Below are positions 1 to 39,892 of a stretch of DNA of 39,892 nt, one piece after another; the stretch's first letter is position 1, and the number at the start of each line of letters is the position of its first letter. The position numbers and the translations under genes were made by a program. A model generated the notes under the pieces. The model saw only the letters and a program-made list of their open reading frames with translations, searched no databases and was not told the DNA's origin. The stretch covers positions 70,152-110,043 of the forward strand of contig BDTD01000006.1 of the NCBI GenBank assembly GCA_002897635.1, given 5' to 3'. This DNA is from a bacterium BMS3Abin11. GTDB lineage: Bacteria > Pseudomonadota > Gammaproteobacteria > BMS3Bbin11.

Positions 1-42
1 GCAGTGTAGAGTTTTATTGTTCACATATCTATGTCAGGCAAC

Positions 43-750
43 TTACTGAGTTGCAGGCATTATTCCCATGAAGCTTGTCTCAATATAGTCAATGACAGCA
101 TCAACATCCTCACTGGATAACTGCCTTGCAAATGAGGTCATTGCTGTTCCTGGGCGACCAGCAAGGATGGCATTACGCATGCGCTCGGATGTCTGGCTTG
201 TACGTGAATCCAGTGTAGTGAAATTCCTTGGTGCCGGCTTTAGGCTGCTACCGGCCCAGCGTGCTCCGGTTCCATCATCGCCGTGGCAAACAGAGCAGGT
301 GGTACGATAAATTTCATAGCCTTTTTTGTTAGTAACAGGTGTTTCCGTCCCTTTCGAAATTCGAAGAAAATTAGTGCGTATATAATCTGCTATGGCAGCA
401 ACTTCATTGCTGTTCAATCGGCTGCTCCAGCCTGTCATAGCTGTGCCAGGCTTGCCATTAGCTATGATCTCAATAATATAGTCCCGCGTCAGCAGAGCAG
501 CGATCCCGGGTTCTGTGAAATCCCTGGGTGGTGGCTTCAGGCCTTCTCTGGCATGTGAATCACCATCGCCTTTATCCCCATGACAGACAGAACAGAAATC
601 CTGGTAAAGAGCACCAGGGTTTATATTTCCCGATTCAGAATTTACTTCAGCAGATACCGCCGGACTGGCGTATATGTAGGCAGAAAGGCAGAGAATATAA
701 AATAGTTTTTTTAAAGATAGCAATATATTATCTATTGGTGTTTGATACAT
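43..750 (-). CDS. Dihaem c-type cytochrome, periplasmic
   Basis: Two tandem class-I cytochrome c domains of about 85 residues, each with CSVCH (C53-C56-H57 and C152-C155-H156, counted from the chosen ATG) and a matching downstream GTAM segment (M105 and M204) that should supply the axial methionine. The N-terminus is a signal peptide ending near AVSA, so the protein acts in the periplasm, probably as a soluble electron shuttle. The frame is open to a TTG at 777, but the ATG at 750 gives a more normal signal peptide; neither has a clear ribosome site. It is transcribed away from the NHL/cytochrome cluster and shares its upstream region with NHL1. The His/Met pattern differs from the bis-His pattern of the neighbouring multihaem proteins, suggesting a higher-potential role. 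The exact partner is unknown. Confidence 0.9.
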   Translation of the reverse strand: MYQTPIDNILLSLKKLFYILCLSAYIYASPAVSAEVNSESGNINPGALYQDFCSVCHGDKGDGDSHAREGLKPPPRDFTEPGIAALLTRDYIIEIIANGKPGTAMTGWSSRLNSNEVAAIADYIRTNFLRISKGTETPVTNKKGYEIYRTTCSVCHGDDGTGARWAGSSLKPAPRNFTTLDSRTSQTSERMRNAILAGRPGTAMTSFARQLSSEDVDAVIDYIETSFMGIMPATQ

Positions 751-999
751 TGTGAGAAACCAGTTGAGTAAAATCAATAACTGAGTATGCTATATTTTGA
801 ATGAACATTATAGTACGTTGATCAGGTGCTTATGAATATCATTAGCATTTTAATCACTGGCACTATACTCAATCCTGTTTCAAATTTCGCAAATTAAATC
901 ATTAACTTGTGAAGTGAAAAGTATCGGTTAATATGTAACATTAGAAACTAAAATAGTGTATAAATCTAGTTTTTTGAAGAAAATCAGGAATTATCTACC

Positions 1000-2091
1000 A
1001 TGCAATATGAATCCAGAAGACCACTGTATAGCATCCTTGCAATAATTCTGTCTATAAGTTTATCCGCATGTGTGCAGACACCAGAAAAGAAACAAGAATT
1101 AATCGCATACCCTCCGCCGCCTGAACAGCCCCGGTTTTATTTTGAGCATACCTTGGTAAGTGCGGCTCAGGTATTACATGATAATCGCGAAACCCGTCTT
1201 AGACGTTTGGTGACGGGTGAATCCAAATCAGGTACAGGCCTGGCTAAGCCATTTGATGTGGCAGTATGTAAGGGACGTGTATATGTAAGTGATACGGCTG
1301 CCAGAGCAGTATTCTTATTCGATTTTCCTTCTGGCCGGTTTTCAACTATAGGTAAGGAAGAAGGTGCCGAACTACAAAAACCATTGGGTATTGCAACAGA
1401 TGCCGTATGTAATTTGTATGTGGCAGACATAACTGGAAAACGCATCGTTGTTTATGATGCTGAAGGTAACTACCTTCGAGCCATAGGTGGGGCTGAATGG
1501 TTTAACCGCGTCAGCGGAGTGACAGTAAATCCAGAAGGAACCCGGGTCTACGCTGTCGATACTGGCGGTGTTCAGTCACAGGAACATAGAGTCCGCGTGT
1601 TTAATGCAACAAACGGAGAACATCTTTTTGACTTTGGCAAGCGTGGTAATGGTGAAGGTGAGTTCAATTTACCAAAGGCAATAGACATGGGGCCTGATCG
1701 CAACTTGTATATAGTTGATAGTGCTAATTTTCGAATTGCTGTTTTTGATGAAGAAGGTCGGTTCGTACGAAACTTCGGTTCACTTGGGCGCAGAATGGGA
1801 CAGTTTGCTCGACCCAAAGGGATTGCTGTCGACTCAGAAGGGCGTGTATACGTTAGCGATGCATCTCATGGCAATTTTCAGATTTTTACTGCCGAAGGAC
1901 AGCTGTTATTATTTATCGGCTCACGCAGTACTCAACCCGGGAGAGCTCAGTATCTTTTACCAGCAGGAATAGATGTTGATGAGGATGGGCGGGTTTATTT
2001 TGTTGGGCAGTTTTATCGCAAGCTCGATATATTCAGGCCTGCTGAACTGGATACGTCTGCCGGTTACCTGGGTGCCTGGTCGGGAGACTGA
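1000..2091 (+). CDS. NHL-repeat beta-propeller lipoprotein (NHL1)
   Basis: A 363-residue protein with a type II signal peptide: the lipobox LSAC places the lipidated cysteine at residue 24. A proline-rich segment (PPPPEQPRF) follows, then at least five NHL-type blades with recurring 'G.A.D..G.VYV.D....R..VF...G' wording. NHL propellers are usually scaffolds or binding platforms. In several multihaem cytochrome clusters such lipoproteins accompany the haem proteins, with unknown function. A second copy with the same 'P.PPEQPHF' start lies at 12044, before the 11-haem gene. The gene has no co-directional neighbour within 200 bp upstream and is followed by a long gap with a transposase remnant, so it may be transcribed alone. 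An enzymatic role is not indicated. Confidence 0.88.
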   Translation: MQYESRRPLYSILAIILSISLSACVQTPEKKQELIAYPPPPEQPRFYFEHTLVSAAQVLHDNRETRLRRLVTGESKSGTGLAKPFDVAVCKGRVYVSDTAARAVFLFDFPSGRFSTIGKEEGAELQKPLGIATDAVCNLYVADITGKRIVVYDAEGNYLRAIGGAEWFNRVSGVTVNPEGTRVYAVDTGGVQSQEHRVRVFNATNGEHLFDFGKRGNGEGEFNLPKAIDMGPDRNLYIVDSANFRIAVFDEEGRFVRNFGSLGRRMGQFARPKGIAVDSEGRVYVSDASHGNFQIFTAEGQLLLFIGSRSTQPGRAQYLLPAGIDVDEDGRVYFVGQFYRKLDIFRPAELDTSAGYLGAWSGD

Positions 2092-2279
2092 GCGTTCCTG
2101 AATTATTTGATAGTGTTTAAGATCTCACTATTTTTATACGGCTGACTTTAATATCGATTAATTTGAAAGAGTTAAGTGTCGATATTAAGAGCGTTGTTTA
2201 AATTATCTCAGGGTAAAAATATTAAAATTAGTTTCGCATAAGGGATGAAATTATCAATTCCTTTATGGGATTTTACTGT

Positions 2280-2604
2280 GTTGTAGTCGTAGAAAAATCG
2301 AATAATGCTGTTGTGTCGTTGTTTGCGGCTGCTGAAAAGCTCTTTGTTGTGCCACACCTCCATGATTGTTCGGATCACTCGCCCTGCTCAGTGCACGATA
2401 GCGATCATTGGCACCGTTTCGGGACTTGAACTCTTAGCTTTCTGGCGCGGGCCAATACCTTGTAGACAACCTGTCGAGTAACCCGGTAACTTTCTGCTAA
2501 ATAAGAAATTTTTTCGCCACTGCTACAGTACCTGTCCCAGATCCCTTTCCGTACATCGTACATGTGGAGTAAACCGGATACATTTGTACATTTTCACGCC
2601 TACA
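2280..2604 (-). pseudogene. Degenerate IS481-like transposase N-terminus and element end
   Basis: On the minus strand an ATG at 2563 opens a 52-codon frame (stop at 2405-2407) that reads like the helix-turn-helix head of an IS481-type transposase, with 'YDVRKGIWDRYC', 'LAESYRVTRQVVYKVLARAR'. After a frame change it continues as 'NDRYRALS', then diverges and stops. Just outside the start, the minus strand reads TGTAGGCGTGAAAATGTACA (2604 down to 2585), resembling the TGT...ACA-type ends of IS481 elements. No catalytic DDE region is present, so this is a dead fragment. It occupies most of the 790-bp gap between NHL1 and the tetrahaem cytochrome gene. The family assignment is from memory of the wording and is moderate. 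Confidence 0.42.
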
Positions 2605-2668
2605 GAATCTCGTGTTTGGTCGTATTCTGTAACAACACTTTCATTTTTTACAAGTTAAGAAAATGGCT

Positions 2669-2682
2669 TTGACATTGGTCAA
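2669..2682. promoter_or_regulatory. FNR/CRP-superfamily-like palindrome upstream of the tetrahaem cytochrome
   Basis: The sequence TTGAC-ATTG-GTCAA is a perfect palindrome of the FNR/ANR/DNR layout (TTGAT-N4-ATCAA with both inner bases changed). It lies about 200 bp upstream of the cytochrome gene at 2885. The left half could also act as a -35 (TTGACA). A redox or nitrogen-oxide responsive regulator is possible; binding is not shown. Confidence 0.4.
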
Positions 2683-2781
2683 GGAACCTTCAATATTTTT
2701 TGAAGTATATTATTATCCATACGTTCTATAGGCTTATAAAATATATGCATAGTTAAAGTAGGTGTTTTACGCTTAAACCTG

Positions 2782-2787
2782 TATAAT
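2782..2787 (+). promoter_or_regulatory. Candidate -10 box for the tetrahaem cytochrome gene
   Basis: A consensus TATAAT lies 98 bp upstream of the start codon at 2885. No good -35 is seen at 16-18 bp spacing, so an activator-dependent promoter or chance are both possible in this AT-rich stretch. Confidence 0.28.
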
Positions 2788-2884
2788 GTACCTATGTTCA
2801 AACCCTGAGTTTTTAGATGGGGATTCGTCTTAATTAAGTAAGAAGATCGTTGTTTTATAAAGTGAGCAGCAGGGAGACAATATT

Positions 2885-3721
2885 ATGATAAATTTTAGCA
2901 AATTAAGCCTGGCAGTAATCTTGGGGGCTGCGCTAGTAGTGAGCAGTTCCTCAGTATTCGCACAAATATATGGCAGTAAACATGACATGTCTGTTACTGG
3001 GACAGGGCAGTCAGCGAGTACAGCGACAGATGAAATCTGTGTTTACTGCCATACACCTCATGGATCAGACATTGCTGCACCGGCACCACTCTGGAACAGG
3101 TTCCTTAATACCTCTGTGTCATACCAGCGTTATTCTGCATTAGGAACTGCAACGCTTGATGGTGATGAAGCACCAGTGGGCTCTGTCTCACTGGCATGTT
3201 TATCCTGTCATGATGGTGCGCAAGCGATGGATGCTGTAATTAATGCGCCGGGTTCAGGGGGCTATACTGCAACTGGAGCGGTTATTGGCGGTGGTGTCGG
3301 TACCACTATGACGGGAACACCTATCCCAATGCTTGGTACTGACCTGCGTGATGATCACCCGATTAGTATTCAATATGCGGGTGGTGCATGTCAGGGGACA
3401 TTAGCTGACTGTGCCCCATCAGGTGCATCATCTGGCGACCCTGATTTTAATACTGCGCAATACGCAAGTATAAACTCTAATCCTCAATGGTGGGTAGATA
3501 CCGGGACTACTGGTGCAAACGTTCGTGAAAAGACGGATATGATCCTCTATGCACGCAGTGACTATAATACTGCTACTGGTACAGGACCAGCGGTAGAATG
3601 TGGTAGTTGTCATGACCCTCACAATGCTAGTACATTCAGTAGTAGCCCTCCACTATCCGTTGCCTTCCTGCGATTGCCTAATACGGGGAGTCAGGTTTGT
3701 CTGGCTTGTCATATTAAATAA
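2885..3721 (+). CDS. Tetrahaem c-type cytochrome, OmcE-like (CytE)
   Basis: A 278-residue exported protein (signal peptide ending at SSVFA) with four haem motifs: CVYCH (C52), CLSCH (C105), CGSCH (C239) and CLACH (C272). It has exactly four other histidines, H33 (KHDM), H59 (TPH), H158 (DDHP) and H246 (DPH), so every haem can have bis-His ligation with none left over. The order KHD / CxxCHTPHG / CxxCHDG / DDHPIS / CxxCHDPHN / CxxCH is the layout I associate with the four-haem OmcE-type filament cytochromes of Geobacter; that link is from memory. C169 and C176 could form a disulfide. A GGGAGA ribosome site precedes the ATG. A hairpin terminator follows, so it may be expressed separately from the foldase and barrel. 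The N-terminal part of the 11-haem protein at 13132 is its paralogue. Confidence 0.9.
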   Translation: MINFSKLSLAVILGAALVVSSSSVFAQIYGSKHDMSVTGTGQSASTATDEICVYCHTPHGSDIAAPAPLWNRFLNTSVSYQRYSALGTATLDGDEAPVGSVSLACLSCHDGAQAMDAVINAPGSGGYTATGAVIGGGVGTTMTGTPIPMLGTDLRDDHPISIQYAGGACQGTLADCAPSGASSGDPDFNTAQYASINSNPQWWVDTGTTGANVREKTDMILYARSDYNTATGTGPAVECGSCHDPHNASTFSSSPPLSVAFLRLPNTGSQVCLACHIK

Positions 3722-3772
3722 CTACTTCACCAGGGGTAATTGACAAGTACCCGCACTTAATCAGTAGTACAA

Positions 3773-3812
3773 CAGGCCAGGGTGGGTATTCCTCTGGCCT
3801 GATTTATTTTTA
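3773..3812 (+). terminator. Intrinsic terminator or attenuator after the tetrahaem cytochrome
   Basis: CAGGCCAG (3773-3780) pairs with CTGGCCTG (3794-3801), followed by ATTTATTTTTAT. It lies 19 bp before the start of the foldase gene, so partial read-through would give less foldase and barrel than cytochrome. Confidence 0.65.
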
Positions 3813-3831
3813 TAAGGGGTTAAGTATTATC

Positions 3832-4821
3832 ATGAAAAGACCTGTCTGGAATTATGCTGTAGCAGTCAATTTAATGATCACTACATTGATTTTATTGTTG
3901 CCTGGTATTTCGTTGTCTGATGAGCCCGCTTTAAAACCTCAATCAGCGTTATTTGCTACAGTGGGTGGGATTGAAATCACTCAACAAGTCCTGGATGATG
4001 CTGTTAACCGGCGGGTACGTACAACACTTTTTCATGGTCAGCCGCCGGCAGATAAACTGGCTGCTTTGCGTAAAGAGGTTTCCTCCGACCTTATAGATCG
4101 TACTCTACTGACCCAGGAGGCAATTAAAAGAGGACTAGTACCTAATCAGGAAAAAATTCAGCAAAGCATAGGGCGTATGAATGACTACATGAAACAACGT
4201 GGGCATGAATATAGTAATGCTGATAAGCAGCAAGCGAAAGATTTTCTCAGGCAGGAAGATTTGATTTCCCAACTTAGAGAAAAGGTCCAGGAAGTTGCGA
4301 CACCAGATTCTTCTGAGATAGAAACTTTCTACAAAAACAACCCTCAATTATTTACTGAACCAGAGCAAATACGCCTGTCCGTGATATTGCTGAAAGTTGC
4401 TCCTTCATCAACGAAGGATGTGTGGGCTGCTGCTAGAAAAGAAGCTGCGGATTTACTTATACAATTAAATAAGGGTGCCGATTTTGCTGCGCAGGCAAAA
4501 CTACGTTCCACAGACCCCTCAGCAGAAAAAGGGGGAGATATGGGCTACTTGCACAAAGGAATGTTAGCTCAATCGGTAGAAAGGGTAGTTGATAAACTGG
4601 AGGTTGGGCAAGTTACTGAGCCGATTATGGTATTGGAAGGAATTGCAATCTTTAAATTAACAGGAAGGATGGCTGCTGTATTGCGTTCATTTAATTCAGT
4701 TAATCAACGTGCGAGTGAACTCTATCGTAAACAGTTGAGAATAACTGCATGGCAGGCATTAAAGAAAAAGTTACGACAGGAAAACCCAGCGGAATATCAT
4801 CAGCTTGTAACGAAAGATTAG
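3832..4821 (+). CDS. Periplasmic peptidyl-prolyl isomerase, SurA/PpiC type
   Basis: A 329-residue exported protein. After a signal peptide (about residues 1-30) comes a helical SurA-type N-terminal region (about 40-155; 'GGIEITQQVLDDAVNRR', 'LIDRTLLTQEAIKRGL') and one parvulin domain (about 165-275; 'EQIRLSVILLKV', 'STDPSAEKGGDMGYLHKGML', 'VGQVTEPI'). It has one parvulin domain where SurA has two. Such foldases help outer-membrane barrels and large secreted cytochromes fold. The next gene encodes a 622-residue barrel protein, so a dedicated chaperone for that barrel or for the haem proteins is the natural reading. A GGGG-type ribosome site lies somewhat far upstream. No membrane anchor beyond the signal is evident. 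Confidence 0.88.
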   Translation: MKRPVWNYAVAVNLMITTLILLLPGISLSDEPALKPQSALFATVGGIEITQQVLDDAVNRRVRTTLFHGQPPADKLAALRKEVSSDLIDRTLLTQEAIKRGLVPNQEKIQQSIGRMNDYMKQRGHEYSNADKQQAKDFLRQEDLISQLREKVQEVATPDSSEIETFYKNNPQLFTEPEQIRLSVILLKVAPSSTKDVWAAARKEAADLLIQLNKGADFAAQAKLRSTDPSAEKGGDMGYLHKGMLAQSVERVVDKLEVGQVTEPIMVLEGIAIFKLTGRMAAVLRSFNSVNQRASELYRKQLRITAWQALKKKLRQENPAEYHQLVTKD

Positions 4822-4890
4822 CGGTCTGACGCGTTCTATTACAAAATAGGTGAGAATCCGTGATTATTTTCCCTCAAAACAGGTTGGCAA

Positions 4891-6759
4891 TTGAATCATC
4901 GAACAGGCATAGCTTTTTGGTTGTTGTTTGTGCCAGCAACGGCAGCTGCTGGTACGAATATCGTAATACCTCCTTTCGTGCTTAATGGAGAACTCTCCTA
5001 TTCTGTGTTACAAAGAGACACTGAGCGGGTTAATGGTCACAATGAGTCTACGCTGGATCAGCAATTAAGTTTTAGAATTAATGCTAACACTTATGTTTGG
5101 AAACCCTGGTTTGGATTGCTTGATGGCGGTCTACTTTTAGGCTTGCAGGATGGTAAAAGAAGTGTTGCTGGCTTCAATAGTATTGGCCAATCTGATCAGA
5201 GTGACGACACAAAAATCGTAAATGGCAATATTAATTTTCGATTGTTTCCAAAAAGCACCTTTCCCTTTGAGGCTTTTTTCATCCACTCTGATACGCGAAC
5301 AGAGAGCTTGACTAACCGAGGAAGTGACAATATTACAAGCTCAATCACTTATTTAAATGATTTAACCACAACCCGCTATGGCGCACGGCAATTCTACAAC
5401 AGTGATAAGGGCTTTAGAATGAAAGCGAGGGCTGAAAAAATTGAAGTGCAGAATGCGCAGGAAATAGATACAGGAAAATTTTTGTTATTTGAAGCGGGGG
5501 TTAACTATCACGACAACAAACTGGATTTCAGGCTTTCTTATGATCAGTTTGACCGTGGCCGTCAGAATGATGATGGTGATATTCTTTTCTCAGAACTACT
5601 ACACCATTATACCTCAAGAAAAAAAAATAATTTCTCTATACGTAATGAACTTACCTATGAAAATCGAACAACAACGCGATTAGCAGGAATTACTAATGAC
5701 AGGGATTTGTTTCAGTATAACAATTTTACTAACTGGACATTAAATTCAGCGAGGTTAACGCGATTTACTGCGAACGGTCAGCTTCAAAGAGGCCTGGTAA
5801 ATTCCGGAAATGAAGAAAAGGTAACATCAGATAGTGTTAGTGCAAATTTTGGTGCTGTGCATAATCTTACACCGGTTTTACAAATAACCGGAGGCCTGGG
5901 TGGCAATGCAAGTAATCGCACTGGTATTCAGAGTGATGATGATACAAGAAAACGTCTATACGAATCAGTAGGCATTCGTTATTTCCCCTACGCCATTCCA
6001 CTTGGTAAATATCGATACAACTGGTCAGGTTCTGCATCGGCAAGGTCTGAGCAGGCAACTTTTGGCAATAGCATTACCTTAAGCGCTGGTTTAGGCCATA
6101 ATATTAATCGTCAGTATCGTTTCGGTCGTCAGTCAATGTTAACGCTTAGTGGTAGCCAGGCATTAAACCCACTACACAGAAAAGGTGCCGATGCTTTAGA
6201 TGACAGGGTAGAGATCTTGTTAAATCAGCAACTGGCACTGCGTCTCAATCGCAGCCAGGGAGGGAGTAATTTCTATACTTCTTTAACACTTAGTGATTCA
6301 AGAGATTTAGGTGATGATGATAACAATTACCAGTCACTCAATCTGCAATTTTCCGGATCATTGCGTATCAGTCGATTTTCTTCACTGAGCGGCAGTGCCA
6401 CCTGGCAAGCAACACGGTTTGAATCAAATTTAAAAAACGAATTGGTTAATAAACAACGTACAGACAATACCAACTTAAGTGCCAATATAGAATATAAGCA
6501 CCGGCGAGCATTCAAGGTAAATGGCCTGCGCTTCCGGTCAAAGCTGGTACTAATGAACCGTAAGGCAGATTATAAGGATGATAATCTTGACCGTTTAATT
6601 TCAGATCAACGCTTTGTCAAGAATACCTGGGAAAACCGACTGGAGTATAGAATCGGTCTACTTGATCTAAAACTTATCGGAAGACTTTCAGGGTTTGACC
6701 AGGATACACAAACATCCGTACTTTTTCAGATTTCTAGATACTTCGTTGGTATTATTTGA
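4891..6759 (+). CDS. Outer-membrane beta-barrel protein, putative conduit porin
   Basis: A 622-residue protein with a signal peptide (cleavage near ATAAAG) and then, throughout, alternating polar/aromatic short strands separated by Asn/Asp/Arg-rich turns ('YGARQFYNSDKGFRMKARAEKIEVQ', 'ITGGLGGNASNRTG'), typical of a large beta-barrel of about 20 or more strands. No haem motif is present. It starts at a TTG (4891): an in-frame TGA at 4861-4863 and the absence of ATG/GTG between force this choice, and AGG sits about 8 nt upstream. It lies between the foldase and three periplasmic cytochrome genes, which fits the barrel sheath of a trans-outer-membrane electron conduit, as in Mtr- or Geobacter Omb-type systems. 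The C-terminus (YFVGII) lacks the usual terminal Phe. Family name unknown to me. Confidence 0.75.
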   Translation: MNHRTGIAFWLLFVPATAAAGTNIVIPPFVLNGELSYSVLQRDTERVNGHNESTLDQQLSFRINANTYVWKPWFGLLDGGLLLGLQDGKRSVAGFNSIGQSDQSDDTKIVNGNINFRLFPKSTFPFEAFFIHSDTRTESLTNRGSDNITSSITYLNDLTTTRYGARQFYNSDKGFRMKARAEKIEVQNAQEIDTGKFLLFEAGVNYHDNKLDFRLSYDQFDRGRQNDDGDILFSELLHHYTSRKKNNFSIRNELTYENRTTTRLAGITNDRDLFQYNNFTNWTLNSARLTRFTANGQLQRGLVNSGNEEKVTSDSVSANFGAVHNLTPVLQITGGLGGNASNRTGIQSDDDTRKRLYESVGIRYFPYAIPLGKYRYNWSGSASARSEQATFGNSITLSAGLGHNINRQYRFGRQSMLTLSGSQALNPLHRKGADALDDRVEILLNQQLALRLNRSQGGSNFYTSLTLSDSRDLGDDDNNYQSLNLQFSGSLRISRFSSLSGSATWQATRFESNLKNELVNKQRTDNTNLSANIEYKHRRAFKVNGLRFRSKLVLMNRKADYKDDNLDRLISDQRFVKNTWENRLEYRIGLLDLKLIGRLSGFDQDTQTSVLFQISRYFVGII

Positions 6760-6786
6760 TGCGGACTTTATTTAAGAGGATAAAAA

Positions 6787-7200
6787 ATGACAGAAAATAA
6801 TGAAACCCGATTGACGAAAAGTATATGGCTATTAAGTATAGTCCTGTTCCTTCTTATGTTTCTAATATCACCACAAAAGGCAAGCGCTGAATACGGGGAT
6901 GTAGTGATCAATAACTACTCTGATTCTGCCGGTATGCGGCCGGTAATTTTCCCACACTGGTTTCACCGAATACGGTTTCGCTGCAAAGTATGCCATGCAG
7001 ACCTTGGCTTCAAATTTAAAGCAGGTGGTAATAAAATTAATATGCTAAAAATTATTGATGGTGAATACTGTGGAGCCTGTCATAACGGTGAAATTGCCTG
7101 GGGTGTTGAAAACTGTGACATATGTCATTCAGCAAAACCTGGTACACCAACACAGGTTCATGAGAGCACATTGCAGAAACTCCTTGCACCAAAAAAATAA
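6787..7200 (+). CDS. Trihaem c7-type cytochrome (A1)
   Basis: A 137-residue exported protein with a signal peptide ending KASA and three haem motifs: CKVCH (C66), CGACH (C95) and CDICH (C110). The extra histidines are H57, H60 and H125, giving six in total, enough for three bis-His haems. The 'FPHWFHRIRFRCKVCH' start and 'CGACHNGEIAW' spacing match the c(7)-type trihaem domain family found in periplasmic electron carriers. It lies 27 bp after the barrel gene and is probably co-transcribed with it. A near-identical paralogue (A2) is encoded at 11599, sharing 'EYGDVV', 'RPVIFPHWFHRIRFRCKVCH' and 'CHNGEIAW.VENCD.CHS'. The likely role is passing electrons across the periplasm. Confidence 0.9.
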   Translation: MTENNETRLTKSIWLLSIVLFLLMFLISPQKASAEYGDVVINNYSDSAGMRPVIFPHWFHRIRFRCKVCHADLGFKFKAGGNKINMLKIIDGEYCGACHNGEIAWGVENCDICHSAKPGTPTQVHESTLQKLLAPKK

Positions 7201-7221
7201 TGATCCAACATGGTGACTAAT

Positions 7222-8178
7222 ATGAATGTATCCAAAACACTAAAATACCAAATTAACCTGCTATCTATATACCTGATAGTACTATTAACACTTGCACTAT
7301 CAGCATCTGTGCAGGCCGCCGGTAATTCGGGTAAAAGGATTGTTGAAAAGAATTGTGCAGCATGTCATCAGACTGGTGTAGCCGGAGCACCAAAAACTGG
7401 TGTAAAAGCGGACTGGGATGAACGCCTGAAACAGGGTGATGACACACTTAATAAACACGCTATAGAAGGGTTCAAGGGCATGCCGCCTAAAGGTGGTAAT
7501 AGAGCGCTGACAACAAAACAGGTAAAAGATGCTGTCGCCTATATGCATCAAACAGTTGTGGGCTCTGCCAGTAAAAAGACTTCAAGAAAAAAAGCAGCTG
7601 TAGCAAGTAAACCTGTCGTTAAAAAATCAGCCCCTAAAAAGACAGTTTCAAAGCCAAAAGTAGCAACTGTGAATACCTTTAATCGTCTTATGATACCAAA
7701 AAACAAGCGAAATCCACCACCAATGAGAGATGGTATTCATGATCCAAAAAATAGTGGAACCAAAATCCTTCAACATCCATCACAGGCATTTAATGGCATA
7801 GCAAAAAGCCGGAGTGGGAACTATATTGATTGGGTTAAAGCACTGAATAACGGAAATATTAACCCAAGATATAAACTCCTTGATGAGAATGCTAAACCAC
7901 TTATTTTGGATCTTAATATTATCCGCGAGGTGAAAGGTTCAATGCCGAATGTAGATTATCCTCATAAGCAACACACACAGTGGCTGGACTGTTCAAACTG
8001 CCATCCTGCTATATTTATACCTAAAAAAGGAGGCAATCAAATTTCAATGGCGGCTATCCTGCTTGGGCGAAAATGTGGTGTTTGCCATGGTAAAGTCTCA
8101 TTCCCGGTATCTGATTGCCGTCGTTGCCATTCACGCAAGAAAAACGCTAAGATAATAAAAAAGACCAGCAGTAAGTAG
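7222..8178 (+). CDS. Fused cytochrome c5-like / trihaem c7-type cytochrome (B1)
   Basis: An exported chimera. After the signal peptide (to SVQAA) comes a monohaem cytochrome c5-like domain (CAACH, then GMPPKGG with a possible Met ligand, and 'ALTTKQVKDAVAYM'). A Lys/Ala/Pro-rich linker (about residues 118-150) follows. The C-terminal region has 'WVKALNNGNINPR', 'YPHKQHTQWLDCSNCH', CGVCH and CRRCH, a trihaem c7-type domain. Total four haems. The start at 7222 is preferred over the ATG at 7210 because GGTGA lies 5 nt upstream of it. The C-terminal half is paralogous to B2 (11046), which lacks the c5 domain. The flexible basic linker suggests a tethered shuttle that collects electrons with one domain and delivers them with the other. 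The partner is unknown. Confidence 0.87.
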   Translation: MNVSKTLKYQINLLSIYLIVLLTLALSASVQAAGNSGKRIVEKNCAACHQTGVAGAPKTGVKADWDERLKQGDDTLNKHAIEGFKGMPPKGGNRALTTKQVKDAVAYMHQTVVGSASKKTSRKKAAVASKPVVKKSAPKKTVSKPKVATVNTFNRLMIPKNKRNPPPMRDGIHDPKNSGTKILQHPSQAFNGIAKSRSGNYIDWVKALNNGNINPRYKLLDENAKPLILDLNIIREVKGSMPNVDYPHKQHTQWLDCSNCHPAIFIPKKGGNQISMAAILLGRKCGVCHGKVSFPVSDCRRCHSRKKNAKIIKKTSSK

Positions 8179-8235
8179 AAGGGGGTAATAGCATTATTTG
8201 CTTAGGGAGAGATGTACTTGGGGGAGGAATTTAAG

Positions 8236-9135
8236 ATGAAGTTTTTCTATGTCCTACAGCTTTCGCTGTTATTCATATTTTTATTCGAAGGTTCGTCAAT
8301 GGGTGGATTGATCTTACCTGCCTATTCAGCTGTGGTTGAGGAAGAAAACGGTCAGCGCGCGCTAAAGCAAAAGCTAATGTATCTGGAAAAGATGATTTTT
8401 TCTTCAACAATAAGTCAGCGTGTCAACAGTAGCGGTAAGCCTGAGGCAATTGCACTCCTGAATGAAGTACAAAATAATTTTAATCAGGCAAATGAAATGT
8501 TTACTGCGGGTGAACTGGAAAAAGCCAATGAGTTGATCAGCAAGTCCTATACAATGGCGGGCAAATTATCACAGATGGTGGCAGACAAAAAAAATCAGCA
8601 ACAAAAAGATCAAGCTCAGTTTGAGGGATTACACAAGCAGAGTCATTCATACCTGAAAACACTCGAAGCCCTGGCGAGTGAGGAGGAAAGTTTGTCGGGT
8701 TATTTACCCGACAAAAGTATAATTACAGCTCAAATACATGAAGCTGCAGAATTCGCAAACAAAGGGGATTTTAAACATGCTAACGATGCCATGATGGGCA
8801 TCGTTTCTTTACTGGAGCAATCGCTTGTTGCAGCACGAGACTCTATGACACTGATAAGTCGCTTTGAGTTTGGCTCTTTAGCTGAGGAATACAGTTATGA
8901 GATAGAAAGCTTTAAAAGTCACCAAATGCTCGTTGATTTAATGATACGTGAGCGCAAACCTTCTTTGGCATTAAAAAAATTAATTGATGATCGTGTGGCT
9001 AAAAGCCAGGATTTAAAAGATAAGGCCGAATCCTCAGCTAAGTTGGACAAATATGGGGATTCTATTTCTTTGATGGAACAGGCGATAAAAGAACTAGTCA
9101 GGGCATTACGCATTGGCGGGCTAAATATACAGTAA
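8236..9135 (+). CDS. Exported all-helical protein of unknown function (H1)
   Basis: No known family recognised. A 299-residue protein with a signal peptide and then almost continuous predicted helix in TPR-like pairs ('NNFNQANEMFTAGELEKANELISKSYTMA', 'HEAAEFANKGDFKHANDAMMGIVSLL', 'KLDKYGDSISLMEQAIKELVRALR'). It has no cysteine, hence no haem. The ATG at 8236 is chosen because GGAGG lies 8 nt upstream; the ATG at 8212 would add an odd 'YLGEEFK' prefix before the signal. It closes the barrel-A1-B1 run. A paralogue (H2, 10144) opens the second half of the locus, sharing 'EY.YE......H.ML...L..EK.PS' and the C-terminal 'LVRA.R..G..I'. A scaffold or assembly role for periplasmic cytochromes is inferred from context only. 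Confidence 0.8.
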   Translation: MKFFYVLQLSLLFIFLFEGSSMGGLILPAYSAVVEEENGQRALKQKLMYLEKMIFSSTISQRVNSSGKPEAIALLNEVQNNFNQANEMFTAGELEKANELISKSYTMAGKLSQMVADKKNQQQKDQAQFEGLHKQSHSYLKTLEALASEEESLSGYLPDKSIITAQIHEAAEFANKGDFKHANDAMMGIVSLLEQSLVAARDSMTLISRFEFGSLAEEYSYEIESFKSHQMLVDLMIRERKPSLALKKLIDDRVAKSQDLKDKAESSAKLDKYGDSISLMEQAIKELVRALRIGGLNIQ

Positions 9136-9184
9136 TATTTTGAGTCCCCCAGCCATTGAAAGTAACCATTCTTAACAGATTGAA

Positions 9185-9730
9185 TTATTCGTCGTATTCA
9201 CCGAGGAAAATTTGTGCTCCCTTATGTTCCTGTAAAGCAGCCTTATGAATCCATAAATATGCTTCTTCCGTGTTCCGGGTTACTCCGGTACCGGCCATTA
9301 GCAGGAGCCCCAGGTGATACTGTGCATCAGCATGCCCTTGTCGTGCTGCATGCAAGAACCATCTGACAGCTTCTTTATCTCTGTCTTCTACTTCAACCGG
9401 CAGTGCGGGGTCATACAGGAACAAATTGGCAAGATTAAATTGTGCATCAATGTCACCTGAAGATGCGGCACGGCTAAACAGGACATAGGCCTTGTCAATA
9501 TCCTCGATGACACCTTTACCATTGTAGTAAATGACACCAAGCGTACTCTGAGCCCTGGTGTCGCCATTTTCTGCCAGTGGAGTCAATATTTTAACGGCTT
9601 TCTCAAAATTTTCCGCCTGATAAGCATTCAGTCCATCTTGTGTAGATTGTGCCATCACACTATTGACAACGAAAATATGACTAATCATCACATAAAATAG
9701 CCACTTTTTTATTGAAATATTCATGCTCAT
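9185..9730 (-). CDS. Exported Sel1-repeat protein
   Basis: About 181 residues: a signal peptide (to NSVMA) and then three to four Sel1/TPR-like repeats ('GDTRAQSTLGVIYYNGKGVIEDIDKAYVLFSRAASSGDIDAQFNLANLF', 'GHADAQYHLGLLLMAGTGVTRNTEEAYLWIHKAA'). Sel1 repeats mediate protein-protein contacts, often in assembly or signalling. It is the only minus-strand gene inside the cytochrome locus and sits exactly between the two mirrored halves, convergent with H1 and divergent from H2. Start codons at 9736 (TTG), 9730 (ATG) and 9724 (ATG) are all possible; 9730 is given here. Whether it belongs to the electron-transfer system is not shown by the sequence. Confidence 0.85.
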   Translation of the reverse strand: MSMNISIKKWLFYVMISHIFVVNSVMAQSTQDGLNAYQAENFEKAVKILTPLAENGDTRAQSTLGVIYYNGKGVIEDIDKAYVLFSRAASSGDIDAQFNLANLFLYDPALPVEVEDRDKEAVRWFLHAARQGHADAQYHLGLLLMAGTGVTRNTEEAYLWIHKAALQEHKGAQIFLGEYDE

Positions 9731-9736
9731 TCTCAA

Positions 9737-10143
9737 CTAATGAATGTAATTGATAGTGCTGCCAGAGTATTTGATGCTATTTTATAAAAATTCGCATCGT
9801 GAATTCCAGGAAACTCAGCTGAATAAATAGTCCTTTTCTTTTGCCCTGCCCATTTCAATGTGACGCCGATCACTTACCAGGCTGCCGTCCGAGTAGAATG
9901 TTTAATGGTACACAAAGTATATTTTATAGATGCTATAGCTCTCTTTAAATGTATTTAAGGTGCATAAGAATGTTATAATATACATTGGCTATTGTTTTTA
10001 TTTATAATTATTTTCTCAATATATTTAAATATATTTAATAGGGTAATGGAGCACTTCCAGAAAAGAAAGTTGCTGGACTTCAATTAAATATTTGACTGTT
10101 AAACATAACACTATATTAAAAGATAAACAACAGGTCCTACAGC
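9737..10143. other. AT-rich divergent intergenic region
   Basis: About 400 bp between the Sel1 gene (minus) and H2 (plus). The half nearer H2 is very AT-rich with TATATTTAAATATATTTAAT-like runs. The half nearer the Sel1 gene contains a CRP-like site. I see no ORF and no RNA gene here; it is most likely a regulatory region for one or both genes. Confidence 0.5.
9859..9874. promoter_or_regulatory. CRP-like operator
   Basis: TGTGA-CGCCGA-TCACT matches the CRP layout TGTGA-N6-TCACA with one change. It lies about 130 bp from the Sel1 start and 270 bp from the H2 start in the divergent region. A CRP/Vfr-type regulator could control this half of the locus; this is inference from the motif only. Confidence 0.38.
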
Positions 10144-11037
10144 ATGAATAAAAAGTACACACGGAAATTACTTCTCATCTCTAGCTGTTCAGTTTTACTG
10201 ATTACCAGTATATTCTCCAGCTATTCATATGCTGAAGCTTCTTTACAGAAAAGTGATACCACACCGGAAATACGTCTTGAATATGTGAAAAAGCTTATCC
10301 TTACCTCTTCTGCGGCTAAAATTATCGAGTCGAGTAACAATAAAAAGGCACTCGCAAAAAGAAAAGAAGCGATGCGTTATTATCAACAGGCAATAAAAGA
10401 AATGGATGCAGGGGATAAAGTAAAAGCATCTGGTTCTCTGGATCTTGCATCAAAAACGATAGTTGAAGCGGTGCACCTAATCGGAGAAACGGAACAGAGT
10501 GTAGATAAACAGAAAATAGATATCAATAACAAACTTGAAAGCATCGAAGCTTTAATGGTGGCTTATCGCCAGATACACGAAGAAAAAAAAATATCACCGA
10601 ATGCTCAGGTTCATAGCAAGATCGAGAAGTTACTGGCACAATCACGTGCTTCTTATAAAAAAGAGGCGTATGTAGAATCCAGAAAAACAATAGATACCGC
10701 GTATGCTCTGGTGAAAAAAGAACTTGAACGCTTACGTGGAGGCGATACACTAGTACGCTCACTGATTTTTGCCACAAGTAAAGACGAGTATATCTATGAA
10801 CTGGATCGCAACGACACTCATAATATGCTTTTCAATGTCTTACTAAAGGAGAAACAGCCAAGTAAGAGTACGGTCGAAATGGCACAAAAATTTGTAGATA
10901 AAGCTGTGGAGTTAAGGCATAAGGCAGAAAGACAGGCATCCAAAGGTAACTATAAGTCAGCGATTGAGGTGCTTGAGGAATCTACAAAAAATTTGGTACG
11001 AGCAATCCGCGGTGCAGGTATATACATCCCGGGCTAA
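10144..11037 (+). CDS. Exported all-helical protein of unknown function (H2)
   Basis: No known family recognised. A 297-residue protein with a signal peptide (to SYAEA) followed by helical repeats rich in Lys, Glu and Ala ('RKEAMRYYQQAIKEMDAGDKVKASGSLDLASKTI', 'SRASYKKEAYVESRKTIDTAYALVKKELERL', 'RQASKGNYKSAIEVLEESTKNLVRAIRGAG'). It has no cysteine in the mature part. It is a paralogue of H1 (8236) over the full length, most clearly in the last 100 residues. It is followed within 10 bp by B2, so it is the first gene of the H2-B2-A2-NHL2-11-haem run. The repeated coupling of this family to A- and B-type trihaem cytochromes suggests a dedicated structural partner. Confidence 0.8.
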   Translation: MNKKYTRKLLLISSCSVLLITSIFSSYSYAEASLQKSDTTPEIRLEYVKKLILTSSAAKIIESSNNKKALAKRKEAMRYYQQAIKEMDAGDKVKASGSLDLASKTIVEAVHLIGETEQSVDKQKIDINNKLESIEALMVAYRQIHEEKKISPNAQVHSKIEKLLAQSRASYKKEAYVESRKTIDTAYALVKKELERLRGGDTLVRSLIFATSKDEYIYELDRNDTHNMLFNVLLKEKQPSKSTVEMAQKFVDKAVELRHKAERQASKGNYKSAIEVLEESTKNLVRAIRGAGIYIPG

Positions 11038-11045
11038 GTTATGAA

Positions 11046-11588
11046 TTGATAGTGGGTATTGAATCTTTGTTATATGTTAATAAACATTCAGATCAAAAGG
11101 CATACCTCAGCATAATCTGTCTCTTATTTAGCCCAGGAATACTGGCTGCGGACTGGAAGCCACTTTCAGCAGATAATCTTCATGATCCTTATAGTCAGGC
11201 CATTGAGATTCTACAGGAGCCTGCAGCGGCTCTATCGGTTTTGCCACCTGATACGGTAGGCAACCACGTGCGCTGGGTAGAGGCGCTACAAAATGGTGAA
11301 ATCTCACCACGTAGTAATATCTTTCCTGAGACAAAAGTTGAAATTCTTGATGAAGATATCCTGTTCAATGAAACCTCAGATATGCCAATTGTTCTATTTC
11401 CTCATGACAAACATACTGCATGGCTAGATTGTAATAACTGCCATGACAAAATTTTCAAAAAGAAAACAGGTGCTACAAAATTTGGAATGTTTGACATCCT
11501 TTCAGGACGTTTTTGTGGCCGTTGTCATGGTGCCGTCGCTTTTCCACTGACTGAATGTAAACGCTGCCACAGCGTTTCAAGAAATTAG
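11046..11588 (+). CDS. Trihaem c7-type cytochrome (B2)
   Basis: Up to 180 residues with a signal-like segment ending LAADW and three haem motifs, CNNCH, CGRCH and CKRCH, in 'FPHDKHTAWLDCNNCH', 'SGRFCGRCHGAVAFPLTECKRCH'. The pre-haem region 'VRWVEALQNGEISPR' matches 'IDWVKALNNGNINPR' of B1, so the two are paralogues; B2 lacks the N-terminal cytochrome c5 domain and linker. The start is uncertain: the frame begins with TTG (11046), with GTG (11052) and TTG (11067) also possible, none with a clear ribosome site, so translation may be coupled to H2, whose stop lies 8 bp upstream. It is likely a periplasmic electron carrier. Confidence 0.85.
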   Translation: MIVGIESLLYVNKHSDQKAYLSIICLLFSPGILAADWKPLSADNLHDPYSQAIEILQEPAAALSVLPPDTVGNHVRWVEALQNGEISPRSNIFPETKVEILDEDILFNETSDMPIVLFPHDKHTAWLDCNNCHDKIFKKKTGATKFGMFDILSGRFCGRCHGAVAFPLTECKRCHSVSRN

Positions 11589-11598
11589 TTGTCGCTTG

Positions 11599-12006
11599 AT
11601 GTCTAAACAATTTTTTCATCTGGGAATTCATCATTATCGTTTACTGGGCTTAAGTACACTCGTTTTACTTATCTTTTGTATGTCTGTTGCAAAAGCTGAA
11701 TATGGTGATGTAGTCCTCAACAAACATGCAGAGGAGGAAGGGGTTCGCCCGGTTATCTTTCCTCACTGGTTTCATCGGATTCGGTTCCGTTGCAAAGTTT
11801 GCCACAATGAGCTTGGTTTTAAGATGCGAGCGGGTGCTAACAATGTAACCATGGATGAAATTACCGAAGGAAAATTTTGCGGTATGTGCCATAACGGTGA
11901 AATTGCATGGACTGTAGAAAACTGTGACCTGTGTCATTCAGGTAAACCTGGCCTGAAGAGTGGTATTGTAGGTGGGCACAAGACACTTGGCCCTGGAAAA
12001 TGGTAG
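11599..12006 (+). CDS. Trihaem c7-type cytochrome (A2)
   Basis: A 135-residue exported protein with a signal peptide ending AKA and haem motifs CKVCH, CGMCH and CDLCH. It is closely similar to A1 (6787), sharing the mature start 'EYGDVV' and 'RPVIFPHWFHRIRFRCKVCH'. Extra histidines in the PHWFH segment and near the C-terminus (GGHK) are ligand candidates. It begins 10 bp after B2 and belongs to the same transcription unit. The higher similarity between A1 and A2 than between B1 and B2 suggests either recent exchange between them or stronger constraint on this carrier. Confidence 0.88.
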   Translation: MSKQFFHLGIHHYRLLGLSTLVLLIFCMSVAKAEYGDVVLNKHAEEEGVRPVIFPHWFHRIRFRCKVCHNELGFKMRAGANNVTMDEITEGKFCGMCHNGEIAWTVENCDLCHSGKPGLKSGIVGGHKTLGPGKW

Positions 12007-12043
12007 GATTAAAACAAAATATCTGGATTCATGGACATAAGGG

Positions 12044-13120
12044 ATGATCAAGTTAATTTTATGTACCGCTCTCAGAATATTTATAGGCTTTGCTCCTGGT
12101 CTAGTGCTAGTCTCATGCTCATCATCTCCAATGGAGTTTCACTATCTCACGGCAAGCGATTATAAGAACCCGGTTTGGCCTGCACCACCAGAACAGCCAC
12201 ACTTCATGTATGTAGGTCAGCTAAAAGGAGAGGATAATTTACGCCCGGTTACTGCAGGAAATCATGCTCGTATGGACACGGCTATTCGCTGGATTACAGG
12301 GCTTGGCTTTAGTCGTGATGCGAAAGTAACTTTAGTGAGACCGCAATGTGGTGCCGTAGGACCTAACGGTAGAATATTCATTACAGATGTAGGAAATAAT
12401 AGTATTTTTGTTTTTGACCCGATTAATGGTGTGTTGGATGTATGGAAAGATGCTGACTGGAGTACACCTTTTATCTCCCCAATAGGCATTGTTGCACTCC
12501 CTGATGGCCGGGTTCTTGTTGCAGATTCCGGGGCAGGGTTTATTTATGTTCTTGACTCTACTGGAGCACCACTTTCTAAAATCGGTGAGCATATCCTGAA
12601 ACGACCTACCGGTCTGGCCTTTGATATAAAGGCTGGGGAGATTTATGTTGCTGATACAGAAGCACAGGATATTAAAGTGTTTGACCTGTATGGTCAGTTG
12701 GTCAGAACAATCGGTAGTCCGGGCACCGGTAATGGTGAATTTAATCGCCCAAGTTATCTGGCTTTTAAGTCTGGAAAGCTATATGTAACTGACACATTGA
12801 ATGCACGGATTCAGGTATTTTCTTCCTCAGGTGATTTTTTATCTATTGTTGGGGGGCGGGGGTTATATGTAGGGAATCTGACACATCCAAAAGGAGTGGC
12901 CGTTGACTCAGATGAAAACATATACGTTATTGAATCCTTTTATGATTATTTACTAATATTTAATCCCCAGGGTAAATATTTGATGCCTATAGGTGGCAGT
13001 GGCCAGAAGCCTGGTAAATTCTTTCTCCCTGCCGGAATATGGATTGATGGTGGCGACAGAATATATATTGCTGATATGTTCAATGCACGAGTTATGGTAT
13101 TTCAATATCTTGGTGGTTAG
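12044..13120 (+). CDS. NHL-repeat beta-propeller lipoprotein (NHL2)
   Basis: A 358-residue lipoprotein: lipobox LVSC with the lipidated cysteine at residue 25, a short spacer, 'WPAPPEQPHFMYVGQL', then six NHL-like blades ('PQCGAVGPNGRIFITDVGNNSIFVFD', 'GVAVDSDENIYVIESFYDYLLIFN', 'AGIWIDGGDRIYIADMFNARVMVFQ'). It is the paralogue of NHL1 (1000). It ends 11 bp before the 11-haem cytochrome gene. Each of the two NHL lipoproteins is the upstream neighbour of a CytE-type cytochrome, so a cytochrome-specific surface or periplasmic platform is the likely role. Orientation across the membrane cannot be told from sequence. Confidence 0.88.
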   Translation: MIKLILCTALRIFIGFAPGLVLVSCSSSPMEFHYLTASDYKNPVWPAPPEQPHFMYVGQLKGEDNLRPVTAGNHARMDTAIRWITGLGFSRDAKVTLVRPQCGAVGPNGRIFITDVGNNSIFVFDPINGVLDVWKDADWSTPFISPIGIVALPDGRVLVADSGAGFIYVLDSTGAPLSKIGEHILKRPTGLAFDIKAGEIYVADTEAQDIKVFDLYGQLVRTIGSPGTGNGEFNRPSYLAFKSGKLYVTDTLNARIQVFSSSGDFLSIVGGRGLYVGNLTHPKGVAVDSDENIYVIESFYDYLLIFNPQGKYLMPIGGSGQKPGKFFLPAGIWIDGGDRIYIADMFNARVMVFQYLGG

Positions 13121-13131
13121 CGGGTAAAAAA

Positions 13132-15636
13132 ATGAATGTCAGTCTATCTGTTAGATTTATTTTTGCTTGTATGTTGCTCTCTTTGAGCTTTACAACACGC
13201 GCAGCCTTAGAGTCAAACATCTCACTGACAAAACATAATTTATCAGTGTCTGGTCAGGGGGATATCATAGCTACCAGTGAAGATGAGATATGTGTCTTCT
13301 GCCATACACCCCATGGTGCAACAACAGAGCCCGGGGCTCCCTTGTGGAATAAAGCATTATCGGGCCAGTCATACACAACCTATATGTCCTCTTCTATCGA
13401 TGCTGAGCTAGTTGGAAATCAGCTTGCACAGCCTGCCGGCAGTTCAAAGCTTTGCCTGTCCTGTCATGATGGAACCCTGGCAATTGGTGCAGTGAATGTA
13501 AAAGCAGGGCAGCAGAATGTACTGATAGACCTGGCAGGAATTGACCCTGGCGGGAAGATGCCTGCAGCAGGTTCATTAACTGGTTTTACCCGCAACCTAA
13601 GCACTGACCTGAGTAATGACCACCCTATTTCAGTGACATACGATGACACACTTTCAAATAAGGATGGTGAATTGCGTGTTCCGGATGCCCAGCAACGCAT
13701 ACCTCCTGGAAGTGGTGACGATGTTGCAATAAGAAACCATGCTGCAGGAGTAATACCATTGTTGCCTCTCGAATCAACCGGCCCCAATGGTAAAGGACAA
13801 GTACAATGTGCAACATGCCATGACCCTCATGTAAGGGATACTGATGCTACGATAAATAACAAATTTCTACGCGCTAACAGATTCCAGAATGCCGCACCAG
13901 TTGCCGGGAATATCTTTAATGAAAACCTGGATACTATTTGCCTTGCCTGCCATGACAAAGATCTCGGTAGCGCGGGATGGGCACAATCAGCACATGCTAA
14001 TAACCTGGTAGCTAATGAGCAATACAAAGCCCTTGCTGCTGGAGAACGTGATTTCCCTTCTGATATTTCTGTATGGGAAGCGGCGTGTTTAAATTGTCAC
14101 GATACGCATACCGTCTCAGGTGCCCGGAGGCTGGCACGTGAAGGGACTGACGACACAAATACACCTAAACAGGGTGGCAACTCCGCTATAGAAGAAACCT
14201 GTTATCAGTGCCATACAAATTCTGCTGAAACCATCCTTTCTTCCACAACTAATGTACCCAATATCAAAGATATTTTTAATCTTGTTCGCCATATGCCGAT
14301 AACGACGAGTGACCAGCAAGCAACAACTGAGGTGCATGATATTGGAACAGGCAGTGATGGGTTTGAGGGAACCAAAAGAGGAATAAACTTTGTCGAGGAT
14401 CAAAACCTGCTTGGTAAGGGTGCAGGAAACAAGATAAACCGTCATGCCGAGTGTACAGATTGCCATAATCCTCATCGCGTAATAAAGAATTTTCTGTTTA
14501 ATGCGAATGCCGCAGCGCCTGATTCAGCAGGCACTCATCGCCCAGGGGGAGTGAATGGAAATATTGCATCAGGCGTACTACGAGGGATTTGGGGAGTAGA
14601 GCCGAATTATTCGGGCTCCAGCTTCTTTGACTTACCATCCAGTTACACTATAAAGCAGGGTGTCGGAAGCAGCACATCTGTCAATGCTGCCCACCTTACT
14701 CGCGAATACCAGCTTTGCTTCAAATGTCACTCCGATTATGGTTACGATGATAATAACGTCTATCCTACCGGTAATCGTCCTAATTTAGATGATTCAGGAG
14801 GCAGCACACCGCAAGGTACAAATAAAATGGACCAATACACCAATCAGGCGCGAGAATTCCAGGCACCCACTGGGGACAAGGGTGAGTCAGGTGGTAACCA
14901 TCGCTCCTGGCATCCTGTGGTTGACGATACAGGTAGAGCGCTAGGTGACCGTTCGATAGATGCAGCAGATAACCCCTGGCGCCCTCCATTTGACGCAGCT
15001 GTTGGGACACAGACCATGCATTGCAGTGATTGCCATGGCCCTGATACTGCAAATGATACAATTGATCCAAATGGTGGTGAGGATGGTGAACCCTGGGGGC
15101 CACATGGTTCTCAAAATGATTTTATCCTGAAAGGCACCTGGGATGGATTGACAGGCGGAAACAGCAGCGACGTCCCTGCAACAGACCCAAACAATGGCAT
15201 CTGTTTCAAGTGCCATGAATTCCAGGCCTATGCTGACCGTAATGGTGATAATAGTTACGACAGCGGCTTTAGTGGGACCTCAGGGGGTATGGGGGGAGGG
15301 ACTAGCAATAACCTACATGCTCGTCATGCTGCTAGAATAGGAAAAATGCACTGCAACTGGTGTCATGTAGCGGTACCACATGGATGGAAAAATAAGGCCT
15401 TCCTGGTCAACTTGAATGACGTTGGGGCAGAAGCCGGGCAGGCCGGTATCGAGGTGCCCATTGGGTCTTCTGCCCAAACTTATGATGTCGGGCCTTATTA
15501 CAATAACGCAAAGCTGAAAATCAGAACATTTCGTACCAGCGGCAATTGGAGTGCTAATAGTTGCGGTTCGTCCAGTGGGGGGGGGTTCAATACTGGAACA
15601 AGGTGGATGAGACGAGTGTGCTCTAACCCTCCATGA
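13132..15636 (+). CDS. Undecahaem (11-haem) c-type cytochrome with OmcE-like N-terminal module
   Basis: An 834-residue exported protein (signal peptide to TRA) with eleven haem motifs, first cysteines at about C54, C108, C226, C270, C319, C357, C441, C529, C631, C691 and C741. There are 21 further histidines, more than the 11 needed as distal ligands. Residues about 30-275 repeat the layout of CytE: 'TKHNLSVSG', 'EICVFCHTPHG', 'LCLSCHDG', 'NDHPIS', 'CATCHDPH', 'CLACH'. The seven later haems sit in a Gly/Asn/Asp-rich extension of about 550 residues. No membrane segment, lipobox or porin part is seen, so it is probably periplasmic or on the cell surface. Its stop overlaps the start of resB by 4 nt. 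It could be the terminal extracellular haem wire of the conduit. Confidence 0.92.
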   Translation: MNVSLSVRFIFACMLLSLSFTTRAALESNISLTKHNLSVSGQGDIIATSEDEICVFCHTPHGATTEPGAPLWNKALSGQSYTTYMSSSIDAELVGNQLAQPAGSSKLCLSCHDGTLAIGAVNVKAGQQNVLIDLAGIDPGGKMPAAGSLTGFTRNLSTDLSNDHPISVTYDDTLSNKDGELRVPDAQQRIPPGSGDDVAIRNHAAGVIPLLPLESTGPNGKGQVQCATCHDPHVRDTDATINNKFLRANRFQNAAPVAGNIFNENLDTICLACHDKDLGSAGWAQSAHANNLVANEQYKALAAGERDFPSDISVWEAACLNCHDTHTVSGARRLAREGTDDTNTPKQGGNSAIEETCYQCHTNSAETILSSTTNVPNIKDIFNLVRHMPITTSDQQATTEVHDIGTGSDGFEGTKRGINFVEDQNLLGKGAGNKINRHAECTDCHNPHRVIKNFLFNANAAAPDSAGTHRPGGVNGNIASGVLRGIWGVEPNYSGSSFFDLPSSYTIKQGVGSSTSVNAAHLTREYQLCFKCHSDYGYDDNNVYPTGNRPNLDDSGGSTPQGTNKMDQYTNQAREFQAPTGDKGESGGNHRSWHPVVDDTGRALGDRSIDAADNPWRPPFDAAVGTQTMHCSDCHGPDTANDTIDPNGGEDGEPWGPHGSQNDFILKGTWDGLTGGNSSDVPATDPNNGICFKCHEFQAYADRNGDNSYDSGFSGTSGGMGGGTSNNLHARHAARIGKMHCNWCHVAVPHGWKNKAFLVNLNDVGAEAGQAGIEVPIGSSAQTYDVGPYYNNAKLKIRTFRTSGNWSANSCGSSSGGGFNTGTRWMRRVCSNPP

Positions 15637-16625
15637 TGCGTATTCTCAGGATTTTAGGCAGCTTAAGGCTAACACTCTTTGGTATTGTGCTGATAGCAAC
15701 AGGTGTGTTGCTGAATATATATATCCCAGGTAACCCGGATCTGTTTATCAGCGGGCCCGTTGGTTTTCTCTCGCTTAATTTACTCGCCGCAATTATTACC
15801 AGGCCACAGATGCGCCGGCAACATGCCCTTTTGCTGTTTCATTTGTGCCTGCTCGCGCTGGTTGTAGTTGTATTTCTTGGCAGGCTGACTCATTTTAAGG
15901 GACAGGTGGAATTGACCGAAGGTCAATGGTTGGAAGCAGCAAACCTGGTAACCGTGAGTAGTGGCCCCTGGTACCATAACATATTGACTGATATTCAATT
16001 GCAACAGGGGCCAATTCAGGTCGCTTATACCACGCAGAATTATCGTCAGAAGACCCATAGCCAGATACTGCTGACATCAGCACAGGGGGTCACAGAGGCG
16101 GCAATGATTGATGATAACAATCCACTGGTGATTGATAACTACCGATTCTATATCACACCGAATAAGGGGTTTTCGGCAATACTCCGCTGGGTAGATCTGG
16201 CAGGACAAACTGTTCTGGGTGCCGTGAACTTTCCTTCTTATCCAGCACTGGACTTTAAACAAAAACAGCAATGGGTTACCCCTGAGGGTGAAAAACTGTC
16301 TTTGCGATTGATCATTGAAAATATCGCTGATGCTAATAACAACTGGATATTAAGCAGTAAAGTTTCGAAACCTCGACTGGATGTGATTGTAAATGACAAG
16401 GTACACACATCTCTGTTTCCAGGAGATTCAATGAAATTATCGGGTGGAGAACTTCAATTCATGCAGCTAAAAATGTGGATGGGTTACTACATCAACTATG
16501 ACCCAAACTCACGCTGGATATTTCTTATTGCACTGTTAGGGGTGCTAGCGATGTCTTTGCACCTGTACGGAAGACAGGTAAATGCGCCGACTCTTGTGCG
16601 AAAACTAGTAGCGGTAGAAAAATAG
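15633..16625 (+). CDS. resB: Cytochrome c biogenesis protein ResB (System II)
   Basis: A 330-residue membrane protein: three N-terminal hydrophobic segments (about residues 10-30, 40-56 and 64-82, the last including 'HALLLFHLCLLALVVVVFLG'), a large extracytoplasmic domain, and a C-terminal membrane helix (about 294-314, 'WIFLIALLGVLAMSLHLYG'). This is the ResB/Ccs1 layout. With CcsA it forms the System II complex that carries haem across the membrane and attaches it to CxxCH motifs. The start codon overlaps the 11-haem stop (ATGA), implying translational coupling. The protein is shorter than many ResB (about 450-600 residues), as in compact forms next to multihaem genes. A second ATG follows immediately at 15636. 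Confidence 0.85.
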   Translation: MMRILRILGSLRLTLFGIVLIATGVLLNIYIPGNPDLFISGPVGFLSLNLLAAIITRPQMRRQHALLLFHLCLLALVVVVFLGRLTHFKGQVELTEGQWLEAANLVTVSSGPWYHNILTDIQLQQGPIQVAYTTQNYRQKTHSQILLTSAQGVTEAAMIDDNNPLVIDNYRFYITPNKGFSAILRWVDLAGQTVLGAVNFPSYPALDFKQKQQWVTPEGEKLSLRLIIENIADANNNWILSSKVSKPRLDVIVNDKVHTSLFPGDSMKLSGGELQFMQLKMWMGYYINYDPNSRWIFLIALLGVLAMSLHLYGRQVNAPTLVRKLVAVEK

Positions 16626-16702
16626 ATATCCAATACATTCTGATTGCCTGTGGTCTGCTTGCCTATCTTGGGGCACTTGTCACTGCGGTTTTTAAACGGC
16701 AC

Positions 16703-17428
16703 ATGCAACTGCAGTCTTTCTATCCAGAAGGGATGCTGCAGGTCGTTGGCATCTTTCTATTCATACTCACCATTATTCTTCGCTGGCAAATAGTGGGACA
16801 TGGCCCATTTATCTCCATGTTTGAGATTCTGCTCAGCAGCCTGTTTAGTCTGGGTTTAATATTTCTTCTAGCCACTTTCTTCTCTCCAGGCATGCGGCAG
16901 GCAACTATTCCGGCTTATCTGGTCATTATTCTTCTTGCCTATTGGGCATTGATGACAGGCAATGAAGGGGGGGCATTACCTCCTACCTATGATAACAACT
17001 GGTTATGGGCTCATGTGTTTATGGGTAAAATATTTCTTGGATTAAATTTGATTGCTACAAGCCTGGCAATATCTGGTTTGTGGCAGGTTTTGGTATTGAA
17101 AAAGGATGTATCCTCGGTGGATTTAACCTGGGTTGAAACTGCCGCCTGGCGTTATTTGTCTATTTCCTTCATCTTTCACAGCCTGATGCTGCTTGTGGGT
17201 GCACTTTGGGCGCAGGATGCATGGGGTCGTTATTGGGGCTGGGATCCTTTGGAGTCCTGGGCTTTTGTGACCTGGCTTTCTATGGCATTCGCTCTTCATT
17301 CCAGAGTAACATTTCGATATAGCAATATCATTGGTTGGGTGATTATTACGATAATTTTCATGTTGGCCTTTTTTACATTTTTTGGCATTCCTTTTATCAG
17401 TATAGCACCACATAGAGGTGCAATATAA
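16703..17428 (+). CDS. ccsA: Cytochrome c biogenesis protein CcsA (System II haem lyase subunit)
   Basis: At least 241 residues with six or more membrane helices and the tryptophan-rich haem-handling motif 'WAQDAWGRYWGWDPLESWAF'. It works with ResB to ligate haem to apocytochromes on the outer face of the membrane. The first canonical start is ATG 16703, but the frame is open back to 16502 (stop TGA 16499-16501). Just upstream of 16703 it encodes another helix, 'IQYILIACGLLAYLGALV', of the kind that normally starts CcsA proteins. No ATG, GTG or TTG lies in that stretch, so either a rare start codon (ATT/CTG near 16637-16645) is used, a frameshift exists, or the helix is lost. The gene ends the cytochrome locus and is convergent with the next gene. 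Confidence 0.87.
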   Translation: MQLQSFYPEGMLQVVGIFLFILTIILRWQIVGHGPFISMFEILLSSLFSLGLIFLLATFFSPGMRQATIPAYLVIILLAYWALMTGNEGGALPPTYDNNWLWAHVFMGKIFLGLNLIATSLAISGLWQVLVLKKDVSSVDLTWVETAAWRYLSISFIFHSLMLLVGALWAQDAWGRYWGWDPLESWAFVTWLSMAFALHSRVTFRYSNIIGWVIITIIFMLAFFTFFGIPFISIAPHRGAI

Positions 17429-17481
17429 ATCACTCAGACTAATTTGGAATTTTGCAATATCAAATTAATAAGATTTTGAAA

Positions 17482-17916
17482 TTAACGCAGTAATATCAAA
17501 ATCACCCCATACCGCGCCGCTTTGCCAGCCGTGATAAATAGTAGCGCCGGCCAGAAATGAATTTTCAGCCAGCCCGCAGCCAGACAAAGCGGGTCGCCAA
17601 CAACAGGTAGCCAGGACAGCAGCAGTATTGGGCTGCCGTGTTTTTCCAGCCAGTTGGCGGCTCTCAGGTTTTCGGGTTTTTTCAACAGTTTCTGTGTCGG
17701 CCAGTAGTGGGCGATAAGTAGACCAATTAACCATGAGGACATACCGCCCAGCGTATTACCGGCAGTGGCGACAAGTAGTAGGGCAAGTGGATCGTGGGCA
17801 TTATTCAGAGTCAGAGCGATCAGAATGGCTTCAGAGCTGCCGGGCAGCAATGTGGAAGAAATGAAGGCACTTGTAAAGAGTCCCAACAACCCCCATTCAT
17901 TGATGATATCTGTCAT
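17482..17916 (-). CDS. YqaA/DedA-related small membrane protein
   Basis: A 144-residue membrane protein with three to four hydrophobic segments and the SNARE-associated/DedA-like wording 'SSTLLPGSSEAILIAL', 'ATAGNTLGGMSSWLIG', 'LLSWLPVVGDPLCLAAGWLKI'. This matches the YqaA family, short relatives of DedA proteins implicated in lipid or cation homeostasis; the exact activity is unknown. The full-length ATG at 17916 has no strong ribosome site. It is convergent with ccsA and probably unrelated to the cytochrome locus. Confidence 0.82.
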   Translation of the reverse strand: MTDIINEWGLLGLFTSAFISSTLLPGSSEAILIALTLNNAHDPLALLLVATAGNTLGGMSSWLIGLLIAHYWPTQKLLKKPENLRAANWLEKHGSPILLLSWLPVVGDPLCLAAGWLKIHFWPALLFITAGKAARYGVILILLR

Positions 17917-17995
17917 ATAGCAATGTTATTCTGGTAGCTAGCGAATACCTGACATAAATAATCGGCTATTCGCCTCACAATTGATGGTGGAATAA

Positions 17996-18157
17996 AGGCA
18001 CCTCTGATCAATTCATGAACTCGTTTCTTACGCCTAAAATATTCAGTTTTTTCGTTGAAAATCTTCGCAATAGCTAGCTATTACGTGTGATTTCCGCCTC
18101 AAACCTGAATTATTAGATCGTAATCTACTTCGTCCAGAATTAATCAGAGGTTCCCTA
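17996..18157. repeat. Short inverted-repeat element E1 (GGNACCTCTGATNAATT ends)
   Basis: The left end AGGCACCTCTGATCAATT (17996-18013) is matched in reverse by AATTAATCAGAGGTTCCCT ending at 18156. The interior (about 125 bp) has no ORF and no clear core. The ends are the same as those of element E2 (19341-19603), so both may be mobilised by the same transposase elsewhere. It sits in the 330-bp gap between the YqaA-like gene and apbC; the remaining bases (18158-18248) would hold the apbC promoter. Confidence 0.6.
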
Positions 18158-18248
18158 GATTTTAGCACTGTATGAAATGACTTTTTGGCTTTCTGAGCGT
18201 ATGATTGGCGCCCTTTCGCGGACGTATACATTAATTTGAGGTTAGGGA

Positions 18249-19340
18249 ATGAGTGAAGTAACAAAAGAACAGATTGAAGAGGCACTGAAACTGGTGGTTG
18301 ATCCCTATACTGAACAGGATCCGGTCAGTGGTAAAACGGTCAAGAAGATCGATATCAAAGACGGTAAGGTCGAGGTGAATATCGTTGCCGGTTATCCTAA
18401 CAGGGGTTTTGCCGATGAGTTTGCCGCCAGTCTGAAAGAAAAGATCATGGCGGTTGATGGTATCTCCGATGCTACTGTCAACGTCTCATTCAAAGTTGCT
18501 ACACATGGCGTGCAGAAAGGCGTCACCATGCTGGATAATGTCAAGAACATTATCGCAATTGCCTCAGGTAAAGGTGGTGTCGGTAAATCTACCGTTGCGG
18601 TCAATCTGGCATTGGCGCTATCAGCTGAAGGTGCATCTGTGGGTATTCTTGATGCTGATATTTATGGTCCCTCTCAGCCTCGCATGCTGGGCGTTTCTGC
18701 TCAGCCAGAATCAAAAGACGGTAATTCATTGGAGCCGATGATGTCCTACCATCTACAGGCGATGTCGATTGGTTTTCTGATTGATGAGGAAACGCCGATG
18801 ATCTGGCGTGGCCCGATGGTGACTCAGGCACTGGAGCAGCTGCTTAAAGATACCCGCTGGAATGACCTTGATTATCTGATCATAGATCTGCCGCCAGGCA
18901 CCGGTGACACACAGCTAACACTGGCACAGAAAGTCCCTGTGAGTGGTTCTGTTATTGTTACTACGCCTCAGGATATTGCCCTGCTGGATGCCCGTAAGGC
19001 ATTGAAGATGTTCGAGAAAGTTGAAATACCAGTTCTGGGTGTTGTCGAGAACATGAGCACCTATATCTGCTCAAAATGTGGCAATGAAGAACACATCTTC
19101 GGTGAAGGTGGCGGTCTGAGTATGGCAGAGCAGTATGATGTCGATTACCTGGGATCGATTCCTCTGGATATTGCTATTCGCAAGCACGTCGATGAAGGCA
19201 AGCCAACAGTCGTGGCTGATCCTGAAGGGCGTATCGCGATGAACTATCGTGAAATAGCTCGTCGTACTGCAGCCAAATTATCGAAGAAGAAAAAAGACTT
19301 TACCGCGGCATTTCCGAATATTGTGATTGATAATAGCTAA
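18249..19340 (+). CDS. apbC: Iron-sulfur cluster carrier protein ApbC/Mrp
   Basis: A 363-residue cytosolic P-loop ATPase of the Mrp/NBP35 family that binds and delivers Fe-S clusters to apo-enzymes. Residues 1-90 form a MIP18/DUF59 domain. The deviant Walker A 'GKGGVGKST' lies near residue 109, with 'DADIYGPSQPRML' and 'IDLPPGTGD' after it. 'CSKCG' near residue 275 is the CxxC that binds the bridging cluster. Length and motifs are normal for the family. The ATG follows AGGTTAGGGA. The stop codon is immediately followed by repeat E2. The abundance of redox proteins nearby fits a need for Fe-S supply but implies no direct link. Confidence 0.95.
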   Translation: MSEVTKEQIEEALKLVVDPYTEQDPVSGKTVKKIDIKDGKVEVNIVAGYPNRGFADEFAASLKEKIMAVDGISDATVNVSFKVATHGVQKGVTMLDNVKNIIAIASGKGGVGKSTVAVNLALALSAEGASVGILDADIYGPSQPRMLGVSAQPESKDGNSLEPMMSYHLQAMSIGFLIDEETPMIWRGPMVTQALEQLLKDTRWNDLDYLIIDLPPGTGDTQLTLAQKVPVSGSVIVTTPQDIALLDARKALKMFEKVEIPVLGVVENMSTYICSKCGNEEHIFGEGGGLSMAEQYDVDYLGSIPLDIAIRKHVDEGKPTVVADPEGRIAMNYREIARRTAAKLSKKKKDFTAAFPNIVIDNS

Positions 19341-19603
19341 GGAACCTCTGATGTGTATGCCATGCCTCTGCGAGACCTGAAGCGTGCAGCTACAAAGCGT
19401 GCTTCGCAGCGAATGGCCCGGTCCTTTGCAAGAAGCACAATACCGTAGATGTGCGCTTCAGGCCTCGCCCTGCGGGGCTTACTGTCTGATTCACACTCTG
19501 CGTTGTCACTTTTCACCAGGCCCAGGCATGCCTTCAAAGTTCCGCCTTGATTGTGAATCAGACTGTAAGCCAGAGGTATGGCATAATTGATCAGAGGTTC
19601 CCT
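19341..19603. repeat. Structured fold-back repeat E2 (outer stem, two hairpins, central hairpin)
   Basis: Outer arms 19341-19370 and 19571-19601 pair over about 27 of 30 positions (GGAACCTCTGAT..., then TATGCCAT.CCTCTG). Inside are hairpin module 1 (CCTGAAGCG 19376-19384 with 19454-19462; inner GTGCTTC 19399-19405 with GAAGCAC 19432-19438), a central hairpin GCCC-TGCG-GGGC (19467-19478), and hairpin module 2 (GTCTGATTCACA 19484-19495 with 19552-19563). The module 1 loop contains AGCGAATGGCC and GTCCTTTGCAAGA, shared with E4 and E3. It starts at the base after the apbC stop. Short ORFs here are by-products of the repeat. Confidence 0.75.
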
Positions 19604-19725
19604 AATATCACACCTGCTTGAATCTATAGAAAAGACCGGCATGAGTGTTTCTCATGACGGTTTTTTTCAGTAATAATGTGTTCACCATAATTCAGGTGGC
19701 ATTATAATGTTCAACAGAATTTGTA

Positions 19726-19812
19726 TGTAGGTGCGAATTCATTCGCACAAAAATCACAAAATTTATTTTTGTTGTATCGCAGGTACTGTGTTCGAATGAA
19801 TTCGAACCTACA
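19726..19812. repeat. Pair of inverted REP-like palindromes
   Basis: TGTAGGTGCGAATTCATTCG (from 19726, hairpin core ending 19748) and, in reverse, the similar unit 19788-19812, whose complement reads TGTAGGTTCGAATTCATTCG. Each unit is itself a hairpin (GTGCGAATTCATTCGCAC; GTTCGAATGAATTCGAAC). This is the layout of a REP doublet of the kind scattered between genes in many gammaproteobacteria and moved by RAYT transposases; no RAYT gene is in the window. Confidence 0.72.
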
Positions 19813-19881
19813 ATAATAAAATAAGAAACTATGGGACAAGCCCTCATAGTGTTCCAATAACAGCTAGCAGGAGTATTTTTT

Positions 19882-20451
19882 ATGGGCGTAAAGTCCGATA
19901 AATGGATTCGTAAAATGGTGCAGGAAGCAGGCATGATTGAGCCGTTTGAATCGGATCAGGTGCGGACCAATGCAGACGGCGACAAGCTGGTTTCCTATGG
20001 TACATCCAGCTATGGCTACGACATTCGCTGCTCTGATGAATTCAAGATTTTTACCAATATTAACTCAGCACTGGTGGATCCGAAGAACTTCGATGAGAAC
20101 AGCTTCGTTGATTTCAAAGGTGATGTCTGCATCATTCCACCAAACTCTTTCGCATTGGCAAGAACGGTTGAATACCTGCGCATTCCACGCAATGTGCTCA
20201 CGATCTGCCTGGGTAAATCGACCTATGCGCGCTGTGGCATCATTGTTAATGTCACACCGTTTGAGCCGGAATGGGAAGGGCATGTAACACTGGAATTTTC
20301 CAACACCACGCCATTACCTGCCAAGATCTATGCCAACGAGGGTGTGGCACAGGTGATATTCTTTGAGGGTGATGAAGAGTGCGAAACCTCCTACAAGGAT
20401 CGCGGGGGGAAATATCAGGGACAGACTGGCGTTACCCTGCCTAAAACCTGA
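19882..20451 (+). CDS. dcd: dCTP deaminase
   Basis: A 189-residue cytosolic enzyme that deaminates dCTP to dUTP on the route to dTTP. Recognisable segments are 'KSDKWIRKM', '[12 protein letters not shown]', '[19 protein letters not shown]', '[57 protein letters not shown]' with the catalytic Glu in 'TLEFSN' and the trimer-loop 'KSTYARCG'. Length is normal (about 190). AGGAG lies upstream of the ATG. The next gene begins 21 bp downstream, so dcd, the small unknown gene and aroC may be one transcript. Nothing unusual is seen. Confidence 0.96.
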
Positions 20452-20472
20452 GAGCACTAACAGTACATAACT

Positions 20473-20787
20473 ATGTATAAACCAAAGAATCTGAACGAAT
20501 ATCTTCACCTGATCAATGATGCAGTGTTTGAAATGGAAGAGTTAATCTATTGTGCTGAGGAAGAATTTGATAATGAAATGGATGGCATGACCCAGTCTTT
20601 TCAGATAATTATTACTGAATTAAAAAAATTTCAAGCAGCGGTTAAAAGTAGTGAGATTGTACCGGGTGAGTTCAAAGCTGAAGGTTTTTTGCCACTGGTG
20701 GTAAATATGCGGTCCGGCAGGCTCCCTGTTCAGCATCTGTTGAAAGAACTTGATAGAATTGCCCGACAAGGTCTCGACGAGGACTGA
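20473..20787 (+). CDS. Small conserved-looking protein of unknown function
   Basis: A 104-residue, acidic, mainly helical cytosolic protein ('NEYLHLINDAVFEMEELIYCAEEEFDNEMDGMTQSFQIIITELKKFQAAV', 'LLKELDRIARQGLDED'). No signal peptide, membrane segment or metal motif. I do not recognise the family. It is packed between dcd (21 bp) and aroC (15 bp) in the same direction, so it is very likely a real gene in one transcript. Function cannot be stated. Confidence 0.75.
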   Translation: MYKPKNLNEYLHLINDAVFEMEELIYCAEEEFDNEMDGMTQSFQIIITELKKFQAAVKSSEIVPGEFKAEGFLPLVVNMRSGRLPVQHLLKELDRIARQGLDED

Positions 20788-20802
20788 TGGTAAGATAAAC
20801 TT

Positions 20803-21885
20803 ATGTCCGGCAATTCAATAGGCAAGCTTTTCACAGTCACCAGTTTTGGTGAAAGCCATGGTGCGGCCATCGGCTGTATCATTGACGGTTGCCCTCCTGG
20901 TTTAAAGTTAAGCGAAACCGATATCCAGCCTGATCTTGACCGGCGCAAACCCGGCACCTCGCGGCATACTACCCAGCGTCGTGAGTCGGATGAAGTCGAA
21001 ATCCTTTCCGGTGTATTTGAAGGCATGACTACCGGTACACCTATCGGCCTGCTGATTCGCAATACAGATCAGCGTTCCAAAGACTATTCTGATATTAAGG
21101 ACATTTTCAGGCCGGGTCATGCTGATCTGACCTATGAAAGAAAATACGGCTTGCGTGATTACCGCGGTGGTGGTCGGTCATCTGCACGCGAAACAGCCAT
21201 GCGTGTAGCTGCCGGTGCGGTAGCAAAAAAATATCTGAAGATCCGCTACGGTATTTGTATCCGCGGTTATCTGGCACAGCTGGGCCCGATCAAAATCGAC
21301 AGGCTGGATTGGGATGTTGTCGAACAAAATCCTTTCTTCTGCCCCGATGTGGACAAAATCGCTGAGCTGGAGTCCTATATGGACGCACTACGCAAAGAGG
21401 GAAATTCAGTTGGTGCAAGAATCAATGTAGTTGCCAGCGGCGTTCCTGTTGGTTTGGGCGAGCCGGTATTTGATCGACTGGATGCTGATATCTCTCATGC
21501 ACTGATGTGCATCAATGCCGCAAAGGGTGTCGAAATTGGTGCCGGTTTTGACTGTATTGAGCAGAAAGGTACTGAGCATCGTGACTTGATTACGCCTGAC
21601 GGTTTTCTGACTAATAATGCCGGCGGTATTTTGGGTGGGATATCCAGTGGACAGGAGATTCTGGCCAGTGTTGCTTTTAAACCCACCTCGTCACTGCGTC
21701 TTCCCGGACTGACTGTCAATAAAAAAGGCGAATCTACCGAGGCTGTTACTACCGGACGGCATGACCCCTGTGTCGGGATTCGAGCGACACCGATCGTTGA
21801 GGCGATGCTGGCAATTGTGCTGATGGATCATGTTTTGCGGCATCGGGGCCAGAACGCCGATGTCATTGCGGAGCCGTTGCCGTAG
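20803..21885 (+). CDS. aroC: Chorismate synthase
   Basis: A 360-residue enzyme converting 5-enolpyruvylshikimate-3-phosphate to chorismate, the last shared step of aromatic biosynthesis, with reduced FMN. Signatures are '[19 protein letters not shown]' near the N-terminus, '[35 protein letters not shown]', '[39 protein letters not shown]' and '[23 protein letters not shown]'. Length is typical. The immediate upstream gene ends 15 bp before and the downstream MFS gene starts 20 bp after. Start ATG 20803 is clear. Confidence 0.97.
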
Positions 21886-21905
21886 CTGCTGAGTAGTCCA
21901 AGTCC

Positions 21906-23051
21906 ATGCCTTACTGGCGTCTGTCATCATTTTATTTCGTTTATTTCGGCACCCTGGGTGTGTTGCTCCCGTACTGGTCTCCATATCTGGCGTCATTAGG
22001 CTTCTCGCTAGCTGAAATCGGTAAATTGATGGCCATCATCATGGTTACCAAAATGATTGCCCCATATATATGGGCCTGGTTGGCTGACCAAAGTCGATCC
22101 AGTATGCGACTGGTTCGACTGGCGACGTTGCTGTCTGCCATCTTCTACCTTGGTGTATTTTTTGGCACGGGTTTCTGGTGGCTGATGGTTGTGATGACGT
22201 TGTTTACCTTCTTCTGGAATGCAGTGCTACCGCAGGTGGAAGTCACTACGCTGAATCATCTGGGTGATGATAATGATCGCTACGGCAAAGTACGCCTTTG
22301 GGGGTCTATAGGCTTTATTTTCTCATCTCTGGTTTTAGGATATGCGCTAGATAGTAATCCGGCATCACTGGTATTGCCGGTAGTTATGATCTTCCTGACA
22401 GGTATTTTTATTTCTACTGTATTCATTCCCGATGTGGGAAAGCCGGCACACCTCGAGCAGGCTGGAATAGTGAGGTATATACTTCAATATCCCGAGCTGA
22501 TGAGTTTCCTCATGGTCAGCTTTCTGCTACAGGTCAGTCACGCACCCTATTACACCTTTTATACGCTCTACCTGTCTGGATACGGTTATAGTAAAACAGT
22601 AATCGGGATATTGTGGGCTGTGGGAGTGCTGTTCGAGGTTATACTTTTTCTCAACCTGCACCGAATACTCAAGCATGTACGTTTTCGAGTCTTGTTAATC
22701 GGCAGTTGCCTCATCACTGGCCTGCGTTGGCTGACCATAGGACTGTTCCCTGAATCATTGCTACTTCTGGTGCTGGCCCAGGTGCTGCATGCGATAAGCT
22801 TCGGCCTGTTTCATGGTGTGGCAGTATCGATGGTGCATCGCTATTTTACCGGCAGGCATCAGCACCGGGGAATGGCGCTATACGGCAGTATCAGCTTTGG
22901 TGCAGGTGGCGCCGTGGGTAGCCTGGCCAGTGGTTATATGATGGGCTGGATCGGCGCAAGTTTTACATTTGCAGTTGCCAGTCTGGTGGCCCTCATTGCC
23001 GCAGTACTTGCATGGTTTAGCGTTAAGGGAAAATTTGAAAAGCCAGCATGA
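21906..23051 (+). CDS. MFS transporter, HcaT/MFS_1-like family
   Basis: A 381-residue protein with about twelve membrane helices. The N-terminus 'MPYWRLSSFYFVYFGTLGVLLPYWSPYLASLGFSLAEIGKL' and the later 'MALYGSISFGAGGAVGSLASGYM' match the MFS_1-like/HcaT group (3-phenylpropionate or nucleoside-type symporters). The substrate cannot be told from sequence. It follows aroC by 20 bp, so both may be on one transcript. The start ATG at 21906 gives a complete first helix. Confidence 0.85.
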   Translation: MPYWRLSSFYFVYFGTLGVLLPYWSPYLASLGFSLAEIGKLMAIIMVTKMIAPYIWAWLADQSRSSMRLVRLATLLSAIFYLGVFFGTGFWWLMVVMTLFTFFWNAVLPQVEVTTLNHLGDDNDRYGKVRLWGSIGFIFSSLVLGYALDSNPASLVLPVVMIFLTGIFISTVFIPDVGKPAHLEQAGIVRYILQYPELMSFLMVSFLLQVSHAPYYTFYTLYLSGYGYSKTVIGILWAVGVLFEVILFLNLHRILKHVRFRVLLIGSCLITGLRWLTIGLFPESLLLLVLAQVLHAISFGLFHGVAVSMVHRYFTGRHQHRGMALYGSISFGAGGAVGSLASGYMMGWIGASFTFAVASLVALIAAVLAWFSVKGKFEKPA

Positions 23052-23131
23052 ATGAATCAACATGCAAAAATTGTTATCGAACTTATAATTGCTGCAGTCA
23101 GTCATGGAATTCAAATTAAAGAGATAAAAAA

Positions 23132-24445
23132 ATGTCACTAATTGAACGAAAAGTAGAGCTACTGTCGCCAGCAGGTACGTTGAAGAGTCAACATTATGCG
23201 ATGGCTTTTGGTGCTGATGCGGTGTATGCCGGTCTACCTCGCTATTCGCTGCGGGTACGTAATAATGATTTTGATATCGAAAATTTGTCTGTTGGTATTG
23301 AGGCTGCGCATGTTCAGGGGAAACGTTTTTTTGTAGCCGTTAACATCATGCCACATGGCAGTAAGTTGAAGACCTTTCTGGCCGACATGGCAAAAATAGT
23401 TGTTTTGAAACCGGATGCTTTGATCATGTCAGATCCGGGGCTGATTATGCTGATCAGGGAAAACTGGCCGGATATGCCGATCCATCTATCTGTACAGATG
23501 AATACAGTCAATGCAGCAGCAGTAAAATTCTGGCAGGGCGTGGGTATCGAAAGAATTATCCTGTCACGTGAGCTTTCATTGGGCGAGGTGGAAGATATTC
23601 GTCAGCAGTGTCCGGATATCGAGCTCGAAGTCTTTGTCCATGGCTCACTCTGTATCGCCTATTCCGGCCGTTGTTTATTGTCCGGTTACTTCAATCATCG
23701 TGATCCCAACCAGGGCAGCTGTACGAATTCCTGCCGCTGGGATTATAAGGTGGACGGTAAGGAAACTGAGGCGGGCATTGTGCAGGGCAGTCAGGATTTT
23801 CAGGCAGATAACCGGCATGAGAATGCCCAGCATGTGATGCTGCTGGAAGAATTTAATCGTCCTGGCGAGTTAATGCCAATCGAGGAAGATGAACACGGTA
23901 CCTACATCATGAACTCTAAGGATCTGCGTGCCGTTGAACATGTTACACAACTGGTGGAGATGGGTGTTGATTGTCTGAAGATAGAAGGGCGCACCAAGTC
24001 CCATTATTATGCAGCCAGAACCAGCCAGATCTACCGCCAGGCGATAGATGATGCATTTGCCGGCAGGGAGTTCGATCCATCACTGATGGGTGAACTGGAG
24101 TCACTGGCCAATAGAGGGTATACCGACGGATTCTTCGTTCGCCACTACAGTCAGGAACTGCAACGCTATCATGATAATGCTTCAAACTCGCAACGCCAGA
24201 TGTTCGTAGGTGAGGTGATGGAACAGGATGATGATGGAATGTCACTGATTGATGTCAAAAACAAGTTTCTGGTAGGCGATTCACTGGAGTTGCTGACACC
24301 ACTTGGGAACACCTCTTTCAAACTCAATGAAATGCAGGACAAAGACGGTAAGCCATTGAAAGTGGCACCGGGGGGTGGGTGGAAGGTTAAGATTCCGTTA
24401 CCGGTTGAGGCGGGGGAGTTTGGGTTGTTGGTTAGGGATTTGTAG
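23132..24445 (+). CDS. trhP: tRNA 5-hydroxyuridine synthesis protein TrhP (U32 peptidase family)
   Basis: A 437-residue U32-family protein, formerly YegQ. TrhP makes 5-hydroxyuridine at the tRNA wobble position using prephenate and an Fe-S cluster. Seen: 'ELLSPAGTLKSQHYAMAFGADAVYAGLPRYSLRVRNNDF', 'VFVHGSLCIAYSGRCLLSGYF' with 'GSCTNSCRWDY' (cluster-type cysteines), 'YIMNSKDLRAVEHVTQLVEMGVDCLKIEGRTKSHYY' and a C-terminal barrel. Prephenate is made from chorismate, the product of aroC 1.2 kb upstream; this is a metabolic link, not proof of shared regulation. An AAAGAG site precedes the ATG. The gene is followed at once by a large inverted repeat. Confidence 0.92.
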   Translation: MSLIERKVELLSPAGTLKSQHYAMAFGADAVYAGLPRYSLRVRNNDFDIENLSVGIEAAHVQGKRFFVAVNIMPHGSKLKTFLADMAKIVVLKPDALIMSDPGLIMLIRENWPDMPIHLSVQMNTVNAAAVKFWQGVGIERIILSRELSLGEVEDIRQQCPDIELEVFVHGSLCIAYSGRCLLSGYFNHRDPNQGSCTNSCRWDYKVDGKETEAGIVQGSQDFQADNRHENAQHVMLLEEFNRPGELMPIEEDEHGTYIMNSKDLRAVEHVTQLVEMGVDCLKIEGRTKSHYYAARTSQIYRQAIDDAFAGREFDPSLMGELESLANRGYTDGFFVRHYSQELQRYHDNASNSQRQMFVGEVMEQDDDGMSLIDVKNKFLVGDSLELLTPLGNTSFKLNEMQDKDGKPLKVAPGGGWKVKIPLPVEAGEFGLLVRDL

Positions 24446-24448
24446 GTA

Positions 24449-24537
24449 AAAAAGTTCCAAGTTCCAAGATCCAAGTTCCAAGTAAAATCGGTTTGGTTTC
24501 AGACTTGGAACTTGGATCTTGGAACTTGGAACTTTTT
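24449..24537. repeat. 35-bp perfect inverted repeat built from GTTCCAA units (bidirectional terminator-like)
   Basis: The arms 24449-24483 and 24503-24537 are perfect reverse complements (35 bp) around a 19-nt loop. Each arm is an iteration of GTTCCAA-type heptamers with one GATCC variant, flanked by A5 on one side and T5 on the other, so it can end transcription from both convergent genes (trhP and the deacetylase). The last base of the right arm is part of the deacetylase stop codon. Confidence 0.85.
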
Positions 24538-25475
24538 CACCCAATCATCGCCCTAAGCACCTCAGTCCACGTTTTAGCAATATTCTGACGGTTATACCCC
24601 CCACCCCCTGTAACAAGCAGTCTTCCCTGGCAATGTTCATCGGCAATTCGGCATAGTCGTCGAGTTGCGTGAGCGTGGGCATCCGGGGTCAGTGCCATGT
24701 GTGTGATCGGGTCTCCTAGTACACTGTCTGCACCGGCTTGCAGAATAATGAATTCCGGTTTTACCAGAGCAAGGAAATCTTCAATTTTTTCCCATACAGT
24801 ATAGAAATCTCTATCCTGCACATTGGGAGGAGACAGTGGAAAATTCAGTTTGCTTCCTTTTGCGACGCCAGTGCCAGTTTCTGAGCTGAAGCCGGTGCCG
24901 GGATAGAGATAATTGCCGTCTTCATGGATATCTGCGATGTAAATGTCCGGGTCATTCTCATATTCATAGAACACACCATCGCCATGATGGGCATCGATAT
25001 CGACATAGGCAATGCGTTGTATATCGTGATTTCTGCGTAATTCCTCAATCAATATCCCAATATCGTTAACTGCACAAAATCCCGCAGCAGTATTCCGGCG
25101 GGCATGATGCAAGCCGGCTATCGGTACGAACACCCTTGTTGTTCTGCCAGACATGATTCGCCTTGCTCCATCAAGTACGCAGCCAGCAACGACAGAAGCA
25201 GATTCATAGATGCCCGGAAATGCAGGAGTATCGCCACAGTCCAGCGTACCTGATCCAAGGGCAGATAGCCGGATTAACTTTTCAACGTAGACATGAGTAT
25301 GAAAGTATTCCAGCTCATCTTTACTGGCGCTTACAGGACTAGCAACAGTTACCAGCTTGTTGAGACATTGGTTGCAGGCGTTTTTCCAGAAGGCATCCAG
25401 ACGGTCTGGACCAAATGGGTGCCCCTCTCCAAAGCCATAGGCGGCCAGTTCTTCTCCATAGTAGACTGTTATCAT
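24537..25475 (-). CDS. Histone deacetylase-superfamily amidohydrolase
   Basis: A 312-residue cytosolic enzyme of the arginase/deacetylase fold (AcuC/acetylpolyamine amidohydrolase group), which removes acetyl groups with a zinc ion. From ATG 25475: the general-base pair H123-H124 ('GLHHARRNTAAGFC'), zinc ligands D161 and H163 ('VDIDAHHGDG'), D250 ('AGADSVLGDP'), and Y294 in 'GGGGYN' are all present, so it should be active. The substrate is unknown; acetyl-lysine proteins and acetylpolyamines are both possible. An earlier TTG (25490) would add five residues. It is convergent with trhP and divergent from the binding-protein gene at 25572. Confidence 0.92.
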   Translation of the reverse strand: MITVYYGEELAAYGFGEGHPFGPDRLDAFWKNACNQCLNKLVTVASPVSASKDELEYFHTHVYVEKLIRLSALGSGTLDCGDTPAFPGIYESASVVAGCVLDGARRIMSGRTTRVFVPIAGLHHARRNTAAGFCAVNDIGILIEELRRNHDIQRIAYVDIDAHHGDGVFYEYENDPDIYIADIHEDGNYLYPGTGFSSETGTGVAKGSKLNFPLSPPNVQDRDFYTVWEKIEDFLALVKPEFIILQAGADSVLGDPITHMALTPDAHAHATRRLCRIADEHCQGRLLVTGGGGYNRQNIAKTWTEVLRAMIG

Positions 25476-25571
25476 CTCAGGGCACTTCAATTCATGAAAG
25501 CTTGCATGTATCAGATATTGTCATGATTTATGGGAAGATTGTAATATCCTGGGATATACTTATTTGTAAAT

Positions 25572-26600
25572 ATGAAAAGCATATATAAAAGAAGATTGCC
25601 TGACAACAAGGTACCCAATAGAGTTAAAGTCCTGCTCCAGGGGTTCCTTGTGCTGGTGATGATGTTTAGCTTCATGCTAAAGGCTTTTGCCTGGACATGC
25701 GTCTATGTGTCTTCTTATCACAAGGGTTATGCATGGTCTGATGGTATCGAACGTGGTTTACGTGAGGGACTGAAAGGGCATTGTGATCTGATTCAGTTCA
25801 ATATGGATACCAAACGGAACAAAGATGAGCTCTATAAAATACAAAAAGCGCGAGAAATAGCTCATAAAATCAAACAAATAAAACCTGATGTGTTGATTGT
25901 TTCAGATGATAATGCGGCCAAGTATCTTATCGTTCCCTATTTTAGAGGAGGAAAAACACCGGTAGTGTTTTCCGGCATAAACTGGACGGTTAAGGAATAC
26001 GGGTTTCCTGCCGAAAACGTAACAGGGATGATAGAGGTGGCCCCGCTCAATCCAATGTTGGAATGGGCGCGTAAATTGACACAGCAGGGGAATAAGGGAT
26101 TGTATATTGGCGCAAATACTCTTACTGAAACAAAGTTCCTGAAACAGGTGGTGAAAGTAGCGGCTGATATGGATATGATTATAGACGGTACGCTGGTCGA
26201 TACACTGGAAGCCTGGCAAAAGGCCTTCCAACAGGCAACAGATGTGGATTTTATTATTTTTGGCAGTCCATCAGGTATTGTGGACTGGGACATTAATTTA
26301 GCAGAAGAAATTGTAAGAAAGTCTAGTGAAAAACTTACACTGACAAATTATGACTGGATGATGTCTATTGCAATGCTCGGTTTTGTCGAAATTCCTGAAG
26401 AGCATGGAAGATGGTCTGCAAAGGTATCGATAGCTATCCAGGGAGGTCTGCCGATACAGCGGATACCGATCATTGCCAGTCGAAAATGGGAGGTATATGA
26501 GAATCCGCAGCTGTTAAAGCATGCAGGTATTAAGATCCCAAAAGCTTTACGGGCAAGGGCAAAAAAATTTAGTCAAGTAGCGAAAGATGGCAGCGAGTAA
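25572..26600 (+). CDS. Periplasmic ABC-type substrate-binding protein, sensor partner
   Basis: A 342-residue exported protein. The hydrophobic segment (about residues 23-40, 'VLLQGFLVLVMMFSFMLKAFA') is the signal or anchor. The rest has a two-lobed binding-protein fold of the COG2984-like group ('VYVSSYHKGYAWSDGIERGLREGLKG', 'KPDVLIVSDDNAAKYLIVPYFRGGKTPVVFSGINW', 'VTGMIEVAPLNPMLEWARKL', 'IPIIASRKWEVYENPQLLKHAGIKIP'). No permease or ATPase genes are adjacent. Instead its end overlaps by 14 nt the start of a PAS-GGDEF-EAL protein, so it probably binds a ligand and signals through that protein. The ligand is unknown. Confidence 0.85.
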   Translation: MKSIYKRRLPDNKVPNRVKVLLQGFLVLVMMFSFMLKAFAWTCVYVSSYHKGYAWSDGIERGLREGLKGHCDLIQFNMDTKRNKDELYKIQKAREIAHKIKQIKPDVLIVSDDNAAKYLIVPYFRGGKTPVVFSGINWTVKEYGFPAENVTGMIEVAPLNPMLEWARKLTQQGNKGLYIGANTLTETKFLKQVVKVAADMDMIIDGTLVDTLEAWQKAFQQATDVDFIIFGSPSGIVDWDINLAEEIVRKSSEKLTLTNYDWMMSIAMLGFVEIPEEHGRWSAKVSIAIQGGLPIQRIPIIASRKWEVYENPQLLKHAGIKIPKALRARAKKFSQVAKDGSE

Positions 26601-29370
26601 AAAGTTATTGAGGCACCCTCGCCTGCAGGGTCTGTTCTTTGCAGCACTTGTTCTGTTTGGTGGTCTGGTTGTCATGTTTGCTGATGTACAAGCAGAGAAA
26701 AAGAAATTTCTGAACTATTCTGATCTTATTTATCAAGGGATTGCTCAGCGGTTATTAACCGCGGAAGGGGTCATTACTGCCCTGGTCACATTCGGTCAGG
26801 ATAGTGATATTGATGGCAACAGTGCTGATAGCGCCCTTCAAGATTTGGTGAAAACTTATCCTTATATCTACGCACTGGCTAAACTCGACTGGGTTCGCTA
26901 TCGCGAACGCAGTACTTATGAAAAAACCATGCAGGAAAATGGCATGGCTGGCATGTTGATCCACGAGTATGACCAGGATAAGGATGTTTTTGTTAAGGCC
27001 AGGAAGAGAAATGCCTACCTGGTGACTAGTATGCTGGTTCCTATGGAGCCCGTGACATCTCAATTACTTGGTCTGGATTTGCTGGTGAATGATGAGTTTG
27101 CAGAAGCTGTTTATCTTGCGATGAAAAATGGTACGGTCTCGTTGATCAATAGTCCTGAATTTCTCAACAACCAGTCAAGTCTGCTCATGCTGAAAAATAC
27201 CTACTTTGGCCGCCTACGCCCTGAATCATTGCTGGAAAGTGAGCACCAGATAAATGGCGCCGTTATGCTTTTTATTGATCAGCAGAAAATGGTCTCTTCT
27301 ATAATAAAAAATTTTCCTGATATTGATTTCGAACTGACATTGCTTGATATAAATTTGTCTAAAAAAAATGGATTAAAGGCTGTTAAAAACCATGAAAATG
27401 TTCAAAAAGTCTTCCCTGCTACAGTTTTATATACACAACAGCGGGTAATTAAGGTAGCAAACCGTGATGTCCTGTTAAAAGTGAGTAGCAAGTATTCTCC
27501 CGGTGTAATACAAATAATCATTGCAGTCGCTGTTATGCTGTTGATTGCCGTTGCATTAAGAATATGGAGTACATCCCGTAAGCAGCAGATGATTGCATCG
27601 ATAAATCAGGAAAAAGCATTTTATGACTTGTTCAGTGAGCGTGAAAGGGCTGAAGTAACCTTAAGCTCTATCACAGATGCTGTGATTACTACGGATGATC
27701 ATGACAATATCACTTTTTTGAATCCAGTTGCTGAAAAATTCCTGGGTATCTCCAATGATGATGCTTTTGGCAAGCCGATTGATGATGTAGTCCAGCTAGT
27801 TGATGAACAGAACGGGGAAAACCTCGGTAATCCGCTAGAGCATTACTTAGAAAAAATCCCTGCAAGCCTGGGGGGCAAGTCTACCTGTATTCTCGCTATG
27901 TCGGACGGCCAGAGCCCTTTGTCAATTGATCTTTCGTGTTCAAAATTAAAAGATATCCAGGGAAATGAGATGGGTTCGGTTATTGTAATGCGGGATGTTA
28001 CCCATGAAAGAGAGCTGAAAAGGCAACTATCATACCAGGCCAGCCATGATTCCCTGACTGGTTTGGTGAACAGGGCGAAGTTTGAAGAAGAGCTTAAAAA
28101 GGCGATTCTCACCTGCCCCGAGGATAATGAAGATGCTCCCGGCCATGTCCTGTGCTACATGGATCTTGATCAGTTTAAAATTGTCAATGATACATGTGGA
28201 CATATTGCTGGAGATGCCTTACTGAAGCAATTGAGTCAGTTACTTATTAAACGAGTTCGTGACGTCGATGTGCTGGCACGGCTCGGTGGTGATGAGTTTG
28301 GCTTACTCCTGTGTGGCTGTGATCTTGAGGATGCCCTGTCAATCGCTGACACACTACGGCTTTCTGTAAGACAATTCATTTTTCGCTGGGATGGACGTGC
28401 CTTTGATGTACGTGTCAGCATTGGTGTTGTTGCTATTAATGACCCAAAGAGTACGCATGCCGAATTGTTGAGCGCCGCAGATGTTGCTTGCTACATAGCC
28501 AAAGAATCGGGTAGAGACTATGTACATGCATACAATCCGGAGGAAAAATCAGTTACACAGCACCATGAGCTTATGAAGTGGTCACAAAAGATTCAGGATG
28601 CTCTACGTACTGATAAGTTTCATTTAATGTTACAGACTATGACGCCGCTGCTTTCTGCGCAAGCCAACATCCAGGCGCAGGAATTTCTGTTACGTATACG
28701 TATGGATGATGGCAGTATTATTATGCCTTCTACATTCATTCCCGCTGCGGAACGTTATGGATTGATGCGTGACGTAGACATGTGGGTGATAGAACATAGC
28801 TTTGAGGTTATTCATGATGTCAGGAAAGACACAGATCCATCTGTGACTTACCTGTTCAGTATTAATCTTTCGGGGCAGTCGGTGGGGGACCCTGAAATCA
28901 GTGAATTCATTATCAGGAAAATCAAAGAGTATGAAATTGATCCAAACCAGATTATGCTGGAAATCACAGAAACAGCCGCCATTACAAATTTTCAAACAGC
29001 ACTGGATTTTATTGCCAGGCTTAGTGACATTGGCTGTCGTTTCGCGCTGGATGATTTTGGAGCGGGCCTGAGTTCGTTTGGATATCTGAAACGAATGAAG
29101 GTTGACTTTTTGAAAATTGATGGACAGTTTGTTAAAGGTATGGCAGAAGACCCGATTGATCGTATGATGGTCAATAATATTACCCACCTTGCCTATGGGC
29201 TGGGTCTCTTTGTCATCGCGGAATCAGTCGAAGATGCAACATTGCTTGAAATGCTTCGCGAAATAGGTGTCCACTTCGCCCAGGGTTACCATGTTCAGCG
29301 CCCTACCAGCATAGAAGCATGGAAGAAAGAAAATATGTTGAAAACTATTTTTATGCGGGTAGTACGTTAA
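26587..29370 (+). CDS. Membrane sensor with PAS, GGDEF and EAL domains (c-di-GMP turnover)
   Basis: A 927-residue inner-membrane protein: helix 1 (about 15-33), an extracytoplasmic sensing region (about 35-305), helix 2 (about 307-328), PAS (about 350-475), GGDEF domain with intact GGDEF at 567-571 and a product-inhibition motif RDVD five residues before it, then EAL domain. The EAL motif reads E699-F-L with the catalytic Glu kept; 'DDFGAG' (D822-D823), 'KIDGQFVKG' and 'ITETAA' are present, so both synthesis and hydrolysis of c-di-GMP are possible. The C-terminal 'QGYHVQRP' replaces the usual GYxxGxP. It overlaps the binding-protein gene, implying coupled translation and a shared signal. Confidence 0.93.
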   Translation: MAASKKLLRHPRLQGLFFAALVLFGGLVVMFADVQAEKKKFLNYSDLIYQGIAQRLLTAEGVITALVTFGQDSDIDGNSADSALQDLVKTYPYIYALAKLDWVRYRERSTYEKTMQENGMAGMLIHEYDQDKDVFVKARKRNAYLVTSMLVPMEPVTSQLLGLDLLVNDEFAEAVYLAMKNGTVSLINSPEFLNNQSSLLMLKNTYFGRLRPESLLESEHQINGAVMLFIDQQKMVSSIIKNFPDIDFELTLLDINLSKKNGLKAVKNHENVQKVFPATVLYTQQRVIKVANRDVLLKVSSKYSPGVIQIIIAVAVMLLIAVALRIWSTSRKQQMIASINQEKAFYDLFSERERAEVTLSSITDAVITTDDHDNITFLNPVAEKFLGISNDDAFGKPIDDVVQLVDEQNGENLGNPLEHYLEKIPASLGGKSTCILAMSDGQSPLSIDLSCSKLKDIQGNEMGSVIVMRDVTHERELKRQLSYQASHDSLTGLVNRAKFEEELKKAILTCPEDNEDAPGHVLCYMDLDQFKIVNDTCGHIAGDALLKQLSQLLIKRVRDVDVLARLGGDEFGLLLCGCDLEDALSIADTLRLSVRQFIFRWDGRAFDVRVSIGVVAINDPKSTHAELLSAADVACYIAKESGRDYVHAYNPEEKSVTQHHELMKWSQKIQDALRTDKFHLMLQTMTPLLSAQANIQAQEFLLRIRMDDGSIIMPSTFIPAAERYGLMRDVDMWVIEHSFEVIHDVRKDTDPSVTYLFSINLSGQSVGDPEISEFIIRKIKEYEIDPNQIMLEITETAAITNFQTALDFIARLSDIGCRFALDDFGAGLSSFGYLKRMKVDFLKIDGQFVKGMAEDPIDRMMVNNITHLAYGLGLFVIAESVEDATLLEMLREIGVHFAQGYHVQRPTSIEAWKKENMLKTIFMRVVR

Positions 29371-29378
29371 TCTTATTG

Positions 29379-29645
29379 TTAAAATTCCCCAGGTGTATAG
29401 GCCCTGATGCTCAGGGCATGAATTTCGGATTTCATGGCATCGCCGAGGGCATCATAGATAGCCCGGTGACGTTGCACGGTATTCATGTCAGTAAAGGCTT
29501 CTGTGACAATAATTACATCAAAGTGACCACCACCCGCTTTGGCACCTTCATGCCCGGCATGCTCGTGCGAACGGTCAATTATTTCCAGGCTTTCCGGTGA
29601 CAGGGATGCAGTCAATTTTTCACGTATCATCTCTATGCGGTTCAT
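29379..29645 (-). CDS. BolA family protein
   Basis: An 88-residue BolA-fold protein ('[68 protein letters not shown]'). The H-rich loop and 'HFDV.IVTEAF...[11 protein letters not shown]' are diagnostic. BolA proteins partner with monothiol glutaredoxins in Fe-S cluster handling. The frame is open further upstream but the ATG at 29645 overlaps the stop of the YciI-like gene (ATGA), the normal layout for this gammaproteobacterial gene pair. No glutaredoxin gene is nearby. Confidence 0.92.
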
Positions 29646-29944
29646 TGCGGGAAGACCTTTTTGTAGGGTTTTACTGAAACAGTCGCATAAACACCTGCTT
29701 TGATGTAGGGGTCGCTGTTTGCCCATTGCTGAGCTGCAGATAAGGAATTGAACTCGGCAACAATCAGACTGCCGGTGAAGCCTGCCGGGCCGGGGTCTTC
29801 CGAATCAATACCAGGGAAGGGGCCGGCTGTGAGCAGGCGTCCTTCATTTTGTAACTGTTCAAGTCGTGCCAGGTGTTCCTGCCTCACTGATAAACGCCTG
29901 TCCAGGCTTTCAGGGGTATCAGTTCCAATTATGGTGTAATACAT
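29642..29944 (-). CDS. YciI family protein
   Basis: A 100-residue protein of the YciI family, ferredoxin-fold dimers with a conserved His-Asp pair: '[45 protein letters not shown]', '[41 protein letters not shown]'. The His of 'QEHLARL' and Asp of 'SDPY' are the family's active-site candidates; the reaction is unknown in general. It overlaps the BolA start and is divergent from yciO. Confidence 0.92.
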
Positions 29945-30074
29945 CTGTTCCCTTTGATAATTAAATGACCGTTATATTGTCGCACCGTCATTGCATTCGG
30001 GCAATTCCAATCACTAATCAGTTATAATGCGGGGTTAACTTATTTACATTATATTGTACGAATAGCAAGCGCAT

Positions 30075-30695
30075 ATGGCCCAGTATTTCGAAATCCACCC
30101 TGAAAATCCTCAGCAGCGCCTGATTTATCAGGCCGTAGAAATTTTAAACCAGGGTGGCGTCATAGTCTATCCAACCGATTCCAGCTATGCGCTGGGTTGC
30201 CACATTGGTGACAAACAGGCGTTGAATAGAATTCGCTCCATCCGGCGAGTAGACGCCAGGCATAATTTCACCCTGGTCTGCCGCGACTTATCCGAGCTGT
30301 CGACCTATGCAAAAGTTGAAAATAGCGTTTACCGATTATTAAAACACTACACCCCCGGGGCCTACACCTTCATTCTGAAGGCAACGGGCGAAGTGCCACG
30401 CCGCCTGCAGAACCCCAAACGTAAGACTATCGGCCTCCGTGTACCGAATAACAACATTACCCTGGCGCTGCTGGAACAGTTAAGGCAGCCAATAATGAGC
30501 AGCACCTTAATTCTACCTAATGATGAGCAGCCACTAAGTGAACCTCATAACATCCGCGAGCAACTGGAACATCAGGTCGATCTGGTGATCGATGGTGGGT
30601 TCTGTGGGCAGGAAGCAACGACAGTAATCGATATGGTTAATGGGGTGCCTGAGATTATCCGGCGGGGAAAGGGGGATGTGGCGCCTTTTGAATAA
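30075..30695 (+). CDS. yciO: Sua5/YciO/YrdC family protein, YciO type
   Basis: A 206-residue cytosolic protein close to E. coli YciO in length and wording ('FEIHPENPQQRLIYQAVEILNQGGVIVYPTDSSYALGCHIGDKQAL', 'HNFTLVCRDLSELSTYAKV', 'TPGAYTFILKATGEVPRRL', 'KRKTIGLRVPNN', 'TTVIDMVNGVPEIIRRGKGDV'). The family binds RNA and ATP; TsaC members make threonylcarbamoyl-AMP for tRNA, whereas YciO has only weak activity of that kind. It is divergent from the YciI-like gene and followed by an inverted repeat. Confidence 0.93.
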   Translation: MAQYFEIHPENPQQRLIYQAVEILNQGGVIVYPTDSSYALGCHIGDKQALNRIRSIRRVDARHNFTLVCRDLSELSTYAKVENSVYRLLKHYTPGAYTFILKATGEVPRRLQNPKRKTIGLRVPNNNITLALLEQLRQPIMSSTLILPNDEQPLSEPHNIREQLEHQVDLVIDGGFCGQEATTVIDMVNGVPEIIRRGKGDVAPFE

Positions 30696-30710
30696 CAACA
30701 GAAGTTTTAC

Positions 30711-30752
30711 GTATTACGTTTTATGTTTTACGTAAACCGTAAACCGTAATAC
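30711..30752. repeat. Imperfect inverted repeat of ACGTTTT/AAACCGT units
   Basis: GTATTACGTTTTATGTTTTAC (30711-30731) is matched in reverse by 30732-30752 at 18 of 21 positions. Each arm is three short iterated units. It lies between yciO and the M50 protease gene and could form a hairpin in the transcript. It resembles in design, not in sequence, the GTTCCAA repeat at 24449. Confidence 0.65.
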
Positions 30753-30788
30753 ATTCATTTCAGCTGAAACCGGTTATAATCCCTCCCC

Positions 30789-31463
30789 ATGCATGAACTC
30801 TCATTAATTCAAAAAATTGTCACCTGGGCTGTTCCCGTGCTGTTTGCTATCACTGTGCATGAGGTGGCGCATGGTTGGGTGGCGCTTCGTTTCGGGGATA
30901 GTACGGCAAAGATGGCCGGACGTCTGACACTGAATCCTTTTAAACATGTTGATCTGGTGGGTACTGTATTGGTGCCGGGTTTATTGCTGATGTTAGGCGG
31001 CTTTCTATTCGGCTGGGCAAAGCCTGTACCAGTCAATTTTTCCGCTCTTAACAATCCGAAACGGGACATGATTTTTGTTGCGCTTGCCGGACCAGGCGCG
31101 AATCTGGTAATGGCTTTTATCTGGGGACTGGTTGGCCTGGTTGCACAGTATCTGCCGGGCTATGCCGCCTCGCCGCTATTGTTTATGTCTGTCGCGGGGC
31201 TTTACATCAACGCCATTCTGATGCTGCTCAACCTGATACCTGTACCGCCGCTGGATGGCGGCAGGGTGGCGGTTGGATTACTGCCAATGTCTTTGGCAAG
31301 ATCCTACAGCAAGTTGGAGCCCTACGGTCTGTTTATCATACTGGGTCTTCTGGCCACAGGCATGCTGGGAAAGATTCTGCTTTTACCCCTTTCTGCCTTT
31401 CTTTCTTTTATGGCATCATTGTTCTCTATTCCAGTTTTCGGGCTGGTGCAATATATAACCTGA
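30789..31463 (+). CDS. Site-2 protease (M50 family) membrane peptidase
   Basis: A 224-residue membrane protein with five to six helices. The zinc site HExxH is 'HEVAH' near residue 24, and the third ligand motif is 'NLIPVPPLDGGRV' near residue 155 (the Asp). This is a small, PDZ-less rhomboid-independent site-2 protease, distinct from RseP (about 450 residues). Such compact forms are common before trpS in gammaproteobacteria; the substrate is unknown. The stop at 31461-31463 is followed 11 bp later by repeat E3. Confidence 0.92.
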   Translation: MHELSLIQKIVTWAVPVLFAITVHEVAHGWVALRFGDSTAKMAGRLTLNPFKHVDLVGTVLVPGLLLMLGGFLFGWAKPVPVNFSALNNPKRDMIFVALAGPGANLVMAFIWGLVGLVAQYLPGYAASPLLFMSVAGLYINAILMLLNLIPVPPLDGGRVAVGLLPMSLARSYSKLEPYGLFIILGLLATGMLGKILLLPLSAFLSFMASLFSIPVFGLVQYIT

Positions 31464-31473
31464 CACGGAGTTG

Positions 31474-31737
31474 AGTGTAGTGTTTCATATTATTTGGCGA
31501 TTAAGAGGCCCACAAATGGTTCAAGACAAGGCGCAGTTCGCAGGCAATGGAATTCCCTTGCCAAAAACTGCAACGCCGTATTGAGCCATTTGTGGGCCGC
31601 CCTTCGGGCGCGGCGAGAAACCGTCATCTACGGCGTTAGGTTTCTTGCAAAGGGAGCAGCCATTTACTGCGAAACCTGCCTTGTAGCTAACGCTTTCTCG
31701 TCACGCTTAATAGTCAAATAATATGAAACACTACACT
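31474..31737. repeat. Structured fold-back repeat E3, overlapping the trpS start
   Basis: Outer arms 31474-31504 and 31707-31737 match at 29 of 31 positions (AGTGTAGTGTTTCATATTAT...). Inside: hairpin module 1 (GGCCCACAAATGG 31507-31519 with 31586-31598; inner GCAGTT/AACTGC), central hairpin GCCC-TTC-GGGC (31599-31609), hairpin module 2 (CGAGAAA 31614-31620 with 31694-31700; GCGTTAG 31633-31639 with 31687-31693; GGTTTC with GAAACC). The module 2 loop, read on the minus strand, carries AATGGC and CCCTTTGCAAGAAA, as in E2 and E4. The ATG of trpS (31723) lies inside the right arm. Confidence 0.78.
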
Positions 31738-32958
31738 AGATTAATAACAACTTCTGGCAGACCGGAAAGAGTGGTTTCCGGCATGCGTCCCACAGGTCGT
31801 CTTCACCTTGGGCATTATCATGGCGTGTTGAAAAACTGGGTGAGTCTGCAGCATGAATATGACTGTTTTTTCTTTGTCGCAGACTGGCATGCCCTGACGA
31901 CTCATTATGAAGAGCCTGAAGTCATCTCCGAGAGTATTCAGGACATGGTGATTGACTGGCTTGCGGCGGGTATCGATCCAGGGAATGCGACGCTGTTTAT
32001 TCAGTCTCGGGTGCCGGAGCATGCTGAGTTAACATTGTTATTATCCATGTTTATGCCATTGGGCCGGCTGGAAAGGGTGCCTAGTTTCAAAGATCAACAG
32101 GCGAAACTGCGTGAACGCGACCTGGCCACGCTGGGTTTTCTAGGATATCCCTTGCTGCAGGCGGCCGATATTCTGATCTACCATGCAGGCCTGGTGCCGG
32201 TCGGTGAAGATCAGGTGCCACATATCGAGTTAGCTCGGGAAGTCGCTCGTCGCTTTAACTATTTATACGGACGGGAACCCGGTTTTGAAGAAAAAGCCGA
32301 AGCTGCGATTGACAAGATGGGTAAGAAACCGGCAAAAATGTATCGAAGTTTGCGTACTGCCTATACAGAACAGGGTGATCATGAAGCGCTGGCACGTGCA
32401 CGTGCCCTGCTGGATGATCAGAAGAACCTAACGCTGGGTGACAAGGAGCGTCTGTTTGGTTACCTGGAAGGTGGTGGTCGTCTGATTCTTGTTGAGCCTG
32501 AAGCCAGGCTGACGGAGGCCTCCAGGGTGCCGGGTCTGGATGGCCAGAAGATGTCAAAATCCTATAACAACACCATCAAGCTGCGCGATGATCCTGTGCA
32601 GCTTGAAAAAACACTGCGGGCAATGCCAACAGATCCGGCACGCGTACGTCGCACCGATCCTGGTGAGCCCGGTAAATGTCCGGTCTGGCAGTTCCACCTG
32701 ATCTACTCCAGCGATGAAGTTCGCAGCTGGGTAGAAGAAGGTTGTACCACTGCAGGCATAGGTTGTCTGGATTGCAAAAAGCCACTCATCGATGCATTGT
32801 TGAAGGAGCAGGGTGAGTTGAGAAAACGTGCTGAGCCGTATGTTAATGATCCCAGTCTTGTACGGAATATCATTTCAGACGGTTGTGAGCGGGCACGAGA
32901 AGTTGCAGAAGAGACCATGCGTGAAGTACGTGAGAATATGGGTCTGGACTGGAATTAG
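31723..32958 (+). CDS. trpS: Tryptophanyl-tRNA synthetase (long form)
   Basis: A 411-residue class I synthetase that charges tRNA-Trp. The HIGH-type motif is 'GRLHLGHYHG' (near residues 28-37) and the KMSKS motif is 'GQKMSKSYNN'. It is about 75 residues longer than E. coli TrpS because of an insert between 'FNYLYG' and 'LVEPEARLTEASRVPG' (about residues 182-250), a form found in some proteobacteria. The only ATG before the conserved 'RVVSGMRPTG' is 31723, and an in-frame TAG lies at 31711-31713. The first six codons come from the repeat E3 arm, and no ribosome site is visible. GTG 31771 is a less likely alternative. Confidence 0.95.
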   Translation: MKHYTRLITTSGRPERVVSGMRPTGRLHLGHYHGVLKNWVSLQHEYDCFFFVADWHALTTHYEEPEVISESIQDMVIDWLAAGIDPGNATLFIQSRVPEHAELTLLLSMFMPLGRLERVPSFKDQQAKLRERDLATLGFLGYPLLQAADILIYHAGLVPVGEDQVPHIELAREVARRFNYLYGREPGFEEKAEAAIDKMGKKPAKMYRSLRTAYTEQGDHEALARARALLDDQKNLTLGDKERLFGYLEGGGRLILVEPEARLTEASRVPGLDGQKMSKSYNNTIKLRDDPVQLEKTLRAMPTDPARVRRTDPGEPGKCPVWQFHLIYSSDEVRSWVEEGCTTAGIGCLDCKKPLIDALLKEQGELRKRAEPYVNDPSLVRNIISDGCERAREVAEETMREVRENMGLDWN

Positions 32959-32971
32959 CTGGGGAGATTCA

Positions 32972-33772
32972 ATGACACAGGAAAGTATCCAGAAGGAAAT
33001 GCCCTTCGCAATGGTGCGTGGGGAAGTTGTGACGGAACCACCGAAAGACCTTTATATCCCTCCTGAGGCGATGGAGGTCTTTCTTGATACTTTCGAAGGA
33101 CCACTGGACTTATTGCTGTATCTAATCCGCAAGCAGAACCTGGATATACTGGACATTCCTGTTGCTGAAATTACCCGCCAGTATATGGGCTATATCGATT
33201 TGATGCAGAAAATGAACCTGGATCTTGCTGCCGAGTATATGGTCATGGCAGCTATGCTGGCGGAGATAAAATCTCGCATGTTGTTACCACGTCCGGAATC
33301 TGAAGATGAGGATGAGGATGAGGAGGATCCTCGTGCATTACTGGTTCGTCGACTGCAGGAATATGAGCGTTACCGGCAGGCGGCACTGGATATTGAGAAA
33401 TTACCGCGGGTGGGGCGGGATATATTCCTGTCAAATCCTGTACGAGACCATATAAAACCACAAAAGAAGGGTCCACATGTTGAAATTCATGATCTGCTGA
33501 TGGCCTTTGTAGCAGTAATGAAACGGGCTGATGAGAAGAAAAGTTTTAATATCAATCGTGAAATTTTGTCGACCAGGGAGCGCATGAGTATGGTTCTTGA
33601 CCGGCTCAACAACAGGGACTTCATTCCCTTCGAGTCTTTTTTCGAAAAGGAGGAAGGAAAGATGGGCCCGGTTGTTACCTTCATGGCCATACTGGAATTA
33701 TTGAAGGAGCATCTGATATTGATTGTTCAGAATGAGCAGTTTGCACCGATACATGTGAAAGCGGCAGCATAG
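32972..33772 (+). CDS. scpA: Segregation and condensation protein ScpA
   Basis: A 266-residue kleisin that bridges SMC heads and, with ScpB, organises the chromosome. Seen: 'FEGPLDLLLYLIRKQNLDILDIPVAEITRQYMGYIDLM', 'AAEYMVMAAMLAEIKSRMLLP', an acidic linker, and the C-terminal winged helix ('GPVVTFMAILELLKEHLILIVQNEQFAPIHV'). ATG 32972 follows GGGGAG and lies 13 bp after the trpS stop; an open frame running farther upstream overlaps trpS and is not used. The TAG stop (33770-33772) is the first three bases of repeat E4. Confidence 0.95.
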   Translation: MTQESIQKEMPFAMVRGEVVTEPPKDLYIPPEAMEVFLDTFEGPLDLLLYLIRKQNLDILDIPVAEITRQYMGYIDLMQKMNLDLAAEYMVMAAMLAEIKSRMLLPRPESEDEDEDEEDPRALLVRRLQEYERYRQAALDIEKLPRVGRDIFLSNPVRDHIKPQKKGPHVEIHDLLMAFVAVMKRADEKKSFNINREILSTRERMSMVLDRLNNRDFIPFESFFEKEEGKMGPVVTFMAILELLKEHLILIVQNEQFAPIHVKAAA

Positions 33773-34044
33773 TGCTCTTTCAATGTGATATTGCCGGGTT
33801 CAGTTGGTCTGTCAGCGTTCAGGGCAAGGCGTGCCTCGAAGCGAATGGCCATAGTCCTTTGCAAGAGGCAGAACGCGGCCATGGACGCTGACAGACCAAT
33901 CCTTCGGACGCTCCTTCCTGTGGTGTCCCTCAGCAGCGTTGCGGTGCTTGACAAGGACTGGGCCATTGCCGGGGGCGCACCATGCCTTGCTGCGAAACAC
34001 CACAGGAACGCTGAACCCGGCAATATCACATTGAAAGAGTACTA
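33770..34044. repeat. Structured fold-back repeat E4 between scpA and scpB
   Basis: Outer arms 33770-33803 and 34011-34044 match at 33 of 34 positions (TAGTGCTCTTTCAATGTGAT...). Inside: hairpin module 1 (15-bp perfect stem TTGGTCTGTCAGCGT 33804-33818 with 33885-33899; inner GCCTC/GAGGC), central hairpin TCC-TTC-GGA (33900-33908), and hairpin module 2 (12-bp stem TTCCTGTGGTGT 33915-33926 with 33997-34008; inner GGTGC/GCACC). The module 1 loop has AAGCGAATGGCC and GTCCTTTGCAAGA as in E2. It begins at the scpA stop codon and ends 3 bp before the scpB start. Confidence 0.82.
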
Positions 34045-34047
34045 ACG

Positions 34048-34902
34048 ATGGATACAAATAATGGTATGAGCGCAAATGACGAATCAAGGTTTAGCTCGGA
34101 TCAACCAGACGAGTTGAAGAATATTATCGAAGCGGCAATCATGGTCAGTGAAGTGCCGATTACTGTTGATCGCATACTTGGAATGTTTCTCGATGCAACA
34201 AAACCGGAACGTGCGACAGTAAAAGAATTATTGCTTGAGCTTGAACAGGATTATGCAAAACGTGGTTTTGAACTCAGGTGCATCGATAAGGGTTATCGAC
34301 TGCAAACCCGTGAAGAATACTCTCCCTGGCTGGCTCGTTTAAGTACCGGCAGACAGCCGCGCTACTCACGTGCCATGCTCGAAACCCTGGCTATTATCGC
34401 CTATAGGCAACCGGTCACGCGTGGTGAAATCGAGGAAATACGTGGGGTCGCTGTCAGTACTGATATAATACGAACCCTGCAGGAAAGAGAATGGATACGT
34501 CAGCTTGGAGTACGCGATGTGCCGGGAAAACCTGCCCTGTTTGGAACCACAAAAAACTTTCTTGAATACTTTAGTCTTGAAGGCCTGAGTCAGTTGCCGA
34601 CGCTGCAGGATATCCGTGATATGGATACCATTGCTGCTGAACTTAACATGGAGTTGCCGCTTGAGGATAATGCAGTGGACAGGCCTGATGACAAAATTGA
34701 CAATGAAGCAAAAAGTGCGGCTGAAAAAAATTCGCAAGCCGATATGCTGGAAAATTTGCCGGTTACTGATGACCGTCAACCTGTAGAAAACGCTTCATCA
34801 AATGATGAGAATTTAGTGACAACAGACGATTCCTCAGAAAATGAAGAATCTCCTGTTAAGAAAATTAATGAAACAGACAGCAATCAGAAAAAATCGGGTT
34901 GA
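34048..34902 (+). CDS. scpB: Segregation and condensation protein ScpB
   Basis: A 284-residue partner of ScpA in the SMC complex. Two winged-helix domains fill about residues 20-190 ('LKNIIEAAIMVSEVPITVDRILGMF', 'SRAMLETLAIIAYRQPVTRGEIEEIRGVAVSTDIIRTLQEREWIRQLGVRDVPGKPALFGTTKNFLEYFSL'). The C-terminal 90 residues are an acidic, Asn/Ser-rich, probably disordered tail of a kind that varies in the family. The ATG at 34048 is 3 bp after repeat E4, whose right arm replaces the usual ribosome-site region; no strong site is seen. rluB follows at 12 bp. Confidence 0.95.
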   Translation: MDTNNGMSANDESRFSSDQPDELKNIIEAAIMVSEVPITVDRILGMFLDATKPERATVKELLLELEQDYAKRGFELRCIDKGYRLQTREEYSPWLARLSTGRQPRYSRAMLETLAIIAYRQPVTRGEIEEIRGVAVSTDIIRTLQEREWIRQLGVRDVPGKPALFGTTKNFLEYFSLEGLSQLPTLQDIRDMDTIAAELNMELPLEDNAVDRPDDKIDNEAKSAAEKNSQADMLENLPVTDDRQPVENASSNDENLVTTDDSSENEESPVKKINETDSNQKKSG

Positions 34903-34914
34903 AGCCAAATATTA

Positions 34915-35835
34915 ATGAAACCTGAGCGTATCCAGAAGGTTATGGCGCAGGCCGGTGTTGGCTCACGACGGCAGATAGAATCATGGATCAGGGAAGGCAG
35001 AATTTCTGTTGATGGCAGGCCGGCAGAGATTGGCCAGTTGATTACCCGTGAACAGCGCTTCACCCTCAATGGAAAGCCACTGAGATTAAGGCAGAAGGCA
35101 CCGACCCGAGTTATCATACTAAACAAACCGGAAGGCACGATATGCTCAAGAAACGATCCAGAACACAGTAATACTGTTTTTGAATTATTACCGCGCACCA
35201 AACATGATCGCTGGGTGCTAGTGGGCCGGCTGGATATAAATACCTCCGGTCTGTTGCTGGTAACCAATAACGGCGAACTGGCCAACCGACTGATGCACCC
35301 GTCATATGAGATAGAACGTGAATACGCTGTGCGTGTACTGGGTGAAGCGACGCCCGAACAATTACAGCAACTGCTGGATGGAATAGAACTCGAGGACGGG
35401 CCTGCATCCTTCCTCAGTATCGGCGAAAGCGAAGGGTCTGGGAGCAACCACTGGTACCATGTGGTTTTGAAAGAAGGCAGGAACCGTGAAGTCCGCCGTC
35501 TGTGGGAGGCGGTAGGTTTGAAAGTCAGCCGCTTGATTCGTATCCGTTATGGCATGATAGCTCTGCCGCGATTGTTGCGAGGCCAGCACAAAGATCTCCC
35601 CGAAAAACAGATCACTGCACTGATGCAGTCAGTGGGTATGCGGAATAAACCAGAAAAAAAGATACCAGAAAAAAACAGACCGGGAAAAAAGGCAGGGGCC
35701 GGTCAGAAAAAAAGACAGAAGAAGGATGCTCATAAAGAAGCAAGCAGAGATAACTCCCGGGATTCTCTTTACGGAAAGCATAGAAGAAGTAAAAAGACCG
35801 ATCGCCAACCGGTGCGACGTCGTACTCGTCGATGA
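34915..35835 (+). CDS. rluB: 23S rRNA pseudouridine synthase RluB
   Basis: A 306-residue RsuA-family enzyme that makes pseudouridine in 23S rRNA (U2605 in E. coli). Seen: an S4 domain at the N-terminus ('ERIQKVMAQAGVGSRRQIESWIREGRISVDG'), the catalytic-Asp motif 'GRLDINTSGLLLVTNNGELANRLMHPS', and 'GRNREVRRLWEAVGLKVSRLIRIRYG'. The last 80 residues are a Lys/Arg-rich tail, as is usual for RluB. Position after scpB is the standard gammaproteobacterial order. Its stop overlaps the next start (ATGA at 35832-35835). Confidence 0.94.
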   Translation: MKPERIQKVMAQAGVGSRRQIESWIREGRISVDGRPAEIGQLITREQRFTLNGKPLRLRQKAPTRVIILNKPEGTICSRNDPEHSNTVFELLPRTKHDRWVLVGRLDINTSGLLLVTNNGELANRLMHPSYEIEREYAVRVLGEATPEQLQQLLDGIELEDGPASFLSIGESEGSGSNHWYHVVLKEGRNREVRRLWEAVGLKVSRLIRIRYGMIALPRLLRGQHKDLPEKQITALMQSVGMRNKPEKKIPEKNRPGKKAGAGQKKRQKKDAHKEASRDNSRDSLYGKHRRSKKTDRQPVRRRTRR

Positions 35836-36494
35836 GTAAAAAGAACCGATTCGTCCACATATACGAACTACTCGATACACACCATGGCCCACAAAACTGG
35901 TGGCCGGCCGATACGCCCTTTGAGGTGATGGTCGGTGCGGTACTGGTACAAAATACCACATGGAGAAACGCTAGTGCAGCAATCAGCTGTCTGAAAAAGG
36001 CCAGATTAATGTCCCCATCCGCCATCAGAAATACACCCATTAATGACCTTGCTGACTTTATCGTCAGTAGCGGCTATTTCAATATTAAAGCACAGCGATT
36101 AATGGCACTGTGTGAATGGCTGGAAGAAAGTGGCGGTATTGATCAAATTCAACGACAATCATTAAAGCCATTACGCAGGAACCTTCTTAGTGTGCATGGC
36201 ATTGGGCCCGAAACGGCCGATGATATTCTACTCTATGCATTTGACAGACCGGTTTTTGTGATTGATTCCTATACGCGTAGATTGTTTTCAAGACTTGGAC
36301 TGATTTGGCGTGAAGCGGGTTATGAATCCTTGCGCGGATGTTTTGAAAAGGCACTTGAAAGAGATGTGGGAGTTTTTAATCAATATCATGCTTTGATTGT
36401 TGTTCATGCAAAGGGCACCTGTAAGAAGCAACCGAGATGTGAGACGTGTTGCCTGGCAGTGTTGTGTGACGGCGTGGTGGAAAATATTTTATAA
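35832..36494 (+). CDS. Endonuclease III-like HhH-GPD DNA glycosylase with Fe-S cluster
   Basis: A 220-residue HhH-GPD protein. Seen: 'LVQNTTWRNASAAISCLKKA', the hairpin 'LLSVHGIGPETADDILLYAF', the catalytic Asp in 'FVIDSYTRRLFSRLG', and a C-terminal cluster motif C-x5-C-x2-C-x5-C ('CKKQPRCETCCLAVLC'). In endonuclease III the hairpin carries a catalytic Lys (GRKTA); here the place is Glu (GPETA), so a monofunctional glycosylase without lyase activity is expected, as for many proteins of this subgroup. The substrate base is unknown. It overlaps rluB by 4 nt, hence co-translated. Confidence 0.9.
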   Translation: MSKKNRFVHIYELLDTHHGPQNWWPADTPFEVMVGAVLVQNTTWRNASAAISCLKKARLMSPSAIRNTPINDLADFIVSSGYFNIKAQRLMALCEWLEESGGIDQIQRQSLKPLRRNLLSVHGIGPETADDILLYAFDRPVFVIDSYTRRLFSRLGLIWREAGYESLRGCFEKALERDVGVFNQYHALIVVHAKGTCKKQPRCETCCLAVLCDGVVENIL

Positions 36495-36540
36495 TGGTGC
36501 CTATATTGAACTTAATTCCAGCCGTAAAAAGGAATATAGA

Positions 36541-37641
36541 ATGGATATATTAGTAAATACTAAAAACTGGTTAATCGGAATTTTCGGTACCGAAACCTGG
36601 ATGATTCAAGTCTTTATCGTAATTTTTGCAGCTCTAGTTTTTGATTTAATTCAAAAACGAATGATTAAAAAGCTGCTTGCCAAAACAGAGAAAACAAAAA
36701 CCCCCTGGGATGACGCATTAGTAACATCAATCCAGAAACCCCTGAGTCTGTTTATATGGGTGCTAGGAATCAGCTTCGGCGCAGATATTATTAGGGTTCA
36801 TGCAGATGCAACGATCTTTGATGCAGTACCAGTTCTTCGCGATGTCGGTGTCATTTCTTCCATCATCTGGTTCATGCTTCGATTTATTCACCAGGCCGAA
36901 AAGAACATTATTTGCTACCGTAAAGATGAAGATGATGCCATCGATGCTACAACAGTTACTGCAATAGCCAAGTTGTTACGCCTGTCAGTAATTATCACCG
37001 GTGCTCTGGTGATCTTGCAGGCGCTCGGCATTAGCATCACCGGCCTGCTGGCTTTCGGTGGTATTGGTGGAATCGCCATAGGTTTTGCAGCAAAGGATCT
37101 ACTCGCCAATTTTTTTGGCGGCTTGATGATCTATATGGATAGACCCTTTTGCGTTGGTGACTGGATCAGGTCATCCGATAAAGAAATTGAAGGAACGGTA
37201 GAATATATAGGCTGGCGTCTGACACGAATACGTACCTTTGATAAACGGCCTCTATATGTGCCGAATTCTGTGTTTGCCAACATTGCTGTTGAAAATGCGT
37301 CACGCATGACTAACCGTAGAATTAAGGAAACCATTGGTATCCGGTATGAGGATGCAGATAAGATGGATGCTATTGTCAGTGATGTAAAAGAGATGCTGAG
37401 AAATCATCAGGAAATTGATGCTTCTATGACATTGATAGTGAATTTCGATACCTTTGCTGCTTCATCACTGGATTTTTTTATCTATACTTTTACAAAAACA
37501 ACAGAGTGGGTGCGCTTCCACGAAATAAAACAGGATGTCCTGTTGAAGGTTCTTAGAATTATTGAATCACATGAGGCAGAGTGTGCATTTCCAACGACAA
37601 CACTGCATGTTGCCAGTGTTGAGAATGCAGCTGAAAATTAA
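36541..37641 (+). CDS. MscS-family mechanosensitive channel
   Basis: A 366-residue inner-membrane channel with four to five helices. The pore helix and following beta domain read 'ALGISITGLLAFGGIGGIAIGFAAKDLLANFFGGLMIYMDRPFCVGDWI' and 'GTVEYIGWRLTRIRTFDKRPLYVPNSVFANIAVENASRMTNRRIKETIGIRYED', diagnostic of MscS. It opens on membrane tension to release solutes after osmotic downshock. The ATG at 36541 follows AAAAAGGA; the frame is open upstream into the glycosylase gene but that part is not used. A hairpin follows the stop. Confidence 0.93.
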   Translation: MDILVNTKNWLIGIFGTETWMIQVFIVIFAALVFDLIQKRMIKKLLAKTEKTKTPWDDALVTSIQKPLSLFIWVLGISFGADIIRVHADATIFDAVPVLRDVGVISSIIWFMLRFIHQAEKNIICYRKDEDDAIDATTVTAIAKLLRLSVIITGALVILQALGISITGLLAFGGIGGIAIGFAAKDLLANFFGGLMIYMDRPFCVGDWIRSSDKEIEGTVEYIGWRLTRIRTFDKRPLYVPNSVFANIAVENASRMTNRRIKETIGIRYEDADKMDAIVSDVKEMLRNHQEIDASMTLIVNFDTFAASSLDFFIYTFTKTTEWVRFHEIKQDVLLKVLRIIESHEAECAFPTTTLHVASVENAAEN

Positions 37642-37651
37642 TAAGAAGCAG

Positions 37652-37678
37652 CCTGTTCGGTTTTGCTCTACGAACAGG
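37652..37678 (+). terminator. Hairpin after the MscS gene
   Basis: CCTGTTCG (37652-37659) pairs with CGAACAGG (37671-37678) around an 11-nt loop, followed by only TTTC. The stem is clear and the T-run weak, so this may be a weak terminator. Confidence 0.45.
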
Positions 37679-38008
37679 TTTCAATATCAAAAAGCAAAAA
37701 ATACTCATTACTCCAGCACACTTCTAGTCGGATGAGTATATTTGCAAAAAATGGGATCTGACTCGGGTTCTCCTGGCTCTGTTTTTAAAAACCATTGATG
37801 TTAAAAAATTATATGTGATACACCTTGCCAAGTCTGTCAAGTGGACTATGCTTTTAAACGGGTGAAGTAATAACGATATTCTTGCAGTGGACGATAGAGA
37901 GCTAGATGGTGGCTATGTATGGCCTGGTATCAGGTTCCAGGCTGTGGAGTCCGGCAAATCACTAAATAATTTTAGTATATCAATTCTTAAAAATTAGAGG
38001 GTAAAGCG
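37679..38008. other. Intergenic region without a supported gene
   Basis: About 330 bp between the MscS hairpin and the orphan gene at 38009. I see no RNA gene. A 36-codon frame from GTG 37887 to TAG 37995 has no recognisable content. A ribosome site (GAGGG) for the next gene lies at its right end. Confidence 0.4.
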
Positions 38009-38671
38009 ATGAAAAAATTCATTCTTGTCGATAAACAGGGTAACACCAGTGACCAGCAGCACATAGAAACTGGTAAATTTCATATGAAAGATGGCGATGC
38101 GGTAAATAAGTCTGTCGCGATTATCATGAATAGCGGAGATAATTCCCCCATTCTAGCGGTGTTGAATTATCCTGACACTATTGATGATGGGCTTAAAATG
38201 TTTTTGTTACATGTATGGAATCTTGACAATGAAGGATATTCCATTGTTAAAGAAGTAGAGTTACCGACAATTACTGCTGAACATAAGCTTACCTTTGCGA
38301 TTAAGGCGGTCGGAGCAATTTATGACTTTCCTGCCTATAAGAAGTGGGCTGATGGATGGGTTAGTGGGAGTGATCATTCTATGGATTCGCTTAAAATCAT
38401 AACAAGTAAGGTCGAGGATGAAATTAAAGAGCTGGATAATATACAGAAAATTTCCTATTCAATGGGCCTTGATCTTGATGAAAAGGACGGTGTGAAAAAG
38501 GCCCAGTTCGAAAGAGCCAGAGTGGTATTTCATGCAGCTGCGCTGTCGCAGAATTCTCTGGAAGACAAGTACTTCAATACGAAAATTGCACAAGTCTTCA
38601 ATGGTATAGAAGAGTTCGTCGATTCAGAGAGTCTAATCAATATGTCTGATGATGTACTTCAGGCAGCTTAA
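38009..38671 (+). CDS. Protein of unknown function
   Basis: A 220-residue cytosolic protein I do not recognise. The N-terminal half reads as mixed strand/helix ('KKFILVDKQGNTSDQQHIETGKFHMKDGDAVNKSVAIIMNSG', 'PILAVLNYPDTIDDGLKMFLLHVWN'), the C-terminal half is helical ('SLKIITSKVEDEIKELDNIQKISYSMGLDLDEKDGVKKAQFERARVVFHAAALSQ'). No signal peptide, membrane helix, metal motif or cysteine is present. A GAGGG ribosome site precedes the ATG and a strong terminator follows, so it is a single-gene transcription unit. It lies near the IS110 remnant, in a zone that may be accessory. Confidence 0.75.
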   Translation: MKKFILVDKQGNTSDQQHIETGKFHMKDGDAVNKSVAIIMNSGDNSPILAVLNYPDTIDDGLKMFLLHVWNLDNEGYSIVKEVELPTITAEHKLTFAIKAVGAIYDFPAYKKWADGWVSGSDHSMDSLKIITSKVEDEIKELDNIQKISYSMGLDLDEKDGVKKAQFERARVVFHAAALSQNSLEDKYFNTKIAQVFNGIEEFVDSESLINMSDDVLQAA

Positions 38672-38690
38672 AAGAAACCCAGGTTTTGTG

Positions 38691-38731
38691 AGTGTTTCGT
38701 CCTTCGTGGACGAGGCACTTTCGTTTTTTAT
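38691..38731 (+). terminator. Intrinsic terminator after the orphan gene
   Basis: AGTGTTTCGTCC (38691-38702) pairs with GGACGAGGCACT (38708-38719), with two G-T pairs, around a TTCGT loop, followed by TTCGTTTTTTATTTT. This is a strong Rho-independent terminator. Confidence 0.88.
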
Positions 38732-38890
38732 TTTAAGGCAGTAAAAGAGTTGATGTTGAAAACATTTAAACCATAATAATTACATCCAGCAGACTGTCAA
38801 ACTTATCATGATTTTTGCTATTGCAAAAAGTCGCACCAAATATGCCAGCCGCTGATACAAGCGTTATAAGGCAAAAGACGTAGTGCAATA

Positions 38891-39619
38891 ATGAAAGTTG
38901 TCTTACTACCAGGATTAGATGGAACAGGGATTTTATTTAAACCATTAACTGACGCTTTATCAAAAGATATAGATACGATGGTTATATCATATCCTCCAGA
39001 TTTAAATATGAGCTATCGAGAATTAGTAGAGTTTGTTATGGGCCAACTTCCCAAAGAAGAATTTATCTTAGTTGGGGAGTCATTTTCTGGGCCTATTGCA
39101 TATCAGATAGCATTACTTAAACCAAAGACTATTAAATCGGTAATATTTGTAGCAACCTTTCTCGAGAATCCACGGCGGTATTTTCTAAATTTATCCAGAT
39201 TACTTCCAAAGAATTTTATTCTGACAATGCCTATACCGGATTTTATCGTGAGATATTTCATATTGGGTTCGGCTGTAGACAGGCAGGTTATAAATTTATA
39301 CAAACAAACGATAAAAAAAAGATCACCAAGCGTCCTTTCGTTTAGGCTAAATGAAATAAGTAAACTTTCGGCAAGTAAGGAACCATGTGATTTAAGAGCA
39401 ATATACATACAGGCAACGAATGATTTGCTGGTTCCAGGTTCATGTGTGGAGGTATTTAAAAAAGTGTTTAAAAGATTAAATGTATTTCGTGTAAGAGGCT
39501 CTCATTTTATACTACAAACAAACCCAATAGCTTGTGCGGAAATCATAGAAAATGAAATACGCTTTATAACAGGGCAGTCAACCATTTCCATGGTTTGTCA
39601 CGACTGCAAAGGATTATAA
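38891..39619 (+). CDS. Alpha/beta hydrolase
   Basis: A 242-residue alpha/beta-hydrolase: 'VVLLPGLDGTGILFKPL' (oxyanion region), the nucleophile elbow G-E-S-F-S-G with Ser near residue 59, 'IYIQATNDLLVPGS' containing the likely acid, and 'RVRGSHFILQTNP' with the catalytic His. The substrate is unknown. No signal peptide. Its base composition is clearly more AT-rich than the housekeeping genes, and its 3' end overlaps a truncated IS110 transposase frame by 22 nt, so it may be acquired DNA. The ATG at 38891 has no obvious ribosome site. Confidence 0.85.
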   Translation: MKVVLLPGLDGTGILFKPLTDALSKDIDTMVISYPPDLNMSYRELVEFVMGQLPKEEFILVGESFSGPIAYQIALLKPKTIKSVIFVATFLENPRRYFLNLSRLLPKNFILTMPIPDFIVRYFILGSAVDRQVINLYKQTIKKRSPSVLSFRLNEISKLSASKEPCDLRAIYIQATNDLLVPGSCVEVFKKVFKRLNVFRVRGSHFILQTNPIACAEIIENEIRFITGQSTISMVCHDCKGL

Positions 39620-39892
39620 AATAATTTCTTTTTGTCTCCCGTTGAGTGTTCCGAGGGGGTTAGCCATAAAAAACTCATCAGTTGTTTGGGATTATCAAAT
39701 CGGGTTAAATCACCAAGTTCTGCCATCATGGTCACGGCAACAACCATTCTCACACCTCGCAATGCCATCAGTGATTGAACAATGGGGTATAAACGCCATT
39801 GTTTTGTGTGGGTTAGAATCTCCTGCTCCAGGCGTTTAACCCGTGCATTGGCTTCTGTGACTGTGTTGACGTATTCCTGAAATACAAAGATC
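39598..39892 (-). pseudogene. IS110-family transposase, C-terminally truncated and cut by the window edge
   Basis: The minus-strand frame entering at the right edge reads 'FQEYVNTVTEANARVKRLEQEI', 'WRLYPIVQSLMALRGVRMVVAVTMMAELGDL', 'RFDNPKQLMSFLWLTPSEHSTGDKKK', the Transposase_20 region of IS110 transposases. After this point the usual 'GxITKxGN' part is absent; the frame runs into unrelated sequence and stops at 39598-39600 inside the hydrolase 3' end. The element is thus broken on its 3' side. The N-terminal DEDD part lies beyond the window. Confidence 0.85.

Follow-up and report, generated by a model that had tools for sequence, protein, structure and literature searches.

Extended-type Uet operon with ancient, position-tied paralogues as the very probable identity of a mirror-ordered cytochrome locus in a gammaproteobacterium

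The undecahaem electron transfer (Uet) system, with a presumed role in extracellular electron uptake, was described in 'Ca. Tenderia electrophaga'; its parts are given as a tetrahaem cytochrome (UetA), a peptidyl-prolyl isomerase (PPIase, UetB), a porin (UetC), trihaem cytochromes (UetDEG), NHL proteins (UetHI) and an undecahaem cytochrome (UetJ) (PMC10734462). The set uetABCDEFGHIJ is reported to be conserved in Tenderiales (PMC12575090). In Tenderia, Tel_16515, Tel_16520 and Tel_16530 encode trihaem cytochromes, Tel_16525 a TPR protein and Tel_16545 the undecahaem protein, and trihaem genes are among the highest-expressed in this cathode organism (PMC5371394). Two other systems resemble the locus studied here less closely. 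PCC3, a candidate for electron uptake in iron oxidisers, likewise joins a barrel to multihaem cytochromes, but includes a 21–27-haem periplasmic protein and a five-helix inner-membrane protein, neither of which is present in our operon; no cytochrome of at least 21 haems was found among the ORFs of the cluster. OetABI of the sulfate-reducing partners of ANME, going by its description, also combines a barrel with periplasmic and extracellular cytochromes, whereas the descriptions consulted name no PPIase or NHL genes.

The window, that is, the whole stretch of DNA analyzed (39,892 nucleotides of contig BDTD01000006.1 of bacterium BMS3Abin11), carries the following genes; 1 and 2 mark the left- and right-position members of classes A, B, H, NHL (N) and E.

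43..777, minus strand: dihaem c-type cytochrome (2 CxxCH), first gene of an upstream minus-strand set
1000..2091, plus strand: NHL1, left-position NHL-repeat beta-propeller (Pfam NHL, E 6e-19)
2885..3721, plus strand: E1, UetA-type tetrahaem cytochrome of the OmcE family (4 CxxCH)
3832..4821, plus strand: PpiC/SurA-type peptidyl-prolyl isomerase with signal peptide, UetB (Rotamase, E 6e-17; SurA_N)
4891..6759, plus strand: barrel-like protein in the UetC (porin) position, with homologues at the corresponding place, between PPIase and A, in other loci
6787..7200, plus strand: A1, trihaem c7-type cytochrome of the left type, UetD (TIGR04257; 3 CxxCH; left group)
7210..8178, plus strand: B1, monohaem c domain plus trihaem c7 domain, left type, UetE (1+3 CxxCH; left clade 100/100)
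8212..9135, plus strand: H1, exported helical-repeat protein of the left type (HMM HL 290 versus HR 148 bits; tree)
9185..9736, minus strand: Sel1-repeat protein between H1 and H2 (Pfam Sel1)
10144..11037, plus strand: H2, exported helical-repeat protein of the right type (HR 354 versus HL 200 bits)
11046..11588, plus strand: B2, trihaem c7-type cytochrome of the right type, UetG position (3 CxxCH)
11596..12006, plus strand: A2, trihaem c7-type cytochrome of the right type (3 CxxCH; right clade 99 and 100/99)
12044..13120, plus strand: NHL2, NHL propeller of the right type, UetI position
13132..15636, plus strand: E2, UetJ, 11-haem cytochrome whose N-terminal domain resembles OmcE (11 CxxCH)
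15633..16625, plus strand: ResB-like protein of system II cytochrome c maturation (Pfam ResB, E 3e-12; place conserved)
16703..17428, plus strand: CcsA/CcsB-like system II haem-handling protein (Pfam Cytochrom_C_asm, E 3e-17; place conserved)

The original prediction saw here a cytochrome assembly set duplicated in mirror order on one strand. The H, B, A, NHL and E-type genes are indeed each present twice, at the predicted positions, with NHL1 ahead of the span 2885–15636 given there, and pairwise comparison within the window showed the pairs of all five classes to be true homologues (E 5e-18 or better): A1/A2 at 61% identity (E 6e-50), B1/B2 at 45% (E 7e-44), H1/H2 at 25% (E 5e-18), NHL1/NHL2 at 27% (E 1e-37) and E1 with the N-terminus of E2 at 28% (E 3e-24). 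All members of the set lie on the plus strand, the Sel1 gene being the exception, and the mirror is exact only for A-B-H/H-B-A, whereas NHL precedes E in the same direction on both sides. The name has to be changed: the genes encode mainly cytochromes themselves, and the assembly genes are ResB and CcsA (15633–17428), which had been left out. Because these two stand directly 3′ of E2, overlapping or close (the ResB-like gene shares 4 bases with its end), the operon extends to 17428, with the CcsA/CcsB-like gene as its final gene. System I is represented in the genome too, by a Ccm pair with hits of CcmC and CcmF size, so the ResB/CcsA pair of the operon looks dedicated. Counts in a promoter and terminator scan were no higher than in shuffles, and therefore no transcription units were inferred. 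NHL1 is a probable lipoprotein, judged only by its lipobox pattern (LSAC), and NHL2 is probably one as well. The barrel-like protein had no match in the Pfam search and, as a query against the genome contigs, retrieved no confirmed relative, the divergence being too great. Family matches in the window also include paired CXXCH cytochromes; Pfam Cytochrom_c3_2 had no match in the genome. A minus-strand gene for a 2- or 3-haem cytochrome also lies upstream of N-E4 in several other loci. The upstream minus-strand set of the present genome further comprises B-type, NHL and OmcE-type genes, more distant relatives that are mostly situated beyond the window.

Judged from published descriptions and matching gene order, the locus is very probably a Uet operon of an extended type, in which the mirror is the standard order and the paired genes are ancient paralogues tied to position, not products of a duplication in this genome. 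As in uetABCDEFGHIJ, one strand carries in succession a tetrahaem cytochrome, a PPIase, a putative barrel, two trihaem cytochromes, a helical (or TPR) protein, a trihaem cytochrome, an NHL protein and an undecahaem cytochrome. E1 and the PPIase take the places of UetA and UetB at the 5′ end, a homologous gene fills the place of UetC between PPIase and trihaems, and E2 has the 11 CxxCH motifs of UetJ. Where Tenderia has three trihaems (UetD, E and G) around UetF, the window has four trihaems and two H genes, the additions being A2 and H2. The NHL genes differ in arrangement, a single one standing between A2 and E2 and the second upstream of E1, whereas UetH and UetI are in tandem before UetJ; also peculiar to the window are the Sel1 gene, which splits the operon, and the extra minus-strand set. 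H1 groups with the helical part of the UetF-position proteins, in profile scores as well as in the tree, but the H proteins of the window lack an additional domain of the Tenderia-type H, which bears the pattern H...C-x2-H-x2-M and which we read as cupredoxin-like; a PDB search with that domain gave no meaningful match. The AlphaFold model of H2 is all-helical (pLDDT 88) and had no Foldseek match under E 1e-3, while its VIA Z scores were middling (best 11.1 over 73 residues), values that helical bundles often give. The H proteins are plausibly helical scaffolds.

The order recurs well beyond this genome. In a survey of 370 genomes of the class, relatives of H2 were found in 46, frequently as two adjacent H genes on the same strand, and 20 regions were taken for mapping; an A profile had hits in 50 of the 370, mostly as a single A. 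Gene maps of 90 beta- and gammaproteobacterial loci were built from profile hits; an A-type alignment used as query gave 550 hits, the best 80 of which are the named loci, a sample skewed towards loci near that query, with counts that are not population frequencies. Most of these 90 loci, subject to that selection, show N-E4-PPIase-barrel-A-B-H-(H)-B-(A)-N-(N)-E11-ResB-CcsA on one strand (E4 and E11 denoting the tetrahaem and 11-haem proteins): A-B-H+-B-A is present in 59 of 90, the exact A-B-H-H-B-A in 35 and E-PPI-BAR-A-B-H+-B-(A)-N+-E in 54, and mapped loci of the extended type carry one or two NHL genes before E11. The E11 orthologue group is present in L040, L044, L054–L058 and most named loci (best 80 of 550). 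Since the same co-directional order is repeated in dozens of genomes, it is not due to chance. The predicted single functional set under selection is borne out. The five fully mapped single-A loci (L054–L058), to which we refer as the Tenderia type, have the shorter order A-B-H-B-N-N-E11, lack the right A, and match the order of the Tel_ tags exactly. The two H domains are separated by 1015 bp in our locus, while the distances in the other mapped loci all fall between −109 and 271 bp; the Sel1 gene is an insertion splitting the operon and lies outside the conserved gene set.

These maps also bear on whether a five-class set has been kept twice, perhaps for two parallel electron routes with a different donor or acceptor each. 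Both halves do have complete conserved haem sites and belong to clades of their own, and, as described below, their cassettes can stand apart. Yet the whole array of 13–15 genes forms a single conserved operon in most mapped loci, and both halves share a single foldase, barrel, 11-haem protein and ResB/CcsA pair, with no second barrel in any of the 90 mapped loci (of which the named ones are the top 80 among 550 hits). Such a composition points to a single outer-membrane conduit, and we regard two routes as very unlikely.

Phylogenetic trees with homologs from other genomes, the check named with the prediction, grouped left genes with left and right with right, not by pairs within the window. 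All 40 right-position A proteins formed a single clade (SH-aLRT 99), which was recovered in a second tree with B as the second group (100/99), and left-position B proteins were a single clade in both B trees (100/100 and 100). The left NHL proteins fell into one group (50 rows; 98), as did most right NHL proteins (100), and the E tree separated E4, E11 and upstream-E groups; position changed only 7 (NHL) and 3 (E) times along the trees versus 75 and 63 times in shuffles. Right-type H proteins, including those of single-H loci, were one clade (92/95). According to the trees, the A1 proteins of Thiodiazotropha, Sedimenticola or betaproteobacteria are closer relatives of A1 in the window than the adjacent A2 is. 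As left genes cluster with left and right with right across genomes, the paralogues arose before these lineages did, and each forms, by this phylogenetic reading, an ancient orthologue group with a fixed position; the five classes are thus not one set kept in two copies. A recent duplication or a local inversion within this genome was considered and is ruled out by the trees together with the empty sites in congeners. That an A-B-H block was duplicated and the copy reordered gene by gene, here or in a recent ancestor, would account for paralogous pairs in all five classes, but betaproteobacteria as well as gammaproteobacteria are represented in the left clades and again in the right ones, which makes the duplications far older than the genus, and the congeners lack these genes altogether, rendering such a recent event highly improbable. 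In the common ancestor, a block duplication of that same age may have taken place, with reordering afterwards.

The Tenderia-type A, B and H proteins nest with the left types, although for H the left proteins sit on long branches and details are unsure. It is therefore conceivable that the extended type is ancestral and that the Tenderia type lost the right H and right A, instead of the extended type having gained them; the presence of extended loci in betaproteobacteria as well as gammaproteobacteria, with some of their parts also in alphaproteobacteria, points the same way. However, the right B of the Tenderia type falls with right B in a longer alignment and with left B in a short one. Ancestry of the extended type thus appears quite possible, though short of probable, and the verdict on the mirror is unaffected either way.

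Scored with left- and right-type profiles, loci of other gene order showed the two halves apart and in other arrangements, an outcome named beforehand as one that would refute the prediction. The cassette A_L-B_L-H_R (L and R for left and right type) is freestanding in L046, L048, L049 and L050, which were outside profile building. Aromatoleum and Azoarcus have BAR-B_R-A_R-N-N-ResB-CcsA ... A_L-B_L-H_R, with the left cassette downstream of CcsA and no 11-haem gene found in the profile maps of these loci. B_R-A_R-N-E11-ResB occurs in Motiliproteus without the left cassette within a 10-kb stretch, L085, L086, L135 and L137 have B_R-A_R by itself or accompanied by N-E11-ResB, and the two halves are divergent in L129; an alphaproteobacterium is also among the cases. 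From the separate cassettes in L046, L048–L050, Aromatoleum/Azoarcus, Motiliproteus and L129 it follows that the two parts travel separately. Because the freestanding left A-B cassette mostly bears the H2 type, no duplication axis runs between H1 and H2, a further point against parallel routes. As had been argued, neither tandem block duplication nor inversion accounts for the order. The simplest reading, which we infer from the gene maps, is that two related cassettes with differing internal orders, [N-E4-PPIase-barrel]-[A-B-H] and [B-A-N-E11-ResB-CcsA], would have been joined head to tail, the tandem H pair sitting between them.

The operon apparently reached this species as part of a larger unit. 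In five congeneric genomes metG and a VTT gene are immediate neighbours (about 250 bp apart in G003; one extra short frame at the site in G001), whereas here the metG-VTT interval measures 29.5 kb, from about C6:58135 to C6:87632 (window position 17481). This island spans the operon, whose CcsA/CcsB-like gene is also the last of the island, and the upstream minus-strand set; its G+C content is 0.417 versus 0.457 in the flanks, and a remnant of a transposase OrfA marks its left edge. The six other genomes of the genus lack E11, and H is missing from the other congeners too. Most likely, the island was gained as a unit and the operon would have entered with it; loss from all five congeners is less simple.

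The tetrahaem protein links the locus to a known filament cytochrome. In OmcE of Geobacter sulfurreducens, one haem is reported to be ligated by a His of the next subunit (PMC9473688). E1 and residues 15–240 of E2 are homologous to the OmcE filament protein (PDB 7TFS; phmmer E 1.1e-25 and 2e-19, respectively). Like OmcE, E1 has four haems and eight His ligands: its sequence has eight His and no more, half of them within CxxCH and half elsewhere, all of which align with OmcE, and in 25 relatives H59 is conserved in at least 90% and the remaining seven in all. Unlike OmcE, E1 is encoded with a barrel, a foldase and NHL proteins, and E2 bears seven more haems. The AlphaFold model of E1 without haem had a pLDDT of 43. 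The correspondence with OmcE suggests that UetA may polymerise into an extracellular cytochrome wire.

From the protein families, electrons of an outside donor would pass to E1, perhaps polymerised as OmcE is, and E2, from there, by way of a conduit built on the barrel, to the four trihaem cytochromes of the periplasm, scaffolded by the helical H proteins, and on to the respiratory system of an autotroph, with the PPIase aiding folding of exported parts and ResB/CcsA attaching the haems. RuBisCO, dsrA and cbb3 oxidase genes in the host genome are as expected of an autotroph needing electrons. The operon could instead run outward, passing respiratory electrons to extracellular acceptors such as Mn or Fe oxides: Dechloromonas and Aromatoleum are among the relatives in the named loci (best 80 of 550 hits), and an undecahaem cytochrome of a manganese-reducing Dechloromonas is cited in PMC13264449. 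The host genes and the naming of Uet in cathode-oxidising Tenderiales, as given in the account cited above (PMC10734462), speak against this direction, which we consider rather unlikely, yet conduits can be reversible. Tentatively, then, extended Uet may be a modular outer-membrane electron inlet composed of two separately travelling cassettes, with UetA polymerising in the manner of OmcE.

The paradox of a mirror without inversion gives way to a testable picture, a mobile operon of two cassettes with ancient paralogues that are locked to their positions. Uet-type sets are now seen more widely, in Rhodocyclales, Burkholderiales and several gammaproteobacterial families, with parts in alphaproteobacteria. 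If the proposed model is true, sulfur-oxidising autotrophs would take electrons in via OmcE-family wires; with UetA and UetJ tied to a nanowire family of known structure, wire-based uptake becomes directly testable in cultivated carriers, for instance Sedimenticola, Aromatoleum, Ramlibacter or Herbaspirillum.

The undecahaem electron transfer (Uet) operon is carried by a 29.5-kb island (G000:C6:58135-87632, that is, up to window position 17481), which is flanked by metG and a VTT-domain gene and has a G+C content of 0.417 versus 0.457. Five congeneric genomes contain the same metG/VTT site without the island. Two features were located in L006, the region of contig C6 reaching upstream of the window:

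L006:316-498 (C6 about 58315-58497), minus strand, at the island's left edge, transposase OrfA fragment (HTH_Tnp_1, E 2.5e-14)
L006:2675-12929, minus strand, third, more distant cytochrome set upstream of the operon

The latter set encompasses an OmcE-type cytochrome with five CxxCH motifs, B-type trihaem, dihaem and monohaem cytochromes, as well as an NHL protein, a Sel1 protein and a propeller of two-component type. Divergent genes resembling this set are also present in L042. The operon itself is split between H1 and H2, encoding exported helical-repeat proteins, by an opposite-strand Sel1 gene (window 9185-9736), which among the mapped loci is the case only in this genome. A second Sel1 gene is present upstream in the island. 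On contig C5, a ccoN homologue (G000:C5:17083-18458, minus strand) reads as two frames, of 184 and 361 aa, that overlap each other; a frameshift or assembly error may be the cause.

Three consecutive H genes (309, 419 and 701 aa), flanked by left- and right-type B genes, are found in another locus, at L105:675-5039. In Uet-like operons of Aromatoleum/Azoarcus and one gammaproteobacterial MAG (L100, L104, L108, L112, L114 and L134), no 11-haem gene was found in the NHL-to-ResB interval; CcsA is followed downstream by A-B-H in all but L100, where the stretch ends after A, the only visible gene of the three. In the Tenderia-type loci (L054-L058), the helical protein at the UetF position has a cupredoxin-like domain at its N-terminus, in which a His and a CRNHxxM motif are conserved, a possible blue-copper site within Uet.
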